DNA of 41,840 nucleotides from Candidatus Poseidoniaceae archaeon (GTDB taxonomy: Archaea > Thermoplasmatota > Poseidoniia > Poseidoniales > Poseidoniaceae): positions 1-41,840 of the forward strand of contig DUKM01000002.1 of the NCBI GenBank assembly GCA_013329255.1. Reading direction: 5' to 3'. The notes beneath the pieces were generated by a model, which was not told the origin of the DNA, did no database searches, and worked only from the letters and a program-made list of their open reading frames with translations. The position numbers and the translations under genes were made by a program. Positions 1 to 41,840 of the stretch are shown piece by piece. Numbering within the stretch: the first letter of the stretch is position 1; each line of letters opens with the position of its first letter.

Positions 1-87
1 GACGCAGTCAACTTGGAAATTGATTCAACCACCCAAACCATCGTCGAGACCGTTGAACGGTATTTATCTCAACAAAAAGGAGCATGA
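1..87 (+). CDS. C-terminal end of an unidentified protein (partial)
   Basis: Frame 1 is open from the window edge to a TGA at 85-87 and encodes about 28 residues ending in ERYLSQQKGA. The next gene starts 4 bases later with its ribosome site inside this frame, as expected for an operon partner. The tail (acidic strand, then a helix) loosely recalls the end of small P-loop kinases, but 28 residues are not enough to name a family. Confidence 0.5.
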   Translation, partial: DAVNLEIDSTTQTIVETVERYLSQQKGA

Positions 88-91
88 AAAT

Positions 92-490
92 ATGGCAGCA
101 CCGATTGGATTGGTCTGTGGTTCATTCCACAAAAACGAGATTGAACGCATGCTTGCTTGGGCTAAAGAAGAAGCCGAGCAAAACGATCTCGAGGTGATCG
201 AGGTCGTTTGGGTACCAGGGGCTATGGAGGTACCATTGGCCATCGATCGATTGCTTGGCCGAGAGGACATTTCAGCTGTAGCTTGTTTGGGCATCATTGA
301 ACGGGGGCAAACTCAGCACGGATTGGCTATGGGTCAAGCCGTCATCAAAACCATCATTGAATTGCAACTTGTTCATGAAAAGCCAGTCGGCCTCGGCATT
401 ATTGGCCCGGGCGCTGAACCTGAACATATTGAACCAAGACTTGAACCACATGCGAGGGCGGCTGTGGCAGCCATTGCAAGCATGCTCTGA
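92..490 (+). CDS. ribH: 6,7-dimethyl-8-ribityllumazine synthase
   Basis: Condenses 5-amino-6-ribitylamino-uracil with 3,4-dihydroxy-2-butanone 4-phosphate, the penultimate step of riboflavin synthesis, in the cytoplasm. The 132-residue product has the family landmarks: an N-terminal strand ending in GSFHKNEIE, VPGAMEVPLA near residue 50 (substrate loop), a GIIERGQTQHG segment where the phosphate-binding and catalytic His region lies, and GIIGPGAEPEHIEPR near the C-terminus as in archaeal members. I chose ATG 92 because GGAG at 79-82 sits 9 bases upstream; the longer frame from 20 adds an unconserved extension that overlaps the preceding gene. No other riboflavin gene is visible here. Confidence 0.9.
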   Translation: MAAPIGLVCGSFHKNEIERMLAWAKEEAEQNDLEVIEVVWVPGAMEVPLAIDRLLGREDISAVACLGIIERGQTQHGLAMGQAVIKTIIELQLVHEKPVGLGIIGPGAEPEHIEPRLEPHARAAVAAIASML

Positions 491-625
491 CGAGCAGATC
501 TACGTGGTAAGGTAAAGCAAATAGCGGGTTTTTCTTCAGCGTTCGTGACCTTCACTTTGATGTGAATGCATGTGAATGTTCAAATGGCGACTCCCACCCA
601 TGGAGACTTGTTGGAGTGCATCTTT

Positions 626-1555
626 ATGTCTGAAATTCACAATGTCATCATCATCGGTTCCGGACCAGCCGGATACACCGCAGGCCTCTACGCTGCTCGC
701 GCCATGCTCAACCCCCTGATGTTTGCAGGGTACATGTCAGGAGGTCAGTTGATGCTTACTTCTGACGTAGAGAACTTCCCCGGCTATCCGAATGGCATCG
801 GTGGGCCAGAAATGATGACCGAATTGCGCGAACAAGCCGAGCGTTTCGGATTGGAAGTTCGAGATCAAAATGTAGAATCCGTCGACTTGTCTGAGCGCCC
901 ATACAAGGTTGTCGTGGAAGGCGAAGTCTTCCTTACCCATGCCATCATTATCTGCACTGGTGCCGAATCCATTTGGCTCAATGTACCTGGTGAAGAAGAG
1001 CAAAAGGGGCGCGGTATATCCACATGCGCCACATGCGATGGGGCTTTCTTCAGGGACGAAGAAGTCATGGTCGTTGGTGGTGGAGATTCAGCCTGCGAAG
1101 AAGCGACTTTCTTGACCCGTTTCGCTTCAAAGGTCACCCTCGTTCACCGACGAGATGTCTTCAAAGCCTCCACCATCATGTATGAGCGCGCTGCCGCCAA
1201 TGAGAAAATCGAAATCAAAACCTTCCGTCAAGTTCAGTCTTGGCTATCGAATGAAAAGGGGCTCTCAGGAGCGATTCTTGAGGACCCGCGCGATGGAAGC
1301 ACAGAGACCATTAACGTCACTGGGGCCTTCATTGCTATCGGTCACAAACCCATCACAGGATTCCTTGGTGGTCAAGTTGAGACCGATGAAGAAGGCTACA
1401 TCCTTCACAAGCATCACACCATGACATCAGTCGAGGGCGTGTTTGCCGCAGGCGATGTCGTGGACACTCGCTACAAGCAAGCCATCACAGCAGCAGGCAT
1501 GGGTTGCCAATCAGCCATTGATGTGGAAAAGTGGTTGGAAGACAACCATGCTTGA
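626..1555 (+). CDS. trxB: Thioredoxin-disulfide reductase
   Basis: FAD/NAD(P)H enzyme that reduces thioredoxin-like proteins. The 309-residue length is typical of low-molecular-weight TrxR. Visible motifs are an FAD-binding GSGPAGYTAG at residues 11-20, the redox-active pair CATC (C134, C137), a second Rossmann motif GGGDSACEEA, an HRRDVFK segment in the NADPH 2'-phosphate region (a Lys stands where a further Arg is often found), and a C-terminal GVFAAGDVVD FAD motif. ATG 626 is preferred over 566 because GGAG at 613-616 is 9 bases upstream and the protein then starts directly at the first beta strand. The 135 bases upstream hold a T-rich run (527-535) but nothing clear. Confidence 0.93.
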   Translation: MSEIHNVIIIGSGPAGYTAGLYAARAMLNPLMFAGYMSGGQLMLTSDVENFPGYPNGIGGPEMMTELREQAERFGLEVRDQNVESVDLSERPYKVVVEGEVFLTHAIIICTGAESIWLNVPGEEEQKGRGISTCATCDGAFFRDEEVMVVGGGDSACEEATFLTRFASKVTLVHRRDVFKASTIMYERAAANEKIEIKTFRQVQSWLSNEKGLSGAILEDPRDGSTETINVTGAFIAIGHKPITGFLGGQVETDEEGYILHKHHTMTSVEGVFAAGDVVDTRYKQAITAAGMGCQSAIDVEKWLEDNHA

Positions 1556-1597
1556 GGCGTGCATATCCTTTATTTTACCACGGGTCTTGGATGGAGC

Positions 1598-2023
1598 ATG
1601 ACATCCGGCGACGGCCCCCCTCAAGGCTTCAAGTGGGACCCTGCCCCTGAAGAGTCTAGGAATGATTCGGAGCCACTTTTGTACGGCAGCCCCCAACAAA
1701 TCGTTCAAGGCTCGGTTCATTCACCGATGGGCGGCCTGAATGTATTGCCGCAACAGGGCACTCAAGCACAAGTTGCGCTGATTATATCCATCGTTTCTCT
1801 CATTTCTGGTGTCTTTTTGGGCGGTCTTGGCTTTTTGCTGTCTCCAATTTCTTTGATTTTAGCCAATAAGGCCCTCCAAATCACCAAGGCTTCACCGGGC
1901 CATCCGGATCATGGAATCGCACGAGCTGCGCAAATCCTATCTGGGATCATGGTTGGTCTTCTTGTTCTTAGCATTGTCTTGCTCGGTCTCTTCGTCGCAA
2001 TGTTACTTGCTTTCGGTTTCTGA
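1598..2023 (+). CDS. Small two-helix membrane protein, DUF4190-like
   Basis: A 141-residue protein with a Pro/Gly-rich soluble N-terminus (about 60 residues) followed by two long hydrophobic segments (about residues 57-88 and 110-140) separated by a polar loop with ITKASPGHPDHGIARAA. This arrangement resembles DUF4190-type proteins, where Gln/Ala precede the first helix and a G-x-A-x-A-G-x-I-x-G pattern precedes the second. Function is unknown. A GTG at 1559, 3 bases after the trxB stop, is an alternative start adding 13 residues. The stop is 7 bases before the next gene, suggesting co-transcription. Confidence 0.7.
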   Translation: MTSGDGPPQGFKWDPAPEESRNDSEPLLYGSPQQIVQGSVHSPMGGLNVLPQQGTQAQVALIISIVSLISGVFLGGLGFLLSPISLILANKALQITKASPGHPDHGIARAAQILSGIMVGLLVLSIVLLGLFVAMLLAFGF

Positions 2024-2030
2024 TGGTGTG

Positions 2031-3197
2031 ATGATGGGCCTAAATGAGAGATATGACCGTCACCTCGTTCTACCTGGGGTTGGCTTGGAAGGCCAAGAAA
2101 AACTTGCAGCAGCGAGTGTTCTTGTGATTGGTTCAGGCGGCCTTGGTAGCCCTGTATTGCTTTATCTTGCAGCAGCAGGCGTCGGCCGATTGGGCGTTGT
2201 TGATGACGATACGGTGGCTCTTTCTAACCTTCAGCGTCAGATCATCCATTCGACAGGAGCCGTTGGAGAAAAAAAGGTAACTTCTGCTCAAAACCGCCTC
2301 CGAGAACTCAACGATGAGGTCGAAGTTGTAGCCTATGACACAAGACTCACGCCTTCAAACGCATTGGGTATCTTCCAAGAAGGATGGGATCTGATTGTCG
2401 ATGGGACCGATAATCTTCCGACACGTTACCTTGTAGACGACTGTTGTAGTTTACTAAATCTGCCGTGGGTGTACGGTTCTATATATCGATATGAAGGCCA
2501 AGTCAGCGTCTTCAATTATCAAGGTGGACCCACATACCGTGACCTGTTCACCACCTCCCCACCACCGGGTGCGGTTCCGTCATGCAGCGAAGGCGGTGTA
2601 CTCGGTGTTTTGCCGGGTGTAGTCGGTTCTCTACAGGCGAATGAAGCGCTGAAAATCATCCTCGATCTTGGCAAAGTACTGACGGGGCGTCTTCTGCTGT
2701 ACGATGCGGAAGAAATGGCCTTCAACACCCTTCGTTTCAGTCGCGATGAGGATCGTGAAACCATCACCACATTGGACGCTGCCACAGCTATGTTCAATTC
2801 ACCTGAATGGTGTGCAGTGGCCGACCCCAAGCGTTCAATTCAAGAGGGTGAAGCCTCCGATGTGAGGTCAATGTTCCAGCGCATATCCATGTCGGATTTT
2901 ATTGAACGAAGAAACCAAGGCTGGGCTCCGTTCATTCTCGATGTGCGTTCGGCAATGGAACACCAACAGGCTCATGTTGCCTCATGCGATCATCACGTGT
3001 CACACGAATCAGTCACTGATTCAATCGATGTTTTGCCTAAAGATCGTGACATTTTGATTTACTGCAAGAGTGGCGTGCGATCCCAGACGGCTGCCATGCT
3101 GTTGATGCAAGCGGGCATGGATGGCAGCACTCTGTACAACCTCGATGGTGGTATTTTGGCATGGAACGCCGCCCACCCTGAAGAAATTCTTCAATAA
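2031..3197 (+). CDS. ThiF/MoeB-type E1-like adenylyltransferase with C-terminal rhodanese domain
   Basis: Predicted to adenylate the C-terminal glycine of a ubiquitin-like sulfur carrier (MoaD/ThiS/SAMP type) and, through the rhodanese domain, load it with sulfur, as MOCS3/Uba4 do. The 388 residues comprise an E1 domain (about 1-250) with nucleotide motif VIGSGGLGSPV (33-43), the LSNLQRQI stretch, DGTDNLPTRY and the PSCSEGGVLGVLPG segment with candidate catalytic C185, then a rhodanese domain (about 285-388) with active loop CKSGVRS (C345). The Zn-binding CxxC pairs of E. coli MoeB are absent: GGPTYRDLF stands where the first pair would be, a variant I recall from bacterial fusions of this type. 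The start is ATG 2031 or 2034; the longer open frame merely overlaps the preceding gene. Confidence 0.87.
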   Translation: MMGLNERYDRHLVLPGVGLEGQEKLAAASVLVIGSGGLGSPVLLYLAAAGVGRLGVVDDDTVALSNLQRQIIHSTGAVGEKKVTSAQNRLRELNDEVEVVAYDTRLTPSNALGIFQEGWDLIVDGTDNLPTRYLVDDCCSLLNLPWVYGSIYRYEGQVSVFNYQGGPTYRDLFTTSPPPGAVPSCSEGGVLGVLPGVVGSLQANEALKIILDLGKVLTGRLLLYDAEEMAFNTLRFSRDEDRETITTLDAATAMFNSPEWCAVADPKRSIQEGEASDVRSMFQRISMSDFIERRNQGWAPFILDVRSAMEHQQAHVASCDHHVSHESVTDSIDVLPKDRDILIYCKSGVRSQTAAMLLMQAGMDGSTLYNLDGGILAWNAAHPEEILQ

Positions 3198-3281
3198 CTC
3201 GGACATCCGGTGCCAACCGGCGCACTGCCAATCATCGTGGCGTGGCCAGAATGAAGGGTGAGGTTCAAGACTCCTCAGCAA

Positions 3282-3300
3282 CCCCTTGAGGGAAAAGGGG
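3282..3300 (+). promoter_or_regulatory. Small inverted repeat next to a ribosome binding site
   Basis: CCCCTT (3282-3287) and AAGGGG (3295-3300) are perfect complements separated by 7 bases. The right arm runs into the G-rich ribosome site (GGAG 3301-3304) of the gene starting at 3308. In RNA this 6-bp hairpin could limit access to the site, or it could be the remnant of a terminator for the upstream gene. Only the complementarity is seen; a role is conjecture. Confidence 0.3.
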
Positions 3301-3307
3301 GGAGAAC

Positions 3308-4384
3308 ATGGCCAAGGTAATCGTCGCAGATGAAAACGAAGGCCGTCGAAGCCTCCTTGCCAACACCCTTGAGCGCGAGGGTTTCGAAATCACCCGTGCA
3401 GGGACGCTTCGGCAAGCAGAAGGCACTGCTTTGGCCGTCATGCCAGAAGTTGTTTTGTTTGACAGTGAATGGAAAAACGGCGATGCTATTGATGCTTCAC
3501 AGCGGTTAATGTCCGACCCGGAATTTGCTTTCAAATGCCGAATCGTCATTCTTTCTCGAAACACGAGTCAAGAATACCTCGTGGGTGCAGCGCAGGCAGG
3601 TGTCGCAGAAGTCATGGGCAAACCGATCGATATGTCGGCGCTGATTGAACAACTCAACCGGCACACTCGGAAACAATTCGTTCCACCACCGGCAGATGTC
3701 AACGTTGGTGGAGGCAAGGGTGGAAGTTTCGATGTATCGATGACGATGGGCGACAGCACATGGGCGCTTCCTATGCTGAAAGGCCTGGTTGGGCCAGAAA
3801 AAATTGACAGTGGGTTCATCGATGAAATCCTCGGCCAAATGGGTGAAGAAGGGTTGGAAGTCAATGAGGAATTGGATCCATCAACGATGTCGGCCATGCT
3901 TCGTTTGGCTCTGAACAAACTCGTTGGGGAAGCCGACGGTACGGGTTTGATGGCACCTCCTGGAGGCCCTGCTGGGCAACCAACATCCCAAGCCCCCTCC
4001 TTTGGAGACATCCAACGAAGTGAATCCCTCGGCAAAGGGAAGCCTGGTTTAGAATCGATGAACCAAGGATTCAAATCTTCAATGGAGGATATTCTTGAGG
4101 CTCAAGCCCAAGGTTTGGCCAAAGAGGTCGAAGACGCAATGGATGACATCCTAAGCGAAACGCCAGACTTTGTGGCTATTCATCACGAGGCCACCATGAC
4201 TCCAATTGACCCCGAGGTGCTCCAAATGACAAGGCTGACCACCGAATTTGTATCGGATCTACTTTGGAACCTCGGGCAGCCAGGTGCCGTTTCAGATATC
4301 ACCTTGATGACGCAGGTCGAAGACGCTGCACAAATGCTCAAGGATGTCCTTGAAGCCTTACCAGCAGCGGAGGAAGAGGAATGA
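3308..4384 (+). CDS. Receiver-domain protein with a novel C-terminal region
   Basis: Residues 1-120 form a CheY-like receiver domain: acidic pair D8/E9, candidate phospho-acceptor D52 in VVLFDSEW, S83 in the switch position (ILSR) and K105 in EVMGKPID. It should therefore be phosphorylatable by a histidine kinase. The remaining 238 residues lack a recognisable DNA-binding or enzymatic output: a Gly-rich linker, a helical block around 145-200, a Pro/Gly-rich stretch around 215-235, and an acidic helical C-terminus ending in poly-Glu. Output may be through protein contacts. GGGGAG immediately upstream fixes the ATG. It overlaps the next gene by 4 bases (ATGA), so the receiver and the VTT membrane protein are translationally coupled. 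No histidine kinase is in the window. Confidence 0.75.
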   Translation: MAKVIVADENEGRRSLLANTLEREGFEITRAGTLRQAEGTALAVMPEVVLFDSEWKNGDAIDASQRLMSDPEFAFKCRIVILSRNTSQEYLVGAAQAGVAEVMGKPIDMSALIEQLNRHTRKQFVPPPADVNVGGGKGGSFDVSMTMGDSTWALPMLKGLVGPEKIDSGFIDEILGQMGEEGLEVNEELDPSTMSAMLRLALNKLVGEADGTGLMAPPGGPAGQPTSQAPSFGDIQRSESLGKGKPGLESMNQGFKSSMEDILEAQAQGLAKEVEDAMDDILSETPDFVAIHHEATMTPIDPEVLQMTRLTTEFVSDLLWNLGQPGAVSDITLMTQVEDAAQMLKDVLEALPAAEEEE

Positions 4385-5166
4385 AACGCCTTGCTTCTCT
4401 ACCCAAGCCGGCTGAAATGCAATTGATCGACGGGAAGGTCAACCTTCAACAAATGAAGGAAAACCAACCGCAGTTGTACCGTTGGCGTGCTCTTTTCGGA
4501 GCCGTGATGTTGATTGGATGCGCTGGTGCAGGGTACGTCCTTTTTCAAGACGCACAAGTCATCATTTCCTGGTTTGAAGACATCGGACCTCTCGGGCCGA
4601 TTCTCTACGCCCTTGCTGTTTCACTTGGCATTGTATTGTTGATTCCTTCACCGTTGCTCAAGGTTGCCGCAGGGGCAATTTTCCCTTTCTGGGTTGCCAC
4701 ACTTGTCAACTACGCAGCCTCAATGATTGGCGGCATGATCGCCTTCCTCTTGGGACGCTGGTTGTTTAGGGATACAATTCAGGCCTCGATTGCAGACGAT
4801 GAAAAAATGAAACGCATTGAACGGGCGTTGGCAGAAGATGCCATGCGAATCTCCATCCTTGTGCGCCTCTCTCCATTGATTCCAGATGAGTGGCTCAATT
4901 ACATGATGTCGGCAGGCCCAGTCTCGTTTCGAGTGTTCATGCTCTCGAACGCATCGAGCATCATCTATTCGTTGGCCTACGCCTATTACGGCCATGCGCT
5001 GGGCAGTTTTGCCCTCAACAGGAACGCCTTACAAGATGTACAAACCTCCACTTCGGGAAGCCTCATGCTCGGCTTAGGCATCATGGCTTCCATTCTCGCA
5101 ACGGTATTCGTTACTCGGGCCTCGATGCGGGCTTTGAGCGGCGCAATGAGTGATGAGAGCGAATAA
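4381..5166 (+). CDS. TVP38/TMEM64 (VTT, DedA-like) family membrane protein
   Basis: A 261-residue polytopic protein: a soluble N-terminus of about 35 residues, then hydrophobic segments around 37-55, 70-95, 100-128, 180-203 and 224-245. The family signature is visible as the re-entrant region IPSPLLKVAAGAIFPFW, followed by LLGRWLF and by VRLSPLIPDEWLNYMMSAGPV (an R-x-x-P-x-x-P relative). Relatives in bacteria and eukaryotes act as lipid scramblases or affect membrane potential and envelope homeostasis; the role here is inferred from family only. Its start codon overlaps the stop of the receiver-domain gene, so the two probably work together. Confidence 0.75.
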   Translation: MKRLASLPKPAEMQLIDGKVNLQQMKENQPQLYRWRALFGAVMLIGCAGAGYVLFQDAQVIISWFEDIGPLGPILYALAVSLGIVLLIPSPLLKVAAGAIFPFWVATLVNYAASMIGGMIAFLLGRWLFRDTIQASIADDEKMKRIERALAEDAMRISILVRLSPLIPDEWLNYMMSAGPVSFRVFMLSNASSIIYSLAYAYYGHALGSFALNRNALQDVQTSTSGSLMLGLGIMASILATVFVTRASMRALSGAMSDESE

Positions 5167-5231
5167 AGTCGCTGATTCACAGCAACTTCCTCGCCCGTGG
5201 GGTTTGTATTTGGGTGACGATTGGCCGAACC

Positions 5232-7835
5232 ATGAGCCAAAGCGACTTGCCCGTGATTCACGGTTCAGAATGGAGGGCGAGTTCACCGCTTAAGTTCAAT
5301 CAGCCTTTGCTTGCTGATGCTGCTCGAAGGGAACTCCTCCGTTTCGTGGCTCAGCGCCATGACGGCCACCTGTTTTTGGTTGCGAATGTTTGGGATGTCT
5401 TGATTGAAAACGAACCAAGCCAGTTTGAGGGGGAGGCATGGCACACCTTCACCAATCGCTTCATCGAAGCCGTGCACAGGGGTCTTCAAGCCCAAATTCA
5501 GGCCAAGATGGGTGAAGACGAAGCGGTTGAAGTCATTCCTCGACGAACGATGAATGATTTCCTTGATCGCCGTTCACAACACTTCCTCATCGATTTGCGC
5601 CTCACCTTCCGACGGCTTGCTCACTACATGGCGGTTCACATTGGCGACCGTCTTGAATGGCAACGCTTGATGACTCGAACTCGAAAACTCGATGCTCACC
5701 TCAAGACCATTCACACCGACGGTATGCCGACCCCTGATGGCGGCCGATTTGGGGGCAAAGGCTTCCGTTCGACCTGGCAGGAAGGCGTTGTCGCTGTGGC
5801 AACCGCTCTCAATCGGCAACAAGATTCACCTCGAGACGCTCGACCCGGGCAAGGCTATGATGGTGATTTAGTCGCTCCAATGATTCGTGATATTGGCCTT
5901 GGCCTCGCTATGGGGGATACACCGCTTGATGTTATGGCTGCCAATTTAGGCAAAGCAGGGTCCAATCAAAACGGCGGCTGGGAAGGGGCTGGCGGGCGCG
6001 ATCTACACGTCGGGGCGTGGCACGTTGGCGTGCTGCCTCCAACAGCGCCATTGCCCATTGCAAGCGTAACGATGACAGGGCTGGCGTTTGCTGCTTGGCG
6101 ACAAAACATCGATCGCTTTCACGTTGCCTGCATCGGTGAAGGAGCCTCTTCTTCTGGCGAATTTTGGGAAGCCATGAACCTTGCAGGGGCTCGTGGATTG
6201 CCCATTTGTTACATCTTACAAAACAACCAAATCGCTTTGGACACGCCTCCTGCAAAGCAGTCTGGCGTCGAAGTATGGGCTGATAAAGCGGTTGCTATGG
6301 GCTTCCCAGCTTGGACCATTGACGGATCAGACCCTGCGGCATGGCATGCCAGTGCGGCAGTCGCTCGTGAGTTCGCAATGGAGGGCGGCGGCCCGACCTT
6401 AATCCACGTTGAAACCATGCGCGGATGCGGGCATGCTCACCATCATGACGATTTGTACTTAGGAAACGCTTCGGGCACCCCACCCGGTTATGTGGATCGA
6501 GATCTGTTGGAGTATTGGGAAGCAAAAGACCCACTGCCAACCCATCGGCAACTGCTTTTGGATTTAGGTGTGGATGAAATCGCACTCAGCAACATGGAAG
6601 AAGAGGAGCAATCCTTGATGGACAAAGCCCTGAGCGATGTCACCGAAATGGCTTGGCCGGACCCGGCGAGTGTGACAAAAGGCGTCACCACCCTCAACGA
6701 TGCTGAGACTCACCAAGAGCGCTTTGCACGCCTTCAACAACCATCGTTGGAATCTGAAGCAATCGCTCCTCTTGAAGTCGGAGAAACCACCCTTAATTAC
6801 GTTGAAACTGGGGGTTGGACCTACGCTAGGGCCATTCAACAAGCAATGGCGGACATCGCAACTCGGCACGGTGAAAAATGCGTTTTCATTGGCGAAGACA
6901 TGGAAGTCGCCGGCGCGTTCGGGATGAACATGGCGCTCAAAAATGCCGGCCACGCTGACAAACTTGTGGACATGCCCCTGTGCGAGGCTGTCATTGTCCA
7001 TACGGGAACGGGCGCCGCTCTTTCAGGCATGCGTCCGATGGTGGAGATACAATTTGGTGGCTTTGCTGCACTCGGCTACAACGCCTTGATCAACAACGCA
7101 GCCATGCTCCGATGGCGCTGGGGCGCTGATTGCCCCATGACGATTCGCGTGCCGTTAGGAGCCAAGACTCGATCTGGACCGTTCCATGCCAACATGATTG
7201 AATCGTGGTTTGCAAACGATCCTGGGATGGTCGTTATTGCACCGGGTTCGCCACAAGATGCCTATGACCTTCTCATGGAAGGCGCTGAACTCGATGATCC
7301 GGTGATTATGCTTGAACACATTGGCCTTTACGGCCTTGGTGGTGGCTTGACAGGTTGGGGGCAAAACATCAACCAAAAGGTCGACACAGAGACGGTGAAG
7401 AAAGCGATTGAAGAGCAACGCCACCTCAAAATTGGTAAGGCTGCGGTCATCCGTGGTGGGCGTGACATCACCCTCGTAACTTGGGGCGCAATGATTCACG
7501 TGGCCAAACAAGCAGCTGAAACTCTAGCCAAGGAAGGCATCGAAGTCGAAATCGTTGATTTGCGTACCCTGCTCCCCTTTGATGCACAAACTTGCATTGA
7601 TTCCGTCACCCGCACTGGTCGGCTGGTTGTTCTTCAAGAAGGGCAATGGAATGGAGGGCTTGGGCATACGGTGCAGAGTCGTATTTTAGAATCAAGTTTC
7701 TACGCACTTGAGGCTGCCCCCGTTGTAATCGGAGCGATCGATACACCGGTTCCTTTCTCTCCACCGCTCGAAGATTTTACCGTTCCATCGACTGAACATG
7801 TCGTTGATGTTGTCCGCTTTATTGCTCAATCTTGA
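5232..7835 (+). CDS. Fused alpha/beta subunit thiamine-dependent 2-oxoacid dehydrogenase E1
   Basis: E1 component decarboxylating a 2-oxoacid (branched-chain or pyruvate type) and passing the acyl group to a lipoyl E2. The 867 residues hold a family-atypical N-terminal region (about 1-190), an E1-alpha domain (about 190-500) with the ThDP/Mg motif GEGASSSGEFWEAMN followed by LQNNQIALDTP, and an E1-beta domain (about 520-867) with FIGEDMEVAGAFGM, MRPMVEIQFGGF and VDLRTLLPFD. Fused alpha-beta E1s occur in Bacteroidetes, and the sequence is bacterial in flavour. No E2, E3 or lipoylation gene is nearby, so the specificity cannot be fixed. ATG 5232 is chosen over GTG 5214. Its last 10 bases overlap the convergent aquaporin gene. 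Confidence 0.88.
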   Translation: MSQSDLPVIHGSEWRASSPLKFNQPLLADAARRELLRFVAQRHDGHLFLVANVWDVLIENEPSQFEGEAWHTFTNRFIEAVHRGLQAQIQAKMGEDEAVEVIPRRTMNDFLDRRSQHFLIDLRLTFRRLAHYMAVHIGDRLEWQRLMTRTRKLDAHLKTIHTDGMPTPDGGRFGGKGFRSTWQEGVVAVATALNRQQDSPRDARPGQGYDGDLVAPMIRDIGLGLAMGDTPLDVMAANLGKAGSNQNGGWEGAGGRDLHVGAWHVGVLPPTAPLPIASVTMTGLAFAAWRQNIDRFHVACIGEGASSSGEFWEAMNLAGARGLPICYILQNNQIALDTPPAKQSGVEVWADKAVAMGFPAWTIDGSDPAAWHASAAVAREFAMEGGGPTLIHVETMRGCGHAHHHDDLYLGNASGTPPGYVDRDLLEYWEAKDPLPTHRQLLLDLGVDEIALSNMEEEEQSLMDKALSDVTEMAWPDPASVTKGVTTLNDAETHQERFARLQQPSLESEAIAPLEVGETTLNYVETGGWTYARAIQQAMADIATRHGEKCVFIGEDMEVAGAFGMNMALKNAGHADKLVDMPLCEAVIVHTGTGAALSGMRPMVEIQFGGFAALGYNALINNAAMLRWRWGADCPMTIRVPLGAKTRSGPFHANMIESWFANDPGMVVIAPGSPQDAYDLLMEGAELDDPVIMLEHIGLYGLGGGLTGWGQNINQKVDTETVKKAIEEQRHLKIGKAAVIRGGRDITLVTWGAMIHVAKQAAETLAKEGIEVEIVDLRTLLPFDAQTCIDSVTRTGRLVVLQEGQWNGGLGHTVQSRILESSFYALEAAPVVIGAIDTPVPFSPPLEDFTVPSTEHVVDVVRFIAQS

Positions 7836-8449
7836 GCCTTTAGGTTCTTGTAAAAACGCAGGTAAATCTCCGCTGCGATCAATGCACCAATGACGGTTGT
7901 AAAAATATAGAACGGAAGGCTTGAGTACAAACCATCTATCATGTTCGGTCCAAAAGTTCTTGCCGGGTTCATCGAAGCACCGGTGAGCGGTCCGAAAAAG
8001 TAAGCCAGCACAGCAACTGTGGCGCCAACAAAAAAGGCAATCGAAACATGAGTTTTGGACTTGATCACAATCCAATAGATCGAAGCCATCAACATGAAAG
8101 TGATGAACACTTCAATGGCTGTAGCTTCAGCAACGCTCACCCCGTCAGCCAGTTGAGTTGGACCGGCTCCCTTCAGCATCCATGCTGCAAGCAGGGCGCC
8201 GCTCAATTGCGCCGCGATGTAAGGCACTAAAGCCGAACGTTCCAAATGGCCAGTCCGGGTGAAAGCGATGCTCACTGCGGGGTTAATGTGAGCGCCACTG
8301 ATCGGCTGCAACACCAATATTGCAACGGTAACTGCTGTTCCGAAAGCCAATGAAATCAACCAACCGGGTGCCCCAAGTGCAATGCTCCCGCACCCAATGA
8401 ACACCATGAACCACGTGCCACCAAATTCGGCAAGAGCACGTTGCCACAT
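7826..8449 (-). CDS. Aquaporin / MIP family channel
   Basis: A 207-residue six-helix channel with both family boxes: SGAHINPAV (NPA 56-58) and TGASMNPAR (NPA 161-163). By position counting from the second NPA box and the first-half AFG motif, the aromatic/arginine filter would be F36, A149, A158 and R164. The absence of His at the second position argues against a strict water channel of AqpZ type and resembles the wider filters of AqpM or glycerol-permeable members; this is inference from alignment by eye. The protein is shorter than most (about 230-250) because the N-terminus begins directly at helix 1. No good ribosome site precedes ATG 8449; an AT-rich box (8470-8477) about 25 bases upstream would fit leaderless transcription. 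Confidence 0.9.
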   Translation of the reverse strand: MWQRALAEFGGTWFMVFIGCGSIALGAPGWLISLAFGTAVTVAILVLQPISGAHINPAVSIAFTRTGHLERSALVPYIAAQLSGALLAAWMLKGAGPTQLADGVSVAEATAIEVFITFMLMASIYWIVIKSKTHVSIAFFVGATVAVLAYFFGPLTGASMNPARTFGPNMIDGLYSSLPFYIFTTVIGALIAAEIYLRFYKNLKAQD

Positions 8450-8548
8450 GATTTACGGGCGCCACCCATGGATTAAGTCCCTTTTGAATCACCCGTGTCG
8501 ATTGGTTTGAAGGAGAATGGTGAAGAAGGAGAGCCTCAACGCTAAAGC

Positions 8549-9679
8549 ATGGGGTCCGACAAGGAACTAATGGGGGTTCCCCAACTCGTTCATTTCCAGA
8601 CCCTTGTCACAACTGGAGGCTTGTTTCTTGCCCTTTTGGCTGTAAAATTAATTTCAAGTGGAATTACTCTTAACACCTTGATTGTGGCGCTTAGCGCTGT
8701 TATTCTCGCCCTTTTCTTGTTGATTTTCTCAGCGGATTTTTTCATCGAAGGGGCAAAAGGGCTCGCTCGCAGGGTTGGCCTGCCCGAATTGGTGATTGGC
8801 CTCACCATCGTCTCGATTGGAACTTCACTTCCCGAAATCCTCATTTCAGCATCCTCGGCTTCAAACATTGCTGATGCGCCAGAGTTTGCAGATACGGCTA
8901 TTGGAAATATTCTTGGCTCGGTTTTGGTTCAAATCACTTTGATTTTGGGCATTGTTGCCGTCAACAAGGGCTTGAAAATTAGGGAGTCATGGGTGAAAAG
9001 GGACGGCCAAATCATGGTGCTCTCTGTTCTCTTACTCAGCCTCTTTTTGATCACAGAAGCGACGCTTCGTCAATGGGAAGCTGCTATTCTGGTGAGCCTT
9101 TATTTGGTTTACATCACTTGGTTGCTGACCAACCGGAGGGAAATCCAAAAAGAAGAGGTGGAAGACGGATTTCAAGTTGAAACTCAAGGCGCTTCATGGA
9201 GTACAGCAGCCTACCTCATCATGGTGATTGTCGGCTTGACATTCGCCGTTTATGCAGCCAATGAATTGATTCAAAATGTGGCTCAAATTGCATATGAACT
9301 CAAAGTGCCTGACGCAATAGTCAGCACAACGCTTCTTGGCATTGGGACCTCTCTTCCTGAACTTACAATCGCTTTAATGGCTGCGAAACGCAGTCAAGGC
9401 GTTGCGATTGGAACCCTCATTGGTTCAAACATCACCGACCCGTTGCTTTCAATCGGTATCGCCGGGTTGATATCCCCCCTCGCAATCACAGATGCAGGAC
9501 ATGATCTCATCCTTTACATCATCATGCCATTCACCATTTTTGGTTGCTTCGCTGCTTTGGTTCTGATGCGAACTTCCTACGAATTCAAGAAGTGGGAAGG
9601 CTGGGTTATGATTGCAATCTATGGGATCTTCCTCCTCGTGCTCGAAGCGCACCGCCGTGGTGTTCTTGTCATCTCCTAA
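8549..9679 (+). CDS. Cation/Ca2+ antiporter, CaCA (YrbG-like) family
   Basis: Exports Ca2+ (or another cation) in exchange for Na+ or H+. The two inverted alpha-repeats are plain: GTSLPE at residues 91-96 followed by GNILGSVLVQ, and GTSLPE at 266-271 followed by GTLIGSNITDPLLSIG, each between hydrophobic helices, about 10-11 in all, with a charged cytoplasmic loop near 200-215. The length of 376 is slightly above bacterial YrbG (about 325) because of an N-terminal hydrophobic extension. Start choice is uncertain: ATG 8549 follows GAAGGAGAG by 15 bases, whereas ATG 8570 has AAGGA 4 bases upstream. Divergent from the aquaporin gene across about 100 bases. Confidence 0.88.
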   Translation: MGSDKELMGVPQLVHFQTLVTTGGLFLALLAVKLISSGITLNTLIVALSAVILALFLLIFSADFFIEGAKGLARRVGLPELVIGLTIVSIGTSLPEILISASSASNIADAPEFADTAIGNILGSVLVQITLILGIVAVNKGLKIRESWVKRDGQIMVLSVLLLSLFLITEATLRQWEAAILVSLYLVYITWLLTNRREIQKEEVEDGFQVETQGASWSTAAYLIMVIVGLTFAVYAANELIQNVAQIAYELKVPDAIVSTTLLGIGTSLPELTIALMAAKRSQGVAIGTLIGSNITDPLLSIGIAGLISPLAITDAGHDLILYIIMPFTIFGCFAALVLMRTSYEFKKWEGWVMIAIYGIFLLVLEAHRRGVLVIS

Positions 9680-9716
9680 ACAATGGAGACATAAGGGGCG
9701 GCCTCCTCCCATTGGC

Positions 9717-10865
9717 ATGGTCAACTTCCAACTTGATGAAATGCAGGAGATGTTGAAGGAACTCGCCCGTGAGTTTGCCTTGGAAGAGATTCGTCCTAAA
9801 GCAGAACACTGGGATGCGACCTCTACCTACCCAAAAGAAACAATCCTCGCAGCTCATGAAATGGGTTTGCTCAACCTCCACATCCCGGAAGCATACGGAG
9901 GCCCTGGTCTGGGATCCATGGAAGAAGTCCTCGTCAATGAAGAACTGGCATGGGGCGACCCTGGATTCGCAACAGCAGCTTACGCCACCGCCCTCGCCTG
10001 CGCTCCGATCATCACAGGCGCAACAGACGCTCAAAAGGAAGTCTGGCTTCGCAAAGTGGCAGAGGAGGGAGCGCTTGCATCGTACGCAGTCACTGAACCT
10101 GGAGCTGGGTCCGATGTCGCAGCGTGCAAAACAAGCGCCGTTCGAGACGGGGATGACTACATCATCAACGGCTCGAAAATGTGGATCACCGGCGCAGGTC
10201 ATGCAGATTTCTTCTTCGTTCTTGCCAAGACAGACATGGATGCTGGTTACCGCGGCATGTCTGGCTTCATCGTCGAAAAGGATGCAGCAGGGTTCAGCCT
10301 TGGTAAGAAAGAAAGCAACATGGGCCAGCGGTGCTCAGACACTCGCTCAATCAACTTCGATGATGTAAGGGTGCCAGCCGAACACCTCATCGGCGGTTCG
10401 GAATCTGGAGGCTGGATGAACGCCATGAAGGCCTTTGACATGTCACGGCCAAACATTGCCGCTCACGCAACGGGCTTGGCACGCGCTTCTTACGAGCACG
10501 CTTTGCAATATTCGGGAGAGCGCAAGACGTTTGGAAAGCATTTACATCAACACCAAGCGATTCAATTCATGCTGGCTGACATGAAAACAAAGATTGAGGC
10601 GTCTCGCATGTTAACATGGAAGTCGGCCGCAGAATCTGATGCTGGCATTCGCAACACTGAATCCGCTGCCCATGCAAAGCGATTTGCAGCCGACACCGCC
10701 ATGGAAGTTTCCACGGATGCAGTGCAGGTGTACGGTGGCTACGGCTATTCAGAGGAATATCCGGTGGCTCGGTTGATGCGGGCTGCAAAGGTCATGCAAA
10801 TCTACGAAGGTTCATCGCAAGTTCAACGCATGATCATTGGCCGTGAAATCACCAAAGACCTGTGA
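9717..10865 (+). CDS. Acyl-CoA dehydrogenase
   Basis: FAD enzyme introducing the alpha-beta double bond in acyl-CoA (fatty acid or branched-chain amino acid breakdown), passing electrons to ETF. The 382 residues match the family length. Motifs: YAVTEPGAGSDVA (first ACAD signature), WITGAGHADFFFVLAKTD, QAIQFMLADM, VQVYGGYGYSEEYP (second signature) and QIYEGSSQVQR, whose E364 aligns with the catalytic glutamate of medium-chain ACADs. The start is the ATG preceding VNFQLDEMQ; the longer open frame runs back into the exchanger gene. The chain-length specificity cannot be told. It could act downstream of the E1 enzyme at 5.2 kb in branched-chain amino acid catabolism, but the two are not in one operon. 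Confidence 0.93.
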   Translation: MVNFQLDEMQEMLKELAREFALEEIRPKAEHWDATSTYPKETILAAHEMGLLNLHIPEAYGGPGLGSMEEVLVNEELAWGDPGFATAAYATALACAPIITGATDAQKEVWLRKVAEEGALASYAVTEPGAGSDVAACKTSAVRDGDDYIINGSKMWITGAGHADFFFVLAKTDMDAGYRGMSGFIVEKDAAGFSLGKKESNMGQRCSDTRSINFDDVRVPAEHLIGGSESGGWMNAMKAFDMSRPNIAAHATGLARASYEHALQYSGERKTFGKHLHQHQAIQFMLADMKTKIEASRMLTWKSAAESDAGIRNTESAAHAKRFAADTAMEVSTDAVQVYGGYGYSEEYPVARLMRAAKVMQIYEGSSQVQRMIIGREITKDL

Positions 10866-10871
10866 GCCGGT

Positions 10872-11645
10872 TTAGGGTCTTCTGTCGTCCCAGCGGGCGC
10901 TTTGAGCCAATTCTTCCATGTGCTGTTCATAGGCCTCCCACATCCGTTGTTCAGCCAGTTCCTCTTCGCTGAGTTGTGGCGGGTCATGAAATGGAGGATT
11001 TGCTTCAACGGCGGTCGTATTGGTTTGGCCTTCTTGAGGTGATGGGACAGATTCAGAGGGTTCAATCTCCGAGAAAGTTTCATCCCATCCCCCGTGCACA
11101 TTGTCTGGTTCTTCATCGAATTCATCATAGTCTTCAAAGGCACCAAAAGGCCCTTCATTCCCGAAAGCCATCGAATGAAAGACAACCATTTCATCTTGAA
11201 ACACCATGACCTTGGCCAGTTCTTCCCGCGGACAAATGAGGAATTGAGCCAGCAGAGGGATGGTCATCGCAGTTGTAAGGTCATTGTGAAGTGAGAGTCC
11301 AAGCGCGGCGAGTTGATCGCCGACAGGCAGCGGTGACGCATGGCGAATGTTAAGGCAAAGATTAGCGCAGTACTGGTTTTTGTGGATGACATCCCTCTTT
11401 CGAGCTCCACCTTGTACGGTCACGTTCCAAGGGTTAGAAGGGTCGATTGAAAGCACCGTCATAGGACCTTTGAACCGTGTTGCAGAGATGACGTACCAAC
11501 GCTTAGATTGACCTTGCACTCTGATTTTGATGTCATGCTCTTCTTGGCCCAAACTCTCCGCCCAAGGGTTTGCTTCGATAATGCTGGCGAGAAGTTCAAG
11601 GGAACGCTGTTCTGGTTCTGTAAATGGGGATACACTTGCGTTCAT
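10872..11645 (-). CDS. Hypothetical protein with acidic, disordered C-terminus
   Basis: A 257-residue protein I do not recognise. Residues 1-165 look like one mixed alpha/beta domain (strands RWYVISATRF, MTVLSID, WNVTVQGG, then helices around 110-140 and strands KVMVFQDEMVVFHS). Residues 170-225 are rich in Asp/Glu/Pro/Thr and probably disordered. The last 30 form a charged helix. It has no signal peptide and no membrane segment. It converges on the acyl-CoA dehydrogenase gene with 6 bases between stops, and is divergent from the MobA-like gene. Its ATG follows an AT-rich box by about 24 bases, with a direct repeat between. The codon pattern and clean frame support a real gene. Confidence 0.65.
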   Translation of the reverse strand: MNASVSPFTEPEQRSLELLASIIEANPWAESLGQEEHDIKIRVQGQSKRWYVISATRFKGPMTVLSIDPSNPWNVTVQGGARKRDVIHKNQYCANLCLNIRHASPLPVGDQLAALGLSLHNDLTTAMTIPLLAQFLICPREELAKVMVFQDEMVVFHSMAFGNEGPFGAFEDYDEFDEEPDNVHGGWDETFSEIEPSESVPSPQEGQTNTTAVEANPPFHDPPQLSEEELAEQRMWEAYEQHMEELAQSARWDDRRP

Positions 11646-11663
11646 ACGGTCAAAGAACGGTCA
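11646..11663. repeat. Tandem heptamer ACGGTCA spaced one helical turn
   Basis: ACGGTCA occurs at 11646-11652 and again at 11657-11663, with starts 11 bases apart, so both copies face the same side of the helix. They lie directly before the ATG (minus strand, 11645) of the hypothetical gene, where the transcription start of a leaderless message would be, and 55 bases before the divergent MobA-like gene. This is a plausible operator for a regulator binding side by side, but only the repeat itself is seen. Confidence 0.3.
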
Positions 11664-11717
11664 GTGTATTTCAAGGAAAAACGAAAAGGCCTTGACACCC
11701 CAATCCAAGCACCAACC

Positions 11718-12305
11718 ATGGTCCGGGGATGCCCAGCGCTGGTTCTCGCCGCTGGGGCAAGCAGCCGATTGGGTCAACCAAAAGCACTGGTCTCCATTGG
11801 CCCGACAACCCTTGTTGGTCTTGCAGTGCGTCGTTTGCTTCAAGCAGGCTGCACCCCAATCATCGTCGTCACTCGCCAATCACTGCAGTTTGAAGTCATG
11901 ACAAAGGCAGTGGATGCAACGGTTGTTGTGAATAAGAAACCAGAGCAAGGGCGTACGGGGAGTGTTCAATGCGGCATCATGGCGCTCATGGGCGACAAGG
12001 GACGCATGCCCAGGTGCGTCGTCATCGCCCCTGTTGATCGCCCGGGGTGGACTGCGAACGATGCTCGTCTGCTCATGGGGCAAGTCACAACCTCGACGCT
12101 GGCATACGAGGGCCGACCCGGCCACCCGTTGTTCCTCCATCACCCCGACGTTGAGGCTGTGCTCGCCGCGCCACCCCAGACCCCCCTTCGTGACCTCATC
12201 ACGCCTCAACTTGTGCAAGGTTCATGCCCGCACATTGGGCTTAACATCGACACTCCAGAAGATTTAGACGCTCTGCTGAGGCTTGAATCTGTCTTGCTCG
12301 AATAA
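11718..12305 (+). CDS. MobA-like NTP transferase (molybdenum cofactor nucleotidyltransferase type)
   Basis: Predicted to transfer CMP or GMP to molybdopterin, making the dinucleotide cofactor. The 195 residues carry the nucleotidyltransferase signature LAAGASSRLGQPKAL (10-24), a metal-binding segment VVIAPVDRPG (101-110), the GRPGHP box (132-137) and NIDTPEDLDAL (176-186), all as in MocA/CoxC-type enzymes. The next gene, 50 bases on, is XdhC, so the substrate is probably the cofactor for a xanthine-oxidase-family enzyme, which by family knowledge uses MCD; the hydroxylase operon at 23.2 kb is the obvious client. ATG 11718 was chosen because homology starts there; upstream codons run into the divergent gene. 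Confidence 0.83.
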   Translation: MVRGCPALVLAAGASSRLGQPKALVSIGPTTLVGLAVRRLLQAGCTPIIVVTRQSLQFEVMTKAVDATVVVNKKPEQGRTGSVQCGIMALMGDKGRMPRCVVIAPVDRPGWTANDARLLMGQVTTSTLAYEGRPGHPLFLHHPDVEAVLAAPPQTPLRDLITPQLVQGSCPHIGLNIDTPEDLDALLRLESVLLE

Positions 12306-12355
12306 GCACCGAGCACAAGGGCAAAGGGTATGTGTAAGCGCTTCGAGCGGTGAAT

Positions 12356-13225
12356 ATGACTGCAACCGTTCTCGCTTGGGCTTTGGCTCAACTCGAGGCG
12401 GGCGATAAGGTCGTTCTGGCAAGCGTCATCGATACTTCTGGAAGCGTTCCAGGCAAAGCAGGTGCTCGACTTGCAATGCGCTCTTCGGATCAGGAATGGG
12501 TCGGTACGGTTGGTGGTGCTGGTCTTGAAATGACGGTGCTGAAGCGAAGCGCTTTGCTGCTTGGCAAGCATAATCTGCCTGCCGGCGAAGTCCACACATA
12601 CGGTTTGAATAAAGGGGCGAAGGGCTATGAAGTAACGGCGTTAGATTCTCTATGTGGGGGGCGCGTTACCCTCAGTATGGAGGTTCTTGTACCAATGCCA
12701 CACGTGTTGCTGATCGGAGGAGGCCATTGCGCTCAAGCGATTGCTCCGGCCCTTGATGCGCTTGGATGGTCTCATTCAATTCACGATACCCGTGAAGAAT
12801 TTTGCAACGCCAACCTGTTTCCCCAAGCCGAGGCTCACTATCACATGGAAGCCTCTTCTTTTGTTGAACACCACGATGCAGCGACGCTCAGTCGATACTC
12901 GGATGTTCTGCTGCTTGGCCATGATTGGGCCGAAGATCAAACCCGTTTGCTGGGCCTCTTGGCTGCATTGCAGGATCAGAATTCAACCCTTGACGGCCGC
13001 TCGGGGCCTCGAGTTGGTGTGATTGGAAGCCGATCCAAATGGCAGGCCTTTGAACAGGCTGCATTAGATCAAGGTGTCAAACAAGATGTTCTTGACCAAG
13101 TGATATGCCCAATTGGCGTTAACATCGGAGCTGAATCGCCCGAAGAAATTGCAGTTGCGGTTGTGGCCCAAATTATGTCTCTTCACAAAGGCGTGAACCC
13201 AAGCGATGCCACATGGCGAGTCTGA
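12356..13225 (+). CDS. xdhC: XdhC/CoxI family molybdenum-hydroxylase maturation factor
   Basis: XdhC-type chaperones bind the molybdenum cofactor, promote its sulfuration and insert it into xanthine-oxidase-family apoenzymes. The 289 residues show the N-terminal XdhC/CoxI domain (ASVIDTSGSVPGKAGARLAM, then VGTVGGAGLE) and a C-terminal Rossmann domain with VLLIGGGHCAQAIAPAL, followed by GHDWAEDQ, GVIGSRSK and the ICPIGVNIGAESPEEIAVAVVAQI ending that is characteristic of the family. The start is ATG 12356; GTG 12350 is an alternative within the ribosome-site-like GGTGA. It lies in one unit with the MobA-like gene and converges on orn with 3 bases between stops. Confidence 0.9.
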   Translation: MTATVLAWALAQLEAGDKVVLASVIDTSGSVPGKAGARLAMRSSDQEWVGTVGGAGLEMTVLKRSALLLGKHNLPAGEVHTYGLNKGAKGYEVTALDSLCGGRVTLSMEVLVPMPHVLLIGGGHCAQAIAPALDALGWSHSIHDTREEFCNANLFPQAEAHYHMEASSFVEHHDAATLSRYSDVLLLGHDWAEDQTRLLGLLAALQDQNSTLDGRSGPRVGVIGSRSKWQAFEQAALDQGVKQDVLDQVICPIGVNIGAESPEEIAVAVVAQIMSLHKGVNPSDATWRV

Positions 13226-13228
13226 CCT

Positions 13229-13771
13229 TCAATTCTTGAACACTCGAGAACGGAAGTGCCGCAGTTCCTCAATCGATTCGAGGATGTCATCAAGAGCCAG
13301 GTGAGCGCCCTTTTTCTCATACCGCTTCACTTCGGGATACCATCTACGAGCCAATTCTTTGACCGTGGAAACATCGATCATTCGATAGTGAAGGTGTTCG
13401 ACGAGGTTTGGCATTTCCTTTTCCATGAATTTTTTGTCGTTCCAAACGCTGTTTCCACACAGTGGAGCAACACCGATGGGCACCCATTCTTGGAGAAATT
13501 CAAGGGTTTGCTGTTCTGCTTCTTCGAGGCTCACACTGTTGTGCTTCACACGGTCCACGAGACCGCTTGAGGTGTGATGGCTGGTGTTCCATTCATCCAT
13601 TCCGGCCAACAGTGCATCGTCCACCTTAATGGCCAAGTTTGGCCCTTGGGCGAGGATATTGAGTTCGCCGTCTGTGATGACCGTGGCAATTTCGATGATC
13701 GATTCGCGGGTGACATCCAGCCCAGTCATTTCAAGATCAATCCAAACCAAGCGTTCTTCGGCTTTGCTCAT
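13229..13771 (-). CDS. orn: Oligoribonuclease (DEDDh 3'-5' exonuclease)
   Basis: Degrades 2-5-nucleotide RNAs, including pGpG, to mononucleotides. The 180 residues align by eye with E. coli Orn nearly end to end: WIDLEMTGLD supplies the first Asp and Glu, CGNSVWNDKKFM the second Asp region, HYRMIDVSTVKELARRW is almost invariant, and HLALDDILESIEEL supplies the His/Asp of the DEDDh site. ATG 13771 gives the canonical length; the frame could start at 13825 with 18 more residues. Orn is chiefly known from proteobacteria, actinobacteria and eukaryotes, so its presence between archaeal genes suggests horizontal gain in this lineage. Divergent from the subtilase gene. Confidence 0.93.
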   Translation of the reverse strand: MSKAEERLVWIDLEMTGLDVTRESIIEIATVITDGELNILAQGPNLAIKVDDALLAGMDEWNTSHHTSSGLVDRVKHNSVSLEEAEQQTLEFLQEWVPIGVAPLCGNSVWNDKKFMEKEMPNLVEHLHYRMIDVSTVKELARRWYPEVKRYEKKGAHLALDDILESIEELRHFRSRVFKN

Positions 13772-13837
13772 AGAAACGGCCACAAGGTGGCGGTTCTTCA
13801 ATGGGGCGCAGGGTTCTTGAGGCACTGATGTGGACGG

Positions 13838-15211
13838 ATGTTCATGGCAGCAACCGAGGACGCCGTGCTTTTGGTCAGCGAATCAAGCGCAAAATCGATG
13901 GGTGCTAAGCAGTTGATGGCCCTCAGTATGGCGACGATTCTTGTCGTTTCTTTTGCTACAGTTTTGGCAATGTTGAACGAATCGCCCGCTGCTGAGACAA
14001 TGCAACAAACGACGCCGCAAGGTGAAGATTGGCGAGCGTTTTCGGTTGTCGCACCGATTGACACCGGCATCAATGTGTATCACGATCATTACCGCACCAA
14101 TGAGACCTATCCTCAATGGATTCAGGATGGTCTGGGCGTCAACAAGGTGTGCACCTTGACCTTTGAAGGCACGTGGCAAGAACGCTATGAAGCGGATAAA
14201 AGCGAATGTTGGGACACCCTTACCGCAAGCGACATCGTCTACTTCCCTGGTACCAAAATCATCGGCAGTTCTCCAGATGGCGACAGCGACATTCTGATCT
14301 TGGACGATCCGGGGGACGGTCACGGCTCCGCTGTCACAGGAGCGGTTTTGAATGCCAATCCAAACGCCATCATTTTCTTCGTCGAAGGTTTTTCCTCAGA
14401 GGCTGTACAATCTGCAGCGGATCAACCTCTCGTTGACATCATCACCACTTCATTCGGGGCACCCGGTTCAGTGCCCGTGCCCGGTATTGAAAGGGCGACT
14501 GAATCAGCGGTTGTTGAGTTTGGAAAAATACACGCCGGTGCTGCAGACAACAGCCCTTCCCCTGCCATCCAAGACGCTACTGCAGGCCCACCCTGGTCGA
14601 TTGGTATCGCTGGTTACGCTGAAGAAGGCGACGACCAAAAGGAAATCATGTCGGGTTCATACCCGGATATATCCGCAGATTGGACACAGTTGTTGCCGAA
14701 TCATGAAGACACCGATGGATACCATGAAACTTCAGGCACATCCTTTGCAACCCCTCGCACAGCAGGCATTCTTTCCTTTGTACTCGAGGCACTTCGAGAC
14801 GAGTTCAATGATGCATCATCTGGTGCAGCACCCGACGCCCGCTCAAAGCAACTCGTCAACGGAACCGATGGAGAAGGAAATGCGTTCACTGTCTCGAACG
14901 CAGAGGTTCGAGAGGCGCTCAACCGCTCAGCGTGGTATCCAGCCCTCGACTGGGACCCGACTTCGGGAACCATGCCAATTTCACCTGTTGCACCTTGCAC
15001 ACAAACCGGCTGGGGACTGGTGAATCTATCCAACATTCAACCGATCATTAAGCACCTTAACGGCAGTGAGCCACTGCCCGACCGCCCAGGAGACGTTGTT
15101 GCATGCATGGATGTCAATCAACAACTAAGGGAGTCGTATTGGGCAGCATTCCCATCATTGCCAGCCCAAGCTCACGTGACGGGCACCGAAGGCACCCGGA
15201 CCAAAGACTGA
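13838..15211 (+). CDS. Membrane-anchored subtilisin-like (S8) serine protease
   Basis: A 457-residue S8 peptidase, probably exported and held by an N-terminal hydrophobic segment (about 25-46, LMALSMATILVVSFATVLAM). Catalytic triad candidates are D75 (PIDTGINVY), H162 (GDGHGSAVTGAV) and S302 (SGTSFATP), with N238 a candidate oxyanion residue. The Asp-to-His spacing (87 residues) is long, with a Cys-bearing insert (C105, C124), and two more cysteines near the end (C376-C400 region) may form disulfides. No typical inhibitor-like propeptide is visible between the anchor and the catalytic domain. ATG 13844 is an alternative start. It converges with the giant membrane protein gene with adjacent stops at 15211/15212. 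Confidence 0.8.
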   Translation: MFMAATEDAVLLVSESSAKSMGAKQLMALSMATILVVSFATVLAMLNESPAAETMQQTTPQGEDWRAFSVVAPIDTGINVYHDHYRTNETYPQWIQDGLGVNKVCTLTFEGTWQERYEADKSECWDTLTASDIVYFPGTKIIGSSPDGDSDILILDDPGDGHGSAVTGAVLNANPNAIIFFVEGFSSEAVQSAADQPLVDIITTSFGAPGSVPVPGIERATESAVVEFGKIHAGAADNSPSPAIQDATAGPPWSIGIAGYAEEGDDQKEIMSGSYPDISADWTQLLPNHEDTDGYHETSGTSFATPRTAGILSFVLEALRDEFNDASSGAAPDARSKQLVNGTDGEGNAFTVSNAEVREALNRSAWYPALDWDPTSGTMPISPVAPCTQTGWGLVNLSNIQPIIKHLNGSEPLPDRPGDVVACMDVNQQLRESYWAAFPSLPAQAHVTGTEGTRTKD

Positions 15212-18200
15212 TCAAATCGCCTCAAATTCCAGAACAATTTCTCCTCTGGGGCCAAACGAAACGACTGGCTTGTATCCTTCATGCGGCGTCATATCGATTG
15301 ACGATAAGATGGTCTTAAACATGTCATCTGGCAATTCAATCTCAAATCCGTGACGGGTTTTGACTCGTTCTTTGACGCTGAGCACAGGTTCAGGAATCTG
15401 CAGAGGAAGGTTTTCCATCTTTGGTTCGGTTTTGCCCTTTGATTTCGCAATAACAGGCTCAACCTCCACAACCATTTCAACTGCCATTTCCGGTTCAGGA
15501 ACGGCTGCAGGCACGGAGTGTGACCCAAGTTGAGGGGCAGGCTGCGCAGGTTGCTCGCTCGCCATCACCGGTTGAACAGCATTCGGATCTGGGATGTAGA
15601 GTTCATTTGTGTCGCCTAAGCGACTGCTGTTCATGAACAACCAGCCCATTGCTACGATTGCGGCGCCCATAATGCTCACGTTTTGCATCAACCCATCAAG
15701 GGTGAACGCAGTGATGAACGCAGTAAAGATCGAGCCGTAACCACCAAACACACGGCGCCATCGTGCATCATAGTCGTCGCTGTAACCTTGGATACCGACG
15801 CCAATCAGCACCACGGTTGTCAACCCATAAGTGAGGGTGTCCCAATCTGGGTTGTTGATGAGGAAGAAAATCCCTGCAATGATGGTTCCAACCCCGATAA
15901 TGCCCATGCGATCTGTGAATTCGAAGAAGGCATTATCACTTGGCCAGTCAAAGCCGTCGTAATCATAAATTGCATCGTTCTTAATCGAGCCGTATCCCAA
16001 AGCGAATCCTTCAGCGATTAACAGGCCTCCGATGAGCGAAAGGTTGAGATCGGAGTTGAGGAGTTCAGCCTGCATCAAGAAATTATAGAACGCCAAGCCA
16101 TGGACTAGAGGGGCCAATAAGAGAATGTTGTATTGGCCTTTGGCTGCCCCCTGTTTCGTGAGCATCAAAGCCCCCACCATCGTACCAATACCCCAAAGAA
16201 CAGACACGCTCAAGGTAAGGCCGATGTAACCTACCAACTGGAATTGTTCGTTCAACTCTTGCCGTTGCTCGATTGTTTCAGGGTAAGTGAATGCGGAGGT
16301 AGCGTCGTCAGGCTTTGTGGTTTCATCCAAATTCTTGTATAAAATTCCACTTTCATGCGAAGCTGCAAACCCAAGAGCGGTTGCGCCTGAGAGCAATGCT
16401 GCCCAAGAGATAACATCCAATTCACTGAGGGCCCAAGGTTGGCCTCCAATAGCGATGATTAGGGATACAAACTGAGCAAATCCAAGCGCAGGTAAGTATT
16501 GGACTTGGCCATTGAACCAAGCGTTAAGCATGAGAGCTGCTGTGAAGAACAATGGCATCCATAAGAACCAGTCCATGCCTGGGAAGCAAGCCATCAATCC
16601 AATGGCCATCCATACCCACGCACCAAGCCAAGGCAACGCCTTTTGATGCTTATTTTCCTTCTTCGAGAATTGAGCCATCAAAATGTAAGACATTTGCAAG
16701 ACGACCAAGACCCCGCTGAGTCGAGAAAGGCCGAGGGTGTAGAACATAGACCGCTCATCAAGACCCCACGAAGGGAATGCCTCTGACAACTTCCAACCAA
16801 AGCCTTGCAGATCCAACCACATGTTGTTGGTGAGCACCAATGCTAAGGGTGCCAAAATCAAAGCCAAACTGTGGCCGTATCGCACTGATTGGTAGGTGAC
16901 TAATGTGAGCATTGGGATCATCAGCCAGCCACCAGAGGTGTCAAGGCAAGCTATGGCAATCAATCCAATCATAGCGGCAAGATCTGCGGGAGGAGATATA
17001 CCGGTCTTATCGAGGCCACGGCGCTCAATGGCCCAAGCAACGACGAGCGGCGCAGCCAAGAGGATGAAATCAAGCAAAATTGCAGCCGGTAAAATGTACT
17101 TGCTAGCGTAGCCTTCCAGACGAGGCATTTCCTCGCGAAGGACATTGATGAAAAGTGAAGGACCAAGTCCCATGCCGAAAAGAATCCATACTGCGGTCGC
17201 TCTTGCTCTCGAAGTTATGGTTTTCAAATCAAGAATTTCCCAAACCAAGCAAGAAATTGGCAAGGCTAAGAGAAGAACGCCAACCGGTTCAGAAACAAAA
17301 TTTCTGATCTGTGCATCTGATTCAATCCCATTGGCTATGAAAATACCTGCCGTCATCATGATGAAGGGGATAATCAGCGAGCTGCGGGCCAGTGGGCTCC
17401 AACTGTGAGTGGTGCACCATTCGCTCATTGCGCCTTCATCCAATTTGTTTTCCTTCCAAGTTTGTGTCTCTGGGTCGTATGTCGGAGCGCCACTCGCGCT
17501 GCTGCCGAACCAAGCGAAAGTCATGCCGAGGTCAAATTCCTTGTTGCGGCCCGAAAGCAGGAGGAAGTAGGAGATTGCGCCCGCAGCGAACACATGGAAA
17601 CTGTATCCTCCAAAGACCAATTGATCAGGGACGTTCAAACGGCCCAAGGCAACCAAGGCAATCATAACCGAATTCGCAAGCAACACGCCCAGCGTGGCCC
17701 TCCAACGGCTCTCAAGGGGTGCATCATCCCCGATTTCATCCAAGCCTGTACGGGCAAGGTACAGCAAGTAAACGATGAAAAACCAAGGCATGTACCATTC
17801 TTCAGCAAACAGGACCGCACGGGATAAAGCAACGCAACCGATGACGAGCATGTGAATCTGGATGTCGATTTTCCCACGTCTCTGGGCTAATTCAGAAACA
17901 GCGACGAATGCAATCGGAATCAAGAGGTGCAACCCAACTGTCCCGTAGGTGTCAATTTGAGCGATTTCTTGAGCACGCGCAACTAAATCCACAACAATGT
18001 AGGATATTGCTGCCATCGCCATTGTTCCATTTGCTACCCACTGACGGGTCGCCGTTGAAATCAGCAACATGTAGGGCAGAATCGCGACGGTCACCAACCA
18101 TGGTATTGTGCTTTCATCGGTTGGTATAATCATCAGAGCAAATGCCAATCCAATCGGGATCCAAGGGAGGCGTTGATCAAGCATGGCGGGGAAGTAGAAG

Positions 18201-19279
18201 CCAAGAACAGCCAACCACAGGGCAACAATGAGTGTGAAGTACTGGCTTAAACCGCCCAATGCGTCTGCGGTAAGGGGGCCAAGAATGAGGCTGAGGTTAT
18301 CGCCCCGGGCGAAAAGCATTGCCAAGACAATGATGCCAATCAACACGAGGGAAGCCCGTTGAATGATGTCGGTTCTCAATTCCTTTTTCGAAGCATAATA
18401 CCCTTGTATAGCAATGATGAACACCAGCAGAGAGAGAGCTCCACCCTGTTTGGCAGCATCGACATCATGAGCGCTCTCAAACAAGATTGGTGCTATGCTT
18501 GAAGCGATGACGATGACGGTGAGGTTGATCGAATTGTTCGAACGCAGTGCCATTTCCATCGCTGCTATGCTTAGGACAATCAGAGAGATTCCGATTTCAT
18601 AACTCACCACATTTCCAGACCATTTGAGCCAAATGTTCATTCCAGCACCGAGCAATACAATCATTGGTGCATAAGAGGCCACTGCCCAACCAAACTTCGT
18701 CTGGCCTTTGTACCGTTGCAAAAGTTTGTACTGCGCAACCATGAGCAGGAGAATCGCCGCCGTTTGTACATAGATTCCATTTCCGTTTGGGTACCATCCA
18801 TCTTCATTGGAGAGCGAACCAAAAGCAGTGCTCCCTTCGAACAAACCGAGAACAAACCGTGCGCCCCACACTGTACCAACCGTTGCGAAAAAGAACCCAA
18901 TCCCAAGCATGTAGTCTTGGACATCTCTGAGTTGGTGGCCGTTTGAGCGACTTTGTGCCTCAATCCAACCAATGGCGAAACCGGCCGATAGAATGCCTCC
19001 GAAAAAGAGAACGGCGAAATCGGCGTTGCTTGTCCCTTCGTCGCTGAACGCAATGTTGTAAATGCTGAACCAAATGGCACCCAGTGCGATTGCAAGCATA
19101 ATGATTTGAGAAAATCGAATCAGTGATCGTTCGGAATCATCGATGGCGCTACCCGGCGCTCGGACGCGCATGGGGGGCGAAGGGAGCGGTGCATGTTGGA
19201 GCAATGATGTGCCAACATTAGGCGTTAACTCTGGATTAGGAAGGGGGATGGTGTTGGTGTTTCGTCGAGGTGCCGCCAT
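15212..19279 (-). CDS. Very large polytopic membrane protein (1355 residues), function unknown
   Basis: After a Pro-rich cytoplasmic-looking N-terminus (about 1-50) the chain is a near-continuous series of hydrophobic helices to about residue 1215; I estimate 30 or more, many carrying Trp, Gly and Pro. One soluble loop near 560-600 contains TYDPETQTWKENKLDEG, a second near 985-1010 is rich in Glu/Gln. The last 130 residues form a Pro/Val/Glu-rich linker and a compact terminal domain (RHGFEIELPDDMFKTI to VLEFEAI). I see no transporter, glycosyltransferase or ATPase motif. The overall look recalls DUF2339-type giants, but this is not established. The gene is flanked by two subtilases and appears to be preceded by a TATA-like box for a nearly leaderless message. 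Confidence 0.72.
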   Translation of the reverse strand: MAAPRRNTNTIPLPNPELTPNVGTSLLQHAPLPSPPMRVRAPGSAIDDSERSLIRFSQIIMLAIALGAIWFSIYNIAFSDEGTSNADFAVLFFGGILSAGFAIGWIEAQSRSNGHQLRDVQDYMLGIGFFFATVGTVWGARFVLGLFEGSTAFGSLSNEDGWYPNGNGIYVQTAAILLLMVAQYKLLQRYKGQTKFGWAVASYAPMIVLLGAGMNIWLKWSGNVVSYEIGISLIVLSIAAMEMALRSNNSINLTVIVIASSIAPILFESAHDVDAAKQGGALSLLVFIIAIQGYYASKKELRTDIIQRASLVLIGIIVLAMLFARGDNLSLILGPLTADALGGLSQYFTLIVALWLAVLGFYFPAMLDQRLPWIPIGLAFALMIIPTDESTIPWLVTVAILPYMLLISTATRQWVANGTMAMAAISYIVVDLVARAQEIAQIDTYGTVGLHLLIPIAFVAVSELAQRRGKIDIQIHMLVIGCVALSRAVLFAEEWYMPWFFIVYLLYLARTGLDEIGDDAPLESRWRATLGVLLANSVMIALVALGRLNVPDQLVFGGYSFHVFAAGAISYFLLLSGRNKEFDLGMTFAWFGSSASGAPTYDPETQTWKENKLDEGAMSEWCTTHSWSPLARSSLIIPFIMMTAGIFIANGIESDAQIRNFVSEPVGVLLLALPISCLVWEILDLKTITSRARATAVWILFGMGLGPSLFINVLREEMPRLEGYASKYILPAAILLDFILLAAPLVVAWAIERRGLDKTGISPPADLAAMIGLIAIACLDTSGGWLMIPMLTLVTYQSVRYGHSLALILAPLALVLTNNMWLDLQGFGWKLSEAFPSWGLDERSMFYTLGLSRLSGVLVVLQMSYILMAQFSKKENKHQKALPWLGAWVWMAIGLMACFPGMDWFLWMPLFFTAALMLNAWFNGQVQYLPALGFAQFVSLIIAIGGQPWALSELDVISWAALLSGATALGFAASHESGILYKNLDETTKPDDATSAFTYPETIEQRQELNEQFQLVGYIGLTLSVSVLWGIGTMVGALMLTKQGAAKGQYNILLLAPLVHGLAFYNFLMQAELLNSDLNLSLIGGLLIAEGFALGYGSIKNDAIYDYDGFDWPSDNAFFEFTDRMGIIGVGTIIAGIFFLINNPDWDTLTYGLTTVVLIGVGIQGYSDDYDARWRRVFGGYGSIFTAFITAFTLDGLMQNVSIMGAAIVAMGWLFMNSSRLGDTNELYIPDPNAVQPVMASEQPAQPAPQLGSHSVPAAVPEPEMAVEMVVEVEPVIAKSKGKTEPKMENLPLQIPEPVLSVKERVKTRHGFEIELPDDMFKTILSSIDMTPHEGYKPVVSFGPRGEIVLEFEAI

Positions 19280-19303
19280 ACAGCGTTAAATCCAGTCGTC
19301 TTT

Positions 19304-19312
19304 CGATAAAAG
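19304..19312 (-). promoter_or_regulatory. TATA-like box for the giant membrane protein gene
   Basis: On the minus strand CTTTTATCG is centred about 28 bases before the ATG at 19279. Archaeal TATA boxes lie about 26 bases before the transcription start, so the start would fall within a few bases of the ATG, implying a leaderless or nearly leaderless message; no ribosome site precedes the ATG, in agreement. The 161-base divergent region also holds TACTAAATT (19348-19356), a possible TATA box for the plus-strand protease gene. Confidence 0.35.
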
Positions 19313-19440
19313 CGTTGACCCGTTTCTCGGGGGAAGCCTGCTTTTTGTACTAAATTGGGAAGATGCGGCATATTCGCCTCAATCATTTCCTCAATGGGTT
19401 GAAAAAGTACCCCGCTGTGGTTGCACATCGAGGCGTCGCT

Positions 19441-21444
19441 ATGTCCAAGGTTCAATCCACCCTATCTGTGCTCTGTTTGAGTTTGCTGCTCCTGCCCGCT
19501 TTGGCTATGGCTGTGCCCGTTGAAGTCCAATCAGCGCAACATTCAGAAGAGGGCTGGTGGGTCGAAACCACCGTTGACCGTGACGGAAACGGAATCGGAG
19601 ACATGGTTGAATTTCACAAAGACAATCCGATCTTTTTGAGCGAAGATGGCACCCTCCCACTTATCGTTGATTTTGATCACACGCCGGGTGAAACGGAGAT
19701 TGCTCTGCTGGAGCGAGAAGTTGGCTTTGTCCACGAGTGGACCCTAAGGCACATTGACGCACTTGCAGGCCGCATCCATGTTGATCAAATCCTTGAGACC
19801 TCTTCCTTGCCGGGCGTCGTGATGATTGAACTGGACGGCATTCTGTCCATCCAGAACGGCGATGCCGCTGTGCTCCACGGTGTGGACACAGTTTGGGCTG
19901 ACACAGGATATGACGGAGCAGGAACAACCGTCGCAATTATTGACACCGGAATCGATGGTGCACACGCAAGCCTTGACGACTTGGACGACGACAACTCAAC
20001 CACCGACCCTAAGGTGATTGGATTTTACGATCCAGTCAACAACCCAAGCCTCACCAACGGAACAGAAGTGTTCCCATACGACGACCAAGGCCACGGCTCT
20101 CACTGCGCTGGAACCACTGCAGGAACGGGGGCACCAAATTACGAACACATCGGTATGGCCCCACAAGCCAACCTCGTGGGCGTGAAGGTGCTCGATGCAG
20201 GTGGTTCAGGATCATTTGCAACCGTTATGGCGGGCATGCAATGGACGGTCGATAACCGATATCAATTCAACATCCGTGCTGCTTCAATGAGCTTGGGTGG
20301 CCCAGGTGCGATCGAGTGGACTTCTTCCGAAGAAGACAGCGTCAACCGTTACGGCAACGAAATGGTCCGAGCAGGTATTGCTTTGTTCATCGCAGCAGGC
20401 AACAACGGCGTTGCCGGACAAATTGGCACACCAGGCTCCGCAGAGGATGTCATCACCGTCGGTGCGCTTGACAAGAATTCAGCCATCGCAGTCTATTCCA
20501 GCCAAGGACCAACCGAAGAAGGCCGAATCAAGCCCAACATCGCTTACGTTGGTTCAAGCGTGATGTCTGTTGCATTCAACACCGGCGACCAATACACCGA
20601 CATGTCAGGAACTTCTATGGCGACTCCCGGTGCTGCTGGTGTCGCTGCTTTGATGTTGCAAGCCAATCCAGACCTCAGCCCGTTTGATGTCCGAAACATC
20701 ATGCAGGAAACTTCGACCTACCGAATGTGCAACTACATGTTTGCCAACGAGCCCTGTTTGGAAGATGCGATCCCAAAGAACCGTCAAAACAACGTTTACG
20801 GCCACGGCGAAGTGCGTGCTTTGGATGCAGTGATGGAAGCGGCTCAAGAGGATTATGAATTCGATAACTCGATTCAAGTCACCATCGATACCCCAAGTGG
20901 CATGGACAATCGCATTCACATGTTCCCCGAAGGCGAAGTAGCGTTCTTGGCCACCGAAGGCATCGAAACCATTCAATGGCGAAGCAACCACCTACGCGAT
21001 GATTGGTCCATCGTTCATACCTTTGACCACGGCACCGAAGGAACACTCACCGCCATTGACATCATCCACCAACTGGAACACCTACCGGGCACCACGCTCG
21101 AGGGCAACCACACCATTTCGCTTCGCGGCATCATGGCCAACGACTCCGGCGGTCACGCCTCGACTCCACTTGTGACCATTGACATCATGCTCATGGACAC
21201 AGCGAAAGCATTCGTGACCCAAGATGAGACTTCAACTGGACTCTCGACCACCACCCTTGCGTTTGGTTTGCTCGGTTTCATCGGCTTGTTCCTCGTTGTG
21301 TTGCTGGTGACAGGCGCCATCAGCGACAAAGAGGAAGGCACACTCGCTGGAATTGATTTCAAAACGCTTCAGGACGGATCAGAACCTTTGGATCAGTCGT
21401 CTCATGACGCCACCATTGCGGAAACAGGCGCCTCAAAGAACTGA
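19441..21444 (+). CDS. Secreted, C-terminally anchored subtilisin-like (S8) serine protease
   Basis: A 667-residue extracellular protease. Order: Sec signal peptide (1-24, VLCLSLLLLPALAMA), an EF-hand-like calcium loop DRDGNGIGD (47-54), an inhibitor-like prodomain (about 70-135), the S8 catalytic domain with D168 (IIDTGIDG), H218 (GHGSHCAGT), N321 (AAGNNG) and S392 (SGTSMATPG), a beta-rich C-terminal region (about 475-610), and a transmembrane helix (about 612-640, LAFGLLGFIGLFLVVLLVTG) followed by a short acidic tail. It probably degrades proteins at the cell surface, in keeping with a protein-eating heterotroph. ATG 19441 is chosen because GAGG (19430-19433) is 7 bases upstream and the signal peptide starts here; the frame is open back to 19363. 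Confidence 0.9.
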   Translation: MSKVQSTLSVLCLSLLLLPALAMAVPVEVQSAQHSEEGWWVETTVDRDGNGIGDMVEFHKDNPIFLSEDGTLPLIVDFDHTPGETEIALLEREVGFVHEWTLRHIDALAGRIHVDQILETSSLPGVVMIELDGILSIQNGDAAVLHGVDTVWADTGYDGAGTTVAIIDTGIDGAHASLDDLDDDNSTTDPKVIGFYDPVNNPSLTNGTEVFPYDDQGHGSHCAGTTAGTGAPNYEHIGMAPQANLVGVKVLDAGGSGSFATVMAGMQWTVDNRYQFNIRAASMSLGGPGAIEWTSSEEDSVNRYGNEMVRAGIALFIAAGNNGVAGQIGTPGSAEDVITVGALDKNSAIAVYSSQGPTEEGRIKPNIAYVGSSVMSVAFNTGDQYTDMSGTSMATPGAAGVAALMLQANPDLSPFDVRNIMQETSTYRMCNYMFANEPCLEDAIPKNRQNNVYGHGEVRALDAVMEAAQEDYEFDNSIQVTIDTPSGMDNRIHMFPEGEVAFLATEGIETIQWRSNHLRDDWSIVHTFDHGTEGTLTAIDIIHQLEHLPGTTLEGNHTISLRGIMANDSGGHASTPLVTIDIMLMDTAKAFVTQDETSTGLSTTTLAFGLLGFIGLFLVVLLVTGAISDKEEGTLAGIDFKTLQDGSEPLDQSSHDATIAETGASKN

Positions 21445-21511
21445 GACGATTGCTCCTGTTTCGGCCTTGCGCCGGAGATGAGGATAAAAGCAAAGACAGG
21501 TTCTGCGAACC

Positions 21512-23113
21512 ATGCGGTGGCTGAAAGATCCTGTTGGGGAACATCATCAGCGCGTCCCTCGGGCTTATCGGATAGCGCGGCGTTTTTTCCGCTCGCTTAC
21601 ATCAGTTTGGTTCCGAGAAATCAACATCGTTGACGACGAAAACCTACCTCCAGAGGGTGGGATTATTTTCATCTCTTGGCATCCAAGTGGCCTGATTGAC
21701 CCCATGCTGATGAACGCTTCACTCCCGGGGCGAATTTCCATCATCGCCAAGCACACGCTGTTCAAGTTGCCTCTTATTGGCCGCTTGCTTCGGGCTGCTG
21801 GCGGCGTGCCAGTGGAACGATCCCAAGACAGCGGTGACAAAGAAGGTGCAAGTGAGCGCAACTCAAACATGCTGACTGGTGTTTCCTCCGTTGTCGCCAA
21901 GGGTGGGCGTTTGATGATTTTCCCAGAAGGCACCACGCACACTGACTCGGATGTAAAGCGCGTGCGGTCAGGGGCGGGGCGAATCCTTTTGGCGGCGCGA
22001 AGGCAAGCCAAACTTGAAGGATTTAGCGAACCCCAGTTGGTTCCAATCGGTCTTCATTACTCGAACTCACAGCGGTTTCGTGAACGTGCAGCCGTCATCA
22101 TCGAACGAGCCATGGAGTTTCCTCCCATTCCAGAATCGATTGAGGATGAAACCGTTCAAGATCAAAACGACCGAGCCTGGGTCAAAGAGGTCACAGAAGC
22201 CATCAGCGTCGAACTGAAGCGAGCAAGCCTCTCAAAAACGACTTGGCGAGAACGCACCCTCATCTGGAAAGGGCGGAGTTTGGCTTATGCCGAACGGGCT
22301 CGACAATCCAAAGACAAGCTCACTAAGCCGAGTTATGCCCATGCCGTCCTTGGAGCTCGAAGGGTTCGAGCAGGGTGGGATTACATGGCTGCGCACCAAC
22401 CTGAAACAGCCGCTTCGATTGTCGAAGAAGCAGAATCTCACTTCAAAGCCTTGGACCACCGTGGGATCACACCTTTTGATGTGGATTCAAAACCAGAGCG
22501 GCTCTCAGCCTCAGGTTTCTTGAAGATTTTCTTGTCTTGGGCTTGGGCTGGCGCTTGGATGTTTGGCCTGATTTCATGGGGCGCTATGCTCGGCAACATC
22601 GTGCCCTACAAAGCCAATGCGTTGCTGGTCAATCGCATGAAGGCAAAAGGGGCGGATGGGTCCATCATTAGCACAATCAAGGTGCTCACGGCGATTGTTT
22701 TATTCCCGCTGTGGTGGATTATTGCATCCGCAGGCGCAACTTGGCTGTTGCTTAACTCGGCCAGCCCAATCAACGAGTTGCTGCAAATGCATTGGCTTCT
22801 CGAACCGTTGGCTAATCTCCCATATTACCTCGTATTCTGCGTGTTTTTCATGTGGTGGCCACTCTCGGCCAAGGCACACATGCGCTTGTTTTCCAAGGTC
22901 GTGGTAAATTATCGAACGCTCAAGCGCTGGCAATCTTGGCGCGATGAAGAGGTCGATTGGGACCAGTTGGTGATCACTCAACGCACCTTGGCCGGTCGGC
23001 TCGTTGGTGTTGGAGAGGGCTTAGTTTTGCCCGGCGATGAAGATTGGATTGACCCTCCGGCGGGCCAGGATGATGTCGTGTCGGTGCGCCCTCGAGCGAG
23101 CATGACAGCATGA
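21512..23113 (+). CDS. PlsC-type glycerolipid acyltransferase with HX5D motif
   Basis: Likely transfers an acyl chain to glycerol 3-phosphate or a lysophospholipid. The acyltransferase domain (about 40-215) has SWHPSGLIDP with H57 and D63 separated by five residues (HX5D, as in Sct1/Gpt2-type GPATs, rather than the HX4D of PlsC), GGVPVERS (97-104) and IFPEGTTH with E139. A charged helical region (215-330) follows, then three or so hydrophobic segments (about 340-365, 390-425, 430-460) and a soluble C-terminus, giving 533 residues, about twice a plain PlsC. Ester-lipid acyltransferases are unexpected in archaea with ether lipids but have been reported in Marine Group II. It has a short gap from the protease gene and ends 62 bases before the molybdenum operon. 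Confidence 0.83.
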   Translation: MRWLKDPVGEHHQRVPRAYRIARRFFRSLTSVWFREINIVDDENLPPEGGIIFISWHPSGLIDPMLMNASLPGRISIIAKHTLFKLPLIGRLLRAAGGVPVERSQDSGDKEGASERNSNMLTGVSSVVAKGGRLMIFPEGTTHTDSDVKRVRSGAGRILLAARRQAKLEGFSEPQLVPIGLHYSNSQRFRERAAVIIERAMEFPPIPESIEDETVQDQNDRAWVKEVTEAISVELKRASLSKTTWRERTLIWKGRSLAYAERARQSKDKLTKPSYAHAVLGARRVRAGWDYMAAHQPETAASIVEEAESHFKALDHRGITPFDVDSKPERLSASGFLKIFLSWAWAGAWMFGLISWGAMLGNIVPYKANALLVNRMKAKGADGSIISTIKVLTAIVLFPLWWIIASAGATWLLLNSASPINELLQMHWLLEPLANLPYYLVFCVFFMWWPLSAKAHMRLFSKVVVNYRTLKRWQSWRDEEVDWDQLVITQRTLAGRLVGVGEGLVLPGDEDWIDPPAGQDDVVSVRPRASMTA

Positions 23114-23156
23114 GCGAAAAATATCCTACCTTAGGTTGATATGCGGTGCTCCCCAC

Positions 23157-23171
23157 GTCGCCGTAGGCGAC
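23157..23171 (+). promoter_or_regulatory. Perfect GC-rich hairpin 4 bases before the molybdenum operon start
   Basis: GTCGCC (23157-23162), loop GTA, GGCGAC (23166-23171) make a perfect 6-bp palindrome ending 4 bases before ATG 23176, where a ribosome site would be expected and is missing. Upstream, AAAAATATCC (23117-23126) is a possible TATA box whose start point would fall near 23148, so the hairpin would sit in the 5' leader. It could be an operator or a translational control hairpin; neither is shown. Confidence 0.35.
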
Positions 23172-23175
23172 AGAC

Positions 23176-23778
23176 ATGGTAGGCACCGAACACGTTGAAA
23201 TGATACCCGTCGCAAAGAAGGAAATTTGGTCCGCGAAAGTCAACGGAAGACCGGTTGAAGTCCTTGCTCCTTCGAACGCAATTCTCCTCGATGTTCTGCG
23301 GGACAAAGTTGGGACACTGGGCGTGAAACGTGGCTGCGATCTTGGAACGTGTGGCTGTTGTACCGTGATGATTGACGGCACCCCCCGCATCTCTTGCCTT
23401 TGCTTGGCAGGCCAAGTGGAAGGCACCTCCATCGTGACCGTCGAAGGATTGGCTGACGGCGCCCATCTCGCTCCGATTCAATCCTGCTTCGCAGAACATG
23501 GTGGCTCCCAATGTGGATTCTGCACCCCGGGCTTCCTCGTGACCGCCCAAGCATTGCTCAATGAAAACAGCGCTCCAACCGATCAAGAAGTCGCTCAGGC
23601 GATTGAAGGCAACCTTTGCCGATGCACCGGCTACCAACAAATTGTCGAATCCATTCAAGCCGCAGCAGCCATTCACCGTGGCGAAGCTGAGCCTGCCGCA
23701 CCCGCAAGCAACCCTCACCCAGATCCACATCCAAGTGGGCCAGAAGAACCTCAGATGCCGCCGGGCCACGCGAGATGA
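23176..23778 (+). CDS. Molybdenum hydroxylase small subunit, two [2Fe-2S] clusters (HcrC/CoxS-like)
   Basis: Electron-transfer subunit of a xanthine-oxidase-family enzyme. The plant-ferredoxin-like domain has C54, C59, C62 and C74 (GCDLGTCGCCTVMIDG and ISCL; C61 is an extra cysteine), and the helical domain has C113, C116, C148 and C150 (CGFC, NLCRCTGY), all eight ligands present. The C-terminus is extended by about 35 residues rich in Pro, Ala and His, unlike the roughly 160-residue norm. The stop overlaps the start of the large subunit gene (ATGA), so subunits are made in step. The start is ATG 23176, with no ribosome site but a hairpin just upstream; ATG 23200 would still leave the whole domain. 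Confidence 0.92.
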   Translation: MVGTEHVEMIPVAKKEIWSAKVNGRPVEVLAPSNAILLDVLRDKVGTLGVKRGCDLGTCGCCTVMIDGTPRISCLCLAGQVEGTSIVTVEGLADGAHLAPIQSCFAEHGGSQCGFCTPGFLVTAQALLNENSAPTDQEVAQAIEGNLCRCTGYQQIVESIQAAAAIHRGEAEPAAPASNPHPDPHPSGPEEPQMPPGHAR

Positions 23779-26588
23779 TTGTGATGTCAGGAGGTTACCG
23801 TCAGCAACCCGGTGGAGCCGGGAAAATAACACGAAAAGACGGCAAGCGCGTCGCTGGAAAGCAAGCATTCCCTCCACCTGGCTCGGGCGGTTCCAACCCA
23901 ACCATGGCACCGAGAGATCTCGATTTTATCCCTGAGATGGTGGGCGGCAAAGAAGCCCAACCAGCAGGCGCCCACGTGCACGATCGTGCGCGGACTGGCA
24001 CTTCTGTTGGGAAGCCAACCGCTCTGGTTGATTCGAACGCAAAGGTGACCGGCCAAGCTTGGTACGGCGATGACGTACGTCTAGCCAACGAAGTGATTGG
24101 CAAAATCCTCCGCTCGCCACATCATTACGCAAGAATAAAATCGATTGACACTTCCAAAGTTGAAGCCCTCCCCGGCGTTTTAGCAGTCGCCACTGGCGCA
24201 GATTCCCCTCACCAATTCGGTGTGCTTCCTGTGACCAAAGACGAACACGCTATGGCCGTTGAAAAGGTAAGGCACGTCGGCGATCTTGTCGCATCTGTGG
24301 CAGCGGTTGACGAAGCGACGGCGATGGCTGCACTCAACCTGTTTGAAGTCGAATACGAAGTGTTGGAACCTGTGTTCGACCCAAAGAAGGGTTTGGAAGA
24401 CGCTGATGAGCCAATTCACTGGCGAGGTAAGTACCATTTGGCTCGAACCAACGTCCAAAAACGGGTGTTCCAAGAATTCGGAGATCGCTCTCTTGTTGAA
24501 AAGCCGCTTGCTTCCTCTCATGGCAAGTGGAAAATGGCCGGTGTCCATCACGGGTTCACTGAACCTCACGCTGTTGTTGCCCATTGGGATCCAAACGGTA
24601 GATTGCAACTCTATACGCCTCAGCAGGTTCCTCACTACACCCACAGGGCTCTCGCTACGGTCTTGGATGTGCCAATGCACCAAATCAACGTCATTCGAAC
24701 CTTTGTCGGTGGCGGTTTTGGCGGAAAATCAGATCCTTTCCCGCACGAAATGTGCGCCGCCATCCTCGCTCGTAAATCCGGCCGACCTGTTCGCATTACC
24801 TTTGATCGAGAAGAAGTGTACTGGATCAACCGTGGGCGGCACCCAAGTCATATCGAAGTGAAGATGACAGCAGATGAAGAAGCTCGTATCTCTGGGTTTG
24901 ACATCGATGCTCTGATTGACGGCGGAGGTTTCGCTTCATTCGGCCACGTCACTTCCTACTACAACGGCGTGCTCGCTACAGCGCCTTACGAACTGGGCTC
25001 GTTCCACTACACCGGCGCTCGCGTCTGGACCAACAAACCAGCATCCGGTGCAATGCGTGGCCACGGTGCCGTGAACACTCGGTGTGCTGTTGAAGTTGGT
25101 TTGGATGAAATGTCCGAGCAGATGCAAGTTGATCCAATCGATCTTCGTCTTGCCAATCTATTGCCTCCTCACAGCCGAACCATCAGCGGCTTCCGAATCA
25201 CTTCCAACGGAATGCGCGAAGCCCTCGAAAAGGTCCGTGAAGGCTCAGAATGGGACAATAAGTTCCGCCAAATGCCGCTTGGAAAGGGCCTTGGCATTGG
25301 ATGTGGTTTCTTCATTTCAGGTTCTGGATTGCCAATTCACTGGGATCCAAACCGATTCCCTCACGCAACGGTCCACATCCAAGTGGACATGGATGGAGGC
25401 GTCACGGTTCATACGGGCGCTGCAGACATCGGACAAGGTTCGACAACCGCCGTTGCTCAGGTCGTCTCAGAAGTGCTTGCATTGCCCCTTGAAATGATTC
25501 ATGTTCGAAGCCATGAAAGCGATACATCACCCGTCGATTTGGGTTCTTACTCGAGTAGGGTCACCTTCATGAACGCAAACGCAGCCATCCGGGCAGCGCT
25601 TGAAATCCGTGAACAAATACTCGCTGCAGCTTGGGAAATCCTTGGTTACCATCCGAACAATTTGGTGCTCAACGATCGCCGGATTTACTACAAGCACGAC
25701 CCTGCAATTGGCGTTTCTTATCTGAAAGCCCTGCACAAGGCACAGGAAGACAAGGGTGCGCTCATAGCAAGCGGTGCCTATCGTTCTCCACCAATGGGTG
25801 GCGTCCACAAAGGCGCAGCAGCAGGTCTGGCTCCCGCATACTCCTTCTCTGCTTATGTTGCAGAAGTGGATGTCGATGTGGAAACTGGCATCATCAAGTG
25901 CACCAAAGTTTGGGCCGCTCACGATTGTGGAAAAGCACTCAACCCGCTTGCTGTCAAAGGCCAAATCATCGGCTCATGTCACATGGGACTGGGCCAAGTT
26001 CTCTCTGAGAAAATGGTTTATGGCCGCACCGGGCATTTACAAAACCCAAACCTCTTGGAATACAAAATCCCATCCGTGCATGAAATGCCGCACGTGGTTC
26101 CAATCATCATCGAATCTTGCGATCCTGAGGGGCCTTTTGGTGCCAAAGAAGCAGGTGAGGGGCCACTTCTTCCAATTCTACCCGCTGTGGTCAACGCGGT
26201 CTACGACGCCATCGGCATTCGTCTGCGCGACCTCCCTCTCACGCCAGATGTTGTGTTCAAGGGCATCGAGAAAGCAATGAAGGCTGCTGGTGCTGACGAT
26301 CCGCTGGATCTTAAATCACCTCGAGTCACGCACGGCGACTTGCAACCGGTTTTGGTCAAGCGAGCGGCAGAACACAAAACGCGAGATCAAGCGCGACAAC
26401 GCAGCGAAGACACCAGTCAGTATGTCAACGGCGTCTTGTTCGGCTTTGATCCGAACATCCCGCTTGAAGACCAAGTGGAAGGTTGGCGCACGGCCACCGA
26501 ACCAGATCCTGAGCAGCTGGCTGAACTCGGCCTGGCCGGAAAGGCTTGGCTCAAAAAAGAACAACGACACATGGGCGGTGATGAATGA
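23775..26588 (+). CDS. Molybdenum hydroxylase large, molybdopterin-binding subunit (HcrA/CoxL-like)
   Basis: Catalytic subunit holding the Mo cofactor. Of 937 residues, the first 75 are a Gly/Pro/Lys-rich extension; the family domain starts at VGKPTALVDSNAKVTGQAWYGDD. Seen further on: HGFTEPHAVVAHWD (E263), TPQQVPH, the cofactor box GGGFGGK (312-318), GAMRGHGAVN (425-434), a GQGSTT cofactor stretch, and KEAGEGP near 791-797, whose E795 is the candidate active-site base. The CO dehydrogenase loop AYRCSFR is absent, so it is not a form I CODH. KEAGEGP and the FAD partner point to the 4-hydroxybenzoyl-CoA reductase side of the family. The C-terminus has about 100 extra residues. It overlaps both neighbours by 4 bases. 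The actual substrate is unknown. Confidence 0.93.
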   Translation: MIVMSGGYRQQPGGAGKITRKDGKRVAGKQAFPPPGSGGSNPTMAPRDLDFIPEMVGGKEAQPAGAHVHDRARTGTSVGKPTALVDSNAKVTGQAWYGDDVRLANEVIGKILRSPHHYARIKSIDTSKVEALPGVLAVATGADSPHQFGVLPVTKDEHAMAVEKVRHVGDLVASVAAVDEATAMAALNLFEVEYEVLEPVFDPKKGLEDADEPIHWRGKYHLARTNVQKRVFQEFGDRSLVEKPLASSHGKWKMAGVHHGFTEPHAVVAHWDPNGRLQLYTPQQVPHYTHRALATVLDVPMHQINVIRTFVGGGFGGKSDPFPHEMCAAILARKSGRPVRITFDREEVYWINRGRHPSHIEVKMTADEEARISGFDIDALIDGGGFASFGHVTSYYNGVLATAPYELGSFHYTGARVWTNKPASGAMRGHGAVNTRCAVEVGLDEMSEQMQVDPIDLRLANLLPPHSRTISGFRITSNGMREALEKVREGSEWDNKFRQMPLGKGLGIGCGFFISGSGLPIHWDPNRFPHATVHIQVDMDGGVTVHTGAADIGQGSTTAVAQVVSEVLALPLEMIHVRSHESDTSPVDLGSYSSRVTFMNANAAIRAALEIREQILAAAWEILGYHPNNLVLNDRRIYYKHDPAIGVSYLKALHKAQEDKGALIASGAYRSPPMGGVHKGAAAGLAPAYSFSAYVAEVDVDVETGIIKCTKVWAAHDCGKALNPLAVKGQIIGSCHMGLGQVLSEKMVYGRTGHLQNPNLLEYKIPSVHEMPHVVPIIIESCDPEGPFGAKEAGEGPLLPILPAVVNAVYDAIGIRLRDLPLTPDVVFKGIEKAMKAAGADDPLDLKSPRVTHGDLQPVLVKRAAEHKTRDQARQRSEDTSQYVNGVLFGFDPNIPLEDQVEGWRTATEPDPEQLAELGLAGKAWLKKEQRHMGGDE

Positions 26589-27562
26589 TGCTGATGCCTC
26601 CATTTACCCTCCATCACCCTACAACAGTCGACGAAGCATGTGAACTTGCAGCCGAGTTAATGGCTGCTGGCGAATCCTTTGATTGGGTCGCTGGCGGAAC
26701 CGATTTGCTGGCCAATTACAAATGGCACATCAACACCAAGCCGCACGTCATTTCGCTCGCACGAATCGAAGGAACATCGACCATTTCTGCAAATGAACTC
26801 GGTTGCATGATCCGATTGGCGGACTTGACCGAAGCCAACGGTGTGCATCCCGTCATCGTTCAAGCAGCCTCAAAGGTCGCTTCATCGTTAATCCGAAACA
26901 ACGCAACCTTGGGTGGCAACCTCTGTTTGGACACACGATGCTTCTGGTACAATCAAGGTGAAGATTGGCGGCGTTCGATTGACTGGTGCCATAAAGCAGA
27001 TTGTGGTACCGGCGCAGATTGCCGTGTGATTCCAAACCAAAACACACTCTGTGTGGCCACCTATCAGGGCGATATTGCACCTACGCTGATGGTGTTGGGT
27101 GCCAGCGTGCACCTCATCGGCCCAAACGGGGCCCGCACCGTGCCAATTGACGCCTTCTACCAACTCGACGGGATCAAGAAGAACGTGCTTGAAGAAGGAG
27201 AGTTCCTTCTCAAAGTGACGCTCCCAGACGATGCAGCAAAGCGCACAGGCTCGTACCAAAAGCTTCGAGTTCGCGACACATGGGATTTCCCCGAAGCAGG
27301 TGTTGCCGCATCGTGGATTGAAGGCGATCCAGCATCGCTTGTCATTGCCACAACAGCGCTTGAATCAATTCCACGTTGCCACCCTGACGAAGTCGCAGCC
27401 ATCTTTGCCGATGGCTGGAGTGGTGCAGCCTCAGTGAAGGCCCTTTCTTCTGCTATGCAAAAGAGCGTTAAGCCGGTGAACAACACCGCTTTGCCACCTC
27501 GATACCGCAAGTCAATGGTTCGTGTGCTCACCAAACGAGCAATACAAGGGTTGCTGGAGTGA
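26585..27562 (+). CDS. Molybdenum hydroxylase FAD subunit with extra Fe-S loop (HcrB-like)
   Basis: Medium subunit that binds FAD between VAGGTDLL (35-42) and TLGGNLC (108-114). Right after the second box comes a Cys-rich insertion not found in ordinary CoxM/XdhB: DTRC (C119), DWC (C135), C140, C146 and C156. The spacing C119-C135-C146-C156 closely parallels the four ligands of the additional [4Fe-4S] cluster in the beta subunit of 4-hydroxybenzoyl-CoA reductase, and the DTRCFWYNQ surroundings match too. In that enzyme the cluster supports electron input for a ring reduction. This subunit is therefore the best evidence for the enzyme's subfamily. At 325 residues the length is normal for HcrB. 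Its last codons contain the ribosome site (GGAGTGA, 27556-27562) for the next gene. Confidence 0.92.
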   Translation: MMLMPPFTLHHPTTVDEACELAAELMAAGESFDWVAGGTDLLANYKWHINTKPHVISLARIEGTSTISANELGCMIRLADLTEANGVHPVIVQAASKVASSLIRNNATLGGNLCLDTRCFWYNQGEDWRRSIDWCHKADCGTGADCRVIPNQNTLCVATYQGDIAPTLMVLGASVHLIGPNGARTVPIDAFYQLDGIKKNVLEEGEFLLKVTLPDDAAKRTGSYQKLRVRDTWDFPEAGVAASWIEGDPASLVIATTALESIPRCHPDEVAAIFADGWSGAASVKALSSAMQKSVKPVNNTALPPRYRKSMVRVLTKRAIQGLLE

Positions 27563-27567
27563 TTAAG

Positions 27568-28548
27568 ATGACGCGAAGCAACCTTCTCTTCACCCTTGTC
27601 CTCCTGCTAACGGTTGGGTTAAGCCTGCCACCCACGGTTGTGGCGCAAGATCAATTTGAGGCGCCCAGTTGGACGCTCGGATGGTCGACAGACATGGACG
27701 ATGGCTACACCGTTGAGTTGGACGATGATTGGGATATTGAGGGCGAAATCGTTGCCTATGTGGAGAACACAAGAATGAGTCAAGTGCAACTCGAGTTGAC
27801 CTATGAGGTCAACACGTGGGTTCCATTCACATTCAGCGGGCCGGAGACGATTACAGTCGGTGCAGGGGAAAACAAGAGCTTCACCATATCGCTCGTGACA
27901 GATAACGATGCAGATGTTCGCGAATACAACCCTGATAACAATTCCATGCTGACGGTTATGGCCGAAGAAAAGGTCGGCGATACTTCCACTGAAACACAAG
28001 AGATCGAAGGCGACATTCACGTGCCAAAAATGTTCAATTTGCGGCCTGAAGTGACCCTTTCCAATGATGATCTCTATGCAGGTTCATCGGTTGAAATTTC
28101 AATCCAAATTCTCAATCTTGGAAACGCTAAGGATGCCGTTAAGGAAGCATCTGCACAGGTGAGAAGTTGCCCACACCTTTCGGTCGAAGGTTTGGATGCT
28201 TTGGCCAACACGGTCGTTGAAACAACCGATGCACGAAACGGCAAAGACACCTTCTCAACGTTGACGCTCGTCGCTTCAGAGAGCCAACCTCGCAGAGCGT
28301 GTGAACTTACCATCTCAATCATCTCCGAGGGCGATAACGCCGCCCGAAGCACAACCTTCGACGTCGAAGTGTTTGCCTACGATGGTGAAGAGAAACCCTC
28401 GAGTGATTCGGGCGACAGCGACGACAGCGATACCTCGGATGACGGGCTCAACGTTGAATCGAACACGCTCCCCGGCTTCCTCGCTTTTGAGACGATCCTC
28501 ATGCTTGCAACATGCAGTGTGCTTCGCCGGAAAAAGACAACCCTTTGA
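27568..28548 (+). CDS. Secreted surface protein with PGF-CTERM-like anchor
   Basis: A 326-residue exported protein. A signal peptide (about 1-26, LLFTLVLLLTVGLSLPPTVVAQ) is followed by two beta-sandwich-like repeats (about 35-145 and 150-270; NLRPEVTLSNDDLYAGSSV and ILNLGNAKDA are typical of CARDB/APHP-like domains), then a Ser/Asp-rich spacer (about 275-295) and the tail PGFLAFETILMLATC with a final RRKK. This tripartite ending (PGF, hydrophobic stretch, basic end) is the archaeosortase A sorting signal. The Ser-rich spacer may be glycosylated. ATG 27568 has GGAGTGA 5 bases upstream; GTG 27559 is possible. It overlaps or abuts the molybdenum operon, yet those subunits lack signal peptides, so a shared function is not evident. 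Confidence 0.78.
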   Translation: MTRSNLLFTLVLLLTVGLSLPPTVVAQDQFEAPSWTLGWSTDMDDGYTVELDDDWDIEGEIVAYVENTRMSQVQLELTYEVNTWVPFTFSGPETITVGAGENKSFTISLVTDNDADVREYNPDNNSMLTVMAEEKVGDTSTETQEIEGDIHVPKMFNLRPEVTLSNDDLYAGSSVEISIQILNLGNAKDAVKEASAQVRSCPHLSVEGLDALANTVVETTDARNGKDTFSTLTLVASESQPRRACELTISIISEGDNAARSTTFDVEVFAYDGEEKPSSDSGDSDDSDTSDDGLNVESNTLPGFLAFETILMLATCSVLRRKKTTL

Positions 28549-28737
28549 ACAAAACGCAATTTTCTTACACTTTTGAGGAGAAATCCTTCATAATTTTGTG
28601 CATAGGGGGTATATGAACCTCTTGTCCTATGAAAATTCTACGGAGCACTCATGGAGAACCATTATGAGTGGAGCGAAGTTCCGACAGATGTCTTTACGAG
28701 CAATTGCAACGCGAGATGATGAACAGGAGGGAGAGAA
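28549..28737 (+). promoter_or_regulatory. Longest intergenic region: probable terminator and promoter of the MoxR island
   Basis: This 189-base gap separates the molybdenum/PGF unit from the MoxR island. The first 30 bases are T-rich (AATTTTCTTACACTTTT, 28558-28574), which could terminate archaeal transcription. TTCATAATTTT (28586-28596), preceded by GAAATCC, is a candidate TATA/BRE pair, and GGTATATGAA (28608-28617) is another. AGGAGG at 28725-28730 is the ribosome site of the next gene, 7 bases before its ATG. I see no convincing small gene here. Confidence 0.35.
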
Positions 28738-30324
28738 ATGGCAGAAACAGAAGGAAAAAAACTCTCCGTCGAATCCTGGCTCAAAGTTGGGTTGATGGCC
28801 TCGCTCGTACTTTCAGTTGCCCTCATTGGATTGGTCAGCTTCAACAAGCAGACCGTGCTTTCTCCCTACGCTACAGCAGACAATGAATACTCCAACCAAC
28901 AGTTAACTTCGATGCGAGCGGATTTCTCAGAAATAGATTACTCAATCGCTAACACCATGTCTACGCCCATGCTCGTCAACGATTGGCAAGATCCTCATCG
29001 TACCATGCTTGTCATTGCGGGCCCAGAAAAACCATTCGACGCCGCAGAAGCCTCAGCGCTGTATGACTTCGTCACAAAGAAAGGGGGCAAGGTCATTCTT
29101 GCAGCCAACTCCACGAACGCTCAACTGGTCGCTGACCAATTTGGTGTCAAGTACTTCGGAGACATGGTCCTCGATGACCAACGGTACTATGAAATGTCCA
29201 ACGAACTCGATGAAGTTCAACCTGGGGACTACCGGCGCCTTTGGGCTGCGGCAAGTCTTCGCGCCAACGTCACCGAAATGGGCGATGAGCGGTTGATTCC
29301 TTGTGCACAGGGTAACTTGGACATTGGCGTTTACGACAACTGCCGCCTTCCAGTCTTGTTCCACCGCCCCACAGCCATTCAGGTCCTTGACGACCAAACT
29401 GACACCAACCGTGACATCAATGTCTTAGCGGCTGCATCAACCTCCGCCGTGATCGTCGCTGATTCGAGCAACATCGACATTAACAGCGACAAAAACCCAA
29501 CACTTGGTGAAGGAAAAACCGGACTGATTGTTCGAATTGACTATCCAGGAATCAACGTCTTGGACGTTATGGAAAACAAGGATCAAGGCGAAGTCTCTGT
29601 CACTGGTTCAATTGTCTTTGTCGCCGACCATTCCGTGTTGGCCAACCACCTTTGGGACAAAGACATCGCTGAAGAACTCGGCTACCAACAGTGCAGTTCT
29701 CCGTTCTATGTTGAGCAAGGCCACAACTGCTGGAACTCAGATTCTAACGGCCTCTCCGACGCTCAAGGCGACACAACATGGAACGGCAACGGGCAATACT
29801 TCCAAGCGCTCATGCAGGACATGATGGAAAAAGACAATGAGGAGATTTCCACAACCGTGACTCGATTCAACTCCAACTTCTACATCGTGTTTGATGAGAG
29901 CCGTCACGTGTCCAGCGCCCTCGCTTCGCCTTTTACTGAGGCTATGGGCGCCGTCGTTCTGCTCACAAGCGATGTTGTCCTCAAGTGGCTGATTGTCCTC
30001 AATCTGTTCGCCCTCCTCGCTATTGCGATCATGGTGGTACCAGAGAAAGAAAACTGGCGCCACGTGTTCGATCTCACTCGATTTAGAGAGCGTCCCAAGA
30101 AGGTCGACGCCACCCAGTATCAAATGCGCACCCGGGAAGCATTGCTCTCCAAGGTACGTCAGTTCAACGACTTGACGCGTGATGAATTCATGCGCAAATC
30201 CCCAGCGGAAATCATGCAGATGGTGCGTGATCCGCGATTGGTGGAACTTATCAGTTCCAACCGCATCTACTCCAGCGAAGAATTGCGAGAGGTAATCCCG
30301 CATATCCGACGTTGGGGAAATTGA
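28738..30324 (+). CDS. DUF4350-like membrane protein of the MoxR island
   Basis: A 528-residue protein with a transmembrane helix at about 15-35, a large outside domain (about 40-400), a second helix at about 413-435 (LKWLIVLNLFALLAIAIMVV) and a cytoplasmic tail of about 90 residues rich in Arg/Lys and helices. The outside domain contains the pattern KGGKVILAANSTNAQLVADQFG and a late FDESRHVSS, as in DUF4350 proteins, which are GATase-like and are regularly encoded beside MoxR and DUF58 genes. Four cysteines in the domain (C193 and C204 region, C318, C329) may pair. It begins the island after a strong AGGAGG site, and moxR follows 19 bases later. Exact role unknown; perhaps a scaffold. Confidence 0.72.
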   Translation: MAETEGKKLSVESWLKVGLMASLVLSVALIGLVSFNKQTVLSPYATADNEYSNQQLTSMRADFSEIDYSIANTMSTPMLVNDWQDPHRTMLVIAGPEKPFDAAEASALYDFVTKKGGKVILAANSTNAQLVADQFGVKYFGDMVLDDQRYYEMSNELDEVQPGDYRRLWAAASLRANVTEMGDERLIPCAQGNLDIGVYDNCRLPVLFHRPTAIQVLDDQTDTNRDINVLAAASTSAVIVADSSNIDINSDKNPTLGEGKTGLIVRIDYPGINVLDVMENKDQGEVSVTGSIVFVADHSVLANHLWDKDIAEELGYQQCSSPFYVEQGHNCWNSDSNGLSDAQGDTTWNGNGQYFQALMQDMMEKDNEEISTTVTRFNSNFYIVFDESRHVSSALASPFTEAMGAVVLLTSDVVLKWLIVLNLFALLAIAIMVVPEKENWRHVFDLTRFRERPKKVDATQYQMRTREALLSKVRQFNDLTRDEFMRKSPAEIMQMVRDPRLVELISSNRIYSSEELREVIPHIRRWGN

Positions 30325-30343
30325 AAATCGGAGGACAATAGAC

Positions 30344-31495
30344 ATGCAACCCCCTACCCCACCCGCAGCCCCGCCCGCGCCAGCGCCGCCAATGCCAATG
30401 GCTCCAGCCGCCCCCGCAGCACCTGTTGCGCCAGCACCACCAATGCCGGCAGCACCAGCACCAGCAGCACCAGCGGCCCCAGCCCCAGCACCAGCAGCAC
30501 CGGCCGCTCCGGCCCAGCCGAAGCACCAAGCCACACCCGAGGTCAAAGCTCGCTTGACCCACGTCGGCGCAATCTCTCAAGCGATTGCTGCTGAAGTGCA
30601 GAAAGTGATTATCGGTAAGCCCCACGTTATCGACAACGTGTTGATCAACATCTTGTCGAACGGTAACCTTCTCTTCGAAGATTACCCTGGTTTGGCGAAG
30701 ACCTTGATGACCAACACCTTCGCTGATGCGTTGGGTTGCGATTTCAAGCGTGTCCAATTCACGCCTGACTTGCTCCCTGCTGACATCACAGGTACCAACA
30801 TCTACGACGCAAAGAAGGGTGAATTCACCTTCAAGCCAGGACCTCTGTTCTGCAACCTTCTTCTTGCTGACGAGATTAACCGTGCTCCTCCAAAGACCCA
30901 AGCTGCTTTGCTTGAGGCTATGCAAGAGAAGCAGGTGACCATTGGTACGGTTACTCACAAACTCCCTGCACCGTTCATTGTTATGGCCACTCAAAACCCG
31001 GTCGAGCAAGAAGGTACCTACCCGCTTCCTGAAGCACAACTTGACCGTTTCATGTTCAAGATGTCCGTGGGCTACCCAGACCGTGCTGACGAAGACGAAA
31101 TTCTGCGCCGACGTATTGCTCGTGGTAAGGACGCCGTCGATGTCGATGTGATCACTGACCCACAGCGAGTTATCGCTATGCAACAAGCTTGTGAAGACGT
31201 TTACGTCGACCCTGCTCTCCGCATGTACATGGTCGAAATCGTGTCACGAACCCGTGAAGATCCTCGTGTTCTTGTCGGTGCTTCGCCCCGTGGTTCCCAA
31301 GCATTGCTCAAGACATCCCGTGCAGCAGCAGCCCTTCGTGGTCGTGACTTCGTCACACCTGACGACATCAAGGCTGTCTCTGAACTTGCTATCGCACACC
31401 GAATTATTCTCAAGCCTGAGCATCAAATCAAAGGCCTTGAGCCTGGTGAAGTGATTCAAGCGATCCTACGAGAAGTCCCTGTGCCAACTGTTTGA
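30344..31495 (+). CDS. moxR: MoxR-family AAA+ ATPase with Pro/Ala-rich N-terminal tail
   Basis: AAA+ chaperone-like ATPase thought to remodel or activate client complexes, usually with vWA or DUF58 proteins. After a 59-residue tail made almost only of Pro and Ala, the AAA core has Walker A DYPGLAKT (K119, T120), ITGTNIYD, Walker B LLLADEINRAPPKTQAALLEAMQE start (172-179), sensor 1 ATQNPVEQEGTYPLPEAQLDRF and sensor 2 ASPRGSQALLK. The first Gly of the P-loop is Asp, which is common in archaeal MoxR. The 383-residue length exceeds the usual 310-330 by the tail. Ribosome site GGAGGA (30330-30335) is 8 bases from the ATG. Confidence 0.93.
   Translation: MQPPTPPAAPPAPAPPMPMAPAAPAAPVAPAPPMPAAPAPAAPAAPAPAPAAPAAPAQPKHQATPEVKARLTHVGAISQAIAAEVQKVIIGKPHVIDNVLINILSNGNLLFEDYPGLAKTLMTNTFADALGCDFKRVQFTPDLLPADITGTNIYDAKKGEFTFKPGPLFCNLLLADEINRAPPKTQAALLEAMQEKQVTIGTVTHKLPAPFIVMATQNPVEQEGTYPLPEAQLDRFMFKMSVGYPDRADEDEILRRRIARGKDAVDVDVITDPQRVIAMQQACEDVYVDPALRMYMVEIVSRTREDPRVLVGASPRGSQALLKTSRAAAALRGRDFVTPDDIKAVSELAIAHRIILKPEHQIKGLEPGEVIQAILREVPVPTV
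30347..30520 (+). repeat. Low-complexity Pro/Ala-coding tract
   Basis: Codons 2-59 of moxR are nearly all CCN and GCN, with short reiterations of CCAGCACCAGCAGCA type, giving much higher GC than the flanks and a strong strand asymmetry. On the opposite strand this creates long spurious Gly/Ala frames. The tract is prone to length change by slippage. The encoded segment should be an extended, uncharged linker. Confidence 0.85.
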
Positions 31496-31531
31496 GTTGA
31501 CGGACGTTACTTGAATTGAATTGAGGTGTTG

Positions 31532-32848
31532 ATGATGTGGAGCCGTAAATCTGCTATGCTGGGAAGTTTGGCTGTTGCCATGTATTTGCTTGGGTTGACC
31601 TTGCGAAACTCCCAACTGGTTACCATTGCGGTTGTCATCTTCGTGTTCCTTACCTGGGCTGCCCTGTTTGGCGGCCACGCCGACGTCGCTTCAAGCGGTC
31701 GTCGTGCAGAGGAATGGACCGGCGAAGAGGGTGTAGCACTGGGCAGCGTGTCTGCTCAGCGAAAACTCTCGAGCGCCCGGATTTTCGAAGACGGGGACCT
31801 GAATATCGTACTGCGGATGCAAAATAATTCGTCATTAGCCAAGATCTTGGAAGTACGAGATCGTGTTCCAGAGGTTATGCGCATCAAAGACGGTGCAAAC
31901 TACATTCTCATGGAACTTGGTCCTCGCCGGGAAACGGAAATCACTTACACCGTTGAATGCCCTCTACGAGGCTTCTACAGCGTGGGTCCTGTGGCTGTCA
32001 GGATCCAAGACCCATTCGGTCTGTTCCACAAGGAAAAGGAATTGCATGTCTACAATGATTTCCTTGTGTTCCCGAAAATGGAAGATCTGAAAGATACATT
32101 CGTTAAATCGCGTGTCCCAAAGATTTTCACCGGTGCTGTGAACATTCGACAACCAGGTCCTGGTTCCGAATTCTACTCCCTTCGAGAGTACTTCGAAGGC
32201 GATTCCTTCCGAGCCATCAACTGGTCTGCTTATGCTCGGTCTGGCAAACTCATGGTGAACGAGCGCGAACGTGATGCTGTCTCCGACATCATCATCATCG
32301 TTGACTCACGCTCGGTCGCAGAGACCGGGCCTGTTTCACGAAACGCTCTGGTGTACTCCACTCGAGCAGCAGCCTCGTTGGCCAAGTACTTCCTCGGTCG
32401 CCGTGACAGCGTTGGCGTCATCGTCTATGGCGATGAAGTGGTCAGCGTTGACCGAGACACAGGAAAGAAGCAACTCTATGTCATCTTGACCAAACTTGCA
32501 GGCGCTGTTGCACGCGGTAACATTCCATTGCAGGTCGTCGTCAACCGTATTTTGCCTCACATCAACAAGGGAAGTCCGATTATCTTCCTTTCCAACTTGG
32601 AGGACGATCCAACCATTGTCAACGCACTTCGAGATTTCCGAGCCCGTGACTTCGACGTCACCGTGCTCACCCCATCTTCACTCGAATTCGAGTTCGATGC
32701 ACGCCGCCTCGACCGAACCGGGTATGAAGTCATGAAGACCGAACGAGACGTGCTCATCAGCGAATTGCGCGGCCTCGGTGTCAACATCATGGATTGGGAG
32801 CCTGACATGCTTCTGTCAACCGCTCTTGCTGGAGCACGAGGATTCTGA
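31532..32848 (+). CDS. DUF58 protein (vWA-like) of the MoxR island
   Basis: A 438-residue protein with two N-terminal transmembrane helices (about 8-24 and 30-46), a beta-rich region (about 60-190, with PLRGFYSVGPVAVRIQDPFG), and the DUF58 core: a PGPGSEFYSLREYFEGDSFR-type motif followed by INWSAYARSGKLMVNERE, then a vWA-like fold with IIIVDSRS in the position of the metal-site strand (the DxSxS motif is reduced to DSRS). DUF58 proteins are standard partners of MoxR ATPases. The start is ATG 31532 or 31535 after GAGGTG (31523-31528). The stop is 9 bases before the next gene, whose ribosome site overlaps it. Confidence 0.87.
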   Translation: MMWSRKSAMLGSLAVAMYLLGLTLRNSQLVTIAVVIFVFLTWAALFGGHADVASSGRRAEEWTGEEGVALGSVSAQRKLSSARIFEDGDLNIVLRMQNNSSLAKILEVRDRVPEVMRIKDGANYILMELGPRRETEITYTVECPLRGFYSVGPVAVRIQDPFGLFHKEKELHVYNDFLVFPKMEDLKDTFVKSRVPKIFTGAVNIRQPGPGSEFYSLREYFEGDSFRAINWSAYARSGKLMVNERERDAVSDIIIIVDSRSVAETGPVSRNALVYSTRAAASLAKYFLGRRDSVGVIVYGDEVVSVDRDTGKKQLYVILTKLAGAVARGNIPLQVVVNRILPHINKGSPIIFLSNLEDDPTIVNALRDFRARDFDVTVLTPSSLEFEFDARRLDRTGYEVMKTERDVLISELRGLGVNIMDWEPDMLLSTALAGARGF

Positions 32849-32857
32849 GGTGAGAAG

Positions 32858-33781
32858 ATGACTGTAAACAAGCCATCCAGCGATACCGCCCACTTGTACG
32901 ACGGAAAGACCGTTCGTTCTTCTGCCCCTTCACGAAAGAAGGCAGCTGGACAAATTGGGTCCGGAAGCGAAATCCCCAAGGACGCAATCCCGACCGTCGA
33001 AATACCTTCTTTCATCGAAAGTTTGCTCGGCGGACCATTGGTCCCGAAAACCAAGTTTTTGCCACCGGCAAAGTGGGTACAAACCCTTCAACTCTGTGTG
33101 TATGGGGTACTTGTGGCTCTTGCCATGCTCACCTACATGATTTCTCCACCAGAGGGCACCATCTGGTACATGCTTACTGGAAGCCTCAGCATCGCTACGA
33201 TTCTGCAGTTGGTCTTGATTGTCACCGCTACAGGAACCGGCTTTTGGGGCACCTTCCAACGCGACGGGCGGTTCACTTTGATCAGCAACATTCTGTTCAT
33301 TCTCGCCATTTTGCGATTCGCATCATCGAAGGTGACCCTGTCAAGTGATTTGTTTGGATTGCAAGACAAACCTTTCCTTCTCTCTGCACTTGTTGTTATT
33401 TACGCAGTGTTGCTCATCATGTACTTTGAACTCAGCAACGGTGTGCTCCGGTATTCAATGCTGGACACGAGCATCCGCACCAATGAAGTGTATGTGATGA
33501 ACCCTCTGAAAATTGTCGGTAAGTACCACCGCTCGTTGATCATCAACCCAATCATTGCGGTTGTTCTTGCGACAGTCGTGCTTTCTGCAAACACAATTCT
33601 TCCGTTCTTTGTCGGTATCTTCTCCAAGGATACTGCAACTCGGATGGAAGAATCGGTTGAACTGATTTCCGTCTATGGCGTTGCCCTTGGAACCTTCTTT
33701 GTCTTCTGTGTTGTTGGAGGACTGTTTGCCCTCAACCTTCCAATGCACCTGCAAAAATTCCGTGAGAAGCGTGCAGAGTGA
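32858..33781 (+). CDS. Polytopic membrane protein closing the MoxR island
   Basis: A 307-residue protein: a soluble, Ser/Lys-rich N-terminus (about 1-70), then about six hydrophobic segments (around 76-95, 103-125, 138-155, 168-187, 230-250 and 270-293), with a polar loop near 190-225 that includes NEVYVMNPLKIVGKYHRSL. I do not recognise the family. GAGGTGA (32847-32853) is 4 bases before the ATG. Its place at the end of the DUF4350-moxR-DUF58 row suggests it is the membrane client or platform of this system. It converges on the aspartate kinase gene, with stops 1 base apart. Confidence 0.75.
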   Translation: MTVNKPSSDTAHLYDGKTVRSSAPSRKKAAGQIGSGSEIPKDAIPTVEIPSFIESLLGGPLVPKTKFLPPAKWVQTLQLCVYGVLVALAMLTYMISPPEGTIWYMLTGSLSIATILQLVLIVTATGTGFWGTFQRDGRFTLISNILFILAILRFASSKVTLSSDLFGLQDKPFLLSALVVIYAVLLIMYFELSNGVLRYSMLDTSIRTNEVYVMNPLKIVGKYHRSLIINPIIAVVLATVVLSANTILPFFVGIFSKDTATRMEESVELISVYGVALGTFFVFCVVGGLFALNLPMHLQKFREKRAE

Positions 33782-33782
33782 T

Positions 33783-35114
33783 TCAGTCATTTGACTGCAA
33801 GGTGTGCTTTAATCCACACCGCTGACTCAATTGATGCAACAAATCAACCATATCGTCATTTTTAGTTAGCATTCGAACCGCATGCCCGGTATCGGACAGG
33901 ACTTCGATGCCCAACCGTGCAGATTCATCCGAGTGCCAGCCTTCCCGCTGTGCATCGAACTGGTTCCCTACGAGGGAAATGATAGCGCTGAAGGATTCAG
34001 TTTCGGTGGTTCCAAATTGTTTTTCGATCAACTCACGCGCCACCTCTACATCGTGTTGCGACACAATCCATCGCAGTTCACCAGGTTGTGCATCCAAATG
34101 CCAACAAGCGATTTCGGCTTGAGCCAAATCCACCAACACATCACCCAACTTCCCACTTTGCTGCCCGAGTGACTTGGTTTGGCAACGAATTGAGACCACA
34201 CGGGGCAAGCAGCCGATCGCCTTGATGACGTTCGCTTCATACAAATCTGGACCGATCACTGTAGCGGCCTGCGTTTGCATCGAACCGCGAAGATGTCTAA
34301 TCTCGAGTGGAATGCCCGTGTCGGCGAGGGGTTCCACTGTTGCTGGATGAAGAATGGGCGTGTCAAGGCGAGAAAGTTCCATTGCCTCACCATAGCCGAG
34401 GTAGGAAATTGGCTCAGTTTCGATGCCCCATCGGGGATTGAGGGGCAAAACTCCCTCGACGTCTTTCCAAAGAATCACTCGTGAAGCATCGACCAATCGA
34501 GCAATCGAAGTAGCGGTATGGTCGGAGCCACCTCGGCTTAGCAGCGCCAGTTCCCCATCGTTGCCTTCGCCAAACCAACCCGTGATCACCGGGGTGTCGT
34601 GAAGCGCTTTGCGGTCAAGCAGCCCCATCGATGCTGCCAAATCAACGGTGGGTGCTCTGTTGATGCCGTTAAGCCTCAGTCCTATGTCCTCGGAACCAAC
34701 CGGGTGGGCGACGATGCCGTGCTGTTTGAGGCGATGAGCCACAACCAAAGCAGAGAGGCGTTCACCTGCAGCAAGAAGTCGGTTGACCGCCACGCGGTCG
34801 GCAGGCTGCTTTGCCAGTTCGACGAGCGATTGTTCAATGCCGGTGAGTACTTTTGTGAACAAGGGACCGAGTTCGCTTTTGAGCAAACCTGGGGCAAAAC
34901 GCAAGTGTTGACTCGACAAATCATTGACCAGCCGGCTGGCGTACCGAGGCTCTTTGCTCGCTCGCATCAGCCGGTCCGTTGTGCCCCACAGAGCGGAAAC
35001 CACAACGATTGATTGCCCCTTCCAATCGCCAATCACTTCAGCGATTCGATCCAAATCCGTGGCGTCCCGAAGGCACGAACCACCAAATTTGTGAACCGTG
35101 AGGGTTTCATTCAT
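33783..35114 (-). CDS. lysC: Aspartate kinase
   Basis: Phosphorylates L-aspartate, the first step to aspartate semialdehyde, hence to Thr, Met and Lys, and here also to the ADTH synthase substrate. The 443 residues contain the kinase motif VHKFGGSCLRD (residues 7-17), VVSALWGTTDRL, an ITGWFG stretch and LLSRGGSDHTATSIA (substrate and ATP site), then two ACT domains (about 300-440), usually the site of amino acid feedback. It is monofunctional, with no homoserine dehydrogenase. ATG 35114 has GGAGG (35123-35127) about 8 bases upstream and overlaps the stop of aroC by 8 bases; the frame could start 8 codons earlier. Confidence 0.93.
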   Translation of the reverse strand: MNETLTVHKFGGSCLRDATDLDRIAEVIGDWKGQSIVVVSALWGTTDRLMRASKEPRYASRLVNDLSSQHLRFAPGLLKSELGPLFTKVLTGIEQSLVELAKQPADRVAVNRLLAAGERLSALVVAHRLKQHGIVAHPVGSEDIGLRLNGINRAPTVDLAASMGLLDRKALHDTPVITGWFGEGNDGELALLSRGGSDHTATSIARLVDASRVILWKDVEGVLPLNPRWGIETEPISYLGYGEAMELSRLDTPILHPATVEPLADTGIPLEIRHLRGSMQTQAATVIGPDLYEANVIKAIGCLPRVVSIRCQTKSLGQQSGKLGDVLVDLAQAEIACWHLDAQPGELRWIVSQHDVEVARELIEKQFGTTETESFSAIISLVGNQFDAQREGWHSDESARLGIEVLSDTGHAVRMLTKNDDMVDLLHQLSQRCGLKHTLQSND

Positions 35115-36189
35115 CGAGGTAACCTCCACGAAGGGCAAGGTCCGTCAGCACCAATGTGGCCATTGCTTCGACAACAGCAACCGCACGAGGGCCGAGCACG
35201 GGGTCATGCCTGCCTTTGACAGTAAGCGGTTCCATTGCCCCAGTTTTGAGGTTCAAGGTTATTTGTTCTGAAGCGATGCTTGAGGGTGGCTTGAAAGCTA
35301 CAGAGCAGCAGAGGGGCGCTCCAGTGGCCAATCCAGCGAGAGCGCCATCTGGACGTTCTCCTAGTGGTTCAGGATGCTCTGGCGAACCGCCCCAAGCATC
35401 GTTATGATCAACTCCATTCATTGAAACAACTGAGAAGCCGCGACCAAACGTCACACCTCGTGCAGCAGGAATGGCCATCATGGCTCGAGCCATAGCAGGT
35501 TCAATCCCATCAAACCACGGTTCACCTAAACCAAATGGAATCCCTTGAACCGTGAGATCAACCCTGCTTCCTATAGAATTGAGGTTCATTCGATGCTTTT
35601 CAACGGTATCCACCATGGCTTGAGCAGCCACTGGGTCCCTGCATCGCATTTCTTTGCAGGCTTCATCAGCCCACCGTGGAGGCTGTTCGAGCATAGGCCC
35701 TGACGTGACATCTCCTATGGCGCCAACCTGCGCTTCAATTTCAACGCCGAGCGAGGCAAGCAAGGGTGCGACAAACGCCGATGCCGCAACCAAAGGTGCA
35801 GTCAAGCGCGCCGAAGATGTACCGCCTCCACGAAGGTCAGCCTGCCCCTTAGTGCGCTTGTGCATCACCATGTCTTGATGGCCCGGCCGGGGGTGATTAG
35901 GGAGAAAACTGTAGTCTTTGGATTTGGCATCTTGATTTTCGATTGAGAGTTCAATCGCTTCGCCTGTCGTGCGCCCTTCTGCCACACCGCTCAACACTTC
36001 GACCTTGTCTTCTTCTGTGCGTTTGCTCGCATACCGACCGCCGGGGCGGCGTGAAATCATGGCGGTACGGATTCCTTCTTCATCAACAATAAGGCCTTTT
36101 GGAACCCCTTCCAACACGGCGCCGACTCTTGGCCCGTGGCTTGTCCCAAAAAGGGTCAAGCGAAGTTGTTCACCGAACTGCATCTGCAT
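35107..36189 (-). CDS. aroC: Chorismate synthase
   Basis: FMN-dependent enzyme converting 5-enolpyruvylshikimate 3-phosphate to chorismate. The 360 residues match the family, with LTLFGTSHGPRVGAVLEGVP at the start, SRRPGGRYASKRTEEDKVE, RPGHQDMVMHKRTKGQADLRGGGTSSAR-type region (first signature), GVTFGRGF, and the late GRHDPVLGPRAVAVVEAM segment containing the conserved catalytic Asp/His neighbourhood. The start may be ATG 36189 or the second Met at 36183; neither has a strong ribosome site. It is the fourth enzyme gene of the aromatic operon and is followed by an overlapping lysC. The gap from shikimate kinase is 61 bases. EPSP synthase, needed just before this step, is not in the window. Confidence 0.95.
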   Translation of the reverse strand: MQMQFGEQLRLTLFGTSHGPRVGAVLEGVPKGLIVDEEGIRTAMISRRPGGRYASKRTEEDKVEVLSGVAEGRTTGEAIELSIENQDAKSKDYSFLPNHPRPGHQDMVMHKRTKGQADLRGGGTSSARLTAPLVAASAFVAPLLASLGVEIEAQVGAIGDVTSGPMLEQPPRWADEACKEMRCRDPVAAQAMVDTVEKHRMNLNSIGSRVDLTVQGIPFGLGEPWFDGIEPAMARAMMAIPAARGVTFGRGFSVVSMNGVDHNDAWGGSPEHPEPLGERPDGALAGLATGAPLCCSVAFKPPSSIASEQITLNLKTGAMEPLTVKGRHDPVLGPRAVAVVEAMATLVLTDLALRGGYLDE

Positions 36190-36250
36190 GTAATTCGCTC
36201 TATGCCAGCCGCACTTCCTTCAAGAAGGTGCGTGCGAGACCATAGGAGGT

Positions 36251-37159
36251 TCACTCGTCTGAAACCTGACTCAAAAATGTTGTTTCAATGACGGTGATTC
36301 CATCCTTGCGAGAATCAAAGAATTTTTTCAATCGTTCACATGTGGGTTTGCTGACCTTTGGGGCCACGATCACCAAAGCAGAGCCAGAACCAGACAAACC
36401 TGCTGCGCGTGCCCCATTCATCAGAGCGTCATTTGTCAGTTTTCGACCGTCTAAATCGCCCAAAACCCCAATCATAGCGCGCCCGTTCCAAGTCAGAGCG
36501 ACCAATTCCCGCCCTTCTTGTAAGGCGCTCAAGGCTTGTTGGAAGGCAGCCGTATGAGGCACAAAATCGTCCATGACTGGTCTGTGTTCTCGGTCGCCTC
36601 GGCAGATGAGGAGAACATACCAATCTTCGGAACTGGGACCCGGGCTCTCGAGGAGCACGCCTTCTTGAATGGTTTCCGCCTGAGTGTCAATCAGTTTCCA
36701 ACCGGTTGTGGCGCAGGCCCAAGCATCGTCAATCGAACCTGTGAGGGAAACGCCCGATTCAATTTGCGCTTGGGCGGCGATGGCCACGGTCTCTGCATCC
36801 TCAATTTCAATTGAGGTGGCATCTGCGAGTGCACGGATTGCTGCAACAGCAATTGCTGCGCTGGATTTGAGGCCTTGACGAGGTGGTATTTTTGAGGCAA
36901 CGGCCCAGTGCAGCTCTTCCGCTGAGCGATCTTGAGGAAAGGGGTGGCCAGCGTTGGACCAAGCCGCAAGCACGCACTTTAGCAACCCATCTGGATCTTC
37001 TAATGTCCGCTTACTTGGAGCATCGAGAAGCCGCACTGCTACCGCCAAATCAAGCGCGACGCTCGCTCCATAGCCCAAGCCAGCTGCATGAAGGAGGCTA
37101 CAAGCACCATGTGCCTCGCCGTTTCCTAGTACCGCCACAGTTTCACCTCTCGAAGACAT
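36251..37159 (-). CDS. aroK: Shikimate kinase, archaeal GHMP type
   Basis: Phosphorylates shikimate at O3 using ATP. It belongs to the GHMP superfamily and is unrelated to bacterial AroK. The 302 residues show the GHMP pattern: an N-terminal substrate strand with LHAAGLGYGASVALDLAVAV, the ATP loop PPRQGLKSSAAIA (about 92-104), SLTGSIDDAWA (catalytic Asp region) and the C-terminal GARAAGLSGSGSALVIVA glycine motif. I prefer ATG 37159 (17-base overlap with the DHQ synthase gene) over GTG 37192 (50-base overlap); homology begins just after the ATG. Its position between DHQ synthase and chorismate synthase confirms the assignment. Confidence 0.9.
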   Translation of the reverse strand: MSSRGETVAVLGNGEAHGACSLLHAAGLGYGASVALDLAVAVRLLDAPSKRTLEDPDGLLKCVLAAWSNAGHPFPQDRSAEELHWAVASKIPPRQGLKSSAAIAVAAIRALADATSIEIEDAETVAIAAQAQIESGVSLTGSIDDAWACATTGWKLIDTQAETIQEGVLLESPGPSSEDWYVLLICRGDREHRPVMDDFVPHTAAFQQALSALQEGRELVALTWNGRAMIGVLGDLDGRKLTNDALMNGARAAGLSGSGSALVIVAPKVSKPTCERLKKFFDSRKDGITVIETTFLSQVSDE

Positions 37160-38153
37160 TGCTCGAGATAGCGACGCCAATGTGGCGTGCACCAGTGTCG
37201 TTCCAGCCTAGGATTTCATCGCCAATGGAGATTGAAGTCACTGACACTGGAATTCCGGATGAATCGACGGCTCGGACCGTCTCTGCTTGTTGTAAGAACA
37301 TATGCCCCTTTTTATGGTTGGCATTCATCCATTTTAGCAGCAAAAGGGGGCGTTGTTCAATTTTGAGCCTGCCAATAACAACATGGCGTGAACGGCCTTC
37401 ATGGTTGACCACTGTGACGTTGTCGCCGGAAGACAACTCTGCCAGGTATTTGGTTGAGCCGTCCGCCATCAGCGTGTAGGATTGCGGCGATCCAGCGTTG
37501 ACTCTGAACGGGCGGACAGGTACAAATTCCGACGGCACAGTTTCACCGTGAACCAGCATGAAACTTGAGGCGTTAGAACCGATGAGCATGCCTTCCCCAG
37601 GGCGAAGCAGTGAAGTGAAATCAATGCAATACCGTTCCCCAAGCCCTCCATCTTCAACTGAGGTGATGGTCAGGACAGTTGGAAGGATTTCAGATGTGAC
37701 TTCGTGGGCTGTCTTGGTCCGTGAATCAGGTCGTTCTAAGCGCTGGGCCAATGCAATTTGCGAGGCTTCAATCAAGCCGTTCGTTTCGCCAACCACAATC
37801 GCATCCACACCTCGCTCAAGAGCAAAAGCGGCGCCTTGGATTTGGGATGCCTCGGTGAGCATTGCTGCGATTTTAGTCGGCGTTCCTTCTGCCGCCGCAA
37901 TGAAATTCTCAAGTGGAATCATCGACCAATCCTCAAACGAAACTAACAGCCATTCAACGCTACCAATCAGCGCTCTTGCATCGTCTTGATGCGTACCATC
38001 TCGGATGTGGACATATGCCCCAATCACAGTCCCATTAAGCAGGATTTTCTTTCCTTCGATGGACATTCCTTCTCCACCGATGCTTCGAGTAAAACCACTG
38101 GGCAACGTTTTCTCGCCGGCGAGGACATCGCGTCGGTCGATCCACAATTCCAT
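37143..38153 (-). CDS. aroB': 3-dehydroquinate synthase, archaeal type II
   Basis: NAD+-dependent enzyme that oxidatively deaminates and cyclises ADTH (2-amino-3,7-dideoxy-D-threo-hept-6-ulosonate) to 3-dehydroquinate, replacing bacterial AroB. The 336 residues match the archaeal family (MJ1249 type): start ELWIDRRD, ERGVDAIVVGETNGLIEA, RYCIDFTSLLRPGEGMLIGSNASS, the RPFRVNAGSPQSYTLMADG stretch, KYLAELSSGD and VIGRLKIEQRPLLL. ATG 38153 follows a GAGGG site by about 7 bases, and the aldolase stop lies 11 bases upstream, so the two first steps of the route are coupled. Archaeal type rather than bacterial type is certain from the sequence pattern. Confidence 0.93.
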   Translation of the reverse strand: MELWIDRRDVLAGEKTLPSGFTRSIGGEGMSIEGKKILLNGTVIGAYVHIRDGTHQDDARALIGSVEWLLVSFEDWSMIPLENFIAAAEGTPTKIAAMLTEASQIQGAAFALERGVDAIVVGETNGLIEASQIALAQRLERPDSRTKTAHEVTSEILPTVLTITSVEDGGLGERYCIDFTSLLRPGEGMLIGSNASSFMLVHGETVPSEFVPVRPFRVNAGSPQSYTLMADGSTKYLAELSSGDNVTVVNHEGRSRHVVIGRLKIEQRPLLLLKWMNANHKKGHMFLQQAETVRAVDSSGIPVSVTSISIGDEILGWNDTGARHIGVAISSNVFER

Positions 38154-38164
38154 GACATTCCCTC

Positions 38165-38962
38165 TCACAGTTGACACGCGCTCATGGCATCTTCAACAGA
38201 GGCATTTTGATGCACCAGCATCACGAGTGCACGAGCGATGCCTTCGACGTTTTCATGGGCAAACACCTGCCGGCCCATGCACACGCCAGAGGCGCCTGCG
38301 TCGAGGGCAGATCGAACCATCGTGAGGATACCATGGCTGTCACCGGTGGATGGACCACCTGCAACCAACACCGGAATTGGTGCAGCAGAGGTGATGATCT
38401 TGAACGCTTCTGCATCCCCATTCCACACGGTTTTGGCAGCGTCACATCCGAGTTCAAAGGCCAGCCTCACCGCATGGGCATTGCCTCCAGTTGCGTCCCC
38501 TTCGATTGGGTCAAGGTACTCGCCTCGGGCGTACACCATGCCAAACATTGGCAGGTTGTGATGAAGGGCTTCTCTGCTGATTTGGCCCATTCGTTCAATC
38601 ATCTGAGCTTCATTTGGGCTTCCCATGTTGACTTGGCATGAAACGCCAAGTCCACCGCGTGGCAGAACCTCATCAGCATGACCAACCAGGACCTTGTTTG
38701 CCCCATCGGGGCCAGCATGCCTTGTCGATACTGAAAAATGAATCACCATCGAAGTCGCTGTACCTTCGCACAAGTGGTGATAATGTGAAACAAGACCTTT
38801 CTGAGCGATAATTCCATCCACACCGGCTGCGATCAGGGATCGAATTACTCCTTCAGTATCCGTCAATCCTGGAATTGGGAAATCCGAAGCACCGTGGTCG
38901 ATTGGAATCCAAACGCCCCGGCCTTGTGGCAGCAACTTAGCCATCCGTGCTGCTTTGTCCAT
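38165..38962 (-). CDS. aroA': ADTH synthase (DhnA-type class I aldolase family)
   Basis: 2-amino-3,7-dideoxy-D-threo-hept-6-ulosonate synthase condenses a deoxyketohexose phosphate with L-aspartate semialdehyde, the first step of the archaeal aromatic route. The 265 residues contain PIDHGASDFP (D22), the YARGE box (Y144) and GCDAAKTVWNGD with the Schiff-base K177, then VLVAGGPSTGD and GVCMGRQVF for phosphate binding. The same fold includes archaeal fructose-bisphosphate aldolase, but the neighbouring DHQ synthase II and aspartate kinase favour ADTH synthase. It starts with ATG after a GGGTGG-like site, 48 bases after the HTH regulator. Confidence 0.9.
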   Translation of the reverse strand: MDKAARMAKLLPQGRGVWIPIDHGASDFPIPGLTDTEGVIRSLIAAGVDGIIAQKGLVSHYHHLCEGTATSMVIHFSVSTRHAGPDGANKVLVGHADEVLPRGGLGVSCQVNMGSPNEAQMIERMGQISREALHHNLPMFGMVYARGEYLDPIEGDATGGNAHAVRLAFELGCDAAKTVWNGDAEAFKIITSAAPIPVLVAGGPSTGDSHGILTMVRSALDAGASGVCMGRQVFAHENVEGIARALVMLVHQNASVEDAMSACQL

Positions 38963-39010
38963 GTCGAGTCCACCCGGTCTCCATTCTCAAGGTTTTGCAC
39001 CTCGAAGGAA

Positions 39011-39646
39011 TCATTCAATTTGCTCGGAACTCCAATGCATCATCGCAATTTCTGCTCTGCTGAGGTGTTCTTGAAGGGTCGATCGAGGGGTGTCGATGAG
39101 TTCTGCGAGTTCTCGCAAATTGATTTTCTTTGGGTGCTCATAATACCCCGAGGATACAGCGATTTTCATGCACTCAATTTGGCGCTCTGTCAGTAAGGTT
39201 TCGATGATGCTGGTGTTGCTTTCCATTTCCACAACTTTCACTGAATCGGGAGGGAGTTGGGTGCGTGCAATTTTCAAAAAGTCGGAGATCCCGCTCGGAA
39301 CACCTCTCACCTTGATCGAAATCCCCTCGCCGCCGTAGGTGTAGGGTGGTAGAATATGGATGTTTGAAAATTTAATTGCAGCGATAGAGAGTGGATGGGA
39401 ATTCCATACGACAAGATAACCCCCGTCACCAACACCCAACGTAGCCTCGACTGTTAGAAACGGAACCTCATTGAGATCCTCAGGCCCCATGCCTTCACAA
39501 AAAGTGGGATGAATGAGTTGCCGGATGCCGTCTTCTCCTATATCCAAATGCCCTACAACCTCCAAAACATGCGCAATTTTGGCAATTGGCGCATATTCTG
39601 ATGTGGCCACCGTTTCGGCAGTCCAAGTGAGGTGGATTTCTCGCAT
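39011..39646 (-). CDS. Bat-type HTH_10 transcriptional regulator
   Basis: A 211-residue DNA-binding protein. The C-terminal 55 residues (about 150-201) are a clear HTH_10 domain: LLTERQIECMKIAVSSGYYE, followed by KKINLRELAELIDTPRSTLQEHLSRAE, as in haloarchaeal Bat-family regulators. The N-terminal 145 residues are a mixed alpha/beta region of a type common in this family and may sense a ligand; I see no PAS or GAF signature. The gene is first in a minus-strand row with the aromatic pathway genes, so it may regulate or autoregulate that operon. A TATA-like box sits 25 bases before its ATG and there is no ribosome site, suggesting a leaderless message. Confidence 0.87.
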   Translation of the reverse strand: MREIHLTWTAETVATSEYAPIAKIAHVLEVVGHLDIGEDGIRQLIHPTFCEGMGPEDLNEVPFLTVEATLGVGDGGYLVVWNSHPLSIAAIKFSNIHILPPYTYGGEGISIKVRGVPSGISDFLKIARTQLPPDSVKVVEMESNTSIIETLLTERQIECMKIAVSSGYYEHPKKINLRELAELIDTPRSTLQEHLSRAEIAMMHWSSEQIE

Positions 39647-39667
39647 GTTGAGACATTATGAACTGTG

Positions 39668-39675
39668 GATATAAA
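39668..39675 (-). promoter_or_regulatory. TATA box of the HTH_10 / aromatic operon
   Basis: On the minus strand TTTATATC is centred 25-26 bases before the A of ATG 39646. This is the best TATA match in the window and the spacing predicts that transcription begins at or within a base or two of the start codon. Confidence 0.5.
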
Positions 39676-39685
39676 TTGTGCACCT

Positions 39686-39695
39686 CTATAAAAAT
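39686..39695 (+). promoter_or_regulatory. Candidate TATA box for the ABC transporter genes
   Basis: CTATAAAAAT on the plus strand would place transcription near 39717, giving a leader of about 100 bases before ATG 39817. A second AT-rich stretch, CATTTAATTG (39756-39765), would give a leader of about 30 bases and may be the real one. The divergent 170-base region thus seems to hold back-to-back promoters. Confidence 0.3.
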
Positions 39696-39816
39696 GGCAC
39701 ATTGCAAGAGGATTACGCTTTATCAATTGGCTGTGTTTGTGGTGCTTCCCCCCAACATTTAATTGAGGGCAATAGGTCGGTTGAGTCAACAACATTTCAA
39801 CCATCGAGGTGACCGA

Positions 39817-40512
39817 ATGACCCTTTTACTCAACATGAAAAACATAGAACGACACTATGAAACTCCTGCTGGCGTCGTCAGAGCGCTTGATGGGATCAAC
39901 ATCGAAATTCAAGAAGGTGAGCGTGTAATCCTCTTGGGGCCTTCCGGCTCTGGAAAAACCACCTTGCTGAATTGCTTATCCGCATTGGACAGCCCAACAG
40001 GAGGTACCTACACCTTCCATGGCGCTGAAGTGCCAAGGAACCACTCAGAAAAAATGACATCGTTTCGAAGGGAGAACATCGGGTATGTGTTTCAATTTTT
40101 CAACCTCTTACAAGATCTGTCAGTGCTTGAGAACATCCTTCTCATTCAAGAATTGGCAGGGAAGAAAGATCCACAGCGAGCAAAGGATTTGCTCGAATTG
40201 GTTGGGCTCGAAGCAGAAATCAACCGATTTCCCGGTGAAATCAGCGGGGGGCAGCAACAGCGAGTAGCGATTGCTCGAAGCATTGCTAAGCGGCCAACCC
40301 TGTTGCTTGGCGATGAACTCACTGGCAATCTGGACACCGAAACCTCCCAGAAAGTGATGACGGCTCTCGTCAAAGCTTGTGTGCAAGAAAACATCACGGC
40401 AGTCCTCGTCACCCACGATGAAAGTTTGGTGCAATACGCAACACGAGTGATTCGAATTGACAGTGGCAAGATCGTCTCAGACGAACAGACTTCTTCAACC
40501 AGTGAAGAGTGA
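39817..40512 (+). CDS. ABC transporter ATPase, MacB/LolD type
   Basis: ATPase partner of an FtsX-like permease. The 231 residues contain Walker A GPSGSGKT (41-48), the Q-loop in YVFQFFNLLQDLSVLEN (about 90-106), signature ISGGQQQR (142-149), Walker B LLLGDE (162-167), D-loop GNLD (170-173) and the switch H200. The usual DEPTGNLD of this subfamily reads DELTGNLD. The start ATG 39817 has GAGGTGA at 39806-39812; the frame is open further back but without a ribosome site. The permease begins 9 bases after the stop. Such pairs act in lipoprotein, peptide or antimicrobial transport or in envelope mechanotransmission; the substrate is unknown. Confidence 0.93.
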   Translation: MTLLLNMKNIERHYETPAGVVRALDGINIEIQEGERVILLGPSGSGKTTLLNCLSALDSPTGGTYTFHGAEVPRNHSEKMTSFRRENIGYVFQFFNLLQDLSVLENILLIQELAGKKDPQRAKDLLELVGLEAEINRFPGEISGGQQQRVAIARSIAKRPTLLLGDELTGNLDTETSQKVMTALVKACVQENITAVLVTHDESLVQYATRVIRIDSGKIVSDEQTSSTSEE

Positions 40513-40521
40513 GGCGGTTCC

Positions 40522-41840
40522 ATGTCCAAACTCCTCAATAAACGGCTCGCAAGGAGCCTGTGGCGAACGAAACTACGCCTCATAGCCGTTGTCCTCATGG
40601 TCATGGTTGGTGTTTTCGCTGGACTCACATTTGGAGGCTATGCACATAGCCTCGACGGCATGTACAGCACAATGCAAGCAGATGACGAAACGGGCGCAAA
40701 CCTCGCCGATCTTTGGATCGACAACAGAAGCGCAGTATGGACGCCAGACCAAGTCGACAGCTTCTGCGCCGCACTTGGCCCTCAATTAACGGGTGAAGAT
40801 GGAACAATCCACAATATCGATTCATGTGAAGGTCGAACGGTCCTTCAAGGAACACTGCACCACAAAAACTCGACTGGTGATCACATCATCAACGCTCTAT
40901 GGCACGGTATTCCAGCCGAAGCGAATGCAGACCGAGTCTGGATGCCAGAAGGGTATTCTGAAGGAACCATTGCAACTGCAGCCAATGAGATTGTCATCGA
41001 CGCTCACGTCGCAGATGCCCTTGACATCACCATTGGAAGCGTCGTCGAATTGGGCGTCGGGGGTTCGGTTTCATCGTTCGATGTCGTAGGCGTTGGCTAT
41101 CACCCACTCCATGTCTTGATGGCTCCAGAGGGGTCGTTGTTCCCTCCGGAGCCTGGTCAATATGTGGTTGGCTACCTCACAGAGGCTGGAATGGCACAAC
41201 TGACTGGCAATGAGGTGGGTTCAAGCAACACCATTGTTCTCGATATTGAAGGCACACCTTCCTTTGATTTATCCGACACTGAAGCCTATGAAGGCGAAGA
41301 AATTGATGCCATCAAAGAACATGTGGCTGAAGCTATGGAAGAGCATGAAATCGATGGACGAGTGCGCGACAGAGGCCAAAATGAACCCGTAGAACTCATG
41401 CGTTTGGATCTTGAAGGTGCCAAACGTTCAACGGTTCCATTCACGGTCATGATTGCCGTTATTGCGTCAATTACCATTGTTTTGAGTCTGCAACGGTTAG
41501 TTCAAAGCCAAGCAAAAGAAATTGCTGTCTTGCGGACCCTTGGCGTCAGTCGTTCCTCGTTGATGACAGGTTACCTCCTTGCGCCGGTTGCCATCGGTGC
41601 CGTTGGGTGCGCCCTTGGAGCATTGTTGGGCCCGTGGGGCATGAACGGAATGCTTGACTTCTACGAAGATTTGGTTGGTGTGCCGATTATCGATCGAGGC
41701 CTTTCGTTTTCGATATACTCCGCCGTTATTGGTTCGACAATGTTCGTGGTGTTCCTGTCCGGAGCATTCCCGGCGTGGAAGGCAAGCCGTCTTGATCCTC
41801 TCGAGGTCCTTAGCGGCCAGAGCGAAATGCGTGTAGGTTC
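40522..41840 (+). CDS. ABC transporter permease, FtsX/MacB type (partial, cut by window end)
   Basis: The frame from ATG 40522 has no stop before the window edge, giving at least 439 residues. It begins with a positively charged segment and a transmembrane helix (about 20-40, LIAVVLMVMVGVFAGLTF), then a large outside domain (about 45-310), then FtsX-type helices (about 312-330, 350-378 and 393-420). The cytoplasmic coupling motif KEIAVLRTLGVSRSSL and the later FPAWKASRLDPLEVL are typical of FtsX domains. Cysteines C83 and C99 in the outside domain may pair. The second half of the protein, probably a repeat of the FtsX unit, lies beyond the window. Confidence 0.87.
   Translation, partial: MSKLLNKRLARSLWRTKLRLIAVVLMVMVGVFAGLTFGGYAHSLDGMYSTMQADDETGANLADLWIDNRSAVWTPDQVDSFCAALGPQLTGEDGTIHNIDSCEGRTVLQGTLHHKNSTGDHIINALWHGIPAEANADRVWMPEGYSEGTIATAANEIVIDAHVADALDITIGSVVELGVGGSVSSFDVVGVGYHPLHVLMAPEGSLFPPEPGQYVVGYLTEAGMAQLTGNEVGSSNTIVLDIEGTPSFDLSDTEAYEGEEIDAIKEHVAEAMEEHEIDGRVRDRGQNEPVELMRLDLEGAKRSTVPFTVMIAVIASITIVLSLQRLVQSQAKEIAVLRTLGVSRSSLMTGYLLAPVAIGAVGCALGALLGPWGMNGMLDFYEDLVGVPIIDRGLSFSIYSAVIGSTMFVVFLSGAFPAWKASRLDPLEVLSGQSEMRVG

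Follow-up and report, generated by a model that had tools for sequence, protein, structure and literature searches.

A core molybdoenzyme of Marine Group II archaea from the sister group of 4-hydroxybenzoyl-CoA reductase

In the 4-hydroxybenzoyl-CoA reductase (4-HBCR, HcrABC) of Thauera aromatica, a bacterial enzyme that removes hydroxyl groups from aromatic acids, Tyr326 of the large subunit HcrA has a catalytic role, and cysteines C122, C138, C146 and C155 of the FAD subunit HcrB reportedly bind the [4Fe-4S] cluster in the structure of that enzyme. E. coli PaoABC oxidises aldehydes, yet its FAD subunit has a [4Fe-4S] cluster too (PMC13404670). The archaea most abundant in surface waters include Candidatus Poseidoniales (Marine Group II). 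Rinke et al. reported that their genomes encode every step of molybdenum-cofactor synthesis, the passages on this naming no enzyme that uses the cofactor (PMC6461757). Damashek et al. (2021) listed xdhC and yagS in Thalassarchaeaceae and inferred xanthine catabolism from two MAGs (PMC9723583), and the study by Tully (2019) makes no mention of the pathway terms that were searched (PMC6336850). A search of open-access papers, which is no proof of novelty, found a benzoyl-CoA or 4-HBCR-type pathway nowhere assigned to Marine Group II.

We analysed a stretch of 41,840 nucleotides (the window) from a Candidatus Poseidoniaceae archaeon (assembly GCA_013329255.1, contig DUKM01000002.1, positions 1 to 41,840), and computed family branch, conservation of cysteines and other residues, core status and co-distribution from sequence, structure models, phylogeny and genomic distribution. 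The original prediction of a surface-ocean archaeon was correct, as relatives of the window's genus are Candidatus Poseidoniales. Positions 23176-27562 encode the small [2Fe-2S], large molybdenum and FAD subunits of a xanthine oxidase-family enzyme. The three genes lie on the plus strand in the order small, large, FAD, with a 4-nt overlap at each junction. They specify an HcrC-like subunit with two [2Fe-2S] clusters (23176..23778, 200 aa; Pfam Fer2 and Fer2_2, the latter with E 1e-30), an HcrA-like molybdopterin subunit (23775..26588, 937 aa; Ald_Xan_dh_C and MoCoBD_1/2) and an HcrB-like FAD subunit with a loop for a probable extra [4Fe-4S] cluster (26585..27562, 325 aa; FAD_binding_5). Open reading frames and Pfam domains agree with the prediction that these overlapping genes supply all subunits of a molybdenum hydroxylase.

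Large subunits of Poseidoniales carry long N- and C-terminal extensions past the part that aligns with relatives (window residues 1-76 and 836-937), and the N-terminal one was modelled with very low confidence. Gene layout varied in other lineages. A small ORF of ~130 aa separates the small and large subunit genes in Planctomycetota (L123:4140-4550, L129:3162-3572 and L093:4087-4476). At two Thermoplasmatota loci (L152 and L153, from genomes G286 and G147), the FAD-subunit frames open far upstream without a stop, giving 803 and 1176 aa and a possible fusion to another subunit.

The best NCBIfam matches of the small, large and FAD subunits were the gamma, alpha and beta models of 4-HBCR, each scoring below its cut-off: 179 bits against TIGR03193 (cut-off 258), 772 bits against TIGR03194 (994.6) and 232 bits against TIGR03195 (404.6; next match 92). 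For the large subunit the XdhA model NF043082 came next with 510 bits, below its cut-off of 780, and the PaoC profile gave 289 bits, below its cut-off of 1180. Among PDB chains, the small subunit matched 1rm6_C best (E 9.5e-47), the large subunit scored 592 bits with 1rm6_A against 255 for the runner-up, and the FAD subunit scored 165 bits with 1rm6_B against 72. Foldseek likewise placed 1rm6 first for the AlphaFold model of the large subunit (pLDDT 76.6; target-normalised TM 0.94) and 1rm6_B first for that of the FAD subunit (pLDDT 85.5; TM 0.87). Sequence identity of the large subunit was 42% to HcrA, 33% to XdhA and 27-28% to CoxL, QorL and PaoC. As the equivalog cut-offs were missed, the enzyme should not be filed as 4-HBCR proper.

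An active-site comparison with T. aromatica had been proposed alongside the original prediction. By alignment, Poseidoniales keep HcrA Y326, H360, H453, SYSSRVTFM (520-528), E723 and E726. The tyrosine is Y396 in the window (codon 24960..24962, plus strand); it is invariant in the clade and absent from Xdh, Cox, Qor and Pao sequences, which also lack HcrA-type H360 and E723. The predicted KEAGEGP motif lies at K791-P797 (26145..26165, plus strand), where E792 corresponds to HcrA E723, missing from the other references, and E795 to E726, the family's conserved glutamate.

These comparisons bear on two familiar annotations. The enzyme could be a xanthine (purine) dehydrogenase, as annotated for the two Thalassarchaeaceae MAGs; it belongs to the same superfamily, XdhC is present, and high pbuG transcription has been reported (PMC9723583). 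However, the 4-HBCR model outscores the XdhA model by 772 to 510 bits, and the large subunit differs from E. coli XdhA at seven HcrA positions (326, 360, 521, 522, 525, 527 and 723), and we regard this identity as very improbable. An aerobic CO dehydrogenase or aldehyde oxidoreductase is brought to mind by MoxR and DUF58 genes 3' of the enzyme, which recall coxDE, but AMRGHG replaces the AYRCSF of CoxL, identity to CoxL is 28% against 42% to HcrA, and both candidates rank clearly lower in fold and sequence; the odds of such an identity seem minimal. Each of the XDH, CODH, Pao and Qor identities was set aside after comparing profile scores, residues, tree positions and folds.

The FAD subunit contains the cysteine loop that the original prediction took as a hallmark of 4-HBCR (26939..27052, plus strand). 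Its spacing is C119-x15-C135-x10-C146-x9-C156, compared with C122-x15-C138-x7-C146-x8-C155 in HcrB and C-x9-C-x8-C-x18-C in PaoB. C119, C135, C146 and C156 stand where predicted, align with the four HcrB ligands, and did not vary across the 58 FAD subunits compared, which come from Poseidoniales, other Thermoplasmata, Planctomycetota, KSB1 and Myxococcales. The FAD subunit probably carries an additional [4Fe-4S] cluster; in the structure model the loop had a pLDDT of about 56-60. The extra C140 is also present at its predicted place, but one genus (L036, L037) has lost it and it does not occur outside Poseidoniales, so it does not belong to the hallmark; as a fifth functional cysteine it was rejected. 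What stands of the hallmark is kinship with 4-HBCR and a probable additional cluster, but not exclusivity, since PaoABC has such a cluster. Because PaoABC is oxidative, the cluster cannot fix the direction of catalysis, and reading direction from it alone was rejected.

In the large-subunit tree, Poseidoniales formed one clade (100/100) nested with sequences from acid-soil Thermoplasmata, Planctomycetota, KSB1 and Myxococcales. HcrA of T. aromatica joined this group at 100/98, or 98/96 without the longest rows, and the FAD-subunit tree was concordant, with HcrB joining the clade at 96/81; in each tree a single HcrA or HcrB is biochemically proven, and it sits on a long branch. Outside the group fell XdhA and PaoC of E. 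coli, CoxL, QorL and two alphaproteobacterial homologues carried on plasmids, so that the subunits branch apart from Cox, Xdh and Pao references, as the prediction had anticipated. In a search of plasmids, the matches listed were xanthine oxidase-family relatives with identities of at most 36%. The AU test did not firmly reject a topology constrained to join Poseidoniales with Xdh-type references (p-AU 0.067), and the tree is therefore supportive rather than conclusive. The Marine Group II clade sits inside a wider sister group of 4-HBCR; since HcrA lies outside the clade, the enzyme is a sister rather than a member of 4-HBCR, and it probably works like 4-HBCR.

Distribution data overturned the view of the enzyme as an isolated oddity: it is a core, single-copy gene of the order Poseidoniales. 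The FAD subunit was found in 106 of the 117 sampled genomes of the class, including nearly all of both Poseidoniales families. In the sister group f3 it was missing from nine of ten genomes, and the tenth (G060) had only a distant relative with 33% identity. Exactly one MoCoBD_1 protein was present in each of 21 Poseidoniales genomes. Most of these 21 contain a PF00384-family protein as well, so the enzyme is the sole xanthine oxidase-family member but not necessarily the sole molybdoenzyme. With a single MoCoBD_1 protein in each genome, this enzyme is most likely what has been annotated as xanthine dehydrogenase, and the xdhC and yagS genes of Damashek et al. most likely represent this locus. 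A single conserved xanthine oxidase-family candidate can now be named for Poseidoniales.

Upstream on the plus strand lie genes for an XdhC/CoxI-type molybdenum-cofactor insertion factor (12350..13225; Pfam XdhC_C, 9e-28), 39% identical to its homologue at locus L062, and for a MocA/MobA-like NTP transferase of the molybdenum-cofactor cytidylyltransferase type (11508..12305; NTP_transf_3, 8e-24; TIGR03310, 1e-18), the first start codon of which is probably too early. The XdhC gene is close upstream of the enzyme genes in Thalassarchaeaceae and directly 5' of them in acid-soil Thermoplasmata, where XdhC/CoxI and MocA-like genes immediately precede the small subunit gene.

An acyl-CoA dehydrogenase gene (9612..10865, plus strand) is upstream in both Poseidoniales families. 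Of 25 Poseidoniales genomes, 18 have it on the same strand ~9-17 kb 5' of the FAD gene, five on another contig and two at a distance of ~52-54 kb; as gene order is long conserved, this synteny alone is weak evidence. In two KSB1 bacteria a homologue (51% identical at L083, where it immediately adjoins the enzyme genes) lies upstream of them next to a thiolase gene, and one locus (L074) has an enoyl-CoA hydratase and a hydroxyacyl-CoA dehydrogenase there as well. In KSB1 the enzyme genes are thus set among genes of the beta-oxidation type.

Directly downstream, a block encoding a CARDB protein, DUF4350, MoxR AAA+, DUF58 and a 307-aa orphan (27559..33781, plus strand) follows the enzyme genes in all Poseidoniales loci that extend far enough. 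Each of its genes was present in 19-21 of the 21 loci compared, a set that includes several truncated ones. A functional link between the CARDB-DUF4350-MoxR-DUF58 genes and the enzyme is uncertain. Proteins with vWA, DUF58 or AAA+ domains, recalling coxDE, were also seen near the enzyme genes at four other loci (L127, L095, L123 and L097). An HTH_10 regulator is encoded on the minus strand at 39011..39646, and in many Thalassarchaeaceae its homologue immediately precedes the enzyme genes. Neither a CoA ligase nor a ferredoxin was recognised in the operon.

The original prediction had found no aromatic pathway gene nearby. This is true of the window but misleading, as most Poseidoniales have a BoxB-like gene cluster elsewhere and three genomes (G044, G059 and G119) have Bcr-like genes. 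The BoxB-like di-iron protein was found in 97 of the 117 class genomes and in none of the ten f3 genomes, nine of which also lack the FAD subunit. It was not matched in the window's own genome, which is 74% complete, nor in three others of the same genus sampled. Its best PDB match was the benzoyl-CoA 2,3-epoxidase BoxB (3per, E 1.5e-53), and the ligand motifs GDTE, EExRH, DRDGK and EExxH are kept; against TIGR03225 the BoxB-like proteins scored 227 bits, below the cut-off of 499. The gene clusters with those for crotonases, hydroxyacyl-CoA dehydrogenase and aldehyde dehydrogenase, and no BoxA or BoxC equivalog was seen beside it. An HTH_10 regulator and a conserved ~180-aa orphan protein adjoin the cluster (L168:8595-9755 and orthologues). 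The HTH_10 regulators beside the molybdoenzyme and beside the BoxB-like gene are homologous mainly in the DNA-binding domain, so that a link between the two loci through shared regulators is only suggestive.

Benzoyl-CoA reductase was rejected as a general partner in Poseidoniales, being absent in 14 of 15 genomes tested. The exceptions were the BcrB-like proteins of G044, G059 and G119; in G044 (Thalassarchaeaceae), BcrB, BcrC, two BcrA/D-type activases, a Dch-like crotonase, Had, Oah and a 3-oxoadipyl-CoA-type thiolase form what looks, from its gene content, like a complete cluster for an ATP-dependent benzoyl-CoA reductase-type pathway. Had scored above its cut-off (419 bits, 339) and Oah just below (459.5 bits, 464.5). 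This cluster (L162, contig C5:34000-53000, positions 1456-11648) is ~5 kb from the BoxB-like gene, and a 1280-aa frame with a DMSO reductase-family molybdopterin domain lies near it (G044:C5:30546-32741). A BcrB-like protein was also noted in G060.

Bcr genes have been reported for Thermoplasmatota in Ca. Yaplasmales (PMC9239135). One related Thermoplasmatota genome (G326) has genes of BcrB-like and BcrA/D-like type within a few kb of its enzyme homologue, and PF06050 proteins were found in 11 of 14 enzyme-bearing f6 genomes and in G158; BcrB-like proteins are present in most f6 genomes. We compared the distributions in a phylum-wide set of 294 genomes. Among those outside Poseidoniia, 16 of the 19 that carry the enzyme also have a protein that is BoxB-like or strongly BcrB-like (>300 bits, a threshold set after the scores were seen), as against 4 of the 179 that lack the enzyme (Fisher 3e-17, which treats phylogenetically non-independent genomes as independent). 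Families f6, f14, f20, f21 and f38 followed this pattern. A dearomatising candidate without the enzyme was seen in G137, G155, G186 and G196, and the enzyme without such a candidate in three f6 genomes (G287, G318 and G321).

Taken together, an aromatic acyl-CoA is the most likely substrate, and the enzyme would feed the dearomatising step. We lean slightly towards a three-subunit molybdenum enzyme of the 4-HBCR branch, sister to the characterised one, that would act as an aryl-CoA dehydroxylase feeding ring cleavage. The substrate is probably a CoA thioester; 4-hydroxybenzoyl-CoA itself is a reasonable candidate with somewhat less than even chances. The reductive direction is rather more likely than not, and reductive dehydroxylation is favoured because of the HcrA-type residues and the benzoyl-CoA company. 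The reverse reaction, raised by the original prediction, gained no positive support.

The main competing proposal is an oxidative hydroxylase on the 4-HBCR scaffold that hydroxylates an acyl-CoA or a heteroaromatic compound, with the [4Fe-4S] cluster as the exit for electrons bound for ferredoxin, ETF or the respiratory chain. PaoABC is an example of oxidation by an enzyme with a [4Fe-4S] FAD subunit, the host order has an O2-dependent BoxB-like oxygenase, and an acyl-CoA dehydrogenase of one family is linked to the enzyme in both KSB1 and Poseidoniales. The cysteine spacing, however, is HcrB-like rather than PaoB-like, the HcrA-type residues including Y326 are retained, and the enzyme co-occurs with benzoyl-CoA dearomatising enzymes; we consider oxidation unlikely. 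Alternatively, a 4-HBCR-type reductase might use some other electron-poor hydroxyarene in place of a CoA ester, in the manner of Ucdh, which is 33% identical to 4-HBCR and dehydroxylates urolithin C, where the leaving hydroxyl is para to an ester instead of a CoA thioester (PMC12771579). Enzymes of CoA esters accompany the molybdoenzyme genes in several lineages, which speaks against such a substrate, and we give this proposal little weight.

If the aryl-CoA dehydroxylase reading is right, a low-potential donor, probably ferredoxin, would supply electrons one at a time to the FAD subunit's [4Fe-4S] cluster. From there they would travel through FAD and then both [2Fe-2S] clusters to a molybdenum centre of the cytosine-dinucleotide type, matured by XdhC and MocA. 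At this centre, where Y396 and E795 correspond to HcrA Y326 and E726, the aromatic acyl-CoA would be reductively dehydroxylated. The product, benzoyl-CoA or an analogue, would be the target of the BoxB-like di-iron epoxidase that most Poseidoniales genomes encode elsewhere. In related Thermoplasmata and a few of the Poseidoniales, a benzoyl-CoA reductase-like enzyme would attack it instead. Crotonases, hydroxyacyl-CoA dehydrogenase and thiolase would complete the route. Whether metabolism couples the molybdoenzyme to the BoxB-like enzyme is, in our estimate, an even call.

The presence of both the molybdoenzyme and the BoxB-like gene suggests that Marine Group II archaea degrade aromatic acids. 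A hybrid pathway in oxic seawater, in which 4-HBCR-type dehydroxylation of a hydroxyaryl-CoA precedes O2-dependent, BoxB-like ring opening, is put forward tentatively, as a possibility that we would not yet bet on. If it holds, planktonic archaea help to turn over aromatic dissolved organic carbon, and a core molybdoenzyme of one of the most abundant archaeal orders in the ocean carries out in oxic water a chemistry familiar from anaerobes.

Among described systems, HcrABC of T. aromatica (PDB 1rm6/1sb3) resembles the window enzyme in three-subunit layout, FAD-subunit cysteine loop, fold and the residues Y326, H360, H453, SYSSRVTFM, E723 and E726. The window enzyme differs in its identity of 42% (large) and 36% (FAD subunit), a longer loop (x10 and x9 versus x7 and x8), its large-subunit extensions and an aerobic marine host, most Poseidoniales being without benzoyl-CoA reductase. 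The co-occurring Poseidoniales protein shares its di-iron motifs with BoxB (3per), but falls below the TIGR03225 cut-off. PaoABC, the periplasmic aldehyde oxidoreductase of E. coli, has the extra [4Fe-4S] loop after the second FAD motif in common with the window enzyme, but differs in cysteine spacing, is oxidative, shows 27% large-subunit identity and lacks the HcrA-type residues. Ucdh of Enterocloster bolteae, compared here by description only, differs in acting on a non-CoA lactone in a gut anaerobe. It is likewise a xanthine oxidase-family enzyme nearest to 4-HBCR, is a proven reductive dehydroxylase, and is more active with its own XdhC (PMC12771579).

Follow-up and report, generated by a model that had tools for sequence, protein, structure and literature searches.

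A Marine Group II chorismate operon whose aspartate kinase has probably become a dedicated first step and lost feedback control

The locus and its genes

Here, we describe a group of six genes in a Candidatus Poseidoniales (Marine Group II) genome that is 74% complete. The window refers to the whole stretch of DNA that was analyzed, which is 41,840 nucleotides long. On its minus strand, the genes follow each other in the order HTH_10 regulator, ADTH synthase (ADTHS), DHQ synthase II (DHQSII), shikimate kinase (SK), chorismate synthase (AroC) and aspartate kinase (AK) (Table 1). Profile matches confirm a sequence-only reading of this DNA, according to which all six are co-directed and separated by overlaps or short gaps. 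ADTHS and DHQSII overlap by 13 nt and DHQSII and SK by 50 nt, and there are gaps of 48 nt between HTH_10 and ADTHS and of 61 nt between SK and AroC. The AroC/AK overlap depends on the AK start and measures 8 nt with the ATG at 35114 or 32 nt with the TTG at 35138. The ATG is the most likely start, being preferred because of a GGAGG 9-13 nt upstream. A convergent membrane-protein gene (32858-33781) has its stop one base from that of AK.

Table 1. Coordinates of the genes and promoter-like elements at the locus
Feature	Position	Strand	Profile match (E-value) or placement
HTH_10 (Bat-like) regulator	39011..39646	-	Pfam HTH_10 4.8e-15
ADTH synthase (2-amino-3,7-dideoxy-D-threo-hept-6-ulosonate synthase; ADTHS), user of aspartate semialdehyde (ASA)	38165..38962	-	NF005556 5.8e-69, TIGR01949 8.8e-63, both under cut-off
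3-Dehydroquinate synthase II (DHQSII)	37143..38177	-	PF01959 1.3e-82
Archaeal (GHMP-type) shikimate kinase (SK)	36251..37192	-	TIGR01920 1.1e-29
Chorismate synthase AroC	35107..36189	-	PF01264 5e-98, TIGR00033 2e-93
AK with two divergent ACT folds	33783..35114 (33783..35138 if TTG start)	-	PF00696 3.7e-33, TIGR00656 2.4e-51
TATA-like box ATTTATAT	39669..39676	-	~26 nt 5' of the HTH_10 ATG
Conserved element TGCAAAACCTTGAGAA, putative promoter/operator	38984..38999	-	-37 to -22 of the ADTHS ATG

Several of the NCBIfam scores fall short of the curated cut-offs, which marks the proteins concerned as divergent members of their families. The window proteins were compared with the proteins of 36 loci (one of them, L070, without matches), 18 loci that lack AK and 80 named loci. 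Genome searches covered 59 Poseidoniales genomes, 35 from the window's genus and 24 from a second group; judged by similarity to the named loci, these probably correspond to Poseidoniaceae and Thalassarchaeaceae, respectively. Both families, and the order Ca. Poseidoniales, are named in records matched by the AK alignment. DHQSII was found in 55 of the 59 genomes. Residues D22, H23, Y144 and K177 of ADTHS, which we take to be catalytic, are invariant in all 31 aligned sequences. ADTHS adjoins DHQSII, also in the 18 loci without AK, which is the arrangement of an ADTH-type dehydroquinate pathway.

The regulator and promoter-like elements

The C-terminal HTH_10 domain that marks this kind of regulator is present in 26/26 aligned members. 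In the predicted structure (pLDDT 88.5), the N-terminal half forms two tandem beta-alpha-beta-beta-alpha-beta repeats, which are ferredoxin-like, and our guess is that it might be a ligand domain. The best solved match of the regulator is Ta1207 (5m86; Z 9.9 over 136 residues), and Foldseek returned no match at E<=0.001.

The TATA-like box is a probable promoter of the regulator gene, whose transcript would be leaderless. With a simple pattern and uncertain starts, TATA-like sequences were seen in 5 of 16 HTH_10 upstream regions, the window included, and in none of those of ADTHS (0/26), DHQSII (0/24), SK (0/23), AroC (0/28) or AK (0/26, with the window AK start placed at 35111). The element upstream of ADTHS is not a plain TATA box, since no such pattern precedes this gene. 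The element is the 16-mer TGCRAAACCTTGAGAA, which lies between HTH_10 and ADTHS and covers -37 to -22 relative to the ADTHS ATG; leaderless archaeal mRNAs are expected to have their promoter there, so ADTHS probably has its own promoter. It occupies an equal position in many Poseidoniaceae, and variants such as TGCAAAGTATTGAGAA hold that place in relatives in which HTH_10 was not detected. The proposal of a regulator-led operon is therefore only partly borne out: HTH_10 does head the genes and is followed by a conserved element, but a variant of this element persists where HTH_10 was not found.

Exact matches to TGCRAAACCTTGAGAA occur in 10 of the 36 genomes searched, each with a single copy, which always lies at ADTHS. 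Allowing one mismatch gave seven matches elsewhere, in six genomes, versus three for a reversed control pattern, and the element pattern was absent from 23 short loci around Asd, the aspartate-semialdehyde dehydrogenase. A search for such a site before the genes of the missing steps (aroD, aroE, aroA) had been suggested; as exact copies are confined to ADTHS (10/10), we rejected a regulon under this element. An operator claim based on the dyad GCAAAACC...GGTTTTGC was also dropped, as inspection places the dyad in some relatives only.

Conservation of the gene order within and outside the order

AroC and AK are adjacent and on the same strand in 83/83 loci, drawn from two overlapping locus sets in which at least eight contigs are identical in length, and the two genes overlap in 76 of these loci with automatically chosen starts. 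In the named set, 48 of the 80 loci (including L157, whose title is bacterial) were taken as Poseidoniales, and all 48 have AroC next to AK. The divergence of AK tracks that of the rest of the locus, with a Mantel r of 0.88 that was reached by 0 of 999 permutations. The gene arrangement is not due to chance. Within the order, the adjacency of AroC and AK is nevertheless weak evidence of coupling when taken alone, because the unrelated MoxR-DUF58-TM genes that flank the operon are equally syntenic with it. In two lineages (L165 and L166), the AroC-AK pair lies on the strand opposite SK-DHQSII-ADTHS.

Two loci from outside the order provide independent cases of linkage between AK and ADTHS. The first, L194, from euryarchaeote CPBay_Spr30G08_8, has a divergent TrpY-family regulator followed by ADTHS, DHQSII, AroDE, SK, AroA, AroC, Asd, AK and TrpE. 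The gene given as AroDE scored as AroE and resembles AroD-AroE, and inspection shows more Trp-type ORFs after TrpE. ADTHS, DHQSII, SK, AroC and AK stand in the same relative order as in Poseidoniales, but L194 differs in containing AroDE, AroA, Asd and trp genes as well, and homoserine dehydrogenase is retained in its genome. Judged from gene content, the Poseidoniales order is the L194 set minus AroDE, AroA, Asd and the Trp genes. In the second, L181 from Nitrospirota, AK is followed 12 nt later by ADTHS. Since the genomes of L194 and L181 both have homoserine dehydrogenase (PF00742), the linkage of AK and ADTHS does not require a dedicated AK.

With L194 in mind, the gene order might be what is left, frozen, of an ancestral L194-like aro/trp supercluster, in which case adjacency would carry no present regulatory meaning. 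Both the identical relative order in L194, to which aroDE, aroA, asd and trp genes are added, and the equal synteny of unrelated flanking genes fit such a history. We nevertheless regard it as quite improbable in view of the frequent AroC/AK overlap (again with automatically chosen starts), the survival of the AroC-AK pair through the inversion in L165 and L166, and the bacterial AK-ADTHS pair of L181.

Aspartate kinase and its ACT domains

The protein is predicted to be an aspartate kinase from its AA_kinase domain, AK-type motifs and C-terminal tandem ACT fold. Residues K8 F9 G10 G11 S12, G116 E117, R193 G195 S196 D197 and W215 D217 are invariant in 19/19 members of the order. It scores under both equivalog cut-offs (175 versus 402.25 bits for TIGR00656 and 168.8 versus 208.7 for TIGR00657), and the TIGR00657 cut-off is passed in only 4 of 59 genomes, which indicates a divergent subgroup. 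In the AK alignments A1 and A2, the first column is the residue that follows Met; A2 covers 44 of the 80 named loci, having skipped L150 and L174 (internal stops or N) and left out L201.

The presence of two ACT domains, which had been claimed from the sequence, was upheld by structure prediction. Pfam ACT gave no match in the window AK even at E<=10, yet both folds appear in the AlphaFold model (pLDDT 92.4, pTM 0.91), which aligns end to end with ACT-bearing aspartokinases. Among solved structures, the threonine-sensitive aspartokinase of Methanocaldococcus jannaschii (3c1n, 2hmf) is the nearest relative in both sequence profile and fold. Against 3c1n, the Methanocaldococcus AK with threonine, the model reaches a Z of 38.4 and an rmsd of 2.9 over 424 aligned residues at 22% identity. 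The ACT region of the window's sub-clade retains an I-x-C-W motif.

AK is a textbook branch-point enzyme under Lys and Thr control. A Lys/Thr feedback-regulated AK would be recognized by an S-[E/Q] effector pair in ACT1, presumably the equivalent of E. coli S345/E346, and a QGSSE-type motif in ACT2. Of 46 Poseidoniales AKs, none has the pair, which is common in other AKs (23 of 32). By inspection, the ACT2 motif was not seen in Poseidoniales AKs either; in both respects they differ from the M. jannaschii enzyme. The nine other AKs without the pair include the ADTHS-linked ones of L194 and L181.

The ACT regions have also diverged far more than the kinase domains to which they are attached. At 60-70% kinase identity, ACT identity is 25.3% in Poseidoniales (261 pairs), where the kinase domains are 63% identical, versus 67% at 61% kinase identity for other AKs, of which only 3 pairs fall in this bin. 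The corresponding values are 22.9% (251 pairs) versus 63.6% (10 pairs) at 50-60% kinase identity and 18.3% (249 pairs) versus 27.2% (154 pairs) at 35-40%, in a comparison whose pairs are non-independent, whose close pairs among other AKs are largely Bacteroidota, and which omitted pairs with <60 aligned ACT columns as well as L164, L174 and L176, whose sequences were short or unreadable. In the sub-clade L158-L163, portions of both ACT regions are deleted.

The ACT domains had been suggested to sense an aromatic amino acid. If they had been re-tuned to Trp, Phe, Tyr or chorismate, AK would be a first committed step under end-product feedback, and one could cite for this that both ACT folds are kept with high confidence and that some motifs, such as I-x-C-W, are kept in sub-clades. 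We consider it very improbable, as the family has no shared site, ACT identity falls to 25% where the kinase domains are 63% identical, and L158-L163 have lost parts of both regions. Together, the motif loss and divergence point to relaxed control rather than to a new conserved sensor, and we infer that feedback on AK has been lost in Poseidoniales.

The sole aspartate kinase and other users of ASA

AK is the only aspartate kinase per genome. The window's own genome holds four AA kinases, the other three being carbamate kinase, isopentenyl phosphate kinase and UMP kinase. Apart from ADTHS, the main enzymes that draw on ASA are homoserine dehydrogenase (PF00742) and DapA (PF00701). Neither was found in any of the 59 Poseidoniales genomes, and each was found in 14/14 controls; PF00742 is also absent from four further Poseidoniales genomes (0/4). 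Among these known routes from ASA, the absence of the other two leaves ADTHS alone. The claim that AK is tied to the pathway as its precursor supply gains from these results, and AK and Asd most likely feed ADTHS alone. The sequence-only reading had named as contrary evidence a single AK with Lys/Thr-type ACT sites and a promoter for each gene. The AK is indeed single, but its ACT sites are not of that type, and promoter-like signals were found for at most two of the six genes.

PF02774 proved a weak detector of Asd (23/59) and was replaced by an alignment search, which found Asd in 45 of the 59 genomes. These comprise 32 of the 35 genomes of the window's genus (not G000, G012 or G014) and 13 of the 24 in the second group, one as a fragment. 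The window's own genome, which is 74% complete, yielded no Asd in this search. Classification of six Asd sequences identified them as aspartate-semialdehyde dehydrogenase, with the best scores for archaeal-type models. AroDE, AroA and Trp genes were absent near Asd in 20 stretches; in the three that were classed, its neighbors are RmuC, methyltransferase, glycosyltransferase and exosome/RRM-type genes.

AK might also feed another user of ASA, for example direct sulfur transfer to ASA to give homocysteine (DUF39/NIL-ferredoxin), and so not be dedicated to aromatics. Such a route has been proposed for methanogens and a Desulfovibrio in an excerpt of PMC5764234. We think a second user unlikely, given that AK lies in the chorismate operon across the AK-bearing order and that neither the homoserine nor the DapA route was found.

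Thalassarchaeaceae without aspartate kinase

AK is missing in 18 of the 24 Thalassarchaeaceae genomes, which retain ADTHS-DHQSII-SK-AroC. The stops of AroC and the TM gene are -10 to 65 nt apart in these loci, a clean gene absence. In a seven-gene tree, the 18 genomes form one clade nested among AK-bearing lineages, which suggests that AK was lost once. The ADTHS residues D22/H23, Y144 and K177 are retained in all 18. Asd was undetected by the alignment search in nine of them, and also in the AK-bearing G042 and G054. A substitute kinase was sought and rejected: the 20 AA kinases in 8 of the 18 genomes are all UMP, isopentenyl phosphate or carbamate kinases, among the matches listed.

In this clade, ADTHS may obtain ASA from an undescribed source or take a different substrate, although we put this forward as a doubtful explanation. 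The clade is the strongest result against a strict bond between AK and the pathway, against which the AroC-AK inversion in two lineages also speaks. With the pathway and without AK, it turns the source of ASA into a directly testable question.

A dedicated first step for chorismate

From the gene order, the single AK, the missing branches, the loss of ACT motifs and the predicted fold, the locus is probably a chorismate operon in which AK has turned into a dedicated first step and lost its feedback control. AK, together with Asd, which is encoded elsewhere in relatives, would convert aspartate to ASA; ADTHS would condense ASA with a 6-deoxy-ketohexose phosphate; and DHQSII would give 3-dehydroquinate, with the route continuing to chorismate, from which aromatic compounds derive. 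We infer these enzyme activities, as well as the transcript structure and the absence of feedback. The ACT domains would have kept their fold while losing the common effector motif and drifting in sequence, and supply would be governed by co-expression of the operon genes and their translational coupling, not by Lys/Thr allostery. In a lineage without the homoserine and diaminopimelate branches, AK would need no Thr/Lys feedback, and the locus may serve as a natural experiment on the fate of ACT control once branches vanish. In the surface ocean, Marine Group II ranks among the most abundant groups of archaea, and in its members AK looks single-purpose for the aromatic route, with an allosteric region that is apparently drifting.

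AK may work like Ask_Ect, the specialized aspartokinase of ectoine gene clusters described in an excerpt of PMC5924519. There too, an AK is encoded inside the operon of an ASA-consuming pathway, and feedback residues are unconserved in the group. Ask_Ect is an additional paralogue, in the ect cluster, for a solute, whereas the Poseidoniales AK is the sole AK, in an aro cluster, for chorismate; the likeness is one of working and not of membership. The ADTH (AroA'/AroB') route to dehydroquinate itself goes back to work on M. jannaschii (White 2004, as cited in an excerpt of PMC1173090), where ADTHS and DHQSII likewise provide the first two steps from ASA. In Poseidoniales, unlike in that account, AK shares the operon of the pathway.

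In the literature searched, no paper joined hept-6-ulosonate with aspartate kinase, although an earlier notice of the AK-aro linkage may exist, and none joined Marine Group II with shikimate and aspartate. The excerpted text of PMC6336850 has nothing on this pathway. In excerpts of a survey (PMC6461757), Poseidoniales are described as being without amino acid biosynthesis genes. The chorismate operon qualifies that statement as it appears there, and if the description holds, chorismate may serve a non-amino-acid use.

Aspartate kinase and the aromatic operon

In 18 Thalassarchaeaceae loci (L110-L127), aspartate kinase (AK) is cleanly absent between AroC and the convergent membrane-protein gene, and the run of ADTH synthase, DHQSII, shikimate kinase and AroC is retained; aspartate-semialdehyde dehydrogenase was not detectable in 9 of these 18 genomes. 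Linkage outside Poseidoniales is listed in the table. Near the Nitrospirota pair, an ORF on the opposite strand resembles, as judged by eye, a NIL/ferredoxin protein.

Features of the window and of loci outside Poseidoniales
Feature	Location	Source
16-mer upstream of ADTH synthase, highly conserved	38984-38999	window
HTH_10 regulator	39011-39646	window
N-terminal extension of MoxR-like ATPase, Pro/Ala-rich	30344-30520	window
aro-asd-ask-trp supercluster, TrpY at flank	L194:2266-14656	euryarchaeote CPBay_Spr30G08_8
AK, then ADTH synthase after 12 nt	L181:1035-3963	Nitrospirota contig

The N-terminal half of the HTH_10 regulator, a tandem ferredoxin-like arrangement in the predicted model, is similar to Thermoplasma Ta1207 (5m86, Z 9.9). 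The 16-mer has a single exact copy per genome in the 10 of 36 genomes with an exact match, and shows a partial dyad in some relatives. In most relatives, the match to the MoxR-like ATPase starts only at residue 57-60.

The Poseidoniales locus is also present in a record titled as Rhodobiaceae bacterium (L157), probably a mis-binned or mislabelled MAG.
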